A stretch of 64,000 nt of DNA from Brachycybe producta (taxonomy: Eukaryota; Arthropoda; Diplopoda; Playtdesmida; Andrognathidae). This document shows positions 1 to 64,000 of this stretch, piece after piece. The position numbers were made by a program, and so were the translations under genes. The notes under the pieces were generated by a model. That model saw nothing but the letters and a program-made list of their open reading frames with translations. It was not told the DNA's origin and ran no database searches. The stretch lies in contig JAUPFP010000008.1 in assembly GCA_036925085.1 (NCBI GenBank), forward strand, positions 4,397,277 through 4,461,276. Direction: 5' to 3'. How positions within the stretch are numbered: position 1 is the first letter of the stretch; each line of letters opens with the position of its first letter.

Positions 1-208
1 GCTGATTCATCTATTCATTTGGATGATTTGGGATGATTTTATGATATTGCATCAACTTTTTACCACAATAAGCCAACAATGCAGTTAAATTAGCCGACAA
101 TGTAAGTTAACTGAACTGCAAAGAAGCAGCATCGTTAGTTAACTACGTTTTTGATGTCACTTCTTGTTTTAAAATACAAATTTGACATACAAACAACAGG
201 CTTACGAG

Positions 209-414
209 ACAGGCAGTTAGAAATCGGCGAGAACTTCAGTTGTCTCCGCCCTTGTTATAACGACCGGCAACTTCTAATTGGTTGGTTATGGAGTGTGACG
301 TCACATGCTCCGCCCTTTTCAACGTCGAACCACACAACAAACCAATTAGAAGTTGCCGGTCGTCATAACAATGGCGGAGCCAACTGAAGTTTTCCCCGAT
401 TTCTAACTGCCTGT
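209..414. mobile_element. Palindromic MITE, 9-10 bp TSD family
   Basis: The ends are inverted copies (ACAGGCAGTTAGAAATCGG and its complement), and the arms carry the family core CCGCCCTTNTTATNACGACCGG plus a central TGACGTCA. The flanks GGCTTACGAG (199-208) and GGCTTACCAG (415-424) match in 9 of 10 bases and look like a target-site duplication. A duplication of this length with long inverted repeats is typical of Mutator-like elements; that superfamily assignment is inference. No coding capacity. Confidence 0.75.
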
Positions 415-2009
415 GGCTTACCAGTGAATGTTCTAAATTTGTGTGACGGGAAATGAATAGAAACTAGATTTATCCACAGGTGTTTTTTTTATTAAAAAAA
501 AATGAAAACACACTAAAGCACATTTTTGTAGCTTGACTGCAATTAATTATAGAAACCTAAGAAGTTACGTGATTGCAGTTACTTGTTTTTTTTAAAATGA
601 AAATAAGATATTTTTGTTTAGAATGTCACTTCTTGTGTCACTTGCTTCAAACACCATGTGACATCTATCAAGAGATGTGAAATCAGAACAGGAAGTGACA
701 CGATATTATTTAAATACTTTTTTGCAAAAAGTCTTTGAAACAAAATCCTCTTTACAGTGTTTTATTATAATCATTGTAGTTAAATATAACCATTAACTTT
801 ATTAATGGCCACCACATCTAACACAATTCAGAAAGACAACAAAAAATAATTCAAAATTTATTTAGAAACTAGAAGGGTTAAGAGAGAAGAAATGTGATGA
901 TGATTTTTTTTTTTAAAAACTATACCAAATTTTCTCCCCTCTCAATTTGAATTACAGTTTAGCTCTTCTTTTTTCTTCTTCTTCTTCTTCAGGTCGTTCA
1001 ATTTAGTTTTCCTGTTTTGATGTTTGTTCAAGTCTAGTGTTTTATTTAGCTATTTTATTGTAGGTGTATCATAGCAACTAATGCCAGCAAAACGAAACTT
1101 TTATTTCAATGCTTTTCCAATGGTACCCCATCACCCATCATCATCATCATCATCATATTATGTACCTTGAATATACTGCAAACCTCTAATATCTATAAAA
1201 AAAAGTTAACTTAGTTAAAATCTGCATTCAAAATCGATCGAAACTGAACTATATAACTGGTATGTTGTCTATGTGTGTGTTTGGTATTCGACTTAAATCT
1301 ATTTGATTCTTTTTCTTCTTCGGGTTTGCTTTAATATTTTAGAGTGCTTTCAGCTGTTTCTTCATTCTTTTTTATATATATTATTATACAATGTATTTTT
1401 TTTTCTTCTTCTGTATATTTCTTGCATCATGGGGGGAAAAGATGATGATGAAGTTTTGAAATTTGCACTTGTGAAAACAATAGGCCTTAAGTTGCAATTA
1501 ACCGCCTCCGCACGTCATCATTATTGTCTTTACGAGCTCGTATGATTTAACTTTCACGTGCAATTTTTGGTTCTTTTGTAACATATTTGATTTAACTTGA
1601 ATTTCTCATATTTCAAATATAATTTTCTTTTTTCTCTTCTAACCTTGGTTTTTTTAAAATTTAGTTTAGCATTTAAAAAAAAAAAAAATGATGTAATAAG
1701 TGACTAAAAAATGGCATTTTTGTTTCTGTAAAAATAACATTTACTTAGGTTACAATCAAAGATAGACGTTGTTGTATTCATTATTTCATATTATTATTAT
1801 TATGGTTAAGTTACACCCTCCTATAAAAAAACCCTAAGATCTTGTTTTTTCTCTGTGTGTGTTTTTCCAACACAAGTTTTTAGCTCATAAAACGGGTGTG
1901 ACTCCAACTTGTCGCCGCCTAGTTTTGATATTTCCATCTATAACATTTGTCATGTCGAGATTTCTCTGGTTGGCTTATTTAAATGAGATGCCTCGGGGTG
2001 GGGGAGGGG

Positions 2010-2014
<5 letters not shown>

Positions 2015-2080
<66 letters not shown>
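2015..2080. repeat. (TA)n microsatellite
   Basis: About 33 uninterrupted TA dinucleotides directly after a G-rich run and before ACACAC. ORFs through it are only YIYIYI-type artefacts. Confidence 0.95.
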
Positions 2081-2087
<7 letters not shown>

Positions 2088-2660
2088 AGAAAGTTTTATA
2101 CTGGGGTCACATTACTTGCCAAATTGTTGTACAGTGTTGTGCAATCTATGCTGTACAACTTAAAAGATGTTTGCAATAAATTGTACTTGACAATTTGATG
2201 GTTCATTCTTCAGATATTATGAATTGAAATGCAAACTGACTTTCTACCGTGCATGTGTGCAGCATTGTGCACCAAATGCAACTACTTAAAATAATATAAT
2301 TATGCACTCACGTATTTGCTCATGCGCAGTAGAGAAATATTCGCATTGCTACTGCTGCAGCAGTATTTTATGGTGTTGTACCTGGCGTTACTGATAAGTT
2401 TTTGACTCTTGAGAGAGTACTAATTACTTTATGGATAAAAAACTGGAATTCTGGCCTATTTATCTATAGCATACATTTGTTTTGCAAGTGGTTTTGTGTG
2501 TACTGTTGTTGTGCAATACTTTACAACAATTGAACTAGGTGTTAAGTAACATTTTTTTAAGATTGTAGGGTAGCTTCATGCAAGATGATGATGTAAACTA
2601 TCAGTATACTGTAATCAGTGCACTAATCTTATTGTTCTTCAAAACGTTTATATTAATACG

Positions 2661-2741
2661 TCTGCAACTGTTACTGTTAGCATAGCAGATTGCCATCTTT
2701 ACCTTTAAGTAGCTCAAAATGACAAAAATGTTACTTAAGAA
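2661..2741. repeat. Dispersed direct repeat, copy 1
   Basis: About 80 bp beginning TCTGCAACTGTTACTGTTAG and ending near TTACTTAAGA. It recurs at 3070-3150 with a few substitutions and a small indel. The DNA between the copies holds inverted TAGATGGCGC motifs (about 2774 and 3014), so both may belong to one decayed element. Confidence 0.7.
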
Positions 2742-3069
2742 TACAAGTAGATCATTTATTTTGTTCCTGTAGCGTTAGATGGCGCAACTAGCCTATAGAA
2801 ATGTACTGACACTCACCTTCCCTTTTTTCACGTGGCAAACTTTTAATTGCGTCACTATTTCTACACGTGCTCTCTTCACATTATATCAGTTCGGGTATGT
2901 TTGTCACGTGCTGATAATACTGTAGGTTGTGTTGGACACTTTTAGAGCTAAAAGGCTGCATTCTATTTCAACTAGTTGCAGGCAAGTGTAGTTTGCCACC
3001 TATGGAGGTTGCAGGCGCCATCTACCTTGCATTTACACAAGTATTTTTCTATTTAGCCCTCTTGATACT

Positions 3070-3150
3070 TCTGCAACTGTTATTCTGTTAGCATAGCAGA
3101 TTGCCAACTTTACCTTTAAGCAGCTCAAAATGATAAAAATGTTACTTAAG
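3070..3150. repeat. Dispersed direct repeat, copy 2
   Basis: Second copy of the 2661-2741 repeat in the same orientation, about 90 percent identical by eye. No coding content. Confidence 0.7.
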
Positions 3151-4208
3151 ACATATTCATTGCATATTGGGTTACCCCTTCAATTTGTTGAGTAGTGTGA
3201 CTCCTGCTTTTTTTTTCTAAAGTGACCTCCCATTCACTTTTATGTGTAACATTTATATTTTTCTGCTAGTTTTTCTTTTTTTTTTTCTGCATTATTAAAA
3301 CTGGCTTCTCTCTTTTGACCAAAGTTGCAAATTTACAAGAGAATTAACATAAGAAACCAATTTCTATAAAGAAAAACATTTCTTAGAAAGTTTTCTTTTT
3401 ATATACTAGAAGGCTCTCTACAATTTATTTATGATTATGTTTCTTCCTATTTCATGGAGGGTTTTTTTTAAAAAAATGATCTTTTAGAAATAGTGAGTTT
3501 CAAGAAAATGTTCCTTTGCTGCTGTCTTGTTCTTTTATTTGAAATTATTTATTTAATAATACATACAGCTTGAAAATATTCAAATAGACACACAAAAAGT
3601 GTACTTTGTTGATGGCGTCATGCTGTTTATTTTGTTGCTGTTATTACATTTGATTTTTGAAGCAACACATTAGTTTTTTTTTTATTAAGTGTCGTTTTTG
3701 CGTGTGTTTTTTTTTTTTTGGGCCAAGAGAGAGTGATCGGAACTTATGAACAGATGATTAAACATAAAATTATAAGTAATCAGCTTTCTACTAAATGAAA
3801 TAAAGAAACAAATCTTGGTTTTGTTTCAAATTTGTTCAGACAATAAACGTGTTTTCTTTTTCCTGTGGAGAGTTGCTGCATGATTGCGCATTTGTTGTTG
3901 TTGTTGTGTTTGTAACTATGTTTCACGTGTGTGGCAGTGCACATTTGTGCTGCTTTCTGTTTGTGTGTTTTCTTCTTTACAGTTGACAAATCGCCAATTA
4001 TTAACTTAAATTTGTGCGCAGGACACATTTTCACCCTTTTTTCTTTCTCTCTCTGCTCTATGCCGCCTTTTTACAGGGTGTTACAGTTTTATACGATTTA
4101 ATTTCACACAAAAAACACTAATGATATTTGTGTAGTGCAGAAAAGTTCAACGATTGTTGAAGTTGAAACTAGTGGAGGAACCCGTCATAAATGACCGGAG
4201 CGAAATTC

Positions 4209-4350
4209 ACAGGCAATTGTGCCCAGCATTAGAATTTCTTTTCCTCCGCCCTTTTATGACGTCAGACCAAGTAACAAACCAATTAGAAATTGATGACATT
4301 CATAAAAGGGCGGAGCAAAAGAAATTCTAATGCTCTGCACAATTGCCTGT
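4209..4350. mobile_element. Palindromic MITE, CCGCCC core family
   Basis: Terminal inverted repeats of about 50 bp start ACAGGCAATTGTGC and include CCGCCCTTTTATGA. The flanks GCGAAATTC (4200-4208) and GATAAATTC (4351-4359) match 7 of 9, suggesting an aged 9-bp target duplication. The left flank plus the first MITE bases recur inverted at 14762-14820, so this insertion lies in a dispersed repeat. Confidence 0.65.
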
Positions 4351-4778
4351 GATAAATTCTAGTTTCTCCTGCTCCCCCTACCCTTTCCAACCCCTCTAGC
4401 AGGGCTAGGACTGTCTTTAGAAAGTCTGCTGTCTGGTCATAGGTTGTAAATTGGGACTCAAAAGTCGGGTGGCAAGAGTTGGGAGACCAAGAAAAAAAAA
4501 GACCTAGTATTATTGCATTACATTTTTGAATGGATTGAACTGTTAGGGCACTAAAATGCTTCATACTGGCCAGCATGAACAGGAACAAATTCTAAATTGG
4601 TGACAAATGTGTGAACTTGTATCCTGTTTTTATTGCAAGTTGAACTTCCAAAAAAAAAAATATTAGAACTAAATTTTTTAAACTAAGTTAGGTTTTTTGG
4701 GGTGGCGCCGGCCACCCTGCGCGCCCCTTAATTTGCGCCTATTTGCCTGATTTAGGTCTTTGGCAGTGAGCACACAGG

Positions 4779-4913
4779 CCACTTTTTGTCTTCAAAATGA
4801 AGTTGAGTTATTGCCAAAAATGGACCACCTTGATGAGTTTTTTTTCTTCATAGAAAATACATTGCAACCATAAACCAACCACTTGCAACTTCATTTTGCA
4901 GTCAAAAAGTGGT
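4779..4913. repeat. Inverted-repeat element, MITE-like
   Basis: CCACTTTTTGTCTTCAAAAT at the left end is an imperfect inverted copy of the right end, which finishes CAGTCAAAAAGTGG. A related half-copy lies at 7485-7552, so it is dispersed. No clear target duplication was found. Confidence 0.5.
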
Positions 4914-5801
4914 CTTGTATATTCCATCCCTTAAAAGGTCTTAGTGGGTTTCGGACCCTCCAGCACTGGCGCCATGCGGTGTTGTTTGTTTTTGAACTTA
5001 ATTTTAAATTAATACTGAGTCTTATCTAAATTTATAACATTTGTTAACTAATTTTAGTATGTTTTTAACACTTTCAAGTTCTACTTAAAAAGTTACGTCT
5101 AATTTTCTAAAGCACACAAAATAGCTAAAGTTTTTACATGTAGCATAAATTATGATACTAAAAGCCTGAAGTTGGCAGTTCAGGGCTACTTTGGGAGTGA
5201 TTTTTTTTGTGTGTTTGGTTGTGTGAAACTCATTCTCACAAACTCTCAAGAGAGAGACAGACGAGGACTTACAAATACAACTCTGCAGTGTAATAAATTA
5301 CACTTCCTGTAAAGTTTCAAGAAAAGTGCCATTAAAGCCATATTTGTTACTTAACTGCATCTGTTTAATTCTTAACACTGTGAGAGTTAATTCAACTGTG
5401 GGTTGAAAGTGACAGTGTGTCTATTTATACAAAAAAAAACACATTGGCTTTTAAGTTACTATAGGCCTACTACGGTATACACTTAAACGTTGCTGGTATT
5501 TTCCAAATATAAAAAAAGCTGGCGAAAAGCTGTCAAATGTTTTTATGATATTTGATGAAGCATAAATTGGTAATCAACTTTGAGCTGAACTCAGTATGAT
5601 TTTTAATGTAAATATGTAGAATATATGATGAAAGAAATGATGGACCAATTGAAGTGTACCCGAAATACATATTGCATTCTTTTATGTTGTGCGTTACACA
5701 CACACACATAGAGGTTTAAACAGGACCTGAAATTAATGTTTGTGACAAGATGGCGTTCGATGGAAGGGGCGGGAGCAGTGACAACAGACACACACACACA
5801 C

Positions 5802-6192
5802 ACAGGCAATTAGAAATCGGGACAAACAGAAGTTGGCTCCGTTCTTTTTATGACGAACGCAACTTCTAATTAATTGGTTAGTTATGTAGTTTGACGTCAC
5901 ATGCTGGTTCCATTTCAACGTCAAACCTTAGACTATTAAATACTTTACTGGACTGACAACTCCCTATCTTCTACATGTTAAAGCATTAAATGCATGTTCA
6001 TAGGCAAAAGTAACGCCAGCTCCGTCTGGTGGCATTATTTTTAAAGAAAATCGGGAGTGAAAGTCTGTTTTTTTGTGTGGTTCGACGTTGATTGATGTGA
6101 CGTCAGACTACATAACCAACCAATTAGAAGTTGCCGGTCGTCATAAAAAGGGCGGAGCCAACTTCTGTTTGTCCTGATTTCTAATTGCCTGT
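5802..6192. mobile_element. Long palindromic MITE with 150-bp centre
   Basis: The left arm (5802-5936) starts ACAGGCAATTAGAAATCGGG and the right arm (about 6079-6192) ends with its complement. Both carry the family core and a TGACGTCA. The arms extend to the same CAACGTC(A/G)AACC point and flank about 145 bp of unrelated AT-rich DNA. The left flank is a CA microsatellite and no target duplication is visible, so this could be two half-elements instead of one insertion. Confidence 0.55.
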
Positions 6193-6661
6193 GTCGAACT
6201 CGACCATTCAAATATGGTTCGTGTGTCAAGGCCCTAAAATAAGAACCGAAAGTCTTTATTTTGGTTTGTTCTTTTTAGATATTTTTTGCACATTAGTTAA
6301 ACCGCTATGAATACTGCAGATTTTACAAGCAGTTTGGTGATTTCACTTACATAATGACTAAGTAATTGTGTATAATAACTGATTTACTACTTTGACTGTT
6401 ACTATATGCAATCATTAAACTTTATGACTGAAAGTTTGAAGAAGATGATGATGATGATGGGTTGTGTGAAAATCACATCTTTGGCTATTAGGTTGTTCAT
6501 TTTAATTAATTGCAAAACAAAGAACTAACAGCTGTGTGTTCATCATTTTGAAGCTAAACTTACTTTTTTTTTGTATTATTTGTCGGTTTATTTCATGTTT
6601 GTATTTTTTTTTAAGTCAAAATAAATTAATTATTGTTTTCTTTTGAATTTTTTTTTTTTAG

Positions 6662-6739
6662 GATTGCGCTCAAGCCACTCCGGTCACTTTACGGGTGGAC
6701 AAGAATGGGTTTTTTCTTTACTGGACCGATCAAAATAAG
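6662..6739 (+). CDS. Internal exon of a phospholipase C beta-like gene
   Basis: A 78-bp exon follows a long T tract ending in AG (6660-6661) and is followed by AAG|GTAAAA (GT at 6740). Read in phase 0 it gives 26 residues, including TPVTLRVDKNGFFLYWTDQNK. The block G-F-F-L-Y-W-x-D-Q-N-K is characteristic of the N-terminal PH domain of PLC-beta enzymes, which hydrolyse PIP2 to IP3 and diacylglycerol downstream of Gq. No neighbouring exon was recognised within the window, so the flanking introns are large or my search missed them. Which PLC-beta paralogue this is cannot be told from 26 residues. A retained exon fragment in a pseudogene is possible, but both splice sites are intact. Confidence 0.75.
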
Positions 6740-7484
6740 GTAAAATCTCCTTTCTACTTGATTTGTTTGTCTCCGGGGTTTCTTTTTTGGTTGTTTTTAA
6801 AGGACATTTTTTTTTTGATAAGTGACGTTAAAGACGGAACCAATCATAAGAACCTTTTTTTTATGGATGAAAGAAAGGACTGAAAAATTGTTCTGAACAT
6901 ATTGTCGTTTCGTGATGCGAATTTTATTTTGTGTGCGCGTCTTACAACGTTTTTAATAAGGATATTGAATGGCTTTTTTGACTTTGGTAAATGTCGAAAG
7001 TTTTTTTTTTGTTGAAGGTTTTTACAGAGTGCATTAAAAACTGACAATATTTTTTTAAAAAAATGTTAAAAAAAACATCGTATTTTTTTAGATTTTTTTT
7101 CTTTCTAGCAGATTTTTTTATTTAAAATTTTATGAAATTCAGGCTGCCTAGCACATTATTTATAAGAAATTCAATTCATCAAAGAGTTTTTTAATTAAAA
7201 TCTTAATTTAAATTAGATTTAAATAAATTAAGTTTGTGATTTAAATGAAAAAGATTTATATGACAATTTAAATTAATCCATCCTGAATTTATAAAAGACA
7301 ATTTCAATGGTAAACACTAAAATTCAACATTATGTCGCATTTTTCTAAATTTTGTGATTGATGTCTTACCCGATTTGTATTCAAATTGTACAAAAATCTT
7401 TAGGTTCTTCTTGGTACACAGAATAATTTACGACTGTAAAATCAAGAGGAATTGTCGCCAAAAACCCGAACCACTTTGTGTCTT

Positions 7485-7552
7485 ACTAATAGAAAATACT
7501 TTGCAACCACAGCTCAACCACTTGCGACTTCATTTTACAGTCGAAAAGTGTT
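7485..7552. repeat. Half-copy of the 4779-4913 repeat
   Basis: The stretch AGAAAATACTTTGCAACCAC and the following CACTTGCGACTTCATTTTAC closely match 4851-4905. Only one arm is present. Confidence 0.6.
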
Positions 7553-7762
7553 CAAAAAAAGTGGTTTATGTGCCAATGCCATTAGAAAACGTGATCCTAC
7601 TATAAATGCGGATTTTTACCTTCTTTCTGCTCAATGTTCCATCAGAAATGATTTTTTTTAGAGAAAACAAGTTTAATAGGAAATCAATCATTATGTATGA
7701 TTGATATATTTCAAAATAAAACATTTTATGGTATTCAGGGTTTTTTTTAACTGATAATTATC

Positions 7763-7960
7763 CGAACGGGAACGGTTAGAACAGAACGAATCGGAATATA
7801 CAGTATATTGATAACAAGCATTTCAATAGAGCTCCGCCGAGTTGGTGTTTCCGATTCGATCCAAGTTAGTGTACCGGGAATGGGGGGAATGGGGGTTGCT
7901 CCATTGAAATGCTTGTTATCAAAATATTCCGATTCGTTCTGTTCTGACCGTTCCGATTCG
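7763..7960. mobile_element. MITE with about 60-bp inverted repeats
   Basis: The left arm, starting CGAACGGGAACGGTTAGAAC and running to CAAGCATTTCAAT (about 7833), is mirrored by the right arm (about 7900-7960), which ends GACCGTTCCGATTCG. The roughly 65-bp centre is G-rich. No clear target duplication. Superfamily unassigned. Confidence 0.7.
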
Positions 7961-8917
7961 ATGTAACGTGCTACAAGCTTAAAACGATTAATTTTGAAAA
8001 ATACATTTATGGAATTACTTTTAAATTATTTTTTTTTTTACATTTCTAATTTCTAATAATATTTGAATATTAATTAAACATTATATTCTATTAGAATTTG
8101 AAGCGGATTTTTCTCCTTAAAATTTAGAAAAAAATATGTTTTCGTTCTGTTTTTGAGTCAGAAGAAGATTTTTCTTATGCAAAAAAAAATCGAAGAAAAT
8201 CTTCAGGGATTTTTTTCTTTCTTTTGTTGGTTTCTAGGGATTTTTTTTAAGGAAAGAAATCTTTTCTTCGTATTTCCTATGGAAGAAAGAGATTTAGGTT
8301 TGTATTAGTTTGAGGTGGAGAGAGAGATAGAGGAGGAGGAGGAGGAGGAGGGGTTAGGAAAGGGTGAAAGTATGTGTTCACATTACAATTGAACTTGTCA
8401 ATTGTTGTTGTGATACCACATTCACTCACTCACCTCGAGGTCTTTTTTTGCTTTTTGTTGTTCAAAAATCTGAAATAATGGTGGTGGCGCTGTGGTTTTA
8501 TACTTCTTTTTCTAGGTTCCTAGCAACGTAATGACGTCACTGTGGTGTCATACTGAGAGGGGGGGGAAGTTCACTTTATATCATATGCAAGAATATATAG
8601 ATATATTTTTTTTTTTTTTGAAAATCGATTGACCTTTTTTTTTTCGACGACTTTCTCACTGATTTAAAATCTCTAAAAGCGTCTTTTGTTGATGGCGCAC
8701 ATTTTCATTAATTGAACGCCGCGCGCCACTCTTAGTGCTAAAGAGATTTTTCTGCTCTGATTACTTAAAGTTGTGGTCAGTCTTTTAGAAAACAATACTA
8801 TTGTTTTAGATGTATTTAAGTTAGTTAATTGTTCACGCCAAAATGACCACTTCACTAAAGAGGATTATCTTTGAGACATTTAATGTTCAGAATTGTAAAA
8901 ATGATCTCAAGGAATTT

Positions 8918-9780
8918 CTATCTCTCTCTCTCTCTCTCTCTCTCTGTCTGTGTCTGTCTGTCTGTCTTTCTCTCTGTCTCTCTGACTCTTTCTGTCTTTC
9001 TCTCTTTATGGCTCTCTCTCACTCTCTCTCTGTCTCTGTCTGTCTTTCTCTCTTTATGGCTCTCTCTCTCTCTTTATGTCTCTCTCTCTCTTTATGTCTC
9101 TCTCTCTCTCTCTTTATGTCTCTCTCTCTCTCTTTATGTCTCTCTCTCTCTCTTTATGTCTCTCTCTCTCTCTTTATGTCTCTCTCTCTCTCTTTATGTC
9201 TCTCTCTCTCTTTATGTCTCTCTCTCTCTCTTTATGTCTCTCTCTCTCTCTTTATGTCTCTCTCTCTCTATGTCTCTCTCTCTCTCTCTTTATGTCTCTC
9301 TCTCTCTCTATTTATGTCTCTCTCTCTTTATGTCTCTCTCTCTTTATGTCTCTCTCTCTTTATGTCTCTCTCTCTCTCTATTTATGTCTCTCTCTCTTTA
9401 TGTCTCTCTCTCTCTCTATTTATGTCTCTCTCTCTATTTATGTCTCTCTCTCTATTTATGTCTCTCTCTCTCTATTTATGTCTCTCTCTCTCTCTTTATG
9501 TCTCTCTCTCTCTCTTTATGTCTCTCTCTCTCTTTATGTCTCTCTCTCTCTTTATGTCTCTCTCTCTCTTTATGTCTCTCTCTCTCTTTATGTCTCTCTC
9601 TCTCTCTTTATGTCTCTCTCTCTCTCTTTATGTCTCTCTCTCTCTATGTCTCTCTCTCTCTCTGTATTTCTCTGTCTCTCTCTCTGTATTTCTCTGTCTC
9701 TCTCTCTCTCTGTATTTCTCTGTCTCTCTCTCTCTCTGTATTTCTCTGTCTCTCTCTCTCTCTCTCTGTATTTCTCTGTC

Positions 9781-9811
<31 letters not shown>

Positions 9812-9985
9812 GTCTCTCTCTCTCTGTATTTCTCTGTCTCTCTCTCTCTGTATTTCTCTGTCTCTTTTTCTTTCTCTCTTTCTATCTTTCTTTCTCTCTC
9901 TCTCTCTCTGTCTCTTGTCTTTCTCTCTTTCTCTCTCTCTCTCTGTCTTTTTCTCTTTCTTTCTTTCTCTAACTCTCTCGTTCAC
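8918..9985. repeat. About 1-kb CT-rich compound micro/minisatellite
   Basis: Begins as pure TC dinucleotides, then becomes dozens of (TC)nTTTATG units with varying n, then (TC)nTGTATTTCTCTG units, then irregular TTTC/TCTC. One strand is almost entirely pyrimidine. All three frames stay open (LSLSLS and similar) because the unit lacks stop codons; that is composition, not coding. Confidence 0.95.
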
Positions 9986-11385
9986 TCTCTCGTACTTTGA
10001 AATGAGAGACATAACACATGAAGAATTACAAACACAAAGCTAGAAGAATCTGAGTGGAAACTTTAGTTTTGTTTTCTTCTTCTTCATGTTTTTTTTTATG
10101 TTTCTTTTATTATGGTTTGGTCGTTTTCCAAAGATGAAGATTTAAGTAAATAAAGTTTTAAAGAAAGATATCTTAAAATTTTCTGTTTTTTTTTAAATAA
10201 AAAATGGAAATTATATTCATTCCTGTTGTCAATCTGGTTCTGAGTTTTCATTATGTTAGGAATGTAAAGGAATTTGGCCACACAACATTGCACATTTGCT
10301 AAATTAAATAAATTTTCTGTGAGTTTTTGTTTCTCATATAATATTGCAATCTATTGAGGCTTGCAGTGATTGCCTCACATCAAGGGGCAAAAGACAGAAA
10401 TTTGTTTTACAATTTTTTAAATCTGAAATAACATCACGGAAATCACAATTATGATTTAAATTTTAGCAGTAACGTTTGTTCATATACAAAATTAATAAAA
10501 CAATAGAAAAAAAAGGCAATTTAACTTTTTTTCTGAAATAACTTTTAAGAAAAATTAAGATTTAAAAAAAAAAAAATTAGAAAACTAATGAAATTAATTA
10601 CTTAAAGGACTAATTTTCAATTATATGTTTATTATACTTTATACTTATTTATAGAAATTGCATATTTTTTGTTTTACTTTAAGTTGAACTCAAAATGACC
10701 GTTAAACCTAAACCTTTTAAACTGCTATAAAAAGTCTTTATTTTAAAAGATTTCAGCGCAAGAAGGCCCTTAAGGTGGTTTCAGAGTGTAAATACCTCTT
10801 TAAATCTAGTTATTCTGTTTTTCAGAAACAAAATTAAGAGAAAATTGAAAGTGTTTTAGAAATTAAAGGGTTAGCTCAATCATTTAAGGGCACTTTGTAT
10901 ATTGATAACTTTTAAAATAAGCTTTTTTAATGTCAATTTGAAAATATCCCAACTTTAATCAGATGTTATTTTTTTTAATTTCAACAAAATGTCAACATAA
11001 AATTACTATGAAGTGATTTTTAGCTACCGTTTCTAGTTTGTAACACGCTTTCTATATTCTTTCTCTTTAGTGTTGGTTCTGAGAGTCAGAATAGCTAGAA
11101 TTCGTTCATAAAACATCATGAGTGATTTATTTATTTACTCTTCTAGTTTCGAAAACTCTTCTTAGAATTTTTTTTTTCTTTAAGTTGTTTTCAAAAACGT
11201 TAAGAATATTCAGAATTTTAGTGAAGTTTTCATTTTATTTATGATTTAGGACAAAAGTAACAAAATCGTAGACAACATGAAAGTAACGCAACAACAACAC
11301 AAAGATCGAAATTGACACTTAAAAAAGGGTGTTTTTTTTTTTCTAAAGTAGAAAAACTATTATTTTACACTGAATATATTTCGAA
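9986..11385. other. AT-rich non-coding DNA, no gene seen
   Basis: Low-complexity A/T sequence without protein-like ORFs or recognisable repeats beyond homopolymers. Confidence 0.5.
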
Positions 11386-11800
11386 CACGGTGATAGTTGT
11401 CACAATAGTTGCTTTCGTGAGAGCAACTATCGCGAGAACTATCATCATGAAGACCACATGATAGTCACTATCGCACTGTCGCGATAGCACTATCACACTA
11501 TCTATATGACTAGACAGTTGATAGTACTGTCGCAATAGTAATAATTGTTGAGTGATCGCTTGTAGGGAAATATCCACTTTGTAAGGAAATTTGGCTTCTG
11601 GAGAGAAAGAGAGAGAAAGAGGCAACACTGTTGTTGACTCAATGATATCTGTGAAGTAGACGTCACACTTGTCATGTGACAGAACTATCAAGTTACTTCA
11701 AGACGTGTAGACAGTTGCTAGATCGTGAGAGTTAACTATCACAACTTTCATGACAGCTACTCTCACGATAGAACTGTCGCCACCGTGAAAACGAGGCTTT
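11386..11800. mobile_element. GATAG-rich TIR element, copy 1
   Basis: A 415-bp stretch dense in CGATAG/CTATCG inverted motifs, ending CCGTGAAAACGAGGCTTT. It is the reverse-complement counterpart of 52084-52508: both share an internal block with AGAAGCCAAATTTCC (or complement) and a GA/CT tract, and both end in GTGAAAACGAGGCTTT-like repeats. The outer part of its left TIR appears lost. Non-autonomous; family unknown. Confidence 0.65.
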
Positions 11801-11908
11801 AAGAATGATTAGAGAGAGGGTTCGAGTTTGAAGTTCCAAGTTTTAACCTTCTAGTAAATTTGAGTTTTAGACATTTTACAAATACTTTGCGGTTGTTTTT
11901 TGGCAGTT

Positions 11909-12102
11909 CCCCCCCCCCCCCCCCCCCTCCTTTTAATTAGTAATCAATACAGAGAAGAAAAAAAACTTAATTTATCTCTAGATTTACAATTTCATTAGCT
12001 TTTAATTATAAAAATGATTAAAACGATTATTTTTTAAAAGAATATAATTGCCCTTTTTTGTTTTGTTAGCAAATATTGTTTATTTAAAAGGGGGGGGGGG
12101 GG
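11909..12102. repeat. Poly-C and poly-G tracts
   Basis: A run of about 17 C near 11909-11927 and a run of about 12 G near 12091-12102 lie 160 bp apart. Such runs are prone to slippage and sequencing error. Confidence 0.8.
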
Positions 12103-12335
12103 TGTTGTTGTTGTCGTTGTGTTTGAGTTTTGTTTTAATGTCATGGTTACCTTTCAGCCCCTCCCCCTTCCCCCTTTTCCGAACCAACGAACCACCAAAT
12201 GTTTCAAATGTTTCTAGTTTATTATCACTTGGGAATTATTAATATCATTTTTCACGATTCACAATGTGAGAATTTTGCTCGACGTTTCCTCACTAGATTT
12301 CAAAACTATTATTCTTTTCATATTATACAGAGAGA

Positions 12336-12598
<263 letters not shown>

Positions 12599-13223
12599 TC
12601 TGGTCGTCACTTTTTTTTTGTTACCTACTTACATCCAAAAAAAAACTTGTTGTTTTTGTTGTTGTTTTTTGTTGTTGTTGTGCTTTTAGTTGTTGTTTCT
12701 ATTATTCCATCCACTTTTTTTTTCTATTCAAAACCTTTTTTTTTTGTATATATATTTCAATATATATGGTTTTTGGTCGTTCTCTGTGTATGTCTGTATT
12801 TTTTCAAGTGTGTAAATCTACTCATCTTTTTTTTTTGTTGAAAATGTAAATGGAAGGTTTTTATCATTTTTTTTTTCTTCTTCTTTTGTTATTTGCAACA
12901 AAAAAACCTGAAAAAACTAAGAAGTGTGGTTGTATTATTCTTTTTTTATGTGTTATCTTATTTTTTTTTTAGGTTTTTTCTTGTTTTTTAGGTTCTCTTT
13001 TTTGTTTTTTAAGGTCCTCTCTTGTTTTTTAGGTCCTTTCTCTTGTTTCTTAGGTCCTTTACATATAGAATGTTTGGAATGTTCTTGAAATTTTATGGAG
13101 AAACGTCAATCGTTATATTTCTCATTTGAAGAGAGATCAAAGCATCTTTCTCTCGTTCAAAATACACATTATCATCATCATAATCGTTGATTTCAGCAGT
13201 TATTGAATGTTGTTTATGGGGAA

Positions 13224-13275
13224 GGAGAAGAGAGAGAGAGAGAGAGAGATGGAGAGAGAGAGAGAGATGGAGAGA
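13224..13275. repeat. (GA)n microsatellite
   Basis: AGAGAG tracts interrupted by two ATGG motifs. Low-complexity and non-coding. Confidence 0.85.
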
Positions 13276-13332
13276 CCTCATTATATGCATAAGATTTAAA
13301 GAAGAAAAAAAATGAGCTGAGTGTAATTTCAC

Positions 13333-13921
13333 GTTGCTTTGGCAACACTGTTTGTTAGTAACCATAGTTACGGATGAACGCCACCACCACCATCACCACC
13401 ACCATTAAACCAGTCAAATATAAAGAGATGGGTTTTTGATGTAGTTTATTTATTCTTCTAACTAATATAAAAGGAAAAGGAAATGCGTGAAAAAAAGGGA
13501 AAAAGAAAAACGTCTTTAAACGTCAGAAATATTTTTATAGGTCAATCTAATCAAGGTTTTTTGTTGTTGTTGTTGAATGTGTGTTTATTATATAGAGATA
13601 TATTGAGAGGGGAAAACTAGAAGGAGGTCATTAGAGAGAGGTCATTTAATGGGTTCTTATGCGTTTTTTCGGCTGAACTTTCAGAATATAAGCTCATTAA
13701 TATCATTATGAAAAAGGAAAAGGAGTGGAGAGAGAGGGGGGATGAGATAGAGAAGTTAAGACAGAAAGTCATATGTAGAGACATCAATTTTGTTGCTATA
13801 TATGACTTTTATATATAGATTTTATTTATTAACAGCCGATGGACATCTGGTGGTGAGATTTGAAAACAAAAAGATGAAATGTGGGTTGTCATGACAACGT
13901 GGAAAGCGTTGCCATGACAAT
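13333..13921. promoter_or_regulatory. Cluster of four RFX X-box-like motifs
   Basis: Four motifs fit the bipartite RFX-type X-box pattern: GTTGCTTTGGCAAC (13333-13346), GTAACCATAGTTAC (13358-13371), GTTGTCATGACAAC (13885-13898, a perfect palindrome) and GTTGCCATGACAAT (13908-13921). They form two close pairs about 510 bp apart. In animals RFX factors bind such sites at ciliary and other genes. Function here is inferred from motif shape only. Confidence 0.4.
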
Positions 13922-14145
13922 GTAAATGCCGTTTATATTAACTGAGACTATATGGTAGCTGCTTATAATAAGGTCCTATATACTGTATATGGTTCCCGGA
14001 AATATATTTTTTAAAAAAAAATTAGGGATCAATTCGTTCAAAGTGGAGCATCGCATAATTTTCTCTTTTTTTTTTGCGTATATTTAAAGCTCATTTGTTT
14101 TTAATGTTTCTAAATCGACTATGGATTCTGTAGTTGCATCAACTG

Positions 14146-14998
14146 CAGGGTTGGCAAAAGGGGGTCCGACCCAAAAATACCCAGTGGTTTTTTTTGTGTC
14201 AGACCCACCTTAAAAAACCCAAAAAAAAAACCATGCAATACGCCAACTTTTATAATAATAAACTACAAAAAGCTAAAAAAAAAATGTAGGAATAAAATCA
14301 ACCAAAAAATTCGAATGTTTTATTTAGTTTAGCCCCATCTTATGACCACTCTTAAAACATAATAACTGTGCAAAATGAGTGGTTACATCAGACATTTATT
14401 TTTAATATCAATTACAAACTTACAATTTACAAGAAAAATCACTCTCAGTCCATAATAATTATATATATATTTTGCCAGGTCTGTGTCTCTGTGTGTCTTT
14501 CTACATGTATATATCTTTCTTTCTTTCTGCGATAACGTTGTACAACCATTGAAGCACATCGGAATTTATATAAATTTGAATAAATGAACCATTTTTTTCT
14601 TTCTCAAGGTCAACTATATGTTGCACCCTTCACATCCAAGACCCCCATGATATTAAATTGGAGAGGGGAAAAGGTTGGAAAGTGTAGAGGGGGAGAGAAA
14701 AAAGTGGGAGGGGGTGACTGAAATTGACATGAAAGGAGTAAAAAAAGAAAAAACCACGCGCATGCACACAATTGCCTGTTAATTTTGCTCCCGTCATTTA
14801 TGACGGGTTACTCCACTAGTTTATAATATACACAAAGTAAAATTAAAAGTACAAAAGTTCAAAATATAAAAAACTATTTAAACTATTTTTCTATAGAAAA
14901 AATATAAAAAAATAAAACAAATGACAACCCCAAAAAAATCCCAAAAAACCCCAGTGGGTTGGGTTTTTTTAAAAAAGCCCGGGTTTTTTCCACCCCTG
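14146..14998. mobile_element. Non-autonomous hAT-like transposon
   Basis: The ends are CAGGGTTGGCAAAAGGGG and the inverted right end finishing CCCGGGTTTTTTCCACCCCTG, followed inward by GGGTTTTTT-type runs on both sides. A perfect 8-bp duplication, ATCAACTG, flanks it (14138-14145 and 14999-15006). CAG...CTG termini with an 8-bp duplication are hallmarks of hAT elements. The interior has no transposase ORF and includes a fragment (14762-14820) homologous, inverted, to 4165-4222. Confidence 0.85.
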
Positions 14999-15006
14999 AT
15001 CAACTG

Positions 15007-18000
15007 TGACGTCACAATCAATAGGAATTTACATCATCAGAGTTATAACCTGCCTCGAGTGCAAAGCAAAGATCAGAGCTCGGAAATAAGGGCGGAAAAT
15101 AACTAAAATGGTCATACTAGGAGGGCGGCAGTTTTATTATTATTTTAGGCATAAAACTCATGAGCGCAAAATTATCAGAATGATTATAGTAAGGAGCGTC
15201 AGTTTTTGCTTGTGGCGCAAAAGTTCAGAGGCGCAGAAATATATATGCAAAATAACTAGAGTGATGATACTAAGGGGGGTGTCAGTTATATTCTTTCCTT
15301 GGGTGCGAAATTAAGGACACACCAAATAAAATTGACTATTAATATCAGAATAAATTGAAAACTGCCACTCGCTGGAAAATCGCCACTCGCTGGAAAAGCG
15401 CCACTTGCTCGCAAACCGCCACTCGCTTGAAAACTGGAACTCGTTCGTTCTCAAAGTCGCTTTTTGTAGATTTTGTTTCTGAACTTGTGTTGACAAATTT
15501 CCTGATGAGATCCTAAAGTGTCACCACACCATGAGCCACACCTTTATAATGTTGTAATTAATTAATATTCCGTGTTTGTCGCGGGTCAAAATTTCTGTAT
15601 TCTCTCAGACCTGTTTCGAAAAATCATACTGAAGTTTAGAATTAAGAGTAGGTGTTTGTGTTTTGTGTGTGTGTGTGTGGAATTTCAACGTCTTTTGGGA
15701 AGATTGACACCTAAAAAAACTAACTAGGATACTTGTTAATGTAAAATTATGTAACGGTTTCAAAATTAAACGTCAATCATATTTCTTGTTTTATATATAT
15801 ATAAAAAACATACACAAATAATAATATTCATAACTTCGAGAATGTGTTATGTAAAAAAATAAAATACACGTAAACATGTCACTGTAGATAGTAATAATTT
15901 ACATACACATTTTTAAAAACAACTTTCAAGTTACTAATTCTGAGAAATAAGATATCCATTTCGAAAGAAATTCGTAAAAACTAATTTTCTAAAGTTAAAA
16001 CTTGTTTTAAAAGGGAAAAAAAACCATCACTAAAAATAAAAAAAAAATGTTTATCAATTCCAATCTTAGGACAATTTTAATGTAAAATATAATATATATA
16101 ATATATATAATATAATGTATATATATAAAAAAAGTAGTTATGCAGTTATATCTTTTCATATTGACTGACTGACTTCGTAAAGTTTCAAAAATTCTTCAAA
16201 ATGTACGAGTTGTTTGTAATTAACAGTGGGGAAACGATTATCACGAAATGGAAGAAACCGGAATATGTTTTTTTTTCGAATTCTTGAATATTCTGTTTTT
16301 CAGAAGTAAAAATTAAGAAGAAAAACCTGAATTGTAAGTCATGTTGTAGGGCCTAATATTTGTTTTTTTTTTTTAAATAAACTATTTGTCTATAAAAAGT
16401 TTTATTTTGAAAGATATCAACATGAAAACAAGTTATCGTTTTAGTTTCTAACACACTTTCAATTTCTTCTTAATGTTACTCCTGAAACGCAGAAATAATC
16501 CAGAGTTTGAGGAGGCGAAAAAAAAAAACTTCTGGTCTCTCTTCCTTTTCGCGTTAAATGGTTTTTTTGACTCATATTATTGAATGTCAGAAACATTTCT
16601 TCAAATCTTTTTAACAAACAACAAAAAAACATTAAGAAAAAATAAGGATTAAAATAACAAAAAAAAAAGAAAGAACAAATAGAAAAATGCAATCCACATT
16701 GAATAAAAAATAGGACTGTCAATTTTAAGTATGATAGACGATTAAGAAATTCACAATATTTTCTTTAAAGAAACAGATGAGAAAAAATATCATAAATTTT
16801 ACTTTTAAAAAAAAATATCCAAAAAAACGGATTAAAAAAATTAAAACTATGTTCAAAAAATCGTTCAATTTGACAAATTTCAACTAAGCTATAAACAAGA
16901 AAATTAAACAAAAGACATGTTTTTTTTTAAACGGTCTAAAAAGTAAATTAAAATGTGTTCTTGTCTTATTGGTGTAGTGGTTAGCGTTGGTCATGGGTTC
17001 AATTCCCGGGCAGTGCGAATTATTTTTAAAATATTTCAGAAAGTGGTGGACAAACAAACAAATTATAAAAGCGAGTAAAAAAAAAGAAAGCGTGAAATTG
17101 ACAGGAAGACAAATCAAACACGTTGCTAAAATCAACTAATTCAGCAGTTGCATCATCAACTGTGACGTCATGTTCATAAGCACATACAGTATGACACATT
17201 TAATAATAATAAAAAAACATGTTTAAATTATTAATTAATTTAACTATATTTAATTCGTATTGTGTCACAATGTATATTTGTGGAAGAGAAAAAAGCTAAC
17301 CAGAGAATGAGCTATTTGGCCTACTGCTCGACTCCATATACATCCCAATGGCGTTATCGCCAGCCATCGGTGGCGTCCAAGTAGGCTAGTAGTAGTAGTA
17401 GTAGGATAAATAACCGACTTCGCTGATTAGCTAACTTCTCTACCACATGTACATGTACATCAGCGCCGTAACTAGCTAACTCTATATAATTAATTCAAGT
17501 TAAAGTGTTGTAATTCTTAACGAATTTCTGTGAGTCAAAGGCAGCGAGTGCCTAACTTACAAAACTTTTGATAGGAAGTTTTACAATTACAATTACAAAA
17601 AATACCCTGCAAGCAGCTGGTTTACCTATGGCAGAGGGATCTTAAGATCCAAGTGCTGCAAGATGCGCATTGTCATTATATAATAATTACAATAAATAAC
17701 CTGCATTGCAAAAATATAACCAAAATATAAATGCAGTCATGAAAATTTAAACAATTCATGTGTTTAATGTGTTTTTATGTAAAAGTGGCTATGGTTAGCA
17801 CTAGCTTTGACTTTTCTTAAAGTTAGCATTCATTAAGAATTTAAGAATATTATTCAGTGATAAGATTTTTTTTTGTTGAAAATCTGTGTCCTTTGATCTT
17901 TAAACTTGTTTCTTCCAACAACAACAAAAAACTGAATGATTTATTAAAACACACCTAGAATGTTTTTTTGTGACTCACTGAGGGACAATTTCAAACACCA

Positions 18001-18547
18001 CAAAGTGAAAAAAAGGACTCGTTGTCTTCAACTAAATAAATGAAGAGGGAAAAAGCTAAAATTTAATAATAAAAAAAAACCCAACGTAACAAGTGGGTAA
18101 GTTTTACTCTTTTGAAGAAGTAGAAGGAGGAGGAGAAGAGAAACTTATTTCCTGTCTTCCAAATACACATTTTCTTCTCTTAAATAAAGTGATTACCCTA
18201 GAGCAACAATTCAGCTGTTGTGTTATACACAATGAAGATAACAAGTGGGGGGAAAACCTATATTTAACGAAAAGAAAAAATAAGAAGAACATCATTAATG
18301 TTGTTCACAAAGGATCAATAACACTTTAGATTTTTTTCTTTCTGAAAATGGTTCCAAACGTATTGAATTACTTACTATTGTACTATATTATAAGCCAAAG
18401 GAAACTTCAATTGAAAAAAAAAACTAAGAGGACATCAGTGGTTAACTTGAACAGCATTTCAAAAACATATTAAAAAAAGCTAACCTTCTGCCCTTTTCAT
18501 ATTTATTATTCTTAAGTTCTATTCATAGAAACATCTTATTTATAAGG
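15007..18547. other. Non-coding AT-rich DNA
   Basis: Contains a short CGCCACTCGCTGGAAAA tandem array (about 15362-15430), several TA runs, a tRNA pseudogene and a short stretch with TAG/GTA repeats (17380-17400). No gene was recognised. Confidence 0.5.
16960..17017 (+). pseudogene. Truncated tRNA pseudogene or SINE head
   Basis: TGGTGTAGTGGTTAGCGT resembles a tRNA D-arm/A box, and GGGTTCAATTCCCGGGC fits a T-arm/B box. They are only about 15 nt apart, so the anticodon arm (about 20 nt) is missing and this cannot be a functional tRNA. A SINE-like repeat derived from a tRNA is the alternative. The isotype cannot be called. Confidence 0.5.
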
Positions 18548-19199
18548 ACTTGGATTTTTTTTAATGCAAAATCAAGCAAACGTTTCTCAATCCGTGGCTT
18601 CAAGAGCCAATTGTGAAGTAACAATCTCGTTTAGATCAACCAACAATTAGGTTTTTTTTTTTTCAATCAAAAACACTTTTTAGAAGTTAGAACTCTTTAG
18701 TTAACAACTGATAGTAACCAAGACATAACTAGTTATATAATTATAGTTTAATGTTTCCATTTCTATGACAAAATTACCTCTGGTTGAATGGACTTTGTGT
18801 CACAGTTGTGCATTTTTGTGAAAAAAAACACAAAACATCATCTCAATTTTTGACTGATTGACGAATGGCCAGTCAGTCAAAAATGGAGTGTTCTCACTGT
18901 CAGCCATGTTGTTTGTACGTGAAACCACAGGCAGTGACGTAGTTAAGCATTCAATAATGGTGGTTAACCACATTGTATCAATGCAGTTTAGTTAGCTACT
19001 TCATTCAGAAATTTAACCATGGTTAATGTAACCCAACATTCGTTTCTACTAGAAAATTAACTGAGGTTAACTTTTTAATTGAAGTTAATTTGTCTGTACT
19101 GGAAACAAGGTACAACCACCAGCCTTTTTGATAATTACTTCACAATTGGGCCACAAATTGAGAAACATTTTCTTGATGTTGCATAAAAATCCGAGCCCC
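18548..19199. mobile_element. Non-autonomous TIR transposon, diverged
   Basis: The left end (GGATTTTTTTTAATGCAAAA, then GTTTCTCAATCCGTGGC, then CCAATTGTGAAGTAA) is matched inverted at the right end (TTACTTCACAATTGG, CCACAAATTGAGAAAC, ATAAAAATCC). TIRs span roughly 75 bp with mismatches. A second palindrome (18847-18890) sits near the centre. The TTTCTCAAnnnGTGG motif resembles some hAT termini, but no target duplication was identified. Confidence 0.6.
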
Positions 19200-19469
19200 A
19201 GTTATTATTATTGTTAGACCAGAGAAAGATAGAAATAAAAGTTACATTTTCAGAAGTTGTGGTCTCTTTTAGTGTAATAAAGTCGTGGGTGTATGGGTAA
19301 ATGATGAACAAACGGGTCGATTGTGCTTGAAATTAAATGGAAGGTTTTTGTCGTTTTTCGTCTTTGTTTTTCGTCAAGCACAAAGCGATGCTGAATCATA
19401 ATTAGAAATCCACAGGAATGAAATGAATGCAGCACCAGCAGACCTCGGACATTTTTCTTCTTCATTGTG

Positions 19470-19471
<2 letters not shown>

Positions 19472-19548
<77 letters not shown>
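19472..19548. repeat. (TA)n microsatellite
   Basis: About 38 TA units, uninterrupted. Confidence 0.95.
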
Positions 19549-19551
<3 letters not shown>

Positions 19552-21489
19552 ACACAATAAGGTTGAAGCAGCAGCAGTAACACACGGAAAAGAAGATTTG
19601 ATTCAACAAAATATAATAGAAAACGTTGTTCGGATTAAGAGAAATTCTTTCTGTTCTTCGGAATGTGTTTTTCTTTCTTTTGTGTTTGTTAGTAGTTTTA
19701 AGATTTTTGAGGTTCAATGGTGCTTAAATAAAGCAATACATTTTAACATCACTTTTTTTTGGGGGGGGGGGAGTGAGAGGCTAGTTTGAACAGGAGAAGA
19801 AAAAATAAGCTGGAAAGTTGTTGTATTATTATTTTGATGTTCATAAAAAACAATAACTTTTATTACATTTTGTTTTCTTTGTTTATTTGTTGTTCGAAAA
19901 CTGTTAGGTGTTGAAAAAATAAGTAAAGCAACACCTAACAATAATTTGAAAGAGGGGCAGAAATTAGTAAAAGAGAAAATTAAAATAAAGTAAAAAGAGA
20001 AAGAGGCGGAGCTAGAAAGAGAAACAATGAAAGAGAAGTAAAAAAGAGAAGAAAAAATGAGGAAATAAAAAATGGCGGGAAAGTAGTAGTAAAAGAGGGG
20101 GTGGATAAAGTATGAATGAATCACACCCACACACACACACTCATAGTAAACAGAGGCAAAAAAGGGAGAGGCTGAAAAAAGTAAAAGAAACCCACCCACC
20201 CATAAGAGAATGACGAAGCAAGAAGAAAGTCAAAGAAAGGGGGGAAACAAAAAAGAAACCCACCCACACAAGTAAAAAGTAATAAAAAGTTTTTAAAGAA
20301 AACAAGAGAGGGGGGAAATAGAAAGACTAAACCCACCCACACACACTTTAGAAGGGTGAGCCCAAATAAGTGTACCATGTTAAATAAAAACTTTTTTACA
20401 AAATTAAATGTAATTAAAGAATGAAAAGAGTGGAAAACATACTATAAAGTGTAATAGATAGATAGATGAAGTGGTTAATTAACCTGATATAATCTGATTA
20501 CCTAGTGGAGTGTAAAATAAGAGAAAAGTAAAGTTGAACAATGAAAAAGTTTAAATGTGACACTTAAAGAAGAAAAACATATGGTTTATACTTCATACTC
20601 ACACGGTAGAAGACCACCTGTTTTACAAATAATTATGACGTCATTATAGAAAAAAAAATAAAAAGAAAGAAGGGATGGAAAAAGTGTAACAAGATACTTT
20701 TTACCATACACTCTCTTCAATATGCAAAACAGCAAAGTAATAAAAAGTTTAAAAGAAAAAGTAAAGCACATAACAGGTTCTCAACACATTAAGAAAAGGG
20801 CCGTTAATAATATATAGAGTATATTGAAGACTATAGAGAGGAAACTTATGAATGAGTATAATGAAAAGAATGGAACAATATGTGAAGTCAAACATAACCC
20901 AAAAGAGGTACCGACAAGTAGCGAAAGAGTTGTATGATGTTAGGGTTCTCAACAGAGTAGGGGTAAAAGGGCCAAAATCGTATTTAAATAGAAATACATT
21001 TCGGAGGGCCTAGAAAACCAAATAAAGGAACATTGGGAATGTTAGTCATTCAAATGAAATGTTATGAGTTGCCGAAAACTAAAACTTTCGATGAAAAGTT
21101 AAAAGGTTAACTATACTAATTCATAGAAAATGACGGTTAGTGAAAATAACAGTATGTATCGACGATCGTAAAAAAATTTATAAAAAATCCAAATTGTAAT
21201 TTTACGACCGGATGCATATTAGGCAGATGTTCGTAGAAGAAGATCAAAAGCCAGTTGACCGATTGGTTATTTTAATTTTAGAAAATTAATTCTAACCAAT
21301 CAGAATACTTAAAATTCATTTCTGACTAAACAAGATGCGATGAACATCGTATTCTAGAGAGAGTCCTACATTGGAGTTCTAGAAGAGAGGACATATGTTA
21401 TAAATTTAGTAAAAAGAAAGAAGAAAGAACTTAGAAGAAATTTAGAGGATGAGACTTAGAAGAAATTTAAAGAATAGGACTTAGAAAAA

Positions 21490-21660
21490 GTTTAAAAGGA
21501 GACTTAGAGAATTTTTGTTTAAAAGGAGACTTAGAGAATTTTTGGTTAAAAGGAGACTTAGAGAATTTTTGGTTAAAAGGAGACTTAGAGAATTTTTGGT
21601 TAAAAGGAGACTTAGAGAATTTTTGGTTAAAAGGAGACTTAGAGAATTAGTGTTTAAAAG
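21490..21660 (+). repeat. 27-bp tandem repeat in 5' LTR, about 6 copies
   Basis: The unit AAAAGGAGACTTAGAGAATT plus TTTGGTT repeats about six times. Because 27 is divisible by three, one frame stays open and reads as a repeated KRRLREFLV peptide, but there is no ATG at its beginning and no gene context. The same array is at 39360-39530 in the 3' LTR. Confidence 0.9.
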
Positions 21661-21800
21661 TGGACTTAAAGAATGTTACAGAGTCCTACATTGGAGTTCT
21701 AGAAGAGAGGACATATGTTATAGATTTAGTAAAAAGAAAGAAGAAAGACCTTAGAAGAAATTTAGAGGATGAGACTTAGAAGAAATTTAAAGAATAGGAC

Positions 21801-22600
21801 TTAGAATTATTTTGAATTGAGTTTGTGAAGTCATTTAGACTTAGAATTATTTTGAATTGAGTTTGTGAAGTCATTTAGACTTAGAATTATTTTGAATTGA
21901 GTTTGTGAAGTCATTTGGACTTAGAATTATTTTGAATTGAGTTTGTGAAGTCATTTAGACTTAGAATTATTTTGAATTGAGTTTGTGAAGTCATTTGGAC
22001 TTAGAATTATTTTGAATTGAGTTTGTGAAGTCATTTGGACTTAGAATTATTTTGAATTGAGTTTGTGAAGTCATTTGGATTTAGAATTATTTTGAATTGA
22101 GTTTGTGAAGTCATTTGGACTTAGAATTATTTTGAATTGAGTTTGTGAAGTCATTTGGACTTAGAATTATTTTGAATTGAGTTTGTGAAGTCATTTAGAC
22201 TTAGAATTATTTTGAATTGAGTTTGTGAAGTCATTTGGATTTAGAATTATTTTGAATTGAGTTTGTGAAGTCATTTGGACTTAGAATTATTTTGAATTGA
22301 GTTTGTGAAGTCATTTGGATTTAGAATTATTTTGAATTGAGTTTGTGAAGTCATTTAGACTTAGAATTATTTTGAATTGAGTTTGTGAAGTCATTTGGAC
22401 TTAGAATTATTTTGAATTCAGTTTGTGAAGTCATTTAGACTTAGAATTATTTTGAATTGAGTTTGTGAAGTCATTTGGACTTAGAATTATTTTGAATTGA
22501 GTTTGTGAAGTCATTTAGACTTAGAATTATTTTGAATTGAGTTTGTGAAGTCATTTGGACTTAGAGTTGTTTTGAGTTGAGTTTGTGAAGTGTTTTGAGA
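21801..22600 (+). repeat. 40-bp minisatellite in 5' LTR, 20 copies
   Basis: Nineteen near-identical 40-bp units (TTAGAATTATTTTGAATTGA then GTTTGTGAAGTCATTTRGAY) plus one diverged terminal unit (22561-22600). Variation is almost confined to the last four bases (AGAC, GGAC or GGAT) and one GAATTCA variant. The unit order is the same in the 3' LTR (39671-40470), so both arrays were copied from one template at the last transposition. Confidence 0.97.
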
Positions 22601-22606
22601 AATAAA
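22601..22606 (+). terminator. AATAAA poly(A) signal in LTR
   Basis: A canonical AATAAA immediately after the 40-bp array; the 3' LTR copy at 40471-40476 would be the one used for 3' end formation. It places the R/U5 boundary within a few tens of bases downstream. Not proven from sequence alone. Confidence 0.5.
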
Positions 22607-22705
22607 CCTAGGAGTTGGTTTTTCATGTAATTTGGATTTTGAGTCTGAGACCAGGAAAGTGTTTTCACGAAGCTATAATTCTCCGAAGACAACAAGAAGC
22701 CATCT

Positions 22706-22714
22706 AAGGTAAGG
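22706..22714 (+). promoter_or_regulatory. Candidate 5' splice donor in U5
   Basis: AAG|GTAAGG (GT at 22709-22710) matches the metazoan donor consensus well and lies downstream of the poly(A) signal, in the part of the LTR transcribed as 5' leader. Matching acceptors lie just before the first ORF (24676) and before env (33664). A spliced env message is normal for retroviruses and errantiviruses; use of this donor is inferred. Confidence 0.5.
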
Positions 22715-22920
22715 TTAACAACTCTTGTTATCTTTATTAGGCCCAGTCCAAGAAAATTAAAAAATTACTACCACTCACTGATAAACTACAAAACCCATTC
22801 CCTACATAAGCCTTCATTGGCTGGGAGGGTCGAACCCTAAACCCAATAGGTACTATTTGGCTGAAAGGGGAATCACAGAACACCACTGTGATAGCCGTGA
22901 AAACGGAAACTTACAAAAAG

Positions 22921-22939
22921 TGGCGCAGTCGACAGGATT
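22921..22939 (+). other. Primer binding site, tRNA-Ser type
   Basis: TGGCGCAGTCGACAGGATT begins five bases after the LTR end. It is complementary to a tRNA 3' end with a CGACTGC acceptor strand, discriminator G and CCA, the pattern of tRNA-Ser and of Ty3-type elements known to use it. Primes minus-strand DNA synthesis. Confidence 0.8.
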
Positions 22940-24670
22940 AGTTAAAAAATCGGTTGGGTGGTTGAATTGTTGTATTAGAAAGTTTTGTGGCAAAGCAATT
23001 GGAACATTAGTTGGGGTTTTGGGATGGCAATTTGATTTTTAGAGTGTATTTTATTGAAGTGTATTGTCTTTTTCCTATTATTTGGTTGGGCTAAATTTGG
23101 ATAAATAAAATTAGTTTAAGTTCAATTGGGTTGGATTGATTTTTTTTTTATTTGTTTGGTGTTTAAATAATTCATTAGTTGCTTTGGTTAACAGTTGGGT
23201 TATTTTAAAGAAGTTCAGTTGAGACAATTGAGTTGTTTTGAAGCTTATATGGTCAAAGTTAATTGAAGTTATTAGATTATGTTGATTGGGATCTAAAAAG
23301 TGAATACATGAAAAAATTTTTTTTTGGATTACAGAATAAATTGTGCATGCTTACCTTGTTTTAAAATTGATGAACAAAGAGGTTAAAGAAATGAGTATTG
23401 AGTGATAGACAGAGTTGGATTAATTTATGAAGTAAAACTGAGAATAATTTGCATGTTCTAGGGAGAATTGATTTTTAGAAAGCTGATTGAGATATTTTAT
23501 GAATTTTAATTGTAATTTTTTAGGGGTGAATTGGAATTGCGATTAACATGAGAAAATTAATTGAATTTTGAGAAAAGTTAATTGATTTGCTTCATTAAGT
23601 GTGGAATATCTTATTTGTTAATGTGTGAATTGGCTAATTCAGAAAAACTAAAAAATTTTTGGGTTTGGATTAATTAGGGTTATTTGAGGAATTCAACTGA
23701 TTGCTTATTTTGGAATTAATTATATCAAATAACATTTGTGGCTAAAAGATACTAGAAGATCTTTCACAACTTAAATGGGATTATTTTCAAAATTTTGAAA
23801 ATTATTTGTATCTTAATGAGTTTTGAATTTTTGTGTTTAGTATTTAATCTTTATTAAAATTGTAGAACCCTGCAAAATATTATTTTTTTGGGTTACTATA
23901 GGAGAATTATTGTTTGCAACTAAAACCTTTTTATTTTATGTATCTAAGACTGTTTTGTTTCATTTTTACCAAAATTGTCGAGGTTTGTCTAGTACAAGAA
24001 TTGGACTGGACAAACATAGAAATAGCAATCGAAGAGATTGCTTATTTCTTTATTGCTTTATGGGCAATTAAAGCATTCTGGGGTTAAATAAAAATACTTA
24101 CTGGTGAACAAAGAAATGAGCTGGAAATTGTTAGTGTATTGTTGCATAAAGTTAACTGACTTGTTCTGGTTTAGAGGATTTGATTGGGAGGAGGTAGATA
24201 TTACTGCTAGAGACCTCATTTATCTTTGTGTTCATCTTATCATGGTTAAAATACTTTGGGGTTAGAAGATAATGAAATTTGCAAGTCAATTAATGGTTTA
24301 ATGAAAAAAAAAAAAAAAAATTTCTGGAAGATTCTTAGGTTTACCCATATTGTTGTTGTGAGTGGATATGTTGAGTACATTATTATTGATTTTGATCAAG
24401 ATTTTTGGGGGTCCTAAAAGATATTAAGTGGCCTATTAAGTGCATGATTAAATTAAGTCATATTGCCTGAGTTGTTTTGTTTCAATTGTTTTGCAAATTG
24501 TTTTTGTATTGTACTTGTTTTTAAGATTTGCTCCCAACACACATACGCACGCTCCCATACAAAATTGCATACGTAATTGCGCATAAAGTAATTAATTGAT
24601 TAATTAGGTAATCAATTAATGGGCCTTATTAGAGTGTTTGGGGGGATGAAAGAATCGTAATAATGCTCTT
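22940..24670 (+). other. Element 1 leader, non-coding, probably intronic
   Basis: About 1.7 kb of AT-rich, G-over-C sequence without a credible ORF, ending at a strong acceptor. With the U5 donor, most of it could be removed as an intron. The packaging signal would be expected here but cannot be located by eye. Confidence 0.5.
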
Positions 24671-24676
24671 TTCCAG
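24671..24676 (+). promoter_or_regulatory. Candidate splice acceptor before first ORF
   Basis: CTCTTTTCCAG followed four bases later by the ATG at 24680. The pyrimidine tract plus CAG and the position just upstream of an initiator suggest a real 3' splice site feeding the accessory-gene message. Confidence 0.55.
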
Positions 24677-24679
24677 GTT

Positions 24680-25099
24680 ATGGCCGAAGCACCAGAAGAC
24701 CGTGAACTGAACAATTTTAAACCAGTGTGCAGAGTTTCCCCTAGAATTATAACAGAAGAAGAGTACCGAGAGCGACGAGAAAGATTCATCGACGAGGCGG
24801 AATTAGCGTATCACTTACTCTTGGCTAACCTAAGACCGTTGGCGGGTTACCAGTCGGTACGATTTAGCTTGCCGTCTCCGGTGAGCCCAACACCGAGTTC
24901 AATACCAAGTCCGATACCAAGTCCGGTACATTTTTTGGAGAGTGGAGTGGCACAATTTTATCTTCACGGAACTCCAATCTTTAACGTGAGATCGGATCTT
25001 GCTGGTTTCATCGCACCTCCTTCGTCTCCCGTGGAAAGAGAACCACCGGAGCCACAGGACGAACGATTGGCAGACGACGGATTGCCATATCACGTTTAA
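24680..25099 (+). CDS. Element 1 accessory ORF A, 139 aa, unknown
   Basis: I do not recognise this protein. It starts at the first ATG after the candidate acceptor (context TTATGG) and is richer in G+C than the ORFs after it. The N-terminal half is charged (an E/R-rich stretch at about residues 31-45). Residues about 65-85 are an S/P/T-rich linker with repeated IPSP motifs, and the C-terminus is acidic and proline-rich (EREPPEPQDE). It has one cysteine and lacks the CP-x4-C module of the following ORFs. No signal peptide or membrane segment is visible. It could be a short leader protein or the first exon of a spliced product: a GTAAGG donor-like motif lies just after the stop (25114). Confidence 0.6.
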   Translation: MAEAPEDRELNNFKPVCRVSPRIITEEEYRERRERFIDEAELAYHLLLANLRPLAGYQSVRFSLPSPVSPTPSSIPSPIPSPVHFLESGVAQFYLHGTPIFNVRSDLAGFIAPPSSPVEREPPEPQDERLADDGLPYHV

Positions 25100-25135
25100 A
25101 GGTGATTATATATGTAAGGTTAAGAAAATTTGTTT

Positions 25136-25375
25136 ATGGATGAGTGCATGTTGCAGGACATTTGCATATTACCCTGGTGCCCATTAAGACCAGAGTGTAA
25201 TATCATTGACTTGAGTGACATTGATGTTATTTTTGTATGTACTACACATTTGAGAACATTTGAGGGTGCCGAATATAATATTTGGATGAATGCTAAAGAA
25301 TTAATTGTTTCCGTTCACGATTTATGGCAGATATTAGATGGATATTCCACTGATTTTGTAGGATTTGAAATATGA
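25136..25375 (+). CDS. Cys-rich accessory ORF B (type 1), 79 aa
   Basis: First member of the small Cys/His family. The module is C15-P-x4-C21-x13-C35-x2-H38, followed by an aromatic residue three positions after the histidine and a helix-like tail ending near DGYS. It is closest to ORFs G and I: all share LPWCP[LI]R, an IID motif and EY..W after the histidine. The first ATG is 25136; an internal ATG at 25148 would give an N-terminus nearer to those of G and I. Its TGA stop overlaps the ATG of the next ORF (ATGA at 25372-25375). Zinc binding is inferred from residue spacing; no known family was recognised. Confidence 0.7.
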   Translation: MDECMLQDICILPWCPLRPECNIIDLSDIDVIFVCTTHLRTFEGAEYNIWMNAKELIVSVHDLWQILDGYSTDFVGFEI

Positions 25376-25671
25376 GTTTTGTGGATGAATACGAGGTATC
25401 CTCAACCAATGATTTTGTATGCCCTTATAGTAATATTTGTTTCAGAGCTCCAGATTTCTCAGACAATTCATATATGTGGAAGTGTATGAGCCACAATTAC
25501 CTGTTTGATATTAGAGATTACCCATTTGTTGCACTAGGAAGACCTGGATCAAACAATGTAGAAGCAAGTATAGAAATAGTGAATTTTGTGAATATATTGG
25601 ACAATTTATCATACATCCAAATCTGGTTGAAATCAAAAACTTTTTCAATAGCAGGAATTGAGAAGAAGTAA
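25372..25671 (+). CDS. Cys-rich accessory ORF C (type 2), 99 aa
   Basis: Starts inside the stop of ORF B (ATGA), an arrangement suited to termination-reinitiation. Module C17-P-x4-C23-x14-C38-x2-H41. It resembles ORF J: both are 99 aa, have W-K-C before the last Cys, [DK]xRxYP after the histidine, then A[LF]GR and a similar helical tail. Cytosolic or nuclear protein by composition, with no signal peptide. Function unknown; likely a zinc-binding adaptor or nucleic-acid binder (inference). Confidence 0.7.
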   Translation: MSFVDEYEVSSTNDFVCPYSNICFRAPDFSDNSYMWKCMSHNYLFDIRDYPFVALGRPGSNNVEASIEIVNFVNILDNLSYIQIWLKSKTFSIAGIEKK

Positions 25672-25676
25672 AGATT

Positions 25677-25880
25677 ATGTGTAGAAAAAAAAAATCTTTA
25701 GTAAGTATAACTTGTCCATTTAGTTTAAATTGTGTTTTTATTATAAAGAAAAGAGATAATTTGGTGAAGTGTGTTTGTCATCTTAATCATTTTCAAACTG
25801 AATACATTCAAAGTAATCGTGACTTGAAAGATAAGTTGGAAATTTTATCAGTAAAAAAGCATGAACTTAGAAGACACTAG
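25677..25880 (+). CDS. Cys-rich accessory ORF D (type 3), 67 aa
   Basis: ATG at 25677, five bases after the stop of ORF C. Module C13-P-x4-C19-x12-C32-x2-H35 with an extra Cys (C-V-C-H). Basic N-terminus (RKKK) and a short charged tail. Closest to ORF E in length and spacing. The last 20 bases overlap the start of ORF E in another frame. The small size alone would be unconvincing; the conserved module and position support it. Confidence 0.62.
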   Translation: MCRKKKSLVSITCPFSLNCVFIIKKRDNLVKCVCHLNHFQTEYIQSNRDLKDKLEILSVKKHELRRH

Positions 25881-26070
25881 TAGGAACATACCACAGTGCC
25901 CTATAGGTCCTTATTGCATTGTAAGATTTTTTCGAGAAAGTGGTCGAGTTAAGTGTTTTGTACATGATACCTGGTATCAGACAGAAAAAATCCCAGAGAA
26001 AATTATAATTAAAGAGACAAGTAATTTGAAGTTGAAGGTAATAAAGGAAGAGGAAAAGAAAGAAAGTTAA
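25861..26070 (+). CDS. Cys-rich accessory ORF E (type 3), 69 aa
   Basis: ATG at 25861 lies within the end of ORF D (20-nt overlap, different frame). Module C13-P-x4-C19-x12-C32-x2-H35, with CPIGPYC shared almost exactly with ORF F (CPIGPDC) and GR[VI] before the third Cys. The C-terminus is Lys/Glu-rich (KEEEKKES). It matches the first half of ORF F, so it may be a truncated two-module paralogue. Function unknown. Confidence 0.65.
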   Translation: MNLEDTSRNIPQCPIGPYCIVRFFRESGRVKCFVHDTWYQTEKIPEKIIIKETSNLKLKVIKEEEKKES

Positions 26071-26080
26071 GATATTTAGT

Positions 26081-26440
26081 ATGAGTGAGGATTATCAAAC
26101 GAATAGGTTACAGTGCCCCATAGGACCAGATTGTATTACTAAGTTTCATCGATCTATAGGACGGATTGAATGCCTCACCCATAAATTCTGGTATTTACCT
26201 GCAGATTACGTATACAGGTGTGCTAATCAAGGTTATTTCCCGATACAAGCTGTTGTTGATTGTACTGATCAAGACACTGAGGAAGACATTCGAAGAATAA
26301 TTATAAGTAGATGGGAATCGTGTCCTTATGCTAGGAATTGTGCCTTTGTAGCCATCACACAAAACGAAGCTCCAAGGGAATTCCAGTGCATTATACACGG
26401 AACAGTAATTAATACTCTTTTTAACGTAATCCATATGTAA
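26081..26440 (+). CDS. Cys-rich accessory ORF F (type 4, two modules), 119 aa
   Basis: Two copies of the module: C12-P-x4-C18-x12-C31-x2-H34 and C81-P-x4-C87-x15-C103-x2-H106, separated by a linker with two further cysteines (YRC and VDC). ORF H has the same length, module spacing and linker cysteines, so the two are paralogues. Starts 10 nt after ORF E ends and stops 7 nt before ORF G. The linker Cys pair could complete a third metal site (inference). Confidence 0.72.
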   Translation: MSEDYQTNRLQCPIGPDCITKFHRSIGRIECLTHKFWYLPADYVYRCANQGYFPIQAVVDCTDQDTEEDIRRIIISRWESCPYARNCAFVAITQNEAPREFQCIIHGTVINTLFNVIHM

Positions 26441-26447
26441 AGAGGGT

Positions 26448-26672
26448 ATGGACTTAAATGTATTACCATGGTGTCCTATAAGACTTAATTGTGTAATAAT
26501 TGATAGAAGAAACATAGATAACACATATGCTTGCCTTACACACCAAAGAATTTTTCAGATAGAAGAATACGAAAATTGGCTTCAAGTTAGAACATTATTG
26601 ACAACACTAGGTGAACTATTGCAAGATATATATAGCTTTTTCATAAGAATAGAAGAAGAAGAAAGTGTATAA
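26448..26672 (+). CDS. Cys-rich accessory ORF G (type 1), 74 aa
   Basis: Module C9-P-x4-C15-x13-C29-x2-H32 followed by RIF and EEYENW, then a leucine-rich helical tail and an acidic C-terminus. A paralogue of B and I across its whole length, with conservation both in the module and in the tail (L..LGELLQ versus L..LNELLH). No export signal. Confidence 0.7.
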   Translation: MDLNVLPWCPIRLNCVIIDRRNIDNTYACLTHQRIFQIEEYENWLQVRTLLTTLGELLQDIYSFFIRIEEEESV

Positions 26673-26731
26673 AGAATTCCAGTTATAGACAGAAAATATT
26701 ATGGTTTATTAATGAGTGATATTTAAAGGGT

Positions 26732-27091
26732 ATGGATTTAAGCATACAAAGGAAAAGGGAACGAGATGCCAATAGATGTCCTTTTGGGAAAAGTTGTAGT
26801 ATAGTACACGAAGATTTTCAAGAATTTGTAACATGCGAAGTCCACAACGTAAATTTTGCATTTCCTGAGTATCTATACATGTGTGGTATAAATCCTAATG
26901 TAAACAGAGTAATTTTTGAGACTAAGTGTAAAAGTCCCTTAGAAGAACTTCAGTTATTAACAGATAGAATTGGTAATCATTGTCCATTGCATGACGAATG
27001 CTTTTTTGTCTTAATTTCACCAAAAACTTGGCCTAAACAGTATCAATGTGCAGTTCATCAAAAGATATTTAATGAACATTTGGGAGTATAA
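26732..27091 (+). CDS. Cys-rich accessory ORF H (type 4, two modules), 119 aa
   Basis: Basic N-terminus (QRKRERDANR), then C16-P-x4-C22-x12-C35-x2-H38, a linker with Cys in Y[LV]Y-x-C and a second linker Cys, then C84-P-x4-C90-x15-C106-x2-H109. Same length and layout as ORF F but clearly diverged in sequence, which argues that both modules and the linker cysteines are under constraint. 59 nt follow ORF G. Confidence 0.72.
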   Translation: MDLSIQRKRERDANRCPFGKSCSIVHEDFQEFVTCEVHNVNFAFPEYLYMCGINPNVNRVIFETKCKSPLEELQLLTDRIGNHCPLHDECFFVLISPKTWPKQYQCAVHQKIFNEHLGV

Positions 27092-27133
27092 AAGATAAAG
27101 GAAAAAAGCGTGTTTGTTTGAATTCTTAATAAA

Positions 27134-27370
27134 ATGAGTGTTGATTTAGAATTATTACCATGGTGTCCCTTAAGGTTTAGTTGTGATATTATTGATTTAA
27201 CAGAAATAGAGAACATTTATGTGTGTCTCACACATCATAGAGCTTTTCAAGTAGAAGAATATGAACTTTGGCTTCGTGTTAAACAGTTGTTAACCTCATT
27301 AAATGAATTATTGCATGAATTAGATGAATATTCCATAGAGTCAGAAATAGATATTGACCGATTTAGATAA
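27134..27370 (+). CDS. Cys-rich accessory ORF I (type 1), 78 aa
   Basis: Module C11-P-x4-C17-x13-C31-x2-H34, with LPWCPLR and CxTHxRxF shared with ORFs B and G. The tail (EEYELWLRVKQLL and onward) is predicted helical by its heptad-like leucines. ATG at 27134 follows an A-rich stretch (AATAAAATG). Acidic C-terminus. Function unknown. Confidence 0.7.
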   Translation: MSVDLELLPWCPLRFSCDIIDLTEIENIYVCLTHHRAFQVEEYELWLRVKQLLTSLNELLHELDEYSIESEIDIDRFR

Positions 27371-27403
27371 AGAAGTTTTATTGTCAGAAAATAATTTAGA
27401 ATA

Positions 27404-27703
27404 ATGAGCGAGAATTTTAGTGATCAAGACAAGGTTTATAGGTGTCCTGAACTAAAAAATTGTTTCAAAACACAGTGTCACCATCATAGACAAGATTATA
27501 GGTGGAAGTGTGTTACACATTATAGGCATTTTGATAAAAGAAATTACCCAGAGATAGCATTTGGGAGAGTTGCATGTTCATATGAAAAAGCAGTTAGAGA
27601 ATTGATAGATTTTAATGAGTATTTGTCCCGCTTAGGTCACCCCGCAAAAACTCAGGAAAGAATAGATTTTTTCGTACAAAGAGACTTAGAACGGGAAGAT
27701 TAA
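27404..27703 (+). CDS. Cys-rich accessory ORF J (type 2), 99 aa
   Basis: Last of the array, 31 nt before gag. Module C14-P-x4-C20-x15-C36-x2-H39, with an extra CHHH cluster inside the spacer that could join metal binding. Paralogue of ORF C (W-K-C-[MV]-[ST]-H, RxYP, FGR/LGR and the following helix). The C-terminus is charged (RDLERED). Not related to gag or to its CCHC knuckles. Confidence 0.7.
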   Translation: MSENFSDQDKVYRCPELKNCFKTQCHHHRQDYRWKCVTHYRHFDKRNYPEIAFGRVACSYEKAVRELIDFNEYLSRLGHPAKTQERIDFFVQRDLERED

Positions 27704-27734
27704 AGATTAAAATTAAAAGTTGTTTGGAAATTAG

Positions 27735-28946
27735 ATGGAAGAAGACAAAATGGCTTCCAATGATGGAGAAGTCGGTAACTCCAATGGTGGTGCAGAAGGT
27801 AACGCAAATACGAATCTTAACATGCATCACACAGGGTTAATACCATATTTTTCTGGGGATGAAAAAGGACCATCCGCCAAAGAGTTTTTTGAGCAAATAG
27901 AAGGTGTAGCTAATTTAGCAAGATGGACAGAAGAGTTCCAGATCATTCTGATAAAATCCAAGTGCAGAGGTCCTGCTGCGGAATTTTTCAGAGATCATCC
28001 AAGCATTCGACAGATAAACTCAATTGAAGAGTTAAAAGCGTTGATGATACAAAGATTCGAGCCAATCGAACCTAAGTTGGTATCAATGCAGAAGTTTTTA
28101 GAAGAAAAACAGAGCAACACGGAAAGCGCTATTGAGTATATTTCCAGAGTAAAGACCAGAGGAAGAGCCTTCACCGAGGAAAATCCCAGTGCCGACCAGA
28201 TAGCAGTCAGAGATGGGATGATACAAAATCAAATCATCAAAGGATTGCATCCAAGAATAAAAAGATTTGTACTTTCACGGAATCCTGCTGATTTGAACGA
28301 AACAATCAGAATCATTCTAGCGGAAGAAGAAAATGAGAAGTTGGTTCATGCGAAATATGGAATAAATGTAATAGAGACGATTACTGAAGAAAAGGAGATG
28401 CTGAAGAAATTTGAAGAGAAATTAAAGCAATTGGATGCTCAGAGAACTAAAGACATTGCAGTATTGGACCAGAAGTTTCAAGAAAAAATAAAGGCTCAAG
28501 AGAATGCCAAGAAAGAGGAAGGAAGTAATCAAAGGATGGATAAACGAAATGTTGAATGTTTCAGATGTCACAAGAGAGGACATTATGCTAATGAGTGTTG
28601 GTCAAAACCAACAATTCCACAGCAATGGAGAAATCCGAGTTACCCACAACCAAATTGGAATCAGCCACAAGCTTTTCAGCCTAATGGTAGAGCTCCTAAT
28701 TTTGGAAATACACAGAGAAATGTGCAGATTGAAAGGCAGAGAGGCCAAGGATGTTATAATTGTGGGAAAATGGGTCATTATGCAAAGGATTGTAGAATGA
28801 AACAAGTCCAAAGACAAAGTGAACCCATAGTATGTTTTAAATGTGGAAAGCAAGGTCATTTTGCAAATGTTTGTAGATTAGGGGCAAGACAGAACCCAGG
28901 GAATCGGGTTCAAAGAAATCAAGCAAATGGTAGGGCGGAAAACTAG
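27735..28946 (+). CDS. gag: Element 1 Gag, 403 aa
   Basis: Structural polyprotein that forms the particle and binds genomic RNA. Residues about 35-210 resemble the Ty3-type retrotransposon capsid region (FSGDE near the start, then W..EF and a FE...EKQ stretch). Residues about 215-260 form a charged coiled-coil-like segment. Three CCHC zinc knuckles (C-x2-C-x4-H-x4-C) lie at about 275-288, 340-353 and 367-380, with Q/P/N-rich spacers. Start chosen at the first ATG after ORF J. It ends in TAG at 28944-28946; the pol frame (-1) is open from 28934, giving a short overlap. Confidence 0.95.
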   Translation: MEEDKMASNDGEVGNSNGGAEGNANTNLNMHHTGLIPYFSGDEKGPSAKEFFEQIEGVANLARWTEEFQIILIKSKCRGPAAEFFRDHPSIRQINSIEELKALMIQRFEPIEPKLVSMQKFLEEKQSNTESAIEYISRVKTRGRAFTEENPSADQIAVRDGMIQNQIIKGLHPRIKRFVLSRNPADLNETIRIILAEEENEKLVHAKYGINVIETITEEKEMLKKFEEKLKQLDAQRTKDIAVLDQKFQEKIKAQENAKKEEGSNQRMDKRNVECFRCHKRGHYANECWSKPTIPQQWRNPSYPQPNWNQPQAFQPNGRAPNFGNTQRNVQIERQRGQGCYNCGKMGHYAKDCRMKQVQRQSEPIVCFKCGKQGHFANVCRLGARQNPGNRVQRNQANGRAEN

Positions 28947-28984
28947 AAACTCCTTCAAAGAATAGAACGCGTCAATGGGGGAGA

Positions 28985-31900
28985 ATGTATGAAAACCGCG
29001 TCACATTAAACATTCTGAATGACACAACATGTCCTATCTTTTTAGCTCAGTCAAAAAACAATCTGATAAAGATTCTATACGACACAGGAGCAGGAATATC
29101 GATAATTTCCAAATCCTTATTTGAAAAGATAAAAGGACGGAAAGCACGAGACATAAAGCCTATCACTGATCAAGCTAAGGTTATAATTACCACAGCGAAT
29201 GGTACACCGTTTCGTACAAAGGGATTATATGAAATACCCGTACGTATTACAGCAGAGAAAGTGGAAAAGGTTCCTTTATACGTGAGTGCAGAAGATTTGC
29301 CAAAGAAATATCAGATGATTTTCGGCATAGATGTGATAAAGCAGTTAGGATTAACATATGAACCCTTGCTTGATGTAATTGGTTATAATGGGATGAAAAT
29401 TAAGACAAGAAGTTTAGAGAAAAATGAAATGATTAATATGTTGCAGAAAAAGGGAGATAAAGAATGGATATTAGAAGTAGTAAGTAAAACGGAGACAGAG
29501 AATCAGAATCAATTAAGAAAATTTTTGGAGAAAAATGATGATATATTTGCATGTTCACTTAAAGAACTGAAACCGACACCTGTTGTTGAACAAGAAATCC
29601 ACATGGTGGATCAAGTTCCAGTTTTTATACGACCATACAAGTTGCCACAGAAATCAGAAGAAGTTATGAAAGAGAAAATTGATGAGTTATTAGATGCAGG
29701 AATAATTAGACCATCGTTAAGTCCTTACTCAGCACCGTGCATGCTTATAGGAAAACCAGATGGGAGTCAAAGATTAGTTGTTGATTATCGAGCATTGAAT
29801 TTAAAGGTAGTTAGTGATAAATATCCATTACCAGAGCTTTTGGGAGTAAGTAATCAATTAGGAGAAGCTGTTTATTTTTCTACTTTAGACATGGCAAGTG
29901 GTTTTTACCAGATTCCCATAACAGAAGAAGATAAAGCAAAAACAGGTTTTAGTACACCTTTTGGACACTATGAATTCAACAGATGTCCAATGGGACTAAA
30001 AACATCTCCAAGTGTATATCAGAGACTTATGGATAATGTATTAGGTGATTTGAAAGGGAAAATTTGTTTTGTTTACATGGATGATATTATTGTATACAGT
30101 AAAACTATAGAGGAACATTATGAAAGGTTAAATTTAGTGTTTGAGCGACTTAGAAATGCAAACTTAAAAGCAAAACCAACAAAATGTTTGTTCCTACAGA
30201 AGGAAATAAACTATCTAGGACATACATTTACACAAGGGAAATTCCAACCAGGTGGAAAGAAAGTAGAAGCAGTAGAAAATTTTCCGAGACCAACAAGTGT
30301 CAAGAAAATACAAAGTTTTGTGGGATTAGTAAACTTTTATAGAAAATTTATTCCAAATTGTGCAAGTTTAGCAGGTCCATTAACAAAGTTGTTAAGTAAA
30401 GATACTCCATTTCTTTGGACAAAAGACTGTGAAGAATCTTTTCAGAAATTAAAAGGATGTTTGATTACATATCCAGTTTTGATAATGCCAAATTTTAAAA
30501 GACCATTTTATTTGACTACGGATGCAAGTAATGAAGCAATCGGGGCAATCCTCGAACAAAAGATTGACGGTCAATTACACCCAATATCTTATGCGAGTAG
30601 GAAGCTCACCAAATCAGAACAAAATTATTCTACGACATGGAAAGAGGCATTAGCATGTGTTTATGGTGTAAATTATTTTCGATATTACTTGATGGGAAGA
30701 AAGTTTACTCTTATCACAGATCATCAACCATTAAAATACTTGATGACTATGAAAAAAGATAAAGCTATGTTAACTAGATGGGCATTACAGTTACAACAAT
30801 ATGATTTTGAGGTTTTATATAGAAAAGGTAAAGAGAATACTAATGCAGATGCTTTGAGTCGAAATCCTGTAGAAAGCAAAGAATTAAATGTGTTAAATGA
30901 ACAAGAAACTTGGGAAGAACATGAGGTTGCTAAAGATCAAGAAAATTGCGAAGAATTGAAATCTTTCATGGAATGTTTATATGGTTGTCCAGTAGATAAA
31001 AAGGTAAAAGAAAAAGTTGATAAGTTGGGTTTAGAATTAAATACAAAAGGTTGGTTAGTAAAAAGATCCGAAAATAAATTAAGAACTGTAGTCCCTTTGA
31101 GTAAAAGAAATTATGTGTTGAAAATGTGTCATGATAATATTACAGCAGGTCATTTTGGTATTGAAAAAACAACAAGCAAAGTTGCAGACAGATTTTATTG
31201 GGAAACTTTAAAGAAAGATGTGAAACAATATTGTGAAGCTTGTGTATCGTGTAATCAGAAAAAGATTCCACATGGGAAAAGTCCATTATGTAAGTTCCCA
31301 GCACCATCCAAACCATTTGAAAGAATTGGAATGGATATACTAGGTCCTTTACCTACTACACAGAATGGAAATAAATACATTGTAGTTATTTGTGATTATC
31401 TAACAAGATACCCAGAAGCATTTGCTATTCCAGATCAGAAAGCTGAAACCATTGCAAATTTGTTAGTAAGAGAAATTATTTCACGGTATGGTAGTCCCCA
31501 GACTCTAATAACAGACAGAGGTGCAAACTTTATGTCTGAACTTATGAAAAGTCTGTGTGAGACATTCGGAATTAAAAAGATTTTTACGTCAGCATATCAC
31601 CCGCAAACAGATGGTTTAGTTGAGAGATTCAACAGGACACTAACAACAATGTTATCACATTATGTTGATAGTTCACAAAGAAATTGGGATGAGGAACTTC
31701 CATTAGTATTGATGGCATATCGTAGTGCGATGCATTCAAGCACTAAGGAGACACCTTATTTTTTATTGTTTGGACAGGATATGAATTTACCATTTGATTT
31801 AATAGGAGATGAACCTCAGCCAGTGTACAACACTGAAGACTATGGAAAGGTAGTGGCAAATAGGATGCAGAAGATACATGATATAGCAAAAGAGAGTTTA

Positions 31901-32797
31901 GAAAAATCAGCTGAAAATCAAATTAGATATCAAGGAAAGAAAAGAAAAAATAAAGGAATACAAGTAGGTGAAAAAGTATATTTGAATGTACCACAAGTAG
32001 CACAAGGTAAAACAAAAAAATTAGCGAAGTTGAACAAAGGTCCTTATCGAGTCATTAGACAAACATCACCTGTTAATTTTGAGATAAAGCACATGTATAG
32101 ACACAAAGATGTACAAATAGTTCATGAAGAGAGATTAAGAGTAGTAAAAGGAAAAAATCCATGGGAAAAGATTGAGGACTGTACAGAAAAGGTGAAAGAA
32201 CCTAAAGAACAAAGCAGAAAAGGCAAAAGGCCTAGTGAATCGAGTAATTCAAGTTCAGATGAAGATGATGAAGACAATGCAGATAAAATTGATTATTGTT
32301 GTGAAAAGGTACCTACAGTAAATACTAAGACACCTAAGGGAATTATTCGGAACACAGAAGCCGTACCCAGTACTAGTGGTTATAATTTACGAAGTAAAGG
32401 TTCCATACAGTTTGCTACGCCATTACCAGTAAGAACAAGAAGAATTACACCTAGGACAGAAGTATTACCTAGACTACCAGATCCACCTAGAGTTGAACCA
32501 GGCGAATCTGAAGATGAAGGAGATTTGAGTTTAGCAAGGTTACGTAAAAAGTTGCAAGAGATATTGAATAAAGGAAATTCTAGGGATACCCAAGAGGAAG
32601 ATAGACATCCTCCAAGTATTTCGGAATCCCAAGAAATTAGTGCATCAGAAGAAGAAATTCAGAGTGAACAGGATTCTATAGTTGAAGAAGATACTAGAAA
32701 AACTGGTCAAGAAGAGCCAGAAGATAATGTAGCAGGACAATTGTTAGACAAGATGTTTAAATTAGTAAGTGTGATAGAAAGAATGAGTAAGAAATAA
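28985..32797 (+). CDS. pol: Element 1 Pol: PR-RT-RNase H-integrase, 1270 aa
   Basis: Order and motifs: aspartic protease with DTGAG at residue 33; reverse transcriptase with YMDD at 364-367; RNase H with TDAS (Asp at about 513); integrase with an HHCC zinc domain starting at about H716 and D784, D844, E880 (35 residues between the last two). A GPY-type module lies at about 1018. No chromodomain is visible; residues after about 1060 are acidic, Ser/Glu-rich and low in complexity. The first ATG is 28985, but the frame is open from 28934 and overlaps the gag end, so it may be made by -1 frameshifting (AAAAC before TAG) or by reinitiation. Intact, without stops. Confidence 0.96.
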   Translation: MYENRVTLNILNDTTCPIFLAQSKNNLIKILYDTGAGISIISKSLFEKIKGRKARDIKPITDQAKVIITTANGTPFRTKGLYEIPVRITAEKVEKVPLYVSAEDLPKKYQMIFGIDVIKQLGLTYEPLLDVIGYNGMKIKTRSLEKNEMINMLQKKGDKEWILEVVSKTETENQNQLRKFLEKNDDIFACSLKELKPTPVVEQEIHMVDQVPVFIRPYKLPQKSEEVMKEKIDELLDAGIIRPSLSPYSAPCMLIGKPDGSQRLVVDYRALNLKVVSDKYPLPELLGVSNQLGEAVYFSTLDMASGFYQIPITEEDKAKTGFSTPFGHYEFNRCPMGLKTSPSVYQRLMDNVLGDLKGKICFVYMDDIIVYSKTIEEHYERLNLVFERLRNANLKAKPTKCLFLQKEINYLGHTFTQGKFQPGGKKVEAVENFPRPTSVKKIQSFVGLVNFYRKFIPNCASLAGPLTKLLSKDTPFLWTKDCEESFQKLKGCLITYPVLIMPNFKRPFYLTTDASNEAIGAILEQKIDGQLHPISYASRKLTKSEQNYSTTWKEALACVYGVNYFRYYLMGRKFTLITDHQPLKYLMTMKKDKAMLTRWALQLQQYDFEVLYRKGKENTNADALSRNPVESKELNVLNEQETWEEHEVAKDQENCEELKSFMECLYGCPVDKKVKEKVDKLGLELNTKGWLVKRSENKLRTVVPLSKRNYVLKMCHDNITAGHFGIEKTTSKVADRFYWETLKKDVKQYCEACVSCNQKKIPHGKSPLCKFPAPSKPFERIGMDILGPLPTTQNGNKYIVVICDYLTRYPEAFAIPDQKAETIANLLVREIISRYGSPQTLITDRGANFMSELMKSLCETFGIKKIFTSAYHPQTDGLVERFNRTLTTMLSHYVDSSQRNWDEELPLVLMAYRSAMHSSTKETPYFLLFGQDMNLPFDLIGDEPQPVYNTEDYGKVVANRMQKIHDIAKESLEKSAENQIRYQGKKRKNKGIQVGEKVYLNVPQVAQGKTKKLAKLNKGPYRVIRQTSPVNFEIKHMYRHKDVQIVHEERLRVVKGKNPWEKIEDCTEKVKEPKEQSRKGKRPSESSNSSSDEDDEDNADKIDYCCEKVPTVNTKTPKGIIRNTEAVPSTSGYNLRSKGSIQFATPLPVRTRRITPRTEVLPRLPDPPRVEPGESEDEGDLSLARLRKKLQEILNKGNSRDTQEEDRHPPSISESQEISASEEEIQSEQDSIVEEDTRKTGQEEPEDNVAGQLLDKMFKLVSVIERMSKK

Positions 32798-33660
32798 TTC
32801 GGTTAAGGTAGTCATTGAAAGGAAAATGATGAAAAAGTTATGATAAATAATAGAGATTTTGAGAAAAAATGTTTGAGTTTAGATTAGCGGACAAAGTATT
32901 GATATTGTTAATGAATTGTTAGACAACATGACATTGAGTTAGCTTATCTATATTTAACGACTAATGAGTAAAAATGAATGGTTTATTGAATTAATGAAGA
33001 TAAAAAGATGACAGAGAAATAAGAATAATTAAAGCATTAATGTTAGACGACGGACTGTCTGGAATAATGAAAGAAGAAAATTAGGAATTATTAAAGCATT
33101 AATGTTGGACAATGGACTGTCCGGAATTAAGAGAAATAGAAATAAGAGTGATTAAAGCATTAGTGTTGGACGACGGACTGTCCGGAAATAAGTAAAAGAA
33201 AATAAGAATAATTAAAACATTAATGTTGGACGACGGACTGTCCGGAATTATGAAAAGGAAAATTAAGAATGATTGAAACAGTAATGATAAAAAAATAGTG
33301 AGTGTTGAGAAAATAAGTATATTTTGAAAAGAGAGTATAGAAATAAAATTGAATCAAAGAAGTTCTCATTAAAGATCTAAGCTAGGAAAATAATTGTTGT
33401 AAAGCAACAAAGGCTAGTAAAGATTGACAGATTATGCTAAAGAAGAATTTAATAGAAATAGTAGAAGCTTAGGGGGCAGGAGACCCACTACTAATGAATA
33501 TAGGAAGAAGAGATTAATGAAATTGAAATATTGTTTGTAGGAATTGAGATTTTGTTTTAAAGAGTTTGAAATTGTTGTTTAAAGATGTTGAGGAAATTGA
33601 TTAACTATTTGTTATAAGTGTATAATGATTTGGTTTTAGGAGATGAGAAGTTTGTTTATT
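32798..33660 (+). other. Element 1 pol-env spacer, non-coding
   Basis: About 860 bp of purine-rich DNA between pol and env. It holds four ~60-bp tandem repeats (33021-33249) and ends in a splice acceptor. No ORF of note. Confidence 0.7.
33021..33249 (+). repeat. Four 60-bp tandem repeats with a GGACTGTCC motif
   Basis: Units share ATTAAAGCATTAATGTTGGA then CGACGGACTGTCCGG. GGACTGTC occurs at 33052, 33114, 33174 and 33234 (spacing 62, 60, 60). Each unit can form a small hairpin (GGAC...GTCC). Possible RNA export, packaging or protein-binding array; function unknown. Confidence 0.85.
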
Positions 33661-33664
33661 TCAG
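33652..33664 (+). promoter_or_regulatory. Candidate splice acceptor for env
   Basis: TTTGTTTATTTCAG ends at 33664, 13 nt before the env ATG (context GAAATGG). A good consensus acceptor exactly where a subgenomic env mRNA would be joined. Confidence 0.6.
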
Positions 33665-33677
33665 ATAAAAGGAAGAA

Positions 33678-36371
33678 ATGGCGTTCGATAAGATGATTGG
33701 AATTTTGCTGTTGTGGACGATAGCAGTCACGGGACAGGAATATTACGACATCGAAATTTGTAATTGGAAGAAAGGTGAAAAGGTTTGCAAAGAAGCGATT
33801 ATAAACAGTCCGGAACCGTATTCGGATAAAATGTGCCCGCAAAATGGTTGCAGAGAATGTATGGTTAAATGGGTTACAAAATTAATAAGTAAAGAGGGAA
33901 AAAGCGAATCAGCTGTAGAATTTCAAGTTAAGCAAACAGAAGAAACAAATGGTAACAGTGAAATGTATAAGTGCCAAAATAGAGGAATGCCATGTAGTTG
34001 TGCTAAAAATGATACTTGTTCAGGAACAGAACAATATTGCAAAAGCACAAGAAAATGCGCAAGTAAGAAGACAGAATGTCATTGCGAAATAGTTCGAGCA
34101 AATACAAGATTAATACATGTGAACAAAAAGGGTATTGAATCAGAAGGATTTGAAATAATATCTTATAGAGAATGTTACTTCAACACATCTGAGTTAAAAT
34201 ATGGAAGGAAAAGAAAACGTATTGGGCGAAATTTATTGGGAATGGATACGTTCAAAATTGAGGAAGGGGTAAACTTCATCAAATTTAATGATCCCGTCAT
34301 AACAGTAAGTGCAGAAGGCACAGTTATAATTAGAAAAGACGGAGTAGAAAGAAGTTTACATGTGGGAAAAAAGAAACAGGTTATTATAAATCCTGAATTT
34401 GGTATGGAATCTGGTACCCTTCATATCATCTTCATTTCCACAGAAGGTCATATGATGGAAGGAAAGTTCCATATTGAAGGTAAAGATATATGTCACAGAT
34501 TAAAATGTGTTTTATGTTATGAGTTTGTCTATAATATTCAATGTATGCCAACATATCTAACATATGCTATAATCATATTATTGATGTTAATGACTAGTAT
34601 TGTTGTTTTATATATCAAAGCAGTGTTGAAATCATTATGGAATTTATTATCTTGGTTTATTATGTGTTCATTGTTTATATATCGTATGGGAAAAAAGTGT
34701 TTAAAGGTATCTATGGTTATTGGTGTCGCTAGTGGTCGATCCGTAAAAAATAAAGTCAAAAAGGTTAAAGATAAGTATGATGATTTGGAAACAGGTACTT
34801 TATCAAGAAATAGTATCCTGAGTCCAACAGTCATTACTATAATAATTTTGATAGGATTTTTATTAAGTTTGGTTTCAAGTGCACAAGCGAAATGCACAGA
34901 ACATAAAATGATAAAATCACAAATTACTGAATGTCAAGAAACGAATCAGGGACAAGAATGTTCCCTAGCCACATCAATACAGGTAACTTTAACCAATTTA
35001 GAGTATACTGCATGTTTATGGCTAACTGATCATCAAGAAAATTATGTTGCAAGTGTTGAAATAAGATTTGAAAGTGTAAATTGTGAATGGCGAACGGAAA
35101 GATTATACTATACATTTCCAACCGAACTATTCACTTTAAATCAAATTGCATGTCCTCAAAATAAGTATTGTGGATGGGGAGATCATTGTCACCCAGATTA
35201 TAAATTTGAATTGTTAACTAAAGAAGCTTTAGATTGGCCAGGAGTAACAGATTGTTTTCCAGGTGATTCTGGAACTTCATGTTTTATAGCCAGCAGACAA
35301 CCATGTCATCATTTCCGATGGTATTTGAAACCCGATTATAAAAATGTATTTGAAGTAAGAAAAATTTCTAGTATGAAGTGTCACCCTAAAATAATATTGA
35401 CTATTAAGAATAATGATACTGAGACAAAATATGCAATCCGGTCGGCAAAAGAAGTGCCCGATCAAATATATATTGAAGTAGTTGGAGTTTTTGATCAAGC
35501 AACTGATATTATTTCCAAGCATTTGATAATCAAACATGGGAATGGGTCAGAAGCTTATTTAGATACAGCTGCAGAATTCTCAAGACCCTATAGAGGCCAA
35601 ATTGGGGATGTACAAGCTGGTGAAGCCATATCAAAGGATTTTTTATTTGATAAAAGAATGGTAGAATGTAGTTTCTTTGAGTCACGAATGACTTGTACGA
35701 AACAACAATCATATCTAGAATTAATGATGCAAAGTAAAAGGAATCTAATACCTATGACATTAACGAATCATAAAGTGTTTGTTGACAAAGAAGGCCGATT
35801 GAAATCTTCTTTAATTGTATCTAGCCCAGCAGTAGTACATTTAATAGTAGAAAACTATCAGGTCATATTAAGTACAGTTCGAGTGTGTCCCCGTATATTA
35901 AGAATAGTAGCTCATCAGGGGTGTTATTCTTGCTCAATATTAGCAGTAGTGCAAATTGAAGCAATTAGCACATGTTTTCCAGGAACAGTAACAATTACCT
36001 TTGAAGACATACCTATGAGTACCAGAGCTCTCACTCTCACTACTAGTGCCAAAATATATGATATACAGATACAGATTAGTAAAAAATGTATTTCCGATAA
36101 AGTGTGTTTACAATCGCGAGTTGGAGTGTCGTGCGAGAAATTTGAAGGATGCTTCGAAGAACCACAGTTGAATCTTCAAAGAACTTTCGATGCTCGTGTT
36201 ACATCTGTTGGAGGATATTCTCCAGGCGACGAATTTACGTTCTCATCAATCTTTCCAAACTTTTTGGGAAGCTTGGGATCTATGTTCTACGCTCCGTTCA
36301 TGATCGGACTAAGTATATTAGGATCATGTTTTGTGTTTTCATGTGTGCTCAGCATGATGCGAATGAGATAA
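33678..36371 (+). CDS. env: Element 1 envelope-like glycoprotein precursor (Gn/Gc layout), 897 aa
   Basis: Predicted type I membrane polyprotein. Residues 1-19 are a signal peptide. A Cys-rich ectodomain follows, with N-glycosylation sites and a polybasic furin-like stretch (GRKRKR, about 175-180). Membrane segments lie at about 293-315 and 320-338, then a basic tail. A second hydrophobic segment (about 382-404) ends in AQA, like an internal signal-peptidase site. A second Cys-rich ectodomain includes a Trp/Gly/Cys motif (CGWGDHC, about 498-504), and a final membrane anchor (about 868-893) is followed by four residues. The layout matches bunyaviral, especially phlebovirus-like, Gn-Gc precursors with a class II fusion protein, a type of env known from a few LTR elements such as some nematode BEL elements. 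The homology is inferred from architecture, not a search. The reading frame is intact. Confidence 0.8.
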   Translation: MAFDKMIGILLLWTIAVTGQEYYDIEICNWKKGEKVCKEAIINSPEPYSDKMCPQNGCRECMVKWVTKLISKEGKSESAVEFQVKQTEETNGNSEMYKCQNRGMPCSCAKNDTCSGTEQYCKSTRKCASKKTECHCEIVRANTRLIHVNKKGIESEGFEIISYRECYFNTSELKYGRKRKRIGRNLLGMDTFKIEEGVNFIKFNDPVITVSAEGTVIIRKDGVERSLHVGKKKQVIINPEFGMESGTLHIIFISTEGHMMEGKFHIEGKDICHRLKCVLCYEFVYNIQCMPTYLTYAIIILLMLMTSIVVLYIKAVLKSLWNLLSWFIMCSLFIYRMGKKCLKVSMVIGVASGRSVKNKVKKVKDKYDDLETGTLSRNSILSPTVITIIILIGFLLSLVSSAQAKCTEHKMIKSQITECQETNQGQECSLATSIQVTLTNLEYTACLWLTDHQENYVASVEIRFESVNCEWRTERLYYTFPTELFTLNQIACPQNKYCGWGDHCHPDYKFELLTKEALDWPGVTDCFPGDSGTSCFIASRQPCHHFRWYLKPDYKNVFEVRKISSMKCHPKIILTIKNNDTETKYAIRSAKEVPDQIYIEVVGVFDQATDIISKHLIIKHGNGSEAYLDTAAEFSRPYRGQIGDVQAGEAISKDFLFDKRMVECSFFESRMTCTKQQSYLELMMQSKRNLIPMTLTNHKVFVDKEGRLKSSLIVSSPAVVHLIVENYQVILSTVRVCPRILRIVAHQGCYSCSILAVVQIEAISTCFPGTVTITFEDIPMSTRALTLTTSAKIYDIQIQISKKCISDKVCLQSRVGVSCEKFEGCFEEPQLNLQRTFDARVTSVGGYSPGDEFTFSSIFPNFLGSLGSMFYAPFMIGLSILGSCFVFSCVLSMMRMR

Positions 36372-36935
36372 CTGTACTCATCTTTCACTATGAAACAACA
36401 GTGAAAGGGAGAAAATTATTTTCTCAATATTGCATCTATAATATACATCGAGAAGAATTATCTACAACAACGATACTGTAGAAGTTGTGACATTTTACCA
36501 GGTGATAAAATCTGTGAAAATGTACCAAAAAAGACTTCTAAAACAGTTTAAAGAAAGACATCAAAGAAAAGATCAGCCCATGACATCACACAAAAAGATG
36601 AACATGGATGATTTCTAAACATCATAAAGGTTGGAAAGAAGGAAAAAATTCAAGACATCAGAGATGAAAAGAATCAAGACATCAATGAAAAGAGAATTCA
36701 AGACTTCTGAGAATAATTAAGAGAAGACAGCAGATGGACAGCGTGGAAGACCACATGAATCCATATGATTAAAGGCATCACGAAGATATGAAGATGACCA
36801 AGTGTGATGGCACGAAAGACTGAATTTCTGAACTTATTTGTGAGTAGAGACTTAATGGAAATAGTGTTTTTAGATGTGAAATTTAAGGTGTTATTAGGTT
36901 AGATTTGATGGTTAGGATGTAACATTTTTGAGAGT

Positions 36936-37145
36936 GAAGAGTGAAGGGAAAACATAGAATAATTTGAAAATAGAATTGGTACAGTAGAAAAATGAAGAAA
37001 TTAATGTCCAATGAAGAGTGAAGGGAAAACATAGAATAATTTGAAAATAGAATTGGTACAGTAGAAAAATGAAGAAATTAATGTCCAATGAAGAGTGAAG
37101 AGAAAACATAGAATAATTTGAAAATAGAATTGGTACAGTAAAGAA
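36936..37145 (+). repeat. 77-bp tandem repeat, about 2.7 copies
   Basis: GAAGAGTGAAGGGAAAACAT starts units at 36936, 37013 and 37090 with almost no divergence; the third is partial and then drifts. Located in the 3' UTR. Confidence 0.92.
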
Positions 37146-37305
37146 ACAAAGATGAAATTGATGTCGAAGGAAACAAGAAAATATGTGAACTTTATATATA
37201 GAACATAGAATGATGTTGCTTATAAACTAGTATTATATTAGTAGTATCCTGATTATCTAACAAAAACAGGGCTTATTTTAATATTACTTATATATTATTG
37301 GAGAT

Positions 37306-37508
37306 ATCCTGTCGACTATATAATTGTATCGACTGTGTATCCGGTCGACCATATAACCAAGCAGAAATTATGCTAATACCTATGTAACGGTTGGCTAATG
37401 AAGTAGTATCCTGTTGACAAAGCAAAAGTAAAGTGAAGAGAAAATAGGAAACATGATGTAAAAGGGTATATCCTGTCGACAAAATAATGGAAGATAATCC
37501 TGTCGGCT
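37306..37508 (+). repeat. Motifs complementary to the PBS
   Basis: ATCCTGTCGAC occurs exactly at 37306 and 37470, and with one mismatch at 37339 (ATCCGGTCGAC), 37408 (ATCCTGTTGAC) and 37497 (ATCCTGTCGGC). It is the reverse complement of GTCGACAGGAT inside the primer binding site. Such motifs could base-pair with the PBS and bring the RNA ends together; this is inference. Confidence 0.6.
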
Positions 37509-37759
37509 AAAGGAATACTAAACAAAAAACAGCAATGATGACAGAATCATATTGGTGAGACGTAAAGTCTTAATGATCCAATGAAAATTGATTCGGAAGA
37601 AATTCCCTTGCATAAAATATCACAAAGATGATAGCAAGAAAATCTGAGCTGACTTAGAAATCATACAAGATATGATTATACACACTTAATAAACATAAAG
37701 TTAATTAAAGGGATTGAAAGGGATTTTGTATTGACATTGATAAAGAGAAGTAACATTTT

Positions 37760-37771
37760 AGGGGGTAGGGA
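37760..37771 (+). other. Polypurine tract
   Basis: AGGGGGTAGGGA lies directly against the 3' LTR, where plus-strand priming should occur. Confidence 0.85.
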
Positions 37772-40700
37772 TGTTAGGTGTTGAAAAAATAAGTAAAGCA
37801 ACACCTAACAATAATTTGAAAGAGGGGCAGAAATTAGTAAAAGAGAAAATTAAAATAAAGTAAAAAGAGAAAGAGGCGGAGCTAGAAAGAGAAACAATGA
37901 AAGAGAAGTAAAAAAGAGAAGAAAAAATGAGGAAATAAAAAATGGCGGGAAAGTAGTAGTAAAAGAGGGGGTGGATAAAGTATGAATGAATCACACCCAC
38001 ACACACACACTCATAGTAAACAGAGGCAAAAAAGGGAGAGGCTGAAAAAAGTAAAAGAAACCCACCCACCCATAAGAGAATGACGAAGCAAGAAGAAAGT
38101 CAAAGAAAGGGGGGAAACAAAAAAGAAACCCACCCACACAAGTAAAAAGTAATAAAAAGTTTTTAAAGAAAACAAGAGAGGGGGGAAATAGAAAGACTAA
38201 ACCCACCCACACACACTTTAGAAGGGTGAGCCCAAATAAGTGTACCATGTTAAATAAAAACTTTTTTACAAAATTAAATGTAATTAAAGAATGAAAAGAG
38301 TGGAAAACATACTATAAAGTGTAATAGATAGATAGATGAAGTGGTTAATTAACCTGATATAATCTGATTACCTAGTGGAGTGTAAAATAAGAGAAAAGTA
38401 AAGTTGAACAATGAAAAAGTTTAAATGTGACACTTAAAGAAGAAAAACATATGGTTTATACTTCATACTCACACGGTAGAAGACCACCTGTTTTACAAAT
38501 AATTATGACGTCATTATAGAAAAAAAAATAAAAAGAAAGAAGGGATGGAAAAAGTGTAACAAGATACTTTTTACCATACACTCTCTTCAATATGCAAAAC
38601 AGCAAAGTAATAAAAAGTTTAAAAGAAAAAGTAAAGCACATAACAGGTTCTCAACACATTAAGAAAAGGGCCGTTAATAATATATAGAGTATATTGAAGA
38701 CTATAGAGAGGAAACTTATGAATGAGTATAATGAAAAGAATGGAACAATATGTGAAGTCAAACATAACCCAAAAGAGGTACCGACAAGTAGCGAAAGAGT
38801 TGTATGATGTTAGGGTTCTCAACAGAGTAGGGGTAAAAGGGCCAAAATCGTATTTAAATAGAAATACATTTCGGAGGGCCTAGAAAACCAAATAAAGGAA
38901 CATTGGGAATGTTAGTCATTCAAATGAAATGTTATGAGTTGCCGAAAACTAAAACTTTCGATGAAAAGTTAAAAGGTTAACTATACTAATTCATAGAAAA
39001 TGACGGTTAGTGAAAATAACAGTATGTATCGACGATCGTAAAAAAATTTATAAAAAATCCAAATTGTAATTTTACGACCGGATGCATATTAGGCAGATGT
39101 TCGTAGAAGAAGATCAAAAGCCAGTTGACCGATTGGTTATTTTAATTTTAGAAAATTAATTCTAACCAATCAGAATACTTAAAATTCATTTCTGACTAAA
39201 CAAGATGCGATGAACATCGTATTCTAGAGAGAGTCCTACATTGGAGTTCTAGAAGAGAGGACATATGTTATAAATTTAGTAAAAAGAAAGAAGAAAGAAC
39301 TTAGAAGAAATTTAGAGGATGAGACTTAGAAGAAATTTAAAGAATAGGACTTAGAAAAAGTTTAAAAGGAGACTTAGAGAATTTTTGTTTAAAAGGAGAC
39401 TTAGAGAATTTTTGGTTAAAAGGAGACTTAGAGAATTTTTGGTTAAAAGGAGACTTAGAGAATTTTTGGTTAAAAGGAGACTTAGAGAATTTTTGGTTAA
39501 AAGGAGACTTAGAGAATTAGTGTTTAAAAGTGGACTTAAAGAATGTTACAGAGTCCTACATTGGAGTTCTAGAAGAGAGGACATATGTTATAGATTTAGT
39601 AAAAAGAAAGAAGAAAGACCTTAGAAGAAATTTAGAGGATGAGACTTAGAAGAAATTTAAAGAATAGGACTTAGAATTATTTTGAATTGAGTTTGTGAAG
39701 TCATTTAGACTTAGAATTATTTTGAATTGAGTTTGTGAAGTCATTTAGACTTAGAATTATTTTGAATTGAGTTTGTGAAGTCATTTGGACTTAGAATTAT
39801 TTTGAATTGAGTTTGTGAAGTCATTTAGACTTAGAATTATTTTGAATTGAGTTTGTGAAGTCATTTGGACTTAGAATTATTTTGAATTGAGTTTGTGAAG
39901 TCATTTGGACTTAGAATTATTTTGAATTGAGTTTGTGAAGTCATTTGGATTTAGAATTATTTTGAATTGAGTTTGTGAAGTCATTTGGACTTAGAATTAT
40001 TTTGAATTGAGTTTGTGAAGTCATTTGGACTTAGAATTATTTTGAATTGAGTTTGTGAAGTCATTTAGACTTAGAATTATTTTGAATTGAGTTTGTGAAG
40101 TCATTTGGATTTAGAATTATTTTGAATTGAGTTTGTGAAGTCATTTGGACTTAGAATTATTTTGAATTGAGTTTGTGAAGTCATTTGGATTTAGAATTAT
40201 TTTGAATTGAGTTTGTGAAGTCATTTAGACTTAGAATTATTTTGAATTGAGTTTGTGAAGTCATTTGGACTTAGAATTATTTTGAATTCAGTTTGTGAAG
40301 TCATTTAGACTTAGAATTATTTTGAATTGAGTTTGTGAAGTCATTTGGACTTAGAATTATTTTGAATTGAGTTTGTGAAGTCATTTAGACTTAGAATTAT
40401 TTTGAATTGAGTTTGTGAAGTCATTTGGACTTAGAGTTGTTTTGAGTTGAGTTTGTGAAGTGTTTTGAGAAATAAACCTAGGAGTTGGTTTTTCATGTAA
40501 TTTGGATTTTGAGTCTGAGACCAGGAAAGTGTTTTCACGAAGCTATAATTCTCCGAAGACAACAAGAAGCCATCTAAGGTAAGGTTAACAACTCTTGTTA
40601 TCTTTATTAGGCCCAGTCCAAGAAAATTAAAAAATTACTACCACTCACTGATAAACTACAAAACCCATTCCCTACATAAGCCTTCATTGGCTGGGAGGGT

Positions 40701-40785
40701 CGAACCCTAAACCCAATAGGTACTATTTGGCTGAAAGGGGAATCACAGAACACCACTGTGATAGCCGTGAAAACGGAAACTTACA
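37772..40785 (+). repeat. Element 1 3' LTR
   Basis: Same length and, by eye, the same sequence as 19902-22915 (offset 17,870), including the order of variants in the 40-bp array (39671-40470) and the 27-bp array (39360-39530). The AATAAA at 40471 is the likely poly(A) signal. Followed by AAAC, the target duplication. Confidence 0.96.
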
Positions 40786-41342
40786 AAACAATGATTGAAT
40801 TTTGTTGTTTTTGTAACTTTTTATGTCAATCAGAAAAAAAAAAACTAAGTAAGAAATGTGTTAGCAGTGATTGCCTACTTTCAGGGTTTTTTTTTAAAAA
40901 AAAAAAACTTTGTGTTGGCTAAAAAAAACGGAGCCCGTACGTCCGAAATAAATAACTGGTTACTTTACAGCCAAAATTTTCCTGTTTAGGGCGCACTCTG
41001 GTGCAGACAAGATTCTAACATAGCACAATTATCAATAAAATTGAATAAATATATCAGTTGATTGAAAATCTCGCAATACCGCACTTTCGAAAACCTACTC
41101 AACGATTATTTTCTACTTTTTATTACGTGGACATCATTTTAATTTTGTCAGAAGCAACGTTTTATTTAAGAAGAAAAAAACACGAAAATTTATTAGAAAG
41201 TAGAATAACAATGAAATGTACTAAAAAAATTTAAAATATAAAATAAACTTGAACTTTGAAATAACTAAAATTAGTAAATTTATTTTTGTATAAACTTTTT
41301 AGATAAAAAGTTATTTGCAAATAGAATGTTCATCCATTTTTG

Positions 41343-41495
41343 AGAAGCAGTTGGGCGCAGCCAGAAAAGATCGTTCTGATTGGTTATTTAGGTTTGTTAC
41401 GCGTTTGAGTCTGTTTATTATGGGTTTGTTATTGGTCTGATGCTCATAAAAGGGCGGGGCTAACAGAATTTTTCTGGCTGTGCCCAACTGCCTGT
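41343..41495. mobile_element. MITE with perfect 9-bp TSD
   Basis: Right end CTGTGCCCAACTGCCTGT mirrors the left end (AGAAGCAGTTGGGCGCAGCC). The duplication CCATTTTTG flanks it exactly (41334-41342 and 41496-41504). It carries a TAAAAGGGCGGGGC core shared with the copies at 4209 and 51237. Confidence 0.85.
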
Positions 41496-41581
41496 CCATT
41501 TTTGTCTTGTCTCAACTATGTTTTCAAGTTTAATGATGAGACACCTTAATAAAGTAATTAGACGTAATTCGCGAGAGATTA

Positions 41582-41585
<4 letters not shown>

Positions 41586-41666
<81 letters not shown>
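41586..41666. repeat. (TA)n microsatellite
   Basis: About 40 TA units. Confidence 0.95.
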
Positions 41667-41671
<5 letters not shown>

Positions 41672-42848
41672 GAAATTATTAGGCGTGAATAAAAAGGCCA
41701 TCCATTAACAAAGATTAAACAAAATTACGATGATGATGATGAATTTAGCTAAGTTACTTTTTGGACATATTTTCCAGAGTTAGCTAACTATCTCTAGAGA
41801 TTTATAAAAGCTCGTTTTTAAAGCTTATATCCATTAATGCTTCAAACACAGCTTTTTTTTCTTCTCCATATTATAATAATAATAATAAGTTAGCGTGCTT
41901 GAATATCATTTTAAAAGTAACATTTTCATGAATTAAGAGTATGAAGGAAAAGCAGAAGAAGCGGAGGGATGAGAGGTTGAAATAAAAACCATGTTTGTTT
42001 TCGTTATGGAGTTAGTTTTGCGTGTTTTTTGGTGTCTTCTGAGGGTCCATATGTCACATAATATAGGACGTGTGTGTGTCTATGGTGACATGTGTTTGAA
42101 ATGTCATCCAGGTTTTGTGACGCTTTGCCCTGACCTTTTTTTAATGTGTGTGTGTGTGTGGTCGCTTGTTTCAATATTTTCCTCTAATGGAGTTTTAATG
42201 TTTGCTGGGTTATTTTTTTCTTTCTCTCTTTATTTTCTGTTTGACACTTTTTTTCTCTTGTAACATGCAACAGGATAAGAGAGAGAGAGAGAATGTAAAA
42301 AAAAAGCTCTACAGGCTAACATTTCACTCTTCAATATGATGTTGTATTGTGTGTATCGAATATAATTGTGGTGCGCATTTGCAAAACGTTTTAAATGCCA
42401 CATAAGGGTAAAAATAAATCGAAAATGGGTTGTAAACGCCATGCTTCTTGCAGGAAAATTTGCTTGTCACGAAAGTGCTGTTCCAAGTGGTAAAAAACGG
42501 AAGTAGGATTGTTGTGAAAGTCATAACGTTGTAACAGCCAGTATAGGCTATATCAATTCGAGTGGGCAACATGATCAGTCATTTAGTGACTATAATGAGG
42601 TTGTAAATGGCAACAATGTCACTATATAGTGACAACTTGTCAGCATATTTATGTTGCTTGTTGGCATTTACAACGTTTTAAAACTGAATTGGGAAATTTT
42701 ATTCCTTTTAACCTCAGGCATTGTAGGCATTTTTTATATTTGTAAAATGCAGAGCAAATAAAATTTGTAATACATTTTTTTATCATATTCCATTAGAATT
42801 AACACCTTTTTATGTATAAAAGCAAAAATTTATAAATTTGTGGAATAT

Positions 42849-42958
<110 letters not shown>

Positions 42959-43265
42959 AAATAAAAATGTGTTAATTTTACAGTTATTTTTGTAAAAGAT
43001 TAATTACGAAAACTTACATTATATAACTTGATAAGAGCAAATAGATGTAGTGGAAAATTGTTCTCAACCTTGTTCTGAATTCGAGACCCCAACAGATTTC
43101 AAATAGGGTCACATCCTCGCAATTGGGGAGACCTTGGATTAAGAACGGATGGTTAAACTCAACATTGTGAAGATGAAGAATAGAACGGAACTTATTAAAA
43201 AAAAATAAGCTATCATAAAAATATTCAATTTTTTTTCCTAGCGAATACACTATTTCAATATGCAG

Positions 43266-43450
43266 TATATGTTACTGTCAATCTGCGGAATCAGTCGATT
43301 TGCAGATTTCCTAGACAATCTGCAAAACAACCAACCTGCTAGTGAATCTGCGAAATTGAACCCCTAAACTGTCGAATTTAGTGGATTCTCTAGCAGTTTG
43401 GTTGTTTTGCAGATTGCCTAGGCAATCTGATGATTGACAGTAGCATATAT
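43266..43450. mobile_element. Inverted-repeat MITE-like element
   Basis: TATATGTTACTGTCAATC at the left is mirrored by GATTGACAGTAGCATATA at the right. Further in, AATCTGCAAAACAACCA pairs with TGGTTGTTTTGCAGATT. Arms of about 65 bp around a short loop. A TA target (Tc1/mariner style) is possible but not demonstrable. Confidence 0.65.
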
Positions 43451-46440
43451 TTTCTATAGTTCCTGTCGTTTAGTTTTTTTATAATTTGTGTGATTGATGG
43501 TGGGTTTTTTTGTTTGTTGTTGCTGCTGCTGTTGATGTTGTCAATAGATTGACATTTTTTTCGATCAGCAGTAATTCTCCATTATTTATTTAATGAAATG
43601 TCAGTTATCGTTACATAGTTTGACGTTTATTATGTTGTAAATACGGTGTATACACTGTATATATATAAAAAAAATGATGAACGATAGCCGTCTCCTCCTC
43701 CTTCTTTTTAGTCTTGTGTCCTATTCTAATGTGAGGTCCCCATATATGTAATTTGTTGAGCTTCTTTCACTTTTTTTTGTCCCAAAATATTATGGAGTAG
43801 AATATCAAACAAAAGGAGGAGGAGGAGGAGGTGATTGGTTGGTAGTTCTCGTAAAATCTTCTATTAAATACGTGACAGGTGGTGGTGTGGTGGAAGCTGC
43901 TCCTATTGTACCAGGGTATATTAATAACTGTACAGACTGAGCCTACATTTTTAAATATATATTAACTAGAAGCATACCCGTCATAAGATGGGGATTTTGG
44001 ACTAGGGGGAACCTATACGAATAGGGGGGGGGGATGTTGTCCGTCCTAAGACGTTAACCTTTTAAATGAATGTATGGTTAGATGTTACATAATAGAAGAT
44101 ATATACCACCACCTAGCGGTGAAAGGTTATAAATTTTATAATAGTTACTACTGACACAACATCAAAGTGTTAAGTGTTATTGCAAACGCTAACTAAGAAG
44201 TGTAAAGGTATAACCATAGACCATAAGACCATAGACCTGGCAACTCGTAATGTGTTGAATGAGGGAGGATGTTCTCGCATAGCCTGGTGAAAACTACAAC
44301 AGCGCCTTCTGGTGACAGGACAACTTAAAAGTTTCAACCACCATTGCAAAAGCTTGTTAAGTGCAAGCGTCAGCTGCTTTCATAATGTACCTAGTTATAG
44401 TGTACAACCTTTTCCCATTAAAGTGGCGCTGCTGATGCTGCTGTCACCATAGGTATCTGCAAACACTAGATTTTTACAGTTGCCAGTTATCAGTGACACA
44501 ACGTCAGAGTATTCCACGTAGTAATAATAATACTAATAAAAATAATAATAATAATATACAGTGTGTTCTAAAAATGGATACACATTTTGTTTGTTAATAA
44601 CTGCCATGTATAGGTATATTTTCTTAAATTTAAATACATTATGAATGTATATATATTTCAAAATGTCCTCTTATTCTCGTCAAGGAATTGCTGACATTGA
44701 TGTGAAACTGATCAGCAAACATCAATTAATGTGTATCTTTTGTAATTGTGCGACAATTCTGTTCGATTTCTTGCCATTTATACAATTATTATGATGACAA
44801 GTAATCGAAGAGAATTGTCGCAACAACAACAAAAAAATCGCAAGAGATAGATGCGTTAATTTGATGTTGGCAGATGAATTTCTTAACGATGTCAACAAGG
44901 TATTGACGAGCAATGCATCATTTAAACATAAAACACATCATGCTTTTTTCTTCTGTCAGTTAACTAACAAAAATGTGAAGTTAAACATAAGCTTTTTTTT
45001 AAAGAAAAGGTCGTTTTTTTTTGCATTCACTTTCTACTGCTTTTTCTAAAGAATCATTTTACTAAAGGATACTTTTTACTAAAGAAAATGCAATTTTAAA
45101 GCCCGCCAGGCTGTCTAAAGATTTATAAGTCACTTTTAGGTTCTTTTGTGTTAAAGGGATCATTGAGGGAACACAATGGAGAAAAATATAGAAAGATCGG
45201 AACAAGATATAAATTTTGTAGTAATAGAAAGAAAAAAGAATATCAGGAAATGGGAAGAGAAAAAAAAAATGGCGGATCAACATTTTTAAGAATTTCTTTT
45301 ATTTCGTTTTCATTGATTTTTTGGAATTTTTTCTTTTTTCGTTTTTCTAACTTTAGTCCACTTTTCTTCTATTAGTGAGTAAGAATAGACAGATAGATTA
45401 GTGAAAAAGGAATTTACAAAGGAAAAGGGAAAGAAACAAAAAGCATTAAAAGGTTTTCTTTAAATATCATTTTAAATGCAATTTTACAGCATCGAGTCCC
45501 ATTATTCTTCTTAAATTACACTTTTCTTCTTTATTTAATGGACCTTTTTAAGCCATTTTTTTCTTGAAAAATCTTTTTTTTATTATTCAAACCTTTAAGA
45601 TATGGTTTTATGAATAGCTGATTTTCAAACTCTTGATTATTCTTGTTTTTCATGAGGAAATTTGAAGAGACACTAGAATGTGTTTTAAAAGCTAGAAAGG
45701 TTGTGGTAGCTCAATCACTTAAAAGGTATTTTCATGTTGATATCTTTCAAAATAAACTTTTTACAAACAAAAATTATAAAATATTGTCTGATTAATGTGG
45801 AGTCATTTACTAACTGACATAAAAAGCTAATTTTGAAAAATATTAACCATTAAAATACCCTCATAACTGATTGAGTTACTCTTCTAGTTTCTAAAACAAA
45901 TCCATGTTTCTTTCTATTCAAGAGTTTTGAATGCCGTTTGTACTTTAAATTCTTTAAAACACCTTGAGTGGTTTTTTTTTATTAGCGCCATATTTTATAA
46001 ATGTAGAAAAATGTTACAAAATATAACGTTTTAAATTAGTAACATTCATTTAGTATTTATGGCTCTGAATGTCTAGTAAAATTAATTTTCAGTAATTTAT
46101 TTAGTAGGCCCGCCACCCTTCCTAATTACCGATTAAAATCTCATTTGAGAAATTTAGTATAATTTTTTTTTTACATATTTATTCATTTTTATTTACATTT
46201 TTCTATCGTAAAAATAAACCCTTTTTTTGAAGACTTAATTTAAAAAAAAACTTAAAAAAAGATTTTATTAAAAATTGCATTCAAAGCCATTAATTTGCAT
46301 TAAAAAAAAGTATTTTTGAAAATAAAAATTGTTTTAATTGTTGGACATCAACTTTATGTAATTGTCGTTTTTAACCAGTTAGTTTTGTTTTATTGTTAGA
46401 AAAAAAAAGCTTTTTGAAAAGAACTTGTAAATGCCATAAT

Positions 46441-46589
46441 ATGACGGTAAATGACGTCATAAAAACCGTTTTCATAAGTTGTAAATGAATGTGTTTTTTT
46501 TTTCGAGAGCAGTAAGTACGACAGTTCTCGAGAAAACCACATTCATTTACATCTATGAAAACGTTTCTTGTGACGTCATTTGCCGTCAT
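46441..46589. mobile_element. Inverted-repeat MITE-like element with CRE palindromes
   Basis: ATGACGGTAAATGACGTCAT at the left and ATGACGTCA-containing TGACGTCATTTGCCGTCAT at the right are near-perfect inverted copies. The arms continue through GTAAATGAATGTG and CACATTCATTTAC. Each arm contains TGACGTCA. Confidence 0.7.
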
Positions 46590-47249
46590 GATTACGGCCG
46601 CTATATTTCGGCACGGCTATCTTAGAAGCCCCCCGGCTTTAGTGAGTGAGTGAGTCAGGGGAGGACATTTGCAAGTCCAATGTTATCTTCCTATTCTCCT
46701 ACGAAGTGTGTGTTATCTAAACGTCAATAGTTTCACTTATGAATCTCATTTCTAACTTATTTATTCAGCTTCCTTTTTTTATTCCCGAATATGCTGAAGT
46801 CTTTTTTTTTTTAGCAGTTTTTATATCACAAACACTCAACTCACGCAGATCCTCAACAACAAAAAAAACGTCCTTTAAGAAGTGATACCACGTAACTAAC
46901 AAAATATAAATTTTACAAAAGAAATAAAAAAAAAACGTTAGAATGCAAATTTAAGGTTTTGTTGCACACTTTTTTTTTGCTAATAAAATTATTTGGACGG
47001 TTTTTTAGCCATAATTAAAATAATTATTTTACGTTACTTACGTACAATGACATTCCAAACAATTTTTTTTCTAAATATTCGCAAAATGACATTAAATATA
47101 TTTGAACGCCCTCTACCAGATGTCTCTACAAATCAGTATCTTTTAAAATAAATTTTTTTTATTTTGCTACATTTTCCGAACTATGTACTTATTTTTTTCT
47201 GATTTTTTTATGTCAAAACCTCAAAAGCACCAAAAATGTCAGTTACATG

Positions 47250-47430
47250 TAGGCTGCCACCTGTGGAGGACAGTCCTCCATTTGGAAGAAATGTCCTCCG
47301 GCCAGGACTATCCTCCACGAACGTATTTAAGTTTTTATACAATTTATTGTGTGGAGGACATGTTTGACTTCGTGGAGGACGGTCCTGTTCGGAGGACTGT
47401 CCTCCACAAAGGAGGAAAGGTGGCAAGACT
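47250..47430. mobile_element. GGAGGAC-rich MITE with perfect 9-bp TSD
   Basis: Inverted ends (TAGGCTGCCACC and GGTGGCAAGACT) and internal TGGAGGACAGTCCTCCA palindromes. AGTTACATG flanks both sides (47241-47249 and 47431-47439). A different family from the CCGCCC group but with the same duplication length. Confidence 0.8.
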
Positions 47431-48961
47431 AGTTACATGGTATCACTTCTTCTTAATATAACAATATTTTTTTTTTCTTCTCAAAAGCCTAGTACACCTT
47501 TGGATACAAAGTCACGCGACACTAGTATCTGGCCTTGTCTAGCTACTTTTGAGATACAGTCACTAGTCTTTTCTAGAGACAATGTTTGGAAGTCTCGAGA
47601 CTGTTGCGAGATAAAATTCCCGGTTGTCTTTTTTTTTTTTTTGGTATTTCACACGAAATGGAAAACATGTTACATGTTGCGCAACATAAATTAGGTATGG
47701 GTGCATTTATGTATAGATACTGGTCTAGATGCAAAGTCTCGCGACAGTTTTGTCGCTGGATGCAGCTACTCTAGCGACATACGATGTGCGACAGTAGGCG
47801 TTATGAAAAAAATTATACTGTGACATTAGCCAGTCTTGTCTTTATAATCCCCTTGAAAATGTATACATTTCAAAGGTCTTGACTGTTGTTATGCGACTGT
47901 TGCGCGACACAAACAAAAATGGAACAAATTTGCATCTTTTTTTTTTAGACAGTATCTACAAAACTGTCGCATATCTCCGTCTTGTGCCGCTTGAAACAAT
48001 GTGTTTCGACGACAACGAATTTGTTGCACGACAGTATACGACAAAAAGTCGGTCATGTGTAAGAGGTAAAAGTGTGGCTCGCGAGCCAAAAGTAACGAAA
48101 AAAACTGAGCATCTTTACACACACACACAAAGCAAACACTCCTTCAAGGTTTAAATGTATCTTATTCTTCCTCTTTCTGTTTGATAAAACACGAATTTTG
48201 GAATAAATATCAGTTTGTAAAATGAAAAGAAAGAACTAGATGGTAAAAACATCTGCTGAAATTTAAAACATGTATGAGAAAAATGTATTAGTTGGAGGGT
48301 TGGTGGTTTTGAGACACAAAATACAAAAGAATTGAGTAATATTTTTAGGGGGGAGGGAGGGGTTGTTTAACGTGATAGTTTCTTATTTTTTTTGGGTGGT
48401 TGGGTTTTTTTTTATCAATGATTCAATGGTGGAGGAAGAAAAATTCTAAGTGAACTAACTCATTAGGTTTTTTTTTTACAAAAAAAAAGAAACCTTATAT
48501 TTGGTTTTATTATTTATTCATTGGTTTAAAATATTAATATGGTTCGTGTTTATGATTTTTATTTGCATAATATTAATTGCTGTTTGTTTTTCATTGTTGT
48601 TGTTGAACTTCTTTCTCTCAAGCTTTTGAGATTCTTCTTCTCTTCACCTTTTTTTTTATCGATTTTCTTCAACCTGATTGAAGATTGAGAGAAATTCACA
48701 CATTTTTGTTTTGTGGTTTATATAATAAGTATATTAGAAATATGGGAAAAGTAGTGACACAATTTTCAGGTTTGCATTTGAAAATGCTAATCTTTGTCGT
48801 AATGGCACGACCTTAGGAGAAGCTTGATTGCTGGTAGCAGAATTGAATTTAAAAAAAAAATACACTTATAACTGGTTTTTAAGACTCCGGATCCGTATAT
48901 AGGCTTTAAGAGCCTTTTCACATGAACCACTTTTGGTAGTCAAGTTCGTCTACAAAATGTA

Positions 48962-49091
48962 TAGTCGGCTTGTCGCCAAAACCGACCACTCGAGTCAACC
49001 GGTTTTTTTTTTTTTTGCATTTCACTCAACAACACTTGGACCACTTTCCAACCACCACAGTTGAGTGGTCAATTTTAGCGACAAGCCGACT
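48962..49091. mobile_element. Inverted-repeat element, AGTCGGCTTGTCGC family
   Basis: AGTCGGCTTGTCGCCAAAAC and GACCACTCGAGT at the left mirror GAGTGGTCAATTTTAGCGAC and AAGCCGACT at the right, around a poly-T. Possible outer arms continue beyond these points but are weak. Confidence 0.6.
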
Positions 49092-51107
49092 ACGTGTCGC
49101 AGTGGAACTTGACCGTCAAGCGTAGTTCGTCTAAAAAAGTCTCTCTTGTGTAACACAGCTCGCATCTAAAGGCCGTTGGTCATTGTGTGTGCGCTAGCCT
49201 TTCCTTTTGTTCATTTCTTCTTAGGTAGCTAAATAATAAACGTGTTCTACAGAGCCCTCGGTGAAGGGCAAACAAACAATATGTCGAATTCAATTTATTC
49301 AGTTAATAATCTGAAAATATTGAGTTAATACTTAAATATATGTATTACTGGTTTATATAAACTATTGACAAAATATTGATTTAGTAATTTCAATTTAAAA
49401 TATTAATAATCAAGTCAATTTTTATTTGGTGTTCATGTCCTTAACTGGATTCCCGAAGAGAGAACGCTTTGAAAAAGGCCAGTGTGTATTATCACTAGAT
49501 GTAGCAACATCCCAGTGACGAGTCCACCACTATGAGCGACCATAGCAGAGATATGAATCTGCATAGTTACCTCTCTCAGACCTCCAATTGTCCAACTTCT
49601 GTTTAAAAATTATTTCCAAACCCTCATAATACATATTGAATTTGGTTGTTAAACATTTCATATTTAAGGTGATAAGACAAATCATTTGAAAATTAGAAAA
49701 AGGAATATATGATTCAAGTGATGCAAAGTAAAAATGTAACCGCAGCGTTGGTCAAGAAAATAAAACAAAAATGGTATTTTAAAGTAAAGGAAATTAATTG
49801 TTTGATTTGGGTTTTAACAACTTGAAAGTACTTTTCTTAAATAGGTACTTCATGATGATGTGTTTATTTTCGGAATGTCTTATTTAGTAAAATTCTAGTA
49901 TTCTCTCTCTTTTTTTTTTCTATCTGGAAAGTTTCACTTTTATTTCTGAGAAGAAAAAAGTGAGACAGTTGGAGGTAGATCAGAGTTTGTCTCTTGTTTT
50001 AAGAAACAAAAACAAAAAAAAATACATGACAGCAGTATTCATGAATTCGAAAAAAGGTGTTATTTAACTTGTCAATGTTTGAACTTCAACTACTGTCAAG
50101 TGACAGTTGTTCTTGTTTAAATAGGAGTGAGTGCGACACCTTTTCTACTATATTTTCTAAATGTCGCAACCTATATAATCGAAACTATAGGATACTCCCC
50201 ATCCCTCACAACCATTTCTCCCTCAGGCAGCCTCCATGTTACATGTTTCGCAAGAAACTTCAAACTTTTAACACTTGAAGAGAGAGAGAGAGAGAGAGAG
50301 AAAATGAGAGAGAAAAAAAAAAGATGAAAGAGAGCTTTAAACAACATGGAAGAAATATAAAAATTGAAAGAGACGTTAAACCACATGAGTGACATGTGAT
50401 ATGTCATCTGTGTATTTAGAGGTGTGTAGAAGGTTCTTGTTGTTATTTCCTATTGTGTGTGTGTTATAAGAGAATCACTACGGAGACAAGAGAAGAAAAA
50501 AAGGAGGGGGGGGGGGTGAAGTGAACTAGACTATAGTTGTATTAGTTGCACATCTGTGCTAATATCATCATAAGCTGCTAGAATTGTTTTTTCTTGATGG
50601 TTATTTGATTGTGAACTAACATTGTTGATATTGCATGGGGGCTTTCTTTTTCTTGTTACTTGGCGTGTTTGGTGATTGTTAGAACTACCTTCAGTTTTTT
50701 TTTTTTGGCAACTCAACATTACTGGTTGAGTTATTTAAATGAGGAGTTTTGATTTCTTGAGGTCACACCACATATTTACTCGGATGTCTGGTACATCTTC
50801 AGTAGCTAAATAACGAGTTGCAAGTAAAGCTCCGATTACACTAGCCACTTTTGATGAGATGCAACTTGTGATGTGTGACTTGCAGCTAGAACTTTGTAGA
50901 AAGAAACTTCTATATCACACATGAAAGTAGTTTTGCAACTAGTTGTAATCAAGTTTTCAAAACTTTCTTTGTGTCCATATTTGTGGGAAACCATTAATAA
51001 TTACCTAACAGGAAGTTCATAAATCCGGAATTCATGAAATCGGAAATTCATTCAAAATTTTGATGTGATTTGCAACATAAATATTATTATTGCAACAGTT
51101 TTGTATG

Positions 51108-51430
51108 CACGGTGATAGTAATCATGATAGTTACTATCACTGTCGCTTTAGTCGCGATAGTGCTATCGCGACAGTGCAATAGTGACTATCATGTGGACTG
51201 CACGATGATAGTTCTCGCAATAGTTGCTGTCGTGACACAGGCAAGTGTGTGTTCAGCACTAAAAATTTTGTTTGCCCCGCCCTTTTATGAGCGCAATCAA
51301 TTTCTAATTGGTTTGTTACTTGGTCTGATCTCATAAAAGGGCGTGGCAAACGACATTTTAGTGCTGAACACACTTGCCTGTGTCATAACAGCAACTATGG
51401 TGAAAACTATCATCGTGAAAACGAGGCTTT
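51108..51430. mobile_element. GATAG-rich TIR element, copy 2, interrupted
   Basis: Begins CACGGTGATAG and ends CATCGTGAAAACGAGGCTTT, rich in GCGATAGTGCTATCGC. A CCGCCC-family MITE is nested at 51237-51381, splitting a GTTGCTGTC/ACAGCAAC region. Confidence 0.65.
51237..51381. mobile_element. MITE nested in a GATAG-rich element
   Basis: About 28-bp terminal inverted repeats (ACAGGCAAGTGTGTGTTCAG) and the core GCCCCGCCCTTTTATGAG. Flanks TGTCGTGACA and TGTCATAACA agree in most positions, suggesting a slightly mutated target duplication. Confidence 0.75.
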
Positions 51431-52083
51431 AGTGCGTTCTCTAGTGTCTCTTCTATAAATGCATTTTAAATCTTGATATTGCAATTTGTTTACCTCTTAA
51501 CTTTTTAGTAAAGTTAAGGTTGTTGTAGACTTGTTTCTTCTTTTTCTAAGGTCTTTTAGTTCTTCTTAGAATGTTTTTTCTCTCTCTCTCTCTCTCTCTC
51601 CCCTTTATTTGTATACACGAGGCCTGTGTAAATTTACGAGCAATATGAAGTTCCTATTGAAAATTGTTTGATTAGAAGTGAAATACTGGTAGTGAGATTG
51701 TAACTTTTATGGATCAAATATGATGAAACATGTATCTAGAAAATAAACTAAAGAGAGACTCTCGTTTTATCTTTATTATATACAATATATTAAAGTATGA
51801 TGAACGAGAATCCGACTAAAGAAATATCGGATACAACAAAGTAAAGTAGTTTCATTTTTTTTTTTTAGATAGTTCGGTTATTTTTCTAGGCTGAAGGAGA
51901 GAGAGAGGAGGGGTTAAGGTATTGTTTAAGGCAACCAATAATTTCAAATTGCTTGTATTATATATTATGTCAATGGCTGTTGATTTTTTTTCCATATAAA
52001 AATCAATGGTATTTCATGATTTCGAGTGTGAAGATAAGTGGGTCTAATGCTCTGGTCAACTATGTGTGGACAAATTTGTAAGT

Positions 52084-52508
52084 AAAGTCTCGTTTTGACG
52101 GCGATAGGGGTCCTATCGTGAGAGTAGCTGTCATGAAAGTTGTGATAGTTCACTCTCACGATAGCAACTGTCTACACGTCGTGAAGTGAACGTGATAGTT
52201 CTGTCACATGACAGTCTGACGTCAACTTCACAGATATCATTGAGTCAACAACAGTGTTGCCTCTCTCTCTCTCTCCCTCCAGAAGCCAAATTTCCCTACA
52301 AAGTGGATATTTTCCTACAAGCGGTCACACAACAACTATTACTATTGCGACAGTACTATCAACTATCTAGTCAAACGAGGTTTAGTGTGATAGTGCTATC
52401 GCGACAGTGTGATAGTGACTATCATGTGGTTTTTATGATGATAGTTCTCGCGATAGTTACTGTCATGACAGCAACTATTGTGACAGCTATCATCATGAAA
52501 ACGGGGCT
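52084..52508. mobile_element. GATAG-rich TIR element, copy 3, complete
   Basis: AAAGTCTCGTTTTGACGGCG at the left and ATCATCATGAAAACGGGGCT at the right are inverted repeats of about 24 bp. The interior is the reverse complement of the 11386-11800 copy, with a shared CT tract. No transposase. Confidence 0.7.
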
Positions 52509-52643
52509 CACATGATGAGAGTTATTGAAGCATACTGTATAAGGACAATGCTATTCTAAATGTATTATTTTATTCAAGCCCATTTAACTGCGTTTTGACG
52601 TCACTACTAATTTATTTAGAGTAAGCCATATACATGTATACTT

Positions 52644-53332
52644 TGTGAGCTTTTGACATCAACCAATATTTTATTACCAACCTTTAGATGATATTTTCTA
52701 CTTTTCGTTTCTTCTCTGAGCAGTATGACACCTGCACAGAGAAGATCCGAGCTGTAGAGAGAGCTGGATGGAGATAGATTGTAGTCACTCTTCTGCATGG
52801 GGGTGAAATCGATGCAGGAGAGTGGCGGCCATCTCTCTCTCTTCCGGTTGATGCTGATATACATCTTCTCCATCGGTATTCCGACCAGAGAAGATGTTGT
52901 AGCTGCTGAGAATCGTATAGTTCCTGCCCTATGAAACCTCCGGCCTCTGAAGAGAAGTTATTTACATAAAGACATAGAGACAACGCTACTTCTTGTTACA
53001 ACACTTTTATTCATTCCTTGTAAGAAGTACAGATACAAGGGTGAATAGTAAAATACTAACTGGAAATCCTCAGGCCCATTGATTTGGAATGTATCGCAAA
53101 AACAGGCAAAGGAAAGAACTGAGGAACAAAGAGGAACATGGTCCTTTTATACCTTGGACCTGTGTACACCTGCGAGGTGTAACCAGGTCCAAGTGACCAT
53201 GGTCCTTTATGTATCAATCCGCCACTTGGGCATGAGTCAGAAAGGTGAGTCAGAGAGGAGGGAGGGACGGTTGAGAGTTGTTTACCCCCCAGGCTATGGT
53301 TTTGGCGGGATCACGATTTACAGGGTGTTACA
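52644..53332 (-). repeat. Element 2 3' LTR
   Basis: On the minus strand it runs TGTAAC...CTCACA. Read that way, a TATAAAAGG box lies at 53151-53143 and an AATAAA at 53011-53006. Both recur in the other LTR. Confidence 0.95.
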
Positions 53333-53342
53333 TACCCTCCAA
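53333..53342 (-). other. Element 2 polypurine tract
   Basis: On the minus strand GTTGGAGGGTA abuts the 3' LTR. Short but in the right position. The rest of 53343-53670 is a non-coding 3' UTR with nothing else recognised. Confidence 0.55.
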
Positions 53343-53670
53343 CTTTGCTTGGAGTACGTCCTCGTACTCCAGCCAAGGGTGGAAGGTTTTCAAGTTACGC
53401 AGCGGGGAGACATGGGTGGCTGAGGACTTACCGTGTACAGCGGTGGTTATGGAAAGGCACTGGCACCGAAGTGTCAGCGCCCTTTGAAAATGCAAATTCT
53501 GAAAACAAAAAGGCAAACACAATTAATACTCGCTGGGTGGCGAGTTCCTATGGAAATTTACAAGAAATACTTATTTATACATAAAGCAGTTATAACAGAA
53601 TTCTTTTCTTTTTTTTTTATATTTTTCGAGCTCACCACCCCAATGGGCGGTGACCACACGGTTTTCTAAT

Positions 53671-54693
53671 CTATACCCACGTCGGTTGATTGCATGCACA
53701 TGTACATGCAGAAACATATCCGTGAAGTGCTTGTAGGGGGTCTGACGGTGAGTGGAGGAGGTGGCTCCGCAGCCAGGGATGATAGGATTCCCAGGCGGCG
53801 ACGATCCATCCGTTGTCGAAGCCCCGGAGACTTTCCATGAAACTTCGGTGGACGGTGGCGTCGGCGGCGATCAGTCGGCCCGGTGGTTGCCCGGTGAGGA
53901 CACCGTAAACGGCGTCCCACAGGATGGCGGCCTGGTAAGTGGCGCGGGTCCTCCAAACGATCATTCGGGCAATGCTGTATGCTCCGTTAAGTGGGACTCC
54001 CAGGAGACTGTTAAAGAAAGCCTGCTGAAGGGCGCCCAATGCTGGAGTGATGGGCTGCTCGGCAAACTGGTATATTTCGATGTACCGGGTGGACGGAATT
54101 AGGACGGCCATAGAGAGTTGCAGGTAGTATGACATTCCTACAACGTAGCGCCCTTCCTCCGGTATGTAGAGGCGCGGAAATCCCTCCATCAGGTCATAGT
54201 GACCGATGTAATAGGTGTTTGCGGGCCGCACCTGTCGTTGCCAGAGTGCCCAGCAATTATTTAGCAGTCTTTCACATCGTGCTTCCTGACGAAGCGGTCG
54301 ATATACCGGTAGTCTCCTGGTAGTGACTGTTGGTATGCGAAAAGGTTGTGTCACTTGCGGCAAAGTTAGTACGGGGGTTGCTGAGGCTGCGGCGATATGG
54401 CGAGACGAGGCAGTAGACGTCGTTAGGTCGATGGCGCGCGCTGTGTCGTCCCCGACTTCCTCGATGCCGAGTTGCTGCGTTGTCGTGTCATCCGAGTCCA
54501 TCCTAGTAGATGGGTCAGGGATGGCATCGTCCTGGCTTCCCGTTGTTTCGTTGCACTGTGACATCCTTGTTCTTCCAGGATTGTTTCCGAAGTGCTGGTG
54601 ACCAGCCTGGCGTTGGCTATATACTTGTGTGTTTCCCGACTTCCCCATCGAGGTGTGAAATTCCAGGGTCCCATGGAAATCGTATAATTCCAC
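53671..54693 (-). CDS. Element 2 third ORF, 340 aa, unknown
   Basis: Located after pol, where env is usually found, but with no signal peptide or membrane anchor, so not a typical envelope. Residues 1-130 are polar and low in complexity (Thr/Ser/Asp-rich). Residues about 135-320 look like an alpha-helical globular domain rich in Trp, Tyr and Leu (for example ALWQRQ, FPRLYIPEEGRY, WRTRATYQAAILW). The last residues contain CTCAC. I do not recognise it. Candidates are a relocated capsid-like domain, since the upstream ORF lacks an obvious one, or a novel accessory protein. First ATG chosen. An overlapping frame (54423-54911) is probably a shadow. Confidence 0.7.
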   Translation of the reverse strand: MELYDFHGTLEFHTSMGKSGNTQVYSQRQAGHQHFGNNPGRTRMSQCNETTGSQDDAIPDPSTRMDSDDTTTQQLGIEEVGDDTARAIDLTTSTASSRHIAAASATPVLTLPQVTQPFRIPTVTTRRLPVYRPLRQEARCERLLNNCWALWQRQVRPANTYYIGHYDLMEGFPRLYIPEEGRYVVGMSYYLQLSMAVLIPSTRYIEIYQFAEQPITPALGALQQAFFNSLLGVPLNGAYSIARMIVWRTRATYQAAILWDAVYGVLTGQPPGRLIAADATVHRSFMESLRGFDNGWIVAAWESYHPWLRSHLLHSPSDPLQALHGYVSACTCACNQPTWV

Positions 54694-55018
54694 GAAGCTG
54701 GCTGGAACTCCAATAAGCCACCCAATTTGTTTGTTATTGGAGGCTCGCGGGGTGTCGGTTTCTGAGTATTAAACGCCGTTCTTCCACTATTGTTTGTTAT
54801 TGTTGTCAGACGACCTGGTCCCCAAACGCAGTGTACGAAAGTTTCCCCATTGGAATCAGATTCGAGTGGTGAAATGTGAGCAGGGGTGTGTGAATGTTTG
54901 TGGTCACACACGTTGTTGTTTGTTTATATTGGTGTGTGTCAGCAAGTGACCAATGTGATGATATAAACAACCGAAAGAAAAAATTTAGGTTGTGTGGGTT
55001 GTTGATAGGGTTATTGGT
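54694..55018 (-). other. Element 2 pol to third-ORF spacer
   Basis: About 325 bp between the pol stop and the third ORF. It is partly open in another frame (162 codons up to 54911, entering the third ORF), which could be a spliced or leader exon, but codon composition gives no support. Confidence 0.4.
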
Positions 55019-57820
55019 TTATTGTGGTGAGGAGGTAGGTTCCTCTCGTTGTGGGGAGCTGGATTTGTCTTCCCCCTCCAACCCTTGAACAACTGTCCTC
55101 AGTTGTTTTGGCTTGATATGCACAATGTTCACTGTGTCTCGAATCAATCTTCCAAACGTATCTTCGTGCTCCAGCTCGAGCACCGTGTCGCTGATGATTT
55201 TGGTTACCGTGTAACCATCCCTGTACGAGTAACGTAGTTTCTTGGTCTCATCAGGCACGATGCGTTGGTCTCGAACGAGTACTGGGTCTCCGATTTTATA
55301 CGTGTGTGGAGTTTTTCGTCTTGCGTCATAGTACTTCTTCTGTCGCAAATGGGCCTCGTGCAGGTTGGCCCTTGCGATCTCGACCTCTTCCGTGGCAACC
55401 ACAGAAGGTGCTGCAGGGTTTGAATCCGTAACCTTCGGTAGGAGAGGTGCCCGATTGTCGATTCGTAGTCGGGCCTCTCTTCCAAACATTAAGCGGTATG
55501 GCGAGAACTTCGTTGACGTATGGGTCGCGGTGTTGTAAGCGAAGGTGGCGGCTTGGAGATGGAAATACCAATCCCGCTGTCCTTTTTCAGGCGTCAGGAG
55601 TCTCTTGACGGTCTGCATTATAGTTTTGTTGGTCCTTTCCGCAAGACCGTCTCCTTGCGGAAAGTACGCTGTCGTGGTGGCGTGCTTTATTCCCAGCTCG
55701 TCACACAGCACTTGTGTGTCTTTAGCTGTAAAAGGTGTTCCCCGGTCGGTGATTATCCTCCTGGGCATCCCGATAAGATACACGATCGTATCTTGGAGGA
55801 AATTCTTAGTTGTTTTGGCCGACTGGCTGTGCACAGCTCGTGCGAAACAGAATCTGGTGGCGTAATCCACTGCCAGGATGATGTGCTTGACACCACCCAG
55901 TGATTTTGGCAGGGGACCGATGTAATCGATTCCCCAGCATTCACCTGGGTCTCCAATTTCCATTTCATGGAGGAACCCGGGCAGCTTGGACTGTGGTGTC
56001 TTGCACTTTTGGCATATCTCGCACGTGCGCACATACTCGATGGTATCCTGCTTCCAGGTTGGCCAAAAGAACCGTTGGCACACCTTTTCTAATGTCTTAT
56101 CCTGGCCGAAATGTCCGGCTTCAGGACTATCGTGTAAGAGTCTCAGAACTTCGGGTACCAGATGTTTGGGTACCACCGTCACGAGCTTGGGTGTTATGCT
56201 GCCCTGGTAGACAAGGGCACACAAAACCTCGTCTATGATGACATAGGTATGGTGAAGCTCGGTACTTGGATTGTTGCGAAGTTCGGTCTTAATCTGTGTC
56301 ACGTTCGGGTCTCTTGTTTGTTCAACCGACCAATCCCAACGCAAAGTGACTGCGTAAACCACGCTGTCGTCGAGGTCATCTGGGGTAGCCTGCAGCTTCC
56401 AGTCTTCAGGAACATCCACCGGACTCCGTGAAATGCAATCTGCATCCACGTGAGTGATGCCGGCTTTGTAGACTACGGTGTAGTCGTATTCCTGGAGCAG
56501 TAGCTGCCAGCGACCCAGGCGTCCTTGGAGTCGCTGTGCGGTTTTTAAGTAGCACAGTGCATGATGGTCGGTGACGATGACAAAGGCTTTGTTAAAGAGA
56601 TAAGGTCTAAACTTGACGATGCCGTACACCACTGCGAGGCACTCTTTATCTGTTGTTGAATAGTTTAATTCGGCGTCTCGGAGCACTCGAGAGACACCAC
56701 CCAGGATCTGCAGTTCCTTAGATGGTGACTGTTGGTAGAGGATAGCTCCGATGCCGTAAGCAGAGGCGTCGGTGTGCATTTTGATTTCGGCATCTGGGTC
56801 GTAGATGGCCAATATTGGCGCGGTGACAAGTTTAGTCTTTAACAGAGTGAATGCTGCTTCTCTGTCGATCGTCCATGAAAAGGGCAGCCCCTTTTTGGTC
56901 ATATCCGTGAGTGGTTTAGCGATGTGGGCAAAGTTAACAATAAATCGCCAGTAGAAACCGGCCATGCCCAGAAATCGCTTCACCTCCTTGACATTAGTAG
57001 GCGCCGCTAAGTCGGAGATGGCAACCACTTTCCTCGGGTCTGGACGCACTCCCTCTTTGGAGATGATGTGTCCCAGGTAGAGGACTTCGTCGTAGCCGAA
57101 GAAGCTCTTTTCGGGGTGAAGCTTCAACCCCGCCTCTCTTAGGAGTCCTAGGACGCAGTCCAACCTTTCCATAAACTGTTCAAAAGTCGCGCCGAATACG
57201 ATGATATCGTCTAGGTAGACTAGACAAGTCTCCCATTTGTGGCCAGCCAAAAGGATATCCAGGGCACGCTGCATAGTAGCAGGAGCGTTACGCAGACCAA
57301 AGGGCATCCGATTGAATTCGAACAGCCCACCGGGTGTGATGAACGCGGTCTTCTCCCTATCCTCTTTGGCGACCTCAAATTGCCAATAGCCGGAGATCAT
57401 GTCGAGGGTCGCGAAGATTCTCGACCCCCGAAGCGAGTCTAAAGCATCATCGATTCGGGGTAGTGGGTAATTGTCTGGTTTGGTGATATCGTTCAGGCGT
57501 CTATAGTCAACGCAGAAACGCCACTGTCCATCCTTCTTCTTCACCAGGACTACTGCTGAAGCATAAGGAGACTTGGATGCGCTGGCTACTCCGGATTTGA
57601 GCATTTCCTCAACTGTCTTCCGGATGATCTCCCGCTGCTCGGGGCCACTCTTTCGGAGGGGTTCCCGCACGGGTGCATGATCGCCAGTATCAATTCGGTG
57701 TTCCGTGAGGTTGGTACATCCAAGTTCCGACGTTTCTAGCGCGAAGACATCTCGATAGGATCTCAAAAGATCCATTAGAATGCGCCTCTGGCCATTACGC
57801 AATCGAGGCCCGAGTTGCAT
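55019..57820 (-). CDS. pol: Element 2 Pol: RT-RNase H-integrase, 933 aa
   Basis: Reverse transcriptase with YLDD at residues 202-205, RNase H with TDAS (D at about 351), integrase with an HHCC domain (HDSPEAGHFG and CEICQKC) and the triad D632, D692, E728 (35 residues between the last two). A GPY-like C-terminal region precedes a short tail. The first ATG is 57820, but the frame is open up to 57853 and overlaps the end of the Gag/protease ORF in the +1 frame, so expression probably involves +1 frameshifting or reinitiation. The protease is in the upstream ORF. No stops or frameshifts. Confidence 0.95.
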   Translation of the reverse strand: MQLGPRLRNGQRRILMDLLRSYRDVFALETSELGCTNLTEHRIDTGDHAPVREPLRKSGPEQREIIRKTVEEMLKSGVASASKSPYASAVVLVKKKDGQWRFCVDYRRLNDITKPDNYPLPRIDDALDSLRGSRIFATLDMISGYWQFEVAKEDREKTAFITPGGLFEFNRMPFGLRNAPATMQRALDILLAGHKWETCLVYLDDIIVFGATFEQFMERLDCVLGLLREAGLKLHPEKSFFGYDEVLYLGHIISKEGVRPDPRKVVAISDLAAPTNVKEVKRFLGMAGFYWRFIVNFAHIAKPLTDMTKKGLPFSWTIDREAAFTLLKTKLVTAPILAIYDPDAEIKMHTDASAYGIGAILYQQSPSKELQILGGVSRVLRDAELNYSTTDKECLAVVYGIVKFRPYLFNKAFVIVTDHHALCYLKTAQRLQGRLGRWQLLLQEYDYTVVYKAGITHVDADCISRSPVDVPEDWKLQATPDDLDDSVVYAVTLRWDWSVEQTRDPNVTQIKTELRNNPSTELHHTYVIIDEVLCALVYQGSITPKLVTVVPKHLVPEVLRLLHDSPEAGHFGQDKTLEKVCQRFFWPTWKQDTIEYVRTCEICQKCKTPQSKLPGFLHEMEIGDPGECWGIDYIGPLPKSLGGVKHIILAVDYATRFCFARAVHSQSAKTTKNFLQDTIVYLIGMPRRIITDRGTPFTAKDTQVLCDELGIKHATTTAYFPQGDGLAERTNKTIMQTVKRLLTPEKGQRDWYFHLQAATFAYNTATHTSTKFSPYRLMFGREARLRIDNRAPLLPKVTDSNPAAPSVVATEEVEIARANLHEAHLRQKKYYDARRKTPHTYKIGDPVLVRDQRIVPDETKKLRYSYRDGYTVTKIISDTVLELEHEDTFGRLIRDTVNIVHIKPKQLRTVVQGLEGEDKSSSPQREEPTSSPQ

Positions 57821-57833
57821 TGCTTCATCGAAT

Positions 57834-59648
57834 TTAGCGTCTTGACTCTTTTGTCATGATCGGGTCAGCGTTTGAAGTGGTCTTTACTTCAACCGTTTCG
57901 AAGCAGTAGTCTTTTTGTACATGGGCTATCACTTCGCCGGAGGCCAGGGTCAATGGCCCCATAGTGGTGTTCAGGACCTCGACTAGGAAGCTGTTGCTGT
58001 TACGGCCTTGCATAATGCCGGGGGCCACCCAGACCCCCCTCGAGGCACGTAGCTTCTCGTCAGGAGAGACCACGAAAAGATCCTGATTTGTGAGGATCCC
58101 AGAGGCCTCTACCTCCACTAGTGTTGTCCCATGGCCAGTGAGCTGCGTTAGCCCTTTGACTACTAGGTATTCGCTCGGTTGCTGCATAAGCTTGACTTCA
58201 ATGGGAGCGGTGTCCGACTCCCCAAGAGTGGCTGGCGTGATTTCTTCCAGAGCACTCTTGACGTACGCCTGAATACTCTGCCTTCGGAGTGCGGATTCAA
58301 AGAGGTCGTCCTCTAAGTAGACTTTATTGGTCTGCATAGACACAAGGAGAGTTGTAGCGGAGACTTGCCCTGCCACGGCGATGGTATTTCCTCCAACTCC
58401 CTCAATCCTTGGCGGATGAGCCATAGGCTTGATGTTGAGTTGGAGCTGCGCTGCAAGTGCCTTGGATATTACGCTACCATGAGCTCCGGTGTCTACGAGC
58501 ATGCGGACCTCTTTGCCATTGATAGTGACAGTGATTTTCGGACTGTCATCACTGACACTATGATCTCCGATCTCTTGAGGCATGCAAGTATTCTTCAGTT
58601 GTCTATATAGGTCTTTCAGCATCCGGCGGCAGCAGGGGCGCCCTTGGAGTGACGTCCCACCACCTGGGGCCAAGATGGCGACCACCTCATTGGCGGTGCA
58701 ACCCAAGGCGGCGGTGGCGAGGTTAATGACCTCAAGGGTACCATGCCAGGTAGTTAGGTCATCCATTCCCCAAGTCAACTCCGGGATGTAGTTGACCATC
58801 AGTATTGGCATGCCGGCCGGTGCTCTGTCATAATTGGTTGTCTCAGGGGGCATGTCCGGTACCATGACCACACTACGGTGGTCCGTATCGGAGGCCTCCC
58901 TTGTGAAATCATAGGTCGGGTGCGCGTACTGATGTTCTGTACGCTCATAGTTTGTATAGCGCGGTACATAGTACGCGCGCTCTTCAGGTATCGTATATGG
59001 ACCTGGTATATGTCGTCTGTAGTATGAATCGTAGCTGGGCTCGTACGGCTCTCGGTGCCCGACAGCGTACGGCGGAGAGTTATCTGCTTCGCTACGATAT
59101 TGGCGATATTGTGGTGTTGTAGTACATGTAGTCGGTGGTGGTGGCGCAGGCGGCGGTTGGGTGTCATTATGAATAATCATCATGTGAGTGATCTGTATTT
59201 TTAGTTCATTAAGTTGATGCATGATGGTGTTGAGTTTGCAACCATCACACGACTGGGTAGGAAGTGGATCTGGTAGTAGCGGAGGTCGCTCCTGTTGATA
59301 TCTGGAGTAACATGTGGACGACATTAGGCGTTGAAATGTACTATTGTTCGTGGACCGAGCCGTGTGCCGTGTAGACTGTTGATGCACATCATTACTTTGG
59401 GTGCCGCCACTTTGTGGCACCCACCAGGTCCCAGGTTGAATAACTGGATCTATGGTGGGCCCGAGTGGGACAGCCACACGTGATGATGCGGCGTATTGTG
59501 TATCGTATGTCTGTGATGTTGCATAGGCCCTCCACAATGCTGATGGATATATGCTTCCCCTGGAGTGCAGAAGAGCCCTCCGGGCGGTCCCAGTTAGTCG
59601 TGGGTGAGCATCCATTGTGTTAAGGCTTGTGCAACACGTAGTGATCAA
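57834..59648 (-). CDS. gag: Element 2 Gag-like/protease ORF, 604 aa
   Basis: The C-terminal half holds an aspartic protease: LVDTGAHGSVIS with the catalytic Asp at about residue 386. Residues after about 450 continue as a beta-rich region sometimes found between PR and RT. Residues 1-270 are Pro/Thr/Tyr/Gln-rich and low in complexity. Residues about 280-350 (W..DL..W and AALGCTANEV) may be a remnant of capsid. No CCHC knuckle is visible, unusual for Gag; only an isolated CC pair (about 341) and other single cysteines. Start at the first ATG after the leader (59648). Possibly a highly derived Gag. Confidence 0.8.
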   Translation of the reverse strand: MITTCCTSLNTMDAHPRLTGTARRALLHSRGSIYPSALWRAYATSQTYDTQYAASSRVAVPLGPTIDPVIQPGTWWVPQSGGTQSNDVHQQSTRHTARSTNNSTFQRLMSSTCYSRYQQERPPLLPDPLPTQSCDGCKLNTIMHQLNELKIQITHMMIIHNDTQPPPAPPPPTTCTTTPQYRQYRSEADNSPPYAVGHREPYEPSYDSYYRRHIPGPYTIPEERAYYVPRYTNYERTEHQYAHPTYDFTREASDTDHRSVVMVPDMPPETTNYDRAPAGMPILMVNYIPELTWGMDDLTTWHGTLEVINLATAALGCTANEVVAILAPGGGTSLQGRPCCRRMLKDLYRQLKNTCMPQEIGDHSVSDDSPKITVTINGKEVRMLVDTGAHGSVISKALAAQLQLNIKPMAHPPRIEGVGGNTIAVAGQVSATTLLVSMQTNKVYLEDDLFESALRRQSIQAYVKSALEEITPATLGESDTAPIEVKLMQQPSEYLVVKGLTQLTGHGTTLVEVEASGILTNQDLFVVSPDEKLRASRGVWVAPGIMQGRNSNSFLVEVLNTTMGPLTLASGEVIAHVQKDYCFETVEVKTTSNADPIMTKESRR

Positions 59649-61925
59649 TGTAAGTGGGTGTTATGCAGGTTTGGCCGTTGATCTCGCTGTAGATCGCAGT
59701 CTTTTCGTCGGCAACCGACACTATCGCACCCTTATACACTGAGTGACGCTAGTTTACCTACGTTTAATAAAGATGGTATCGTTGTTTAAGTGGCTGTGTT
59801 GGTGTTGGCGTTGTTCTTCAGTTGGGCATGACGATCCCAACTGGTACAGTGTGTTTGTAAATTCTTTATTGAGTATCAATTTTGGTAAGATCTCTCTCTA
59901 CACGTGGTATTTGGTGACCACGTGGAGGTTATAAGAATCCCCAAAAGTTTCAATGAAGGAACTACAGATGTACAATGCAATTGCGAGCGTGGTGCACCAC
60001 CCAATCGAAATTGCACTGTGGAAAGTGAATTAGAAATGAAAGTGTATTACAGTTGCCTGAAGAAGAGGCAAGCAATATGAAGAGTAAAGCTAGAGCGCGG
60101 TGCCCGCACTTTTAGTTTTACTTGAAAACAAGAATGAAGAGTGTGTGTGTGAAGAACACACAAAGAACAAAAAGTTCAAGATGGCTGAACTTTTTTTTAA
60201 ATGCACAAACAAAGGAGAAGTTCAAGATGGCTGAACTCTCCAAAGAAGCAAGAGAAGAAAGCTGTTTTACTTGAAAAGTTTAAAACTTAGGTGCGGTGCC
60301 CGCACATCAAAAGTTTTAATTTAGTTTTATTAAAACAGTAAAACAGTGTAGAAATTGAAGTGTGTTCAACAAGCTAAATGCTTGGTGAACCAGAAGAAAT
60401 GTTCAGGCTGAAGAAATTTTGAGTCCTCACTGCTGGATGGCTCTGGATGAAAAAGACAGAGTCAGTGCCCAGTGAGGGACTATGTTGAGTAGAATGAAGA
60501 AGTCCGTAGGTGGCGCTGTGGTGGCCACTTCCGGTTCAGTTTATTGCAATGTCCAAAAATTGATGATTGAAAAGTTCCTCCGGGGCACGTTTTTATGGTG
60601 GCCAGGAGAAAGACACAAAAAGAGAGAAAATTCAAAGAAAAAGAGAAGTTTTCTCTAACAAGAGGAACTCCGCCAGGGGGCGCGTGAGTGCAACCCTCTG
60701 GAAGAGAAGAGAAGAGAAGAGAACACAAAAAGATGAGAGAAGGTACAACAATGAGTCACATGGAGCGAAAAACCGCTCCGTTGGCGCTTTTTGAAGAGTG
60801 TCCGGTTGATCCAAGATGGCGGCCGGGCTTCAGTGCTGTCCAATGGAGAAAGTTCATGTGATGATGCATTGAGGTGATGATGATGAAGAAAATTGAAGAA
60901 CATGACTTGGGACATAGAGGGTCCCAAGGGAAACACAAGTGTAAAAACAAAGAACAAAGAAAAGGGGGGACAAGAAAGTCCCACGTGGCTAGGAAAAGTG
61001 TGTTCTAAGCTTGTAAGCCCCCTAACAATGAAATAGAGCTAGGGAGAATCTTGCTTGAAAATTAAAGATGAAGAGTGAAGATAATAGGACATTTTAAAAG
61101 ACACACACGTCCTTTAAAAGCCTATTAATAGGTGGATAGATTAGTAGATGAGATTTGTTTGCTCATCTCATAATGAGACTGCAAACTCCTCTCGGAGAGT
61201 AAGAAGAATTTGTTTAAAGTGTTGCCCACGTGGTGTGGGTTTCCTTTGAAAATTAAAGAAGAGTGAAGGTGACAGTGGGTGATTGTAATGGAAACATAAA
61301 ATACAAAAACACGGACGGAAACACATGTGTCAAAGAACTACTACCAAGGTGTTGCCCACGTGCTTAATGGATGTCGATGCAGCAGTTCCTTTAACATGTG
61401 TCTCTAAGGACAGGACACAGAATCGCGCGGTCGACACGTGGTGTGTGTAGCCACAAGTCTCTTTCGCGATTCCACAAAAACGGTACCATGCGGTTGGCTT
61501 TGACGTGATCGAGGGCCTCCATACATGGTCCCAACATAAAAAGGCGCCACACGGTTGGCTTTGACGCTATCGAGGGCCTCCATACGTGGTTCCAACACAA
61601 AGGACGCCGCGCGGTTGGCTTTGACGTGATCGAGGGCCTCCATACGCGGTTTTACAAAGGCGCCACGTGGTCGACTTTGACGCTATCGAGGGTCTCCACA
61701 CGTGGTTCCAACACAAAGGACGCCGCGCGGTTGACTTTGACGTGATCGAGGGTCTCCATACGCGGTTTTACAGACAGGCGCCACGCGGTTGACTTTGACG
61801 CTATCGAGGGTCTCCATACGTGGCTCCAACATAGAAAGGACGGACGAAGCCTCGTGAGGCACAGTCACGAGACTTAGGACAAAGGACGGCTTCTGTTTAC
61901 AGGTCGGAGAAGGCAGATGGAGCTA
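59649..61925 (-). other. Element 2 leader
   Basis: About 2.3 kb of non-coding DNA between PBS and the first ORF. It contains two GCGGTGCCCGCAC motifs (60098 and 60293), two AGTTCAAGATGGCTGAACT motifs (about 60176 and 60221), a CCAAGATGGCGGCC (60811, YY1-like) and the tandem array at 61476-61832. No convincing ORF. Confidence 0.7.
61476..61832 (-). repeat. Six tandem repeats of about 59 bp in the leader
   Basis: Units share CGGTTGGCTTTGACG, ATCGAGGGYCTCCATACG and GGCGCCACGCGG. Odd and even units alternate (GTGATC versus CTATC; GGTTTTAC versus GGTTCCAAC), so a ~118-bp dimer was amplified. GC-rich and able to fold; may be a packaging or translation-control region. Confidence 0.88.
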
Positions 61926-61943
61926 TACCCCGCACCTCCACCA
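61926..61943 (-). other. Element 2 primer binding site
   Basis: On the minus strand TGGTGGAGGTGCGGGGTA lies two bases inside the 5' LTR. It begins with TGG and fits a tRNA 3' end with acceptor strand CACCTCC, discriminator A and CCA. The isotype was not assigned. Confidence 0.75.
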
Positions 61944-61945
61944 AA

Positions 61946-62634
61946 TGTGAGCTTTTGACATCAACCAATATTTTATTACCAACCTTTAGATGATATTTTC
62001 TACTTTTCGTTTCTTCTCTGAGCAGTATGACACCTGCACAGAGAAGATCCGAGCTGTAGAGAGAGCTGGATGGAGATAGATTGTAGTCACTCTTCTGCAT
62101 GGGGGTGAAATCGATGCAGGAGAGTGGCGGCCATCTCTCTCTCTTCCGGTTGATGCTGATATACATCTTCTCCATCGGTATTCCGACCAGAGAAGATGTT
62201 GTAGCTGCTGAGAATCGTATAGTTCCTGCCCTATGAAACCTCCGGCCTCTGAAGAGAAGTTATTTACATAAAGACATAGAGACAACGCTACTTCTTGTTA
62301 CAACACTTTTATTCATTCCTTGTAAGAAGTACAGATACAAGGGTGAATAGTAAAATACTAACTGGAAATCCTCAGGCCCATTGATTTGGAATGTATCGCA
62401 AAAACAGGCAAAGGAAAGAACTGAGGAACAAAGAGGAACATGGTCCTTTTATACCTTGGACCTGTGTACACCTGCGAGGTGTAACCAGGTCCAAGTGACC
62501 ATGGTCCTTTATGTATCAATCCGCCACTTGGGCATGAGTCAGAAAGGTGAGTCAGAGAGGAGGGAGGGACGGTTGAGAGTTGTTTACCCCCCAGGCTATG
62601 GTTTTGGCGGGATCACGATTTACAGGGTGTTACA
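61946..62634 (-). repeat. Element 2 5' LTR
   Basis: Copy of 52644-53332. The TATAAAAGG at 62453-62445 (minus) is the probable core promoter of the element. Confidence 0.95.
62445..62453 (-). promoter_or_regulatory. TATA box of element 2 promoter
   Basis: TATAAAAGG on the minus strand in the 5' LTR, about 180 bp from its start. Transcription would begin about 30 bp downstream (near 62415). Confidence 0.6.
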
Positions 62635-62733
62635 ACTTGGTCAGAGCTCTTAATGACTACGAAGACATTTTTTTTTCTCAGTAAGTTAAGATTCAGCCGT
62701 CTAAAAAAAATATTGATGAAAGTTGCCTTCCGT

Positions 62734-62940
62734 ACAGGCATTTAGAAATCGGGACGAACACAAGTTGGCTCCGCCTCTTTTTATGACGACCGGCAACTTC
62801 TAATTGGTTTGTTGTGTGGTTCGACGTTGAAAAGGGCGGAGCATGTGACGTCAGATTACATAACCAACCAAGTAGAAGTTGCCCGTCGTCATAAAAAGAG
62901 CGGAGACAACTTGTGTTCGTCCCGATTTCTAATTGTCTGT
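62734..62940. mobile_element. MITE with perfect 9-bp TSD
   Basis: ACAGGCATTTAGAAATCGGG at the left and the inverted end CCCGATTTCTAATTGTCTGT. GCCTTCCGT flanks it exactly (62725-62733 and 62941-62949). The same family as 209-414, with the long arm on the opposite side. Confidence 0.9.
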
Positions 62941-62949
62941 GCCTTCCGT

Positions 62950-64000
62950 TGGTTGGTTGTCTCTGGCATCATAAATCCGCAATGTGTGTGTTGTTTTTTA
63001 CCAGACAGAAAAAAACATTGTGACAATTTTATTTAAATAAATGATGTTTTATAACCATATATATAATTCAGTTTAAATGATTTCATTTATAAATTACAAA
63101 ATTTTGAATATAATTTATAGTTAAAACTATTGAAATAAGAAAAGTATACAGATTTATTAAGTTGTATAATATAACTATTACAATAAGAATTACAATTTTA
63201 AATAAATTGGCTCACTAATAAAAAAAATGTAATTGCAAAATATGCAAATGAAAGAGAAATAACTTCCTAATTAGATGCAACATTAAGAATAAGAAGAAAA
63301 ATGAAAGTGATTTATTTCAAAACTACAATGAATCACTTAATGTTTATATTTCAAATTAAAAACTTTTTTTATAGACAGACAACGCTTAAAAAAATAGTCT
63401 GTTTAAACTTAAAGTTGGTTCATTTTCAAACTCACAGAAGAAAAAAAGCTTATTTTGAAAGATGTATCATCCACCCCTAAGTAGATTGAGCTACCCTTCT
63501 GGTTTCTAAAACACTTTCTAGTTTCTCTTCATTTTGCACCTGAAAGACAGAAGGCGTTGTTTACACTTAAAAATATCTTAAATTGAGACAAAATAGGAAA
63601 AAAAAAGTCGTTTAAATGATGGCGAAAACATTCAAATTTCGTGTTTTTTTCTAACTGACTTGACGACTTATTTTCATGTCAGTATTTGCAATTTTTTTTT
63701 TTTTTGAAAAGACTAAAATAATTTTTGCCAAAATTACTAAAATTGGTATTTTTGCAAACTCTGGTTATCGAAAGAAATACCACATTCTTAAAGTCGTCAC
63801 CTGGCTAATTAAAATGGCTAAATATACAAAATGAAGAAATAACGTAAAATGTCTATTGTTATAAGAAGGCGGCGGATTATGGAGTGGCTTTGGTTAGAGA
63901 CCTACATAAAGCCGCTGGGCTTGGGCTGGCATTTTTATGTGAAAGGCCCATGAAGCCCACCAGGTGGCCTATGGGCCTGGTATAAAATGTCATGGGCTGT
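62950..64000. other. AT-rich non-coding DNA, edge of a GC-richer repeat
   Basis: Homopolymer-rich to about 63850. The last 100 bp (GGGCTTGGGCTGG, then AGGCCCATGAAGCCCACCAG and GGCCTATGGGCCTGG) look like the start of another inverted-repeat element cut by the window end. No gene seen. Confidence 0.4.

Follow-up and report, generated by a model that had tools for sequence, protein, structure and literature searches.

What do nine small genes of a single cysteine-histidine type do in front of the gag gene of a retrotransposon, and are they maintained there as proteins? The question arises in a 64,000-nt stretch of the Brachycybe producta genome (assembly GCA_036925085.1, contig JAUPFP010000008.1, positions 4,397,277-4,461,276, forward strand), called the window below and used for all coordinates. 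Gag families of this genome are designated by letters, the window element belonging to family A.

The element and its nine small ORFs

The array is hosted by a young, intact-looking, retrovirus-like element of the Ty3 type, whose LTRs are identical. A 3017-bp block occurs without any difference at 19902-22918 and 37772-40788, and corresponds to the 5' LTR (19902..22915, + strand, TG...CA, with a 40-bp x 20 tandem repeat inside) and the 3' LTR (37772..40785, + strand). The LTR termini were read by eye as TGTT...TTACA, as was a 4-bp target duplication (AAAC) flanking the element on both sides. Directly after the 5' LTR, a putative primer-binding site, TGGCGCAGTCGACAGGAT (22920..22937, +), was also recognized by eye; we take it to be of the tRNA-Ser type. 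All genes are on the + strand. Pfam identifies gag (27735..28946, 403 aa) by its CCHC knuckles (zf-CCHC 5.2e-14; Retrotrans_gag 6.4e-4, below its cut-off) and pol (28985..32797) by protease, RT, RNase H and integrase in that order, all exceeding the cut-off except the protease match, which is below it. Further downstream, env (33678..36371) is of the phlebovirus GN-GC type (Pfam Phlebovirus_G2 5.6e-30, above the cut-off; G1 2.7e-5, below), with an acceptor-like TTATTTCAG seen by eye upstream of it, at about 33664. The LTRs, the gag gene and the pol order, together with the target duplication and the primer-like site, are those of a Ty3-type (Metaviridae) element. A retrovirus-like element with a GN-GC envelope gene resembles Atlas virus, a hookworm (nematode) endogenous virus with a phlebovirus-type Env (PMC9094657); unlike here, no module array is mentioned for Atlas virus in its abstract-level description.

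The leader (22919-24679) contains 26 ATGs. Three nt upstream of ORF0 (24680..25099, +; 139 aa, proline-rich and module-free) lies a putative splice acceptor, CTCTTTTCCAG (24675..24676, +), located by eye. In family B, TTTGCAG stands immediately 5' of the ORF0 ATG, and no comparably clear acceptor site was found before ORF0 of family C. The ORF0 of the window and that of family B show no similarity.

Between the leader and gag lies an uninterrupted row of nine + strand ORFs. The first opens with the ATG at 25136, the last closes with the stop at 27703, and together they take up 2412 of the 2568 bases. They contain 11 strict C-P-x4-C-x12-15-C-x2-H modules (two each in ORF5 and ORF7), whose alignment has just five invariant columns (C, P, C, C and H). 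The nine ORFs and 11 modules described in the earlier note were thus recovered, and the strict motif occurs nowhere else in the six frames of the 64-kb window. In residue-shuffled versions of ORFs 1-9 (20,000 shuffles per protein) the motif count averaged 0.00045 and never exceeded 1; a looser C-x5-C...C-x2-H motif without the proline has three additional, scattered matches. The aromatic residue noticed earlier near the histidine in 10 of 11 copies is F or Y at H+4; the second module of ORF5 has V instead. Since ORF1, ORF6 and ORF8 are closely related to one another as paralogues (35-51% identity), the modules do not count as 11 independent cases.

We followed the frames in 16 near-identical copies of the element, which form the recent copy set; most followable frames remain open. 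ORF1 (25136..25375, +, W-type module, LPWCP) retains its 79 aa in 15 of the 16 copies. Its stop overlaps the ATG of ORF2 as ATGA, and ORF2 (25372..25671, +, F-type, CPYSNICFRAP) has a 96- or 99-aa frame in 14. ORF4 (25861..26070, +, I-type, CPIGPYC), ORF5 (26081..26440, +, I-type and d-type), ORF7 (26732..27091, +, x-type and d-type) and ORF8 (27134..27370, +, W-type) are open in all 16 copies. Thirteen copies keep ORF6 (26448..26672, +, W-type) at 73-74 aa, and thirteen keep ORF9 (27404..27703, +, F-type) at 99 aa. ORF3 (25677..25880, +, P-type) has a variable A-run near its start: it cannot be followed in 14 copies, lacks the ATG in one and has a 67-aa frame in one.

Selection and recurrence in other families

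ORFs 1-9 are under purifying selection as a set. Pooled over the ORFs, copy variants comprise 27 synonymous and 57 replacement changes, where 81% replacement is expected (pN/pS 0.49, p=0.0026). Pairwise dN/dS, ORF0 included, is 0.23 among 14 near copies and 0.29 among up to 9 older copies (4-8 usable per ORF). For a single copy pair of family B the value is 0.33, one module-free ORF being included; for a single pair of family C it is 0.17 when gag, Bcl-2 and one module-free ORF are counted in, and about 0.42, from only 14 changes, for the six module ORFs alone. Frameshifts or stops are found in ORF3 and in some copies of ORF6 and ORF9. Selection at the protein level, proposed from the sequence of one copy, therefore holds for the whole set but not for ORF3 alone (0 synonymous, 5 replacement), and little constraint is seen in ORF6, ORF8 and ORF9 in recent copies (pN/pS 0.72-0.82). 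Inspection of sister copies for a dN/dS near 1 and frequent stops left the claim for the set standing.

The module was also found upstream of gag in five further Gag families, with 1-9 copies each, including two in family K and one in family J. About six module sequence types recur across several Gag families, and modules cluster by type, not by element. Families A, B, C and D show a similar order of module types before gag, and the Gag families sharing types are 57-67% identical to the window Gag. In the Gag tree, A, B, C, D and K are joined, together with F and G (support 87/94, not starred). The related Gags E, F and G have no module within 3.8-3.9 kb upstream. The matching module sets of sister elements suggest a toolkit with which these elements deal with their host cell.

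Comparison with known domains and systems

No module ORF reached a Pfam cut-off or found a PDB relative, and no homologue of known function was detected for any of them. Protein-database nulls were given no weight because Gag likewise had no match there. The module, previously undescribed and already called new-looking from the sequence, still looks new to the libraries searched, which cover animal transposons poorly. In the AlphaFold model of ORF8 (mean pLDDT 82.6; 86-95 over residues 11-50) the module is folded as strand-strand-strand-helix, and a helical tail is present. The ORF5 model (mean pLDDT 62) has the same order in its first module, the second being modelled without the subsequent helix. 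The module has four conserved ligand-type residues and a confident compact model, and would probably bind zinc.

The CCHC knuckle of Gag, spaced C-x2-C-x4-H-x4-C, is a small zinc motif on a retroelement, as the module is predicted to be. The module, C-x5-C-x12-15-C-x2-H, differs from it in spacing, and no knuckle family was matched by the module ORFs in Pfam. Its spacing also separates it from the CCCH finger C-x8-C-x5-C-x3-H, for which Nab2-type matches in ORF7 (E 0.11 and 4.4) are all below the Pfam cut-off. The earlier distinction from both motifs is confirmed on this basis.

A closer comparison is offered by the CHHC fingers of GTSF1/Asterix (PDB 6x46; PMC9385479, PMC9539491), which share with the module the CP-x4-ligand start and the spacing to the following cysteine. 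As far as the consulted parts of these sources describe them, the module differs in its ligands (C-C-C-H vs C-H-H-C) and seemingly in predicted topology, and the window element is without the EDW tryptophan motif of the PIWI-binding region. With C-x5-C-x12-15-C-x2-H against C-x5-H-x9-H-x3-C and no zf-U11-48K match in Pfam, the module does not fit the CHHC finger pattern. The window family has no EDWD motif; [EDR][DE]W[DE] and [ED]W[DE] are absent from the + strand frames of at least 40 aa in the window element, a single FDWEE stretch within the leader excepted.

Ty3-type elements of the MDG1 group (Drosophila 412 and its kin) likewise have small accessory ORFs upstream of gag and on the element strand: two pre-gag ORFs, sORF1 and sORF2, which show a low replacement rate and yield peptides (PMC11952523). 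They are predicted as a helix-turn-helix and a membrane fusion-type protein, respectively. ORF5 and ORF8 of the window were modelled as the zinc-module type. None of the nine window ORFs starts with MG, unlike sORF2, whose N-myristoylation start MGxxxS/T is absent in two known members (PMC11952523). The sections of that report used here mention two ORFs and no CP-x4-C module, and the window element has nine zinc-type-family ORFs plus env; against this one precedent, the expanded family does appear as striking as first suggested.

Possible roles of the array

The slot occupied by the array holds other proteins in relatives. In family C it includes a Bcl-2 homologue (Pfam 6.3e-5, below the cut-off; PDB 0.0026). 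In family H, a GTSF1-like ORF lies immediately before gag, with a sole PDB match at 1.3e-5 and no Pfam CHHC match. GTSF1-like ORFs precede gag in outgroup families, at 18 places by our reading of the matches. Neither a GTSF1-like nor a Bcl-2 ORF was seen in the window array. For the roles suggested earlier (counter-defence, RNA handling or transcription control), the slot neighbours offer new but indirect support.

With modest confidence, we read ORFs 1-9 as element-encoded accessory proteins with a zinc-module fold, translated from a polycistronic RNA and directed at the host. Each module would fold as beta-beta-beta-alpha into a small unit that holds a single zinc ion between the CP-x4-C cysteines and the C-x2-H pair; its tail would vary by type. 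Reinitiation at short gaps and overlaps would produce the proteins, which may act as host-directed binding proteins or decoys. Their likeliest target would be small-RNA (piRNA) silencing of retroelements, because the array slot of sister elements contains proteins that resemble GTSF1 or are homologous to Bcl-2; role and target are the weakest steps. Judging from these slot neighbours, we favour a host-directed accessory role, most likely in counter-silencing. piRNAs silence retroelements, and to our knowledge few animal-retroelement proteins counteract silencing. The accessory genes of the array are diversified and, as a set, under selection, and the genome has recent copies of them that are almost identical; with relatives having a Bcl-2 gene or a look-alike of a PIWI cofactor in this slot, counter-silencing genes in animal retroelements become a testable question, and the proteins to be tested are small and expected to be easy to express.

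The zinc modules could instead serve the element itself, binding the element's RNA to promote its export, packaging or multi-ORF translation, which we regard as possible if rather unlikely. The P-type ORFs are basic (pI 9.7, 9.8 and 9.0 in A, B and C), as is ORF4 (pI 8.5). Ten tightly packed ORFs, a striking multi-gene arrangement for an animal RNA, lie upstream of gag on any unspliced RNA, with ATGA overlaps and short gaps (between -74 and 93 nt across three families), so that gag translation needs some help unless gag is expressed from a separate spliced RNA. Caulimoviruses translate many ORFs from one polycistronic RNA via a transactivator, and the head-to-tail ORFs, short gaps and reverse-transcribing element are similar here, in layout only. 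However, a single transactivator would suffice, which makes nine diverged proteins excessive; the W-type ORFs are acidic in A and C (pI 4.1-4.6), and the F-type range (pI 4.3-7.7) is also unlike that of typical RNA binders. The host-protein look-alikes in the slot of sister elements argue in the same direction.

More doubtful is a descent of the modules from captured GTSF1-type CHHC fingers, with the third ligand shifted (H-x3-C to C-x2-H). Both start with CP-x4-[C/H], the distance from the second ligand to the cysteine is 13 in host GTSF1 fingers and 12-15 in modules, and a GTSF1-like ORF occupies the slot in outgroup elements. For all seven fingers, the profile score exceeds all 150 column permutations in both controls, but 7 of 120 permutations score as well with host fingers alone and 12 of 120 with element fingers alone. 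The HHalign probability is just 59%, and the beta-beta-beta-alpha fold predicted for the module is set against CHHC fingers described, in the portion of the source consulted, as C2H2-finger-like (PMC9539491). Equally doubtful is the fuller scenario in which an infectious-type retroelement lineage would have captured, before gag, a GTSF1-type PIWI cofactor from the transposon-silencing machinery of the animal itself and expanded the slot to at most 11 derived zinc modules, which would act against PIWI silencing as poisons or decoys, with an anti-apoptotic Bcl-2 alongside in one branch.

It is very unlikely that the ORFs encode structural or particle components in several variants: the array adjoins gag and ORF8 is modelled with its helical tail, but Gags E, F and G, without an upstream module, indicate that particle formation probably does not depend on the module. 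That the ORFs are functionless, drifting remnants, a view already disfavoured, is hardly credible despite the shifted or stopped copies of ORF3, ORF6 and ORF9, since replacements are depleted and module types are common to Gag families as distant as those described above.

The module array of element 1

The window (C8:4397277-4461276) belongs to an assembly of 295 Mb and 442 contigs and carries element 1, a Ty3-type element at 19902-40785 whose 3-kb LTRs are 100% identical. A 4-bp AAAC target duplication at its flanks and a primer-like site were read by eye. The gene order is leader, ORF0, ORFs 1-9 (25136-27703), gag, pol and env. By Pfam matches, pol has protease, RT, RNase H and integrase, and env has the G2 fusion domain; env is of the phlebovirus GN-GC type (33678-36371) with an acceptor-like site just upstream.

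We analyzed the module C-P-x4-C-x12-15-C-x2-H. ORFs 1-9 contain 11 strict copies, i.e. every strict match found in six frames of the window; residue-shuffled ORF1-9 proteins gave a mean of 0.00045 and a maximum of 1 (20,000 trials). The alignment and this count bear out the earlier note, which had reported 11 modules with invariant C, P, C, C and H; these are the only invariant columns. The aromatic residue that it had placed after the histidine in 10 of 11 modules is F or Y, at H+4. The module had also been described as new-looking, and it looks new to the libraries searched: for ORFs 1-9 no Pfam family reached the cut-off (lowest E 0.04), and PDB sequence searches with two module alignments gave a best E of 0.36 (A3) and nothing up to E 10 (A4). 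PHROGs returned a single weak match, to ORF1 (0.015).

A 570-base probe has 41 genome matches, 17 of which (window included) are at 98-100% over the probe length. The array was read in the 16 other near-identical copies (L009-L024), and variants were counted over all 17. Frames are full or near full-length in 16/16 copies for ORF4, ORF5, ORF7 and ORF8, 15/16 for ORF1, 14/16 for ORF2, and 13/16 for ORF6 and ORF9; the ORF3 frame could not be followed in 14/16. We observed 27 synonymous and 57 replacement distinct variants (pN/pS 0.49, binomial p 0.0026). The constraint is uneven between ORFs: pN/pS is low in ORF4 (0.12), ORF1 (0.23), ORF7 (0.27), ORF2 (0.42) and ORF5 (0.51), higher in ORF6 and ORF9 (0.72 each) and ORF8 (0.82), and ORF3 has 5 replacement and 0 synonymous variants. 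Pairwise replacement ratios, ORF0 included, are 0.23 in 14 copies and 0.29 in at most nine older copies, several of them broken, the pairs being non-independent. Selection on protein, as proposed earlier, thus holds for the array as a set, whose frames are mostly open, and unevenly ORF by ORF. ORFs 1-9 are homologous, co-located accessory proteins selected as a set.

Many module matches, intact and decayed and mostly on the plus strand, lie on one stretch of C1 at about 6-14 Mb, which may be a silencing cluster or a region without recombination.

Related Gag families

Genome searches gave 103 matches for ORF8 (E up to 10) and 96 for ORF5, and families were described from part of these. Modules precede gag in five of them: family B has nine (L037), family C seven (L039 and L040; one reads CP-x3-C), family D seven (L071, with L044 as a decayed relative), family K two (L056) and family J one (L055). 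In B and C the array extends to gag. Upstream stretches of 3.8-3.9 kb were read for eight Gags, those of K and J among them: L050, L051, L052 and L057 have no module there, L053 and L054 have one GTSF1-like ORF each and no module, and L055 and L056 have the modules given above. Copy-pair replacement ratios (one pair each) are 0.33 in family B and 0.17 in family C. The family C value also takes in gag, Bcl-2 and a module-free ORF; restricted to its six module ORFs, the ratio is about 0.42, from 14 changes.

In a tree of 37 modules, each type (W, F, P, I, d, x) tends to group together across elements, rather than the modules of one element; since only 4/34 inner branches are starred, we take it as a pattern rather than as resolved branching. 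In the Gag tree (16 rows, 6/13 inner branches starred), the window family A and families B, C, D and K join F and G with support 87/94, K and G being long rows of unsure placement. J with E joins next, then H, I, M and N. F and G, inside this A/B/C/D/K group, have no module in the stretch read.

The family C array also includes a Bcl-2 homologue of 157 aa (L039:2205-2675, minus strand; also L040). Its Pfam match is under the cut-off (6.3e-5), its top PDB match is Bcl-2/Bcl-xL (0.0026), and it shares 43% identity over 126 aa with the Bcl-2 ORF of a different mobile element, L049. A later ORF of L049, which we take to be a Maverick/Polinton-type packaging ATPase, matches RNA_helicase best in Pfam (2.6e-7), adenovirus IVa2 just over the cut-off (1.4e-4) and poxvirus A32 under it. 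Bcl-2 genes occur on such DNA-virus-like, putatively Maverick/Polinton-type elements at L048:1917-2408, L049:1860-2330 and other places. Ten places, one of them read, score alike at 44.1 bits, so a recent burst is likely.

GTSF1-like ORFs before gag

The GTSF1-like ORFs of L053 (3330-3788, plus strand) and L054 (130-543, minus strand) lie directly before gag and have a CHHC-like finger and an EDWD motif. Families H and I have a single ORF immediately before gag (39% mutual identity). For the family H protein, a PDB search with E up to 10 gives mouse GTSF1 (6x46) and no other match. This match (E 1.3e-5) is composed of two stretches, of E 1.5 and 0.011 each, and covers the CHHC-like finger, plus PPPIEDWDKEIQEQ against PPSDEDWDKDLWEQ; the protein is not listed for the Pfam CHHC model. 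It has 47 genome matches; set against the listed Gag matches, at least 18 places have a Gag match starting no more than about 500 bases downstream. By sequence, these sister Ty3-type elements appear to carry, before gag, a protein that resembles a PIWI cofactor. Passages of PMC9385479 state that conserved tryptophans in the GTSF1 central region bind PIWI proteins and that GTSF1 makes PIWI cleavage faster.

Families B and C have a module-free ORF with ERDWDLQ. Their ORF0s resemble each other, with a CP-x4-C...H-x3-C stretch in each. In the window family no ERDWDLQ-type motif was found, and its ORF0 has no similarity to that of family B. A pooled comparison of module and GTSF1 profiles was better than 150/150 permutations in each of two controls; the separate comparisons were unremarkable (7/120 and 12/120 permutations as good). 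A descent link between the module and GTSF1 is not established by these profiles.

Array layout and surroundings

Gaps between ORFs in families A, B and C range from -74 to 93 nt. Stop and start overlap as ATGA in A (ORF1/2), C (a/b) and, by coordinates, L042, and A or G is at -3 in 8/10 of ORFs 1-9 plus gag. The element 1 leader has 26 ATGs, and a good putative splice acceptor lies 3 nt upstream of ORF0. A spliced RNA may begin at ORF0, with the array translated by reinitiation. RNA across two pre-gag ORFs and gag is described as unspliced for Drosophila MDG1 elements in a passage of PMC11952523. Each module is predicted to form a zinc-clasped unit. From what sister elements have in the slot between leader and gag, we infer that the accessory proteins would act on the host, most likely on silencing.

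The LTRs of element 1 contain a 40-bp unit repeated about 20 times (21797-22591 and 39667-40461) with an adjoining 27-bp array; 121-bp and 77-bp tandem repeats lie between pol and env (33013-33286) and after env (36935-37172). Another Ty3-type element is present on the minus strand at 52644-62634, with identical 689-bp terminal repeats and pol at 55019-57820. A repeat of about 94 bp is dispersed over the window at 322-415, 6100-6193 and 62848-62941, its copies being 79-85% alike, with a longer inverted match (189-371 vs 62778-62960). Elsewhere in the assembly, a mitochondrial cox1 match has an in-frame TGA and an adjoining cox2-like frame, which would fit an arthropod host, and C442 resembles a mitochondrial contig; C1:12697416 and C17:4027703-4029047 are likely nuclear copies of mitochondrial cox1.
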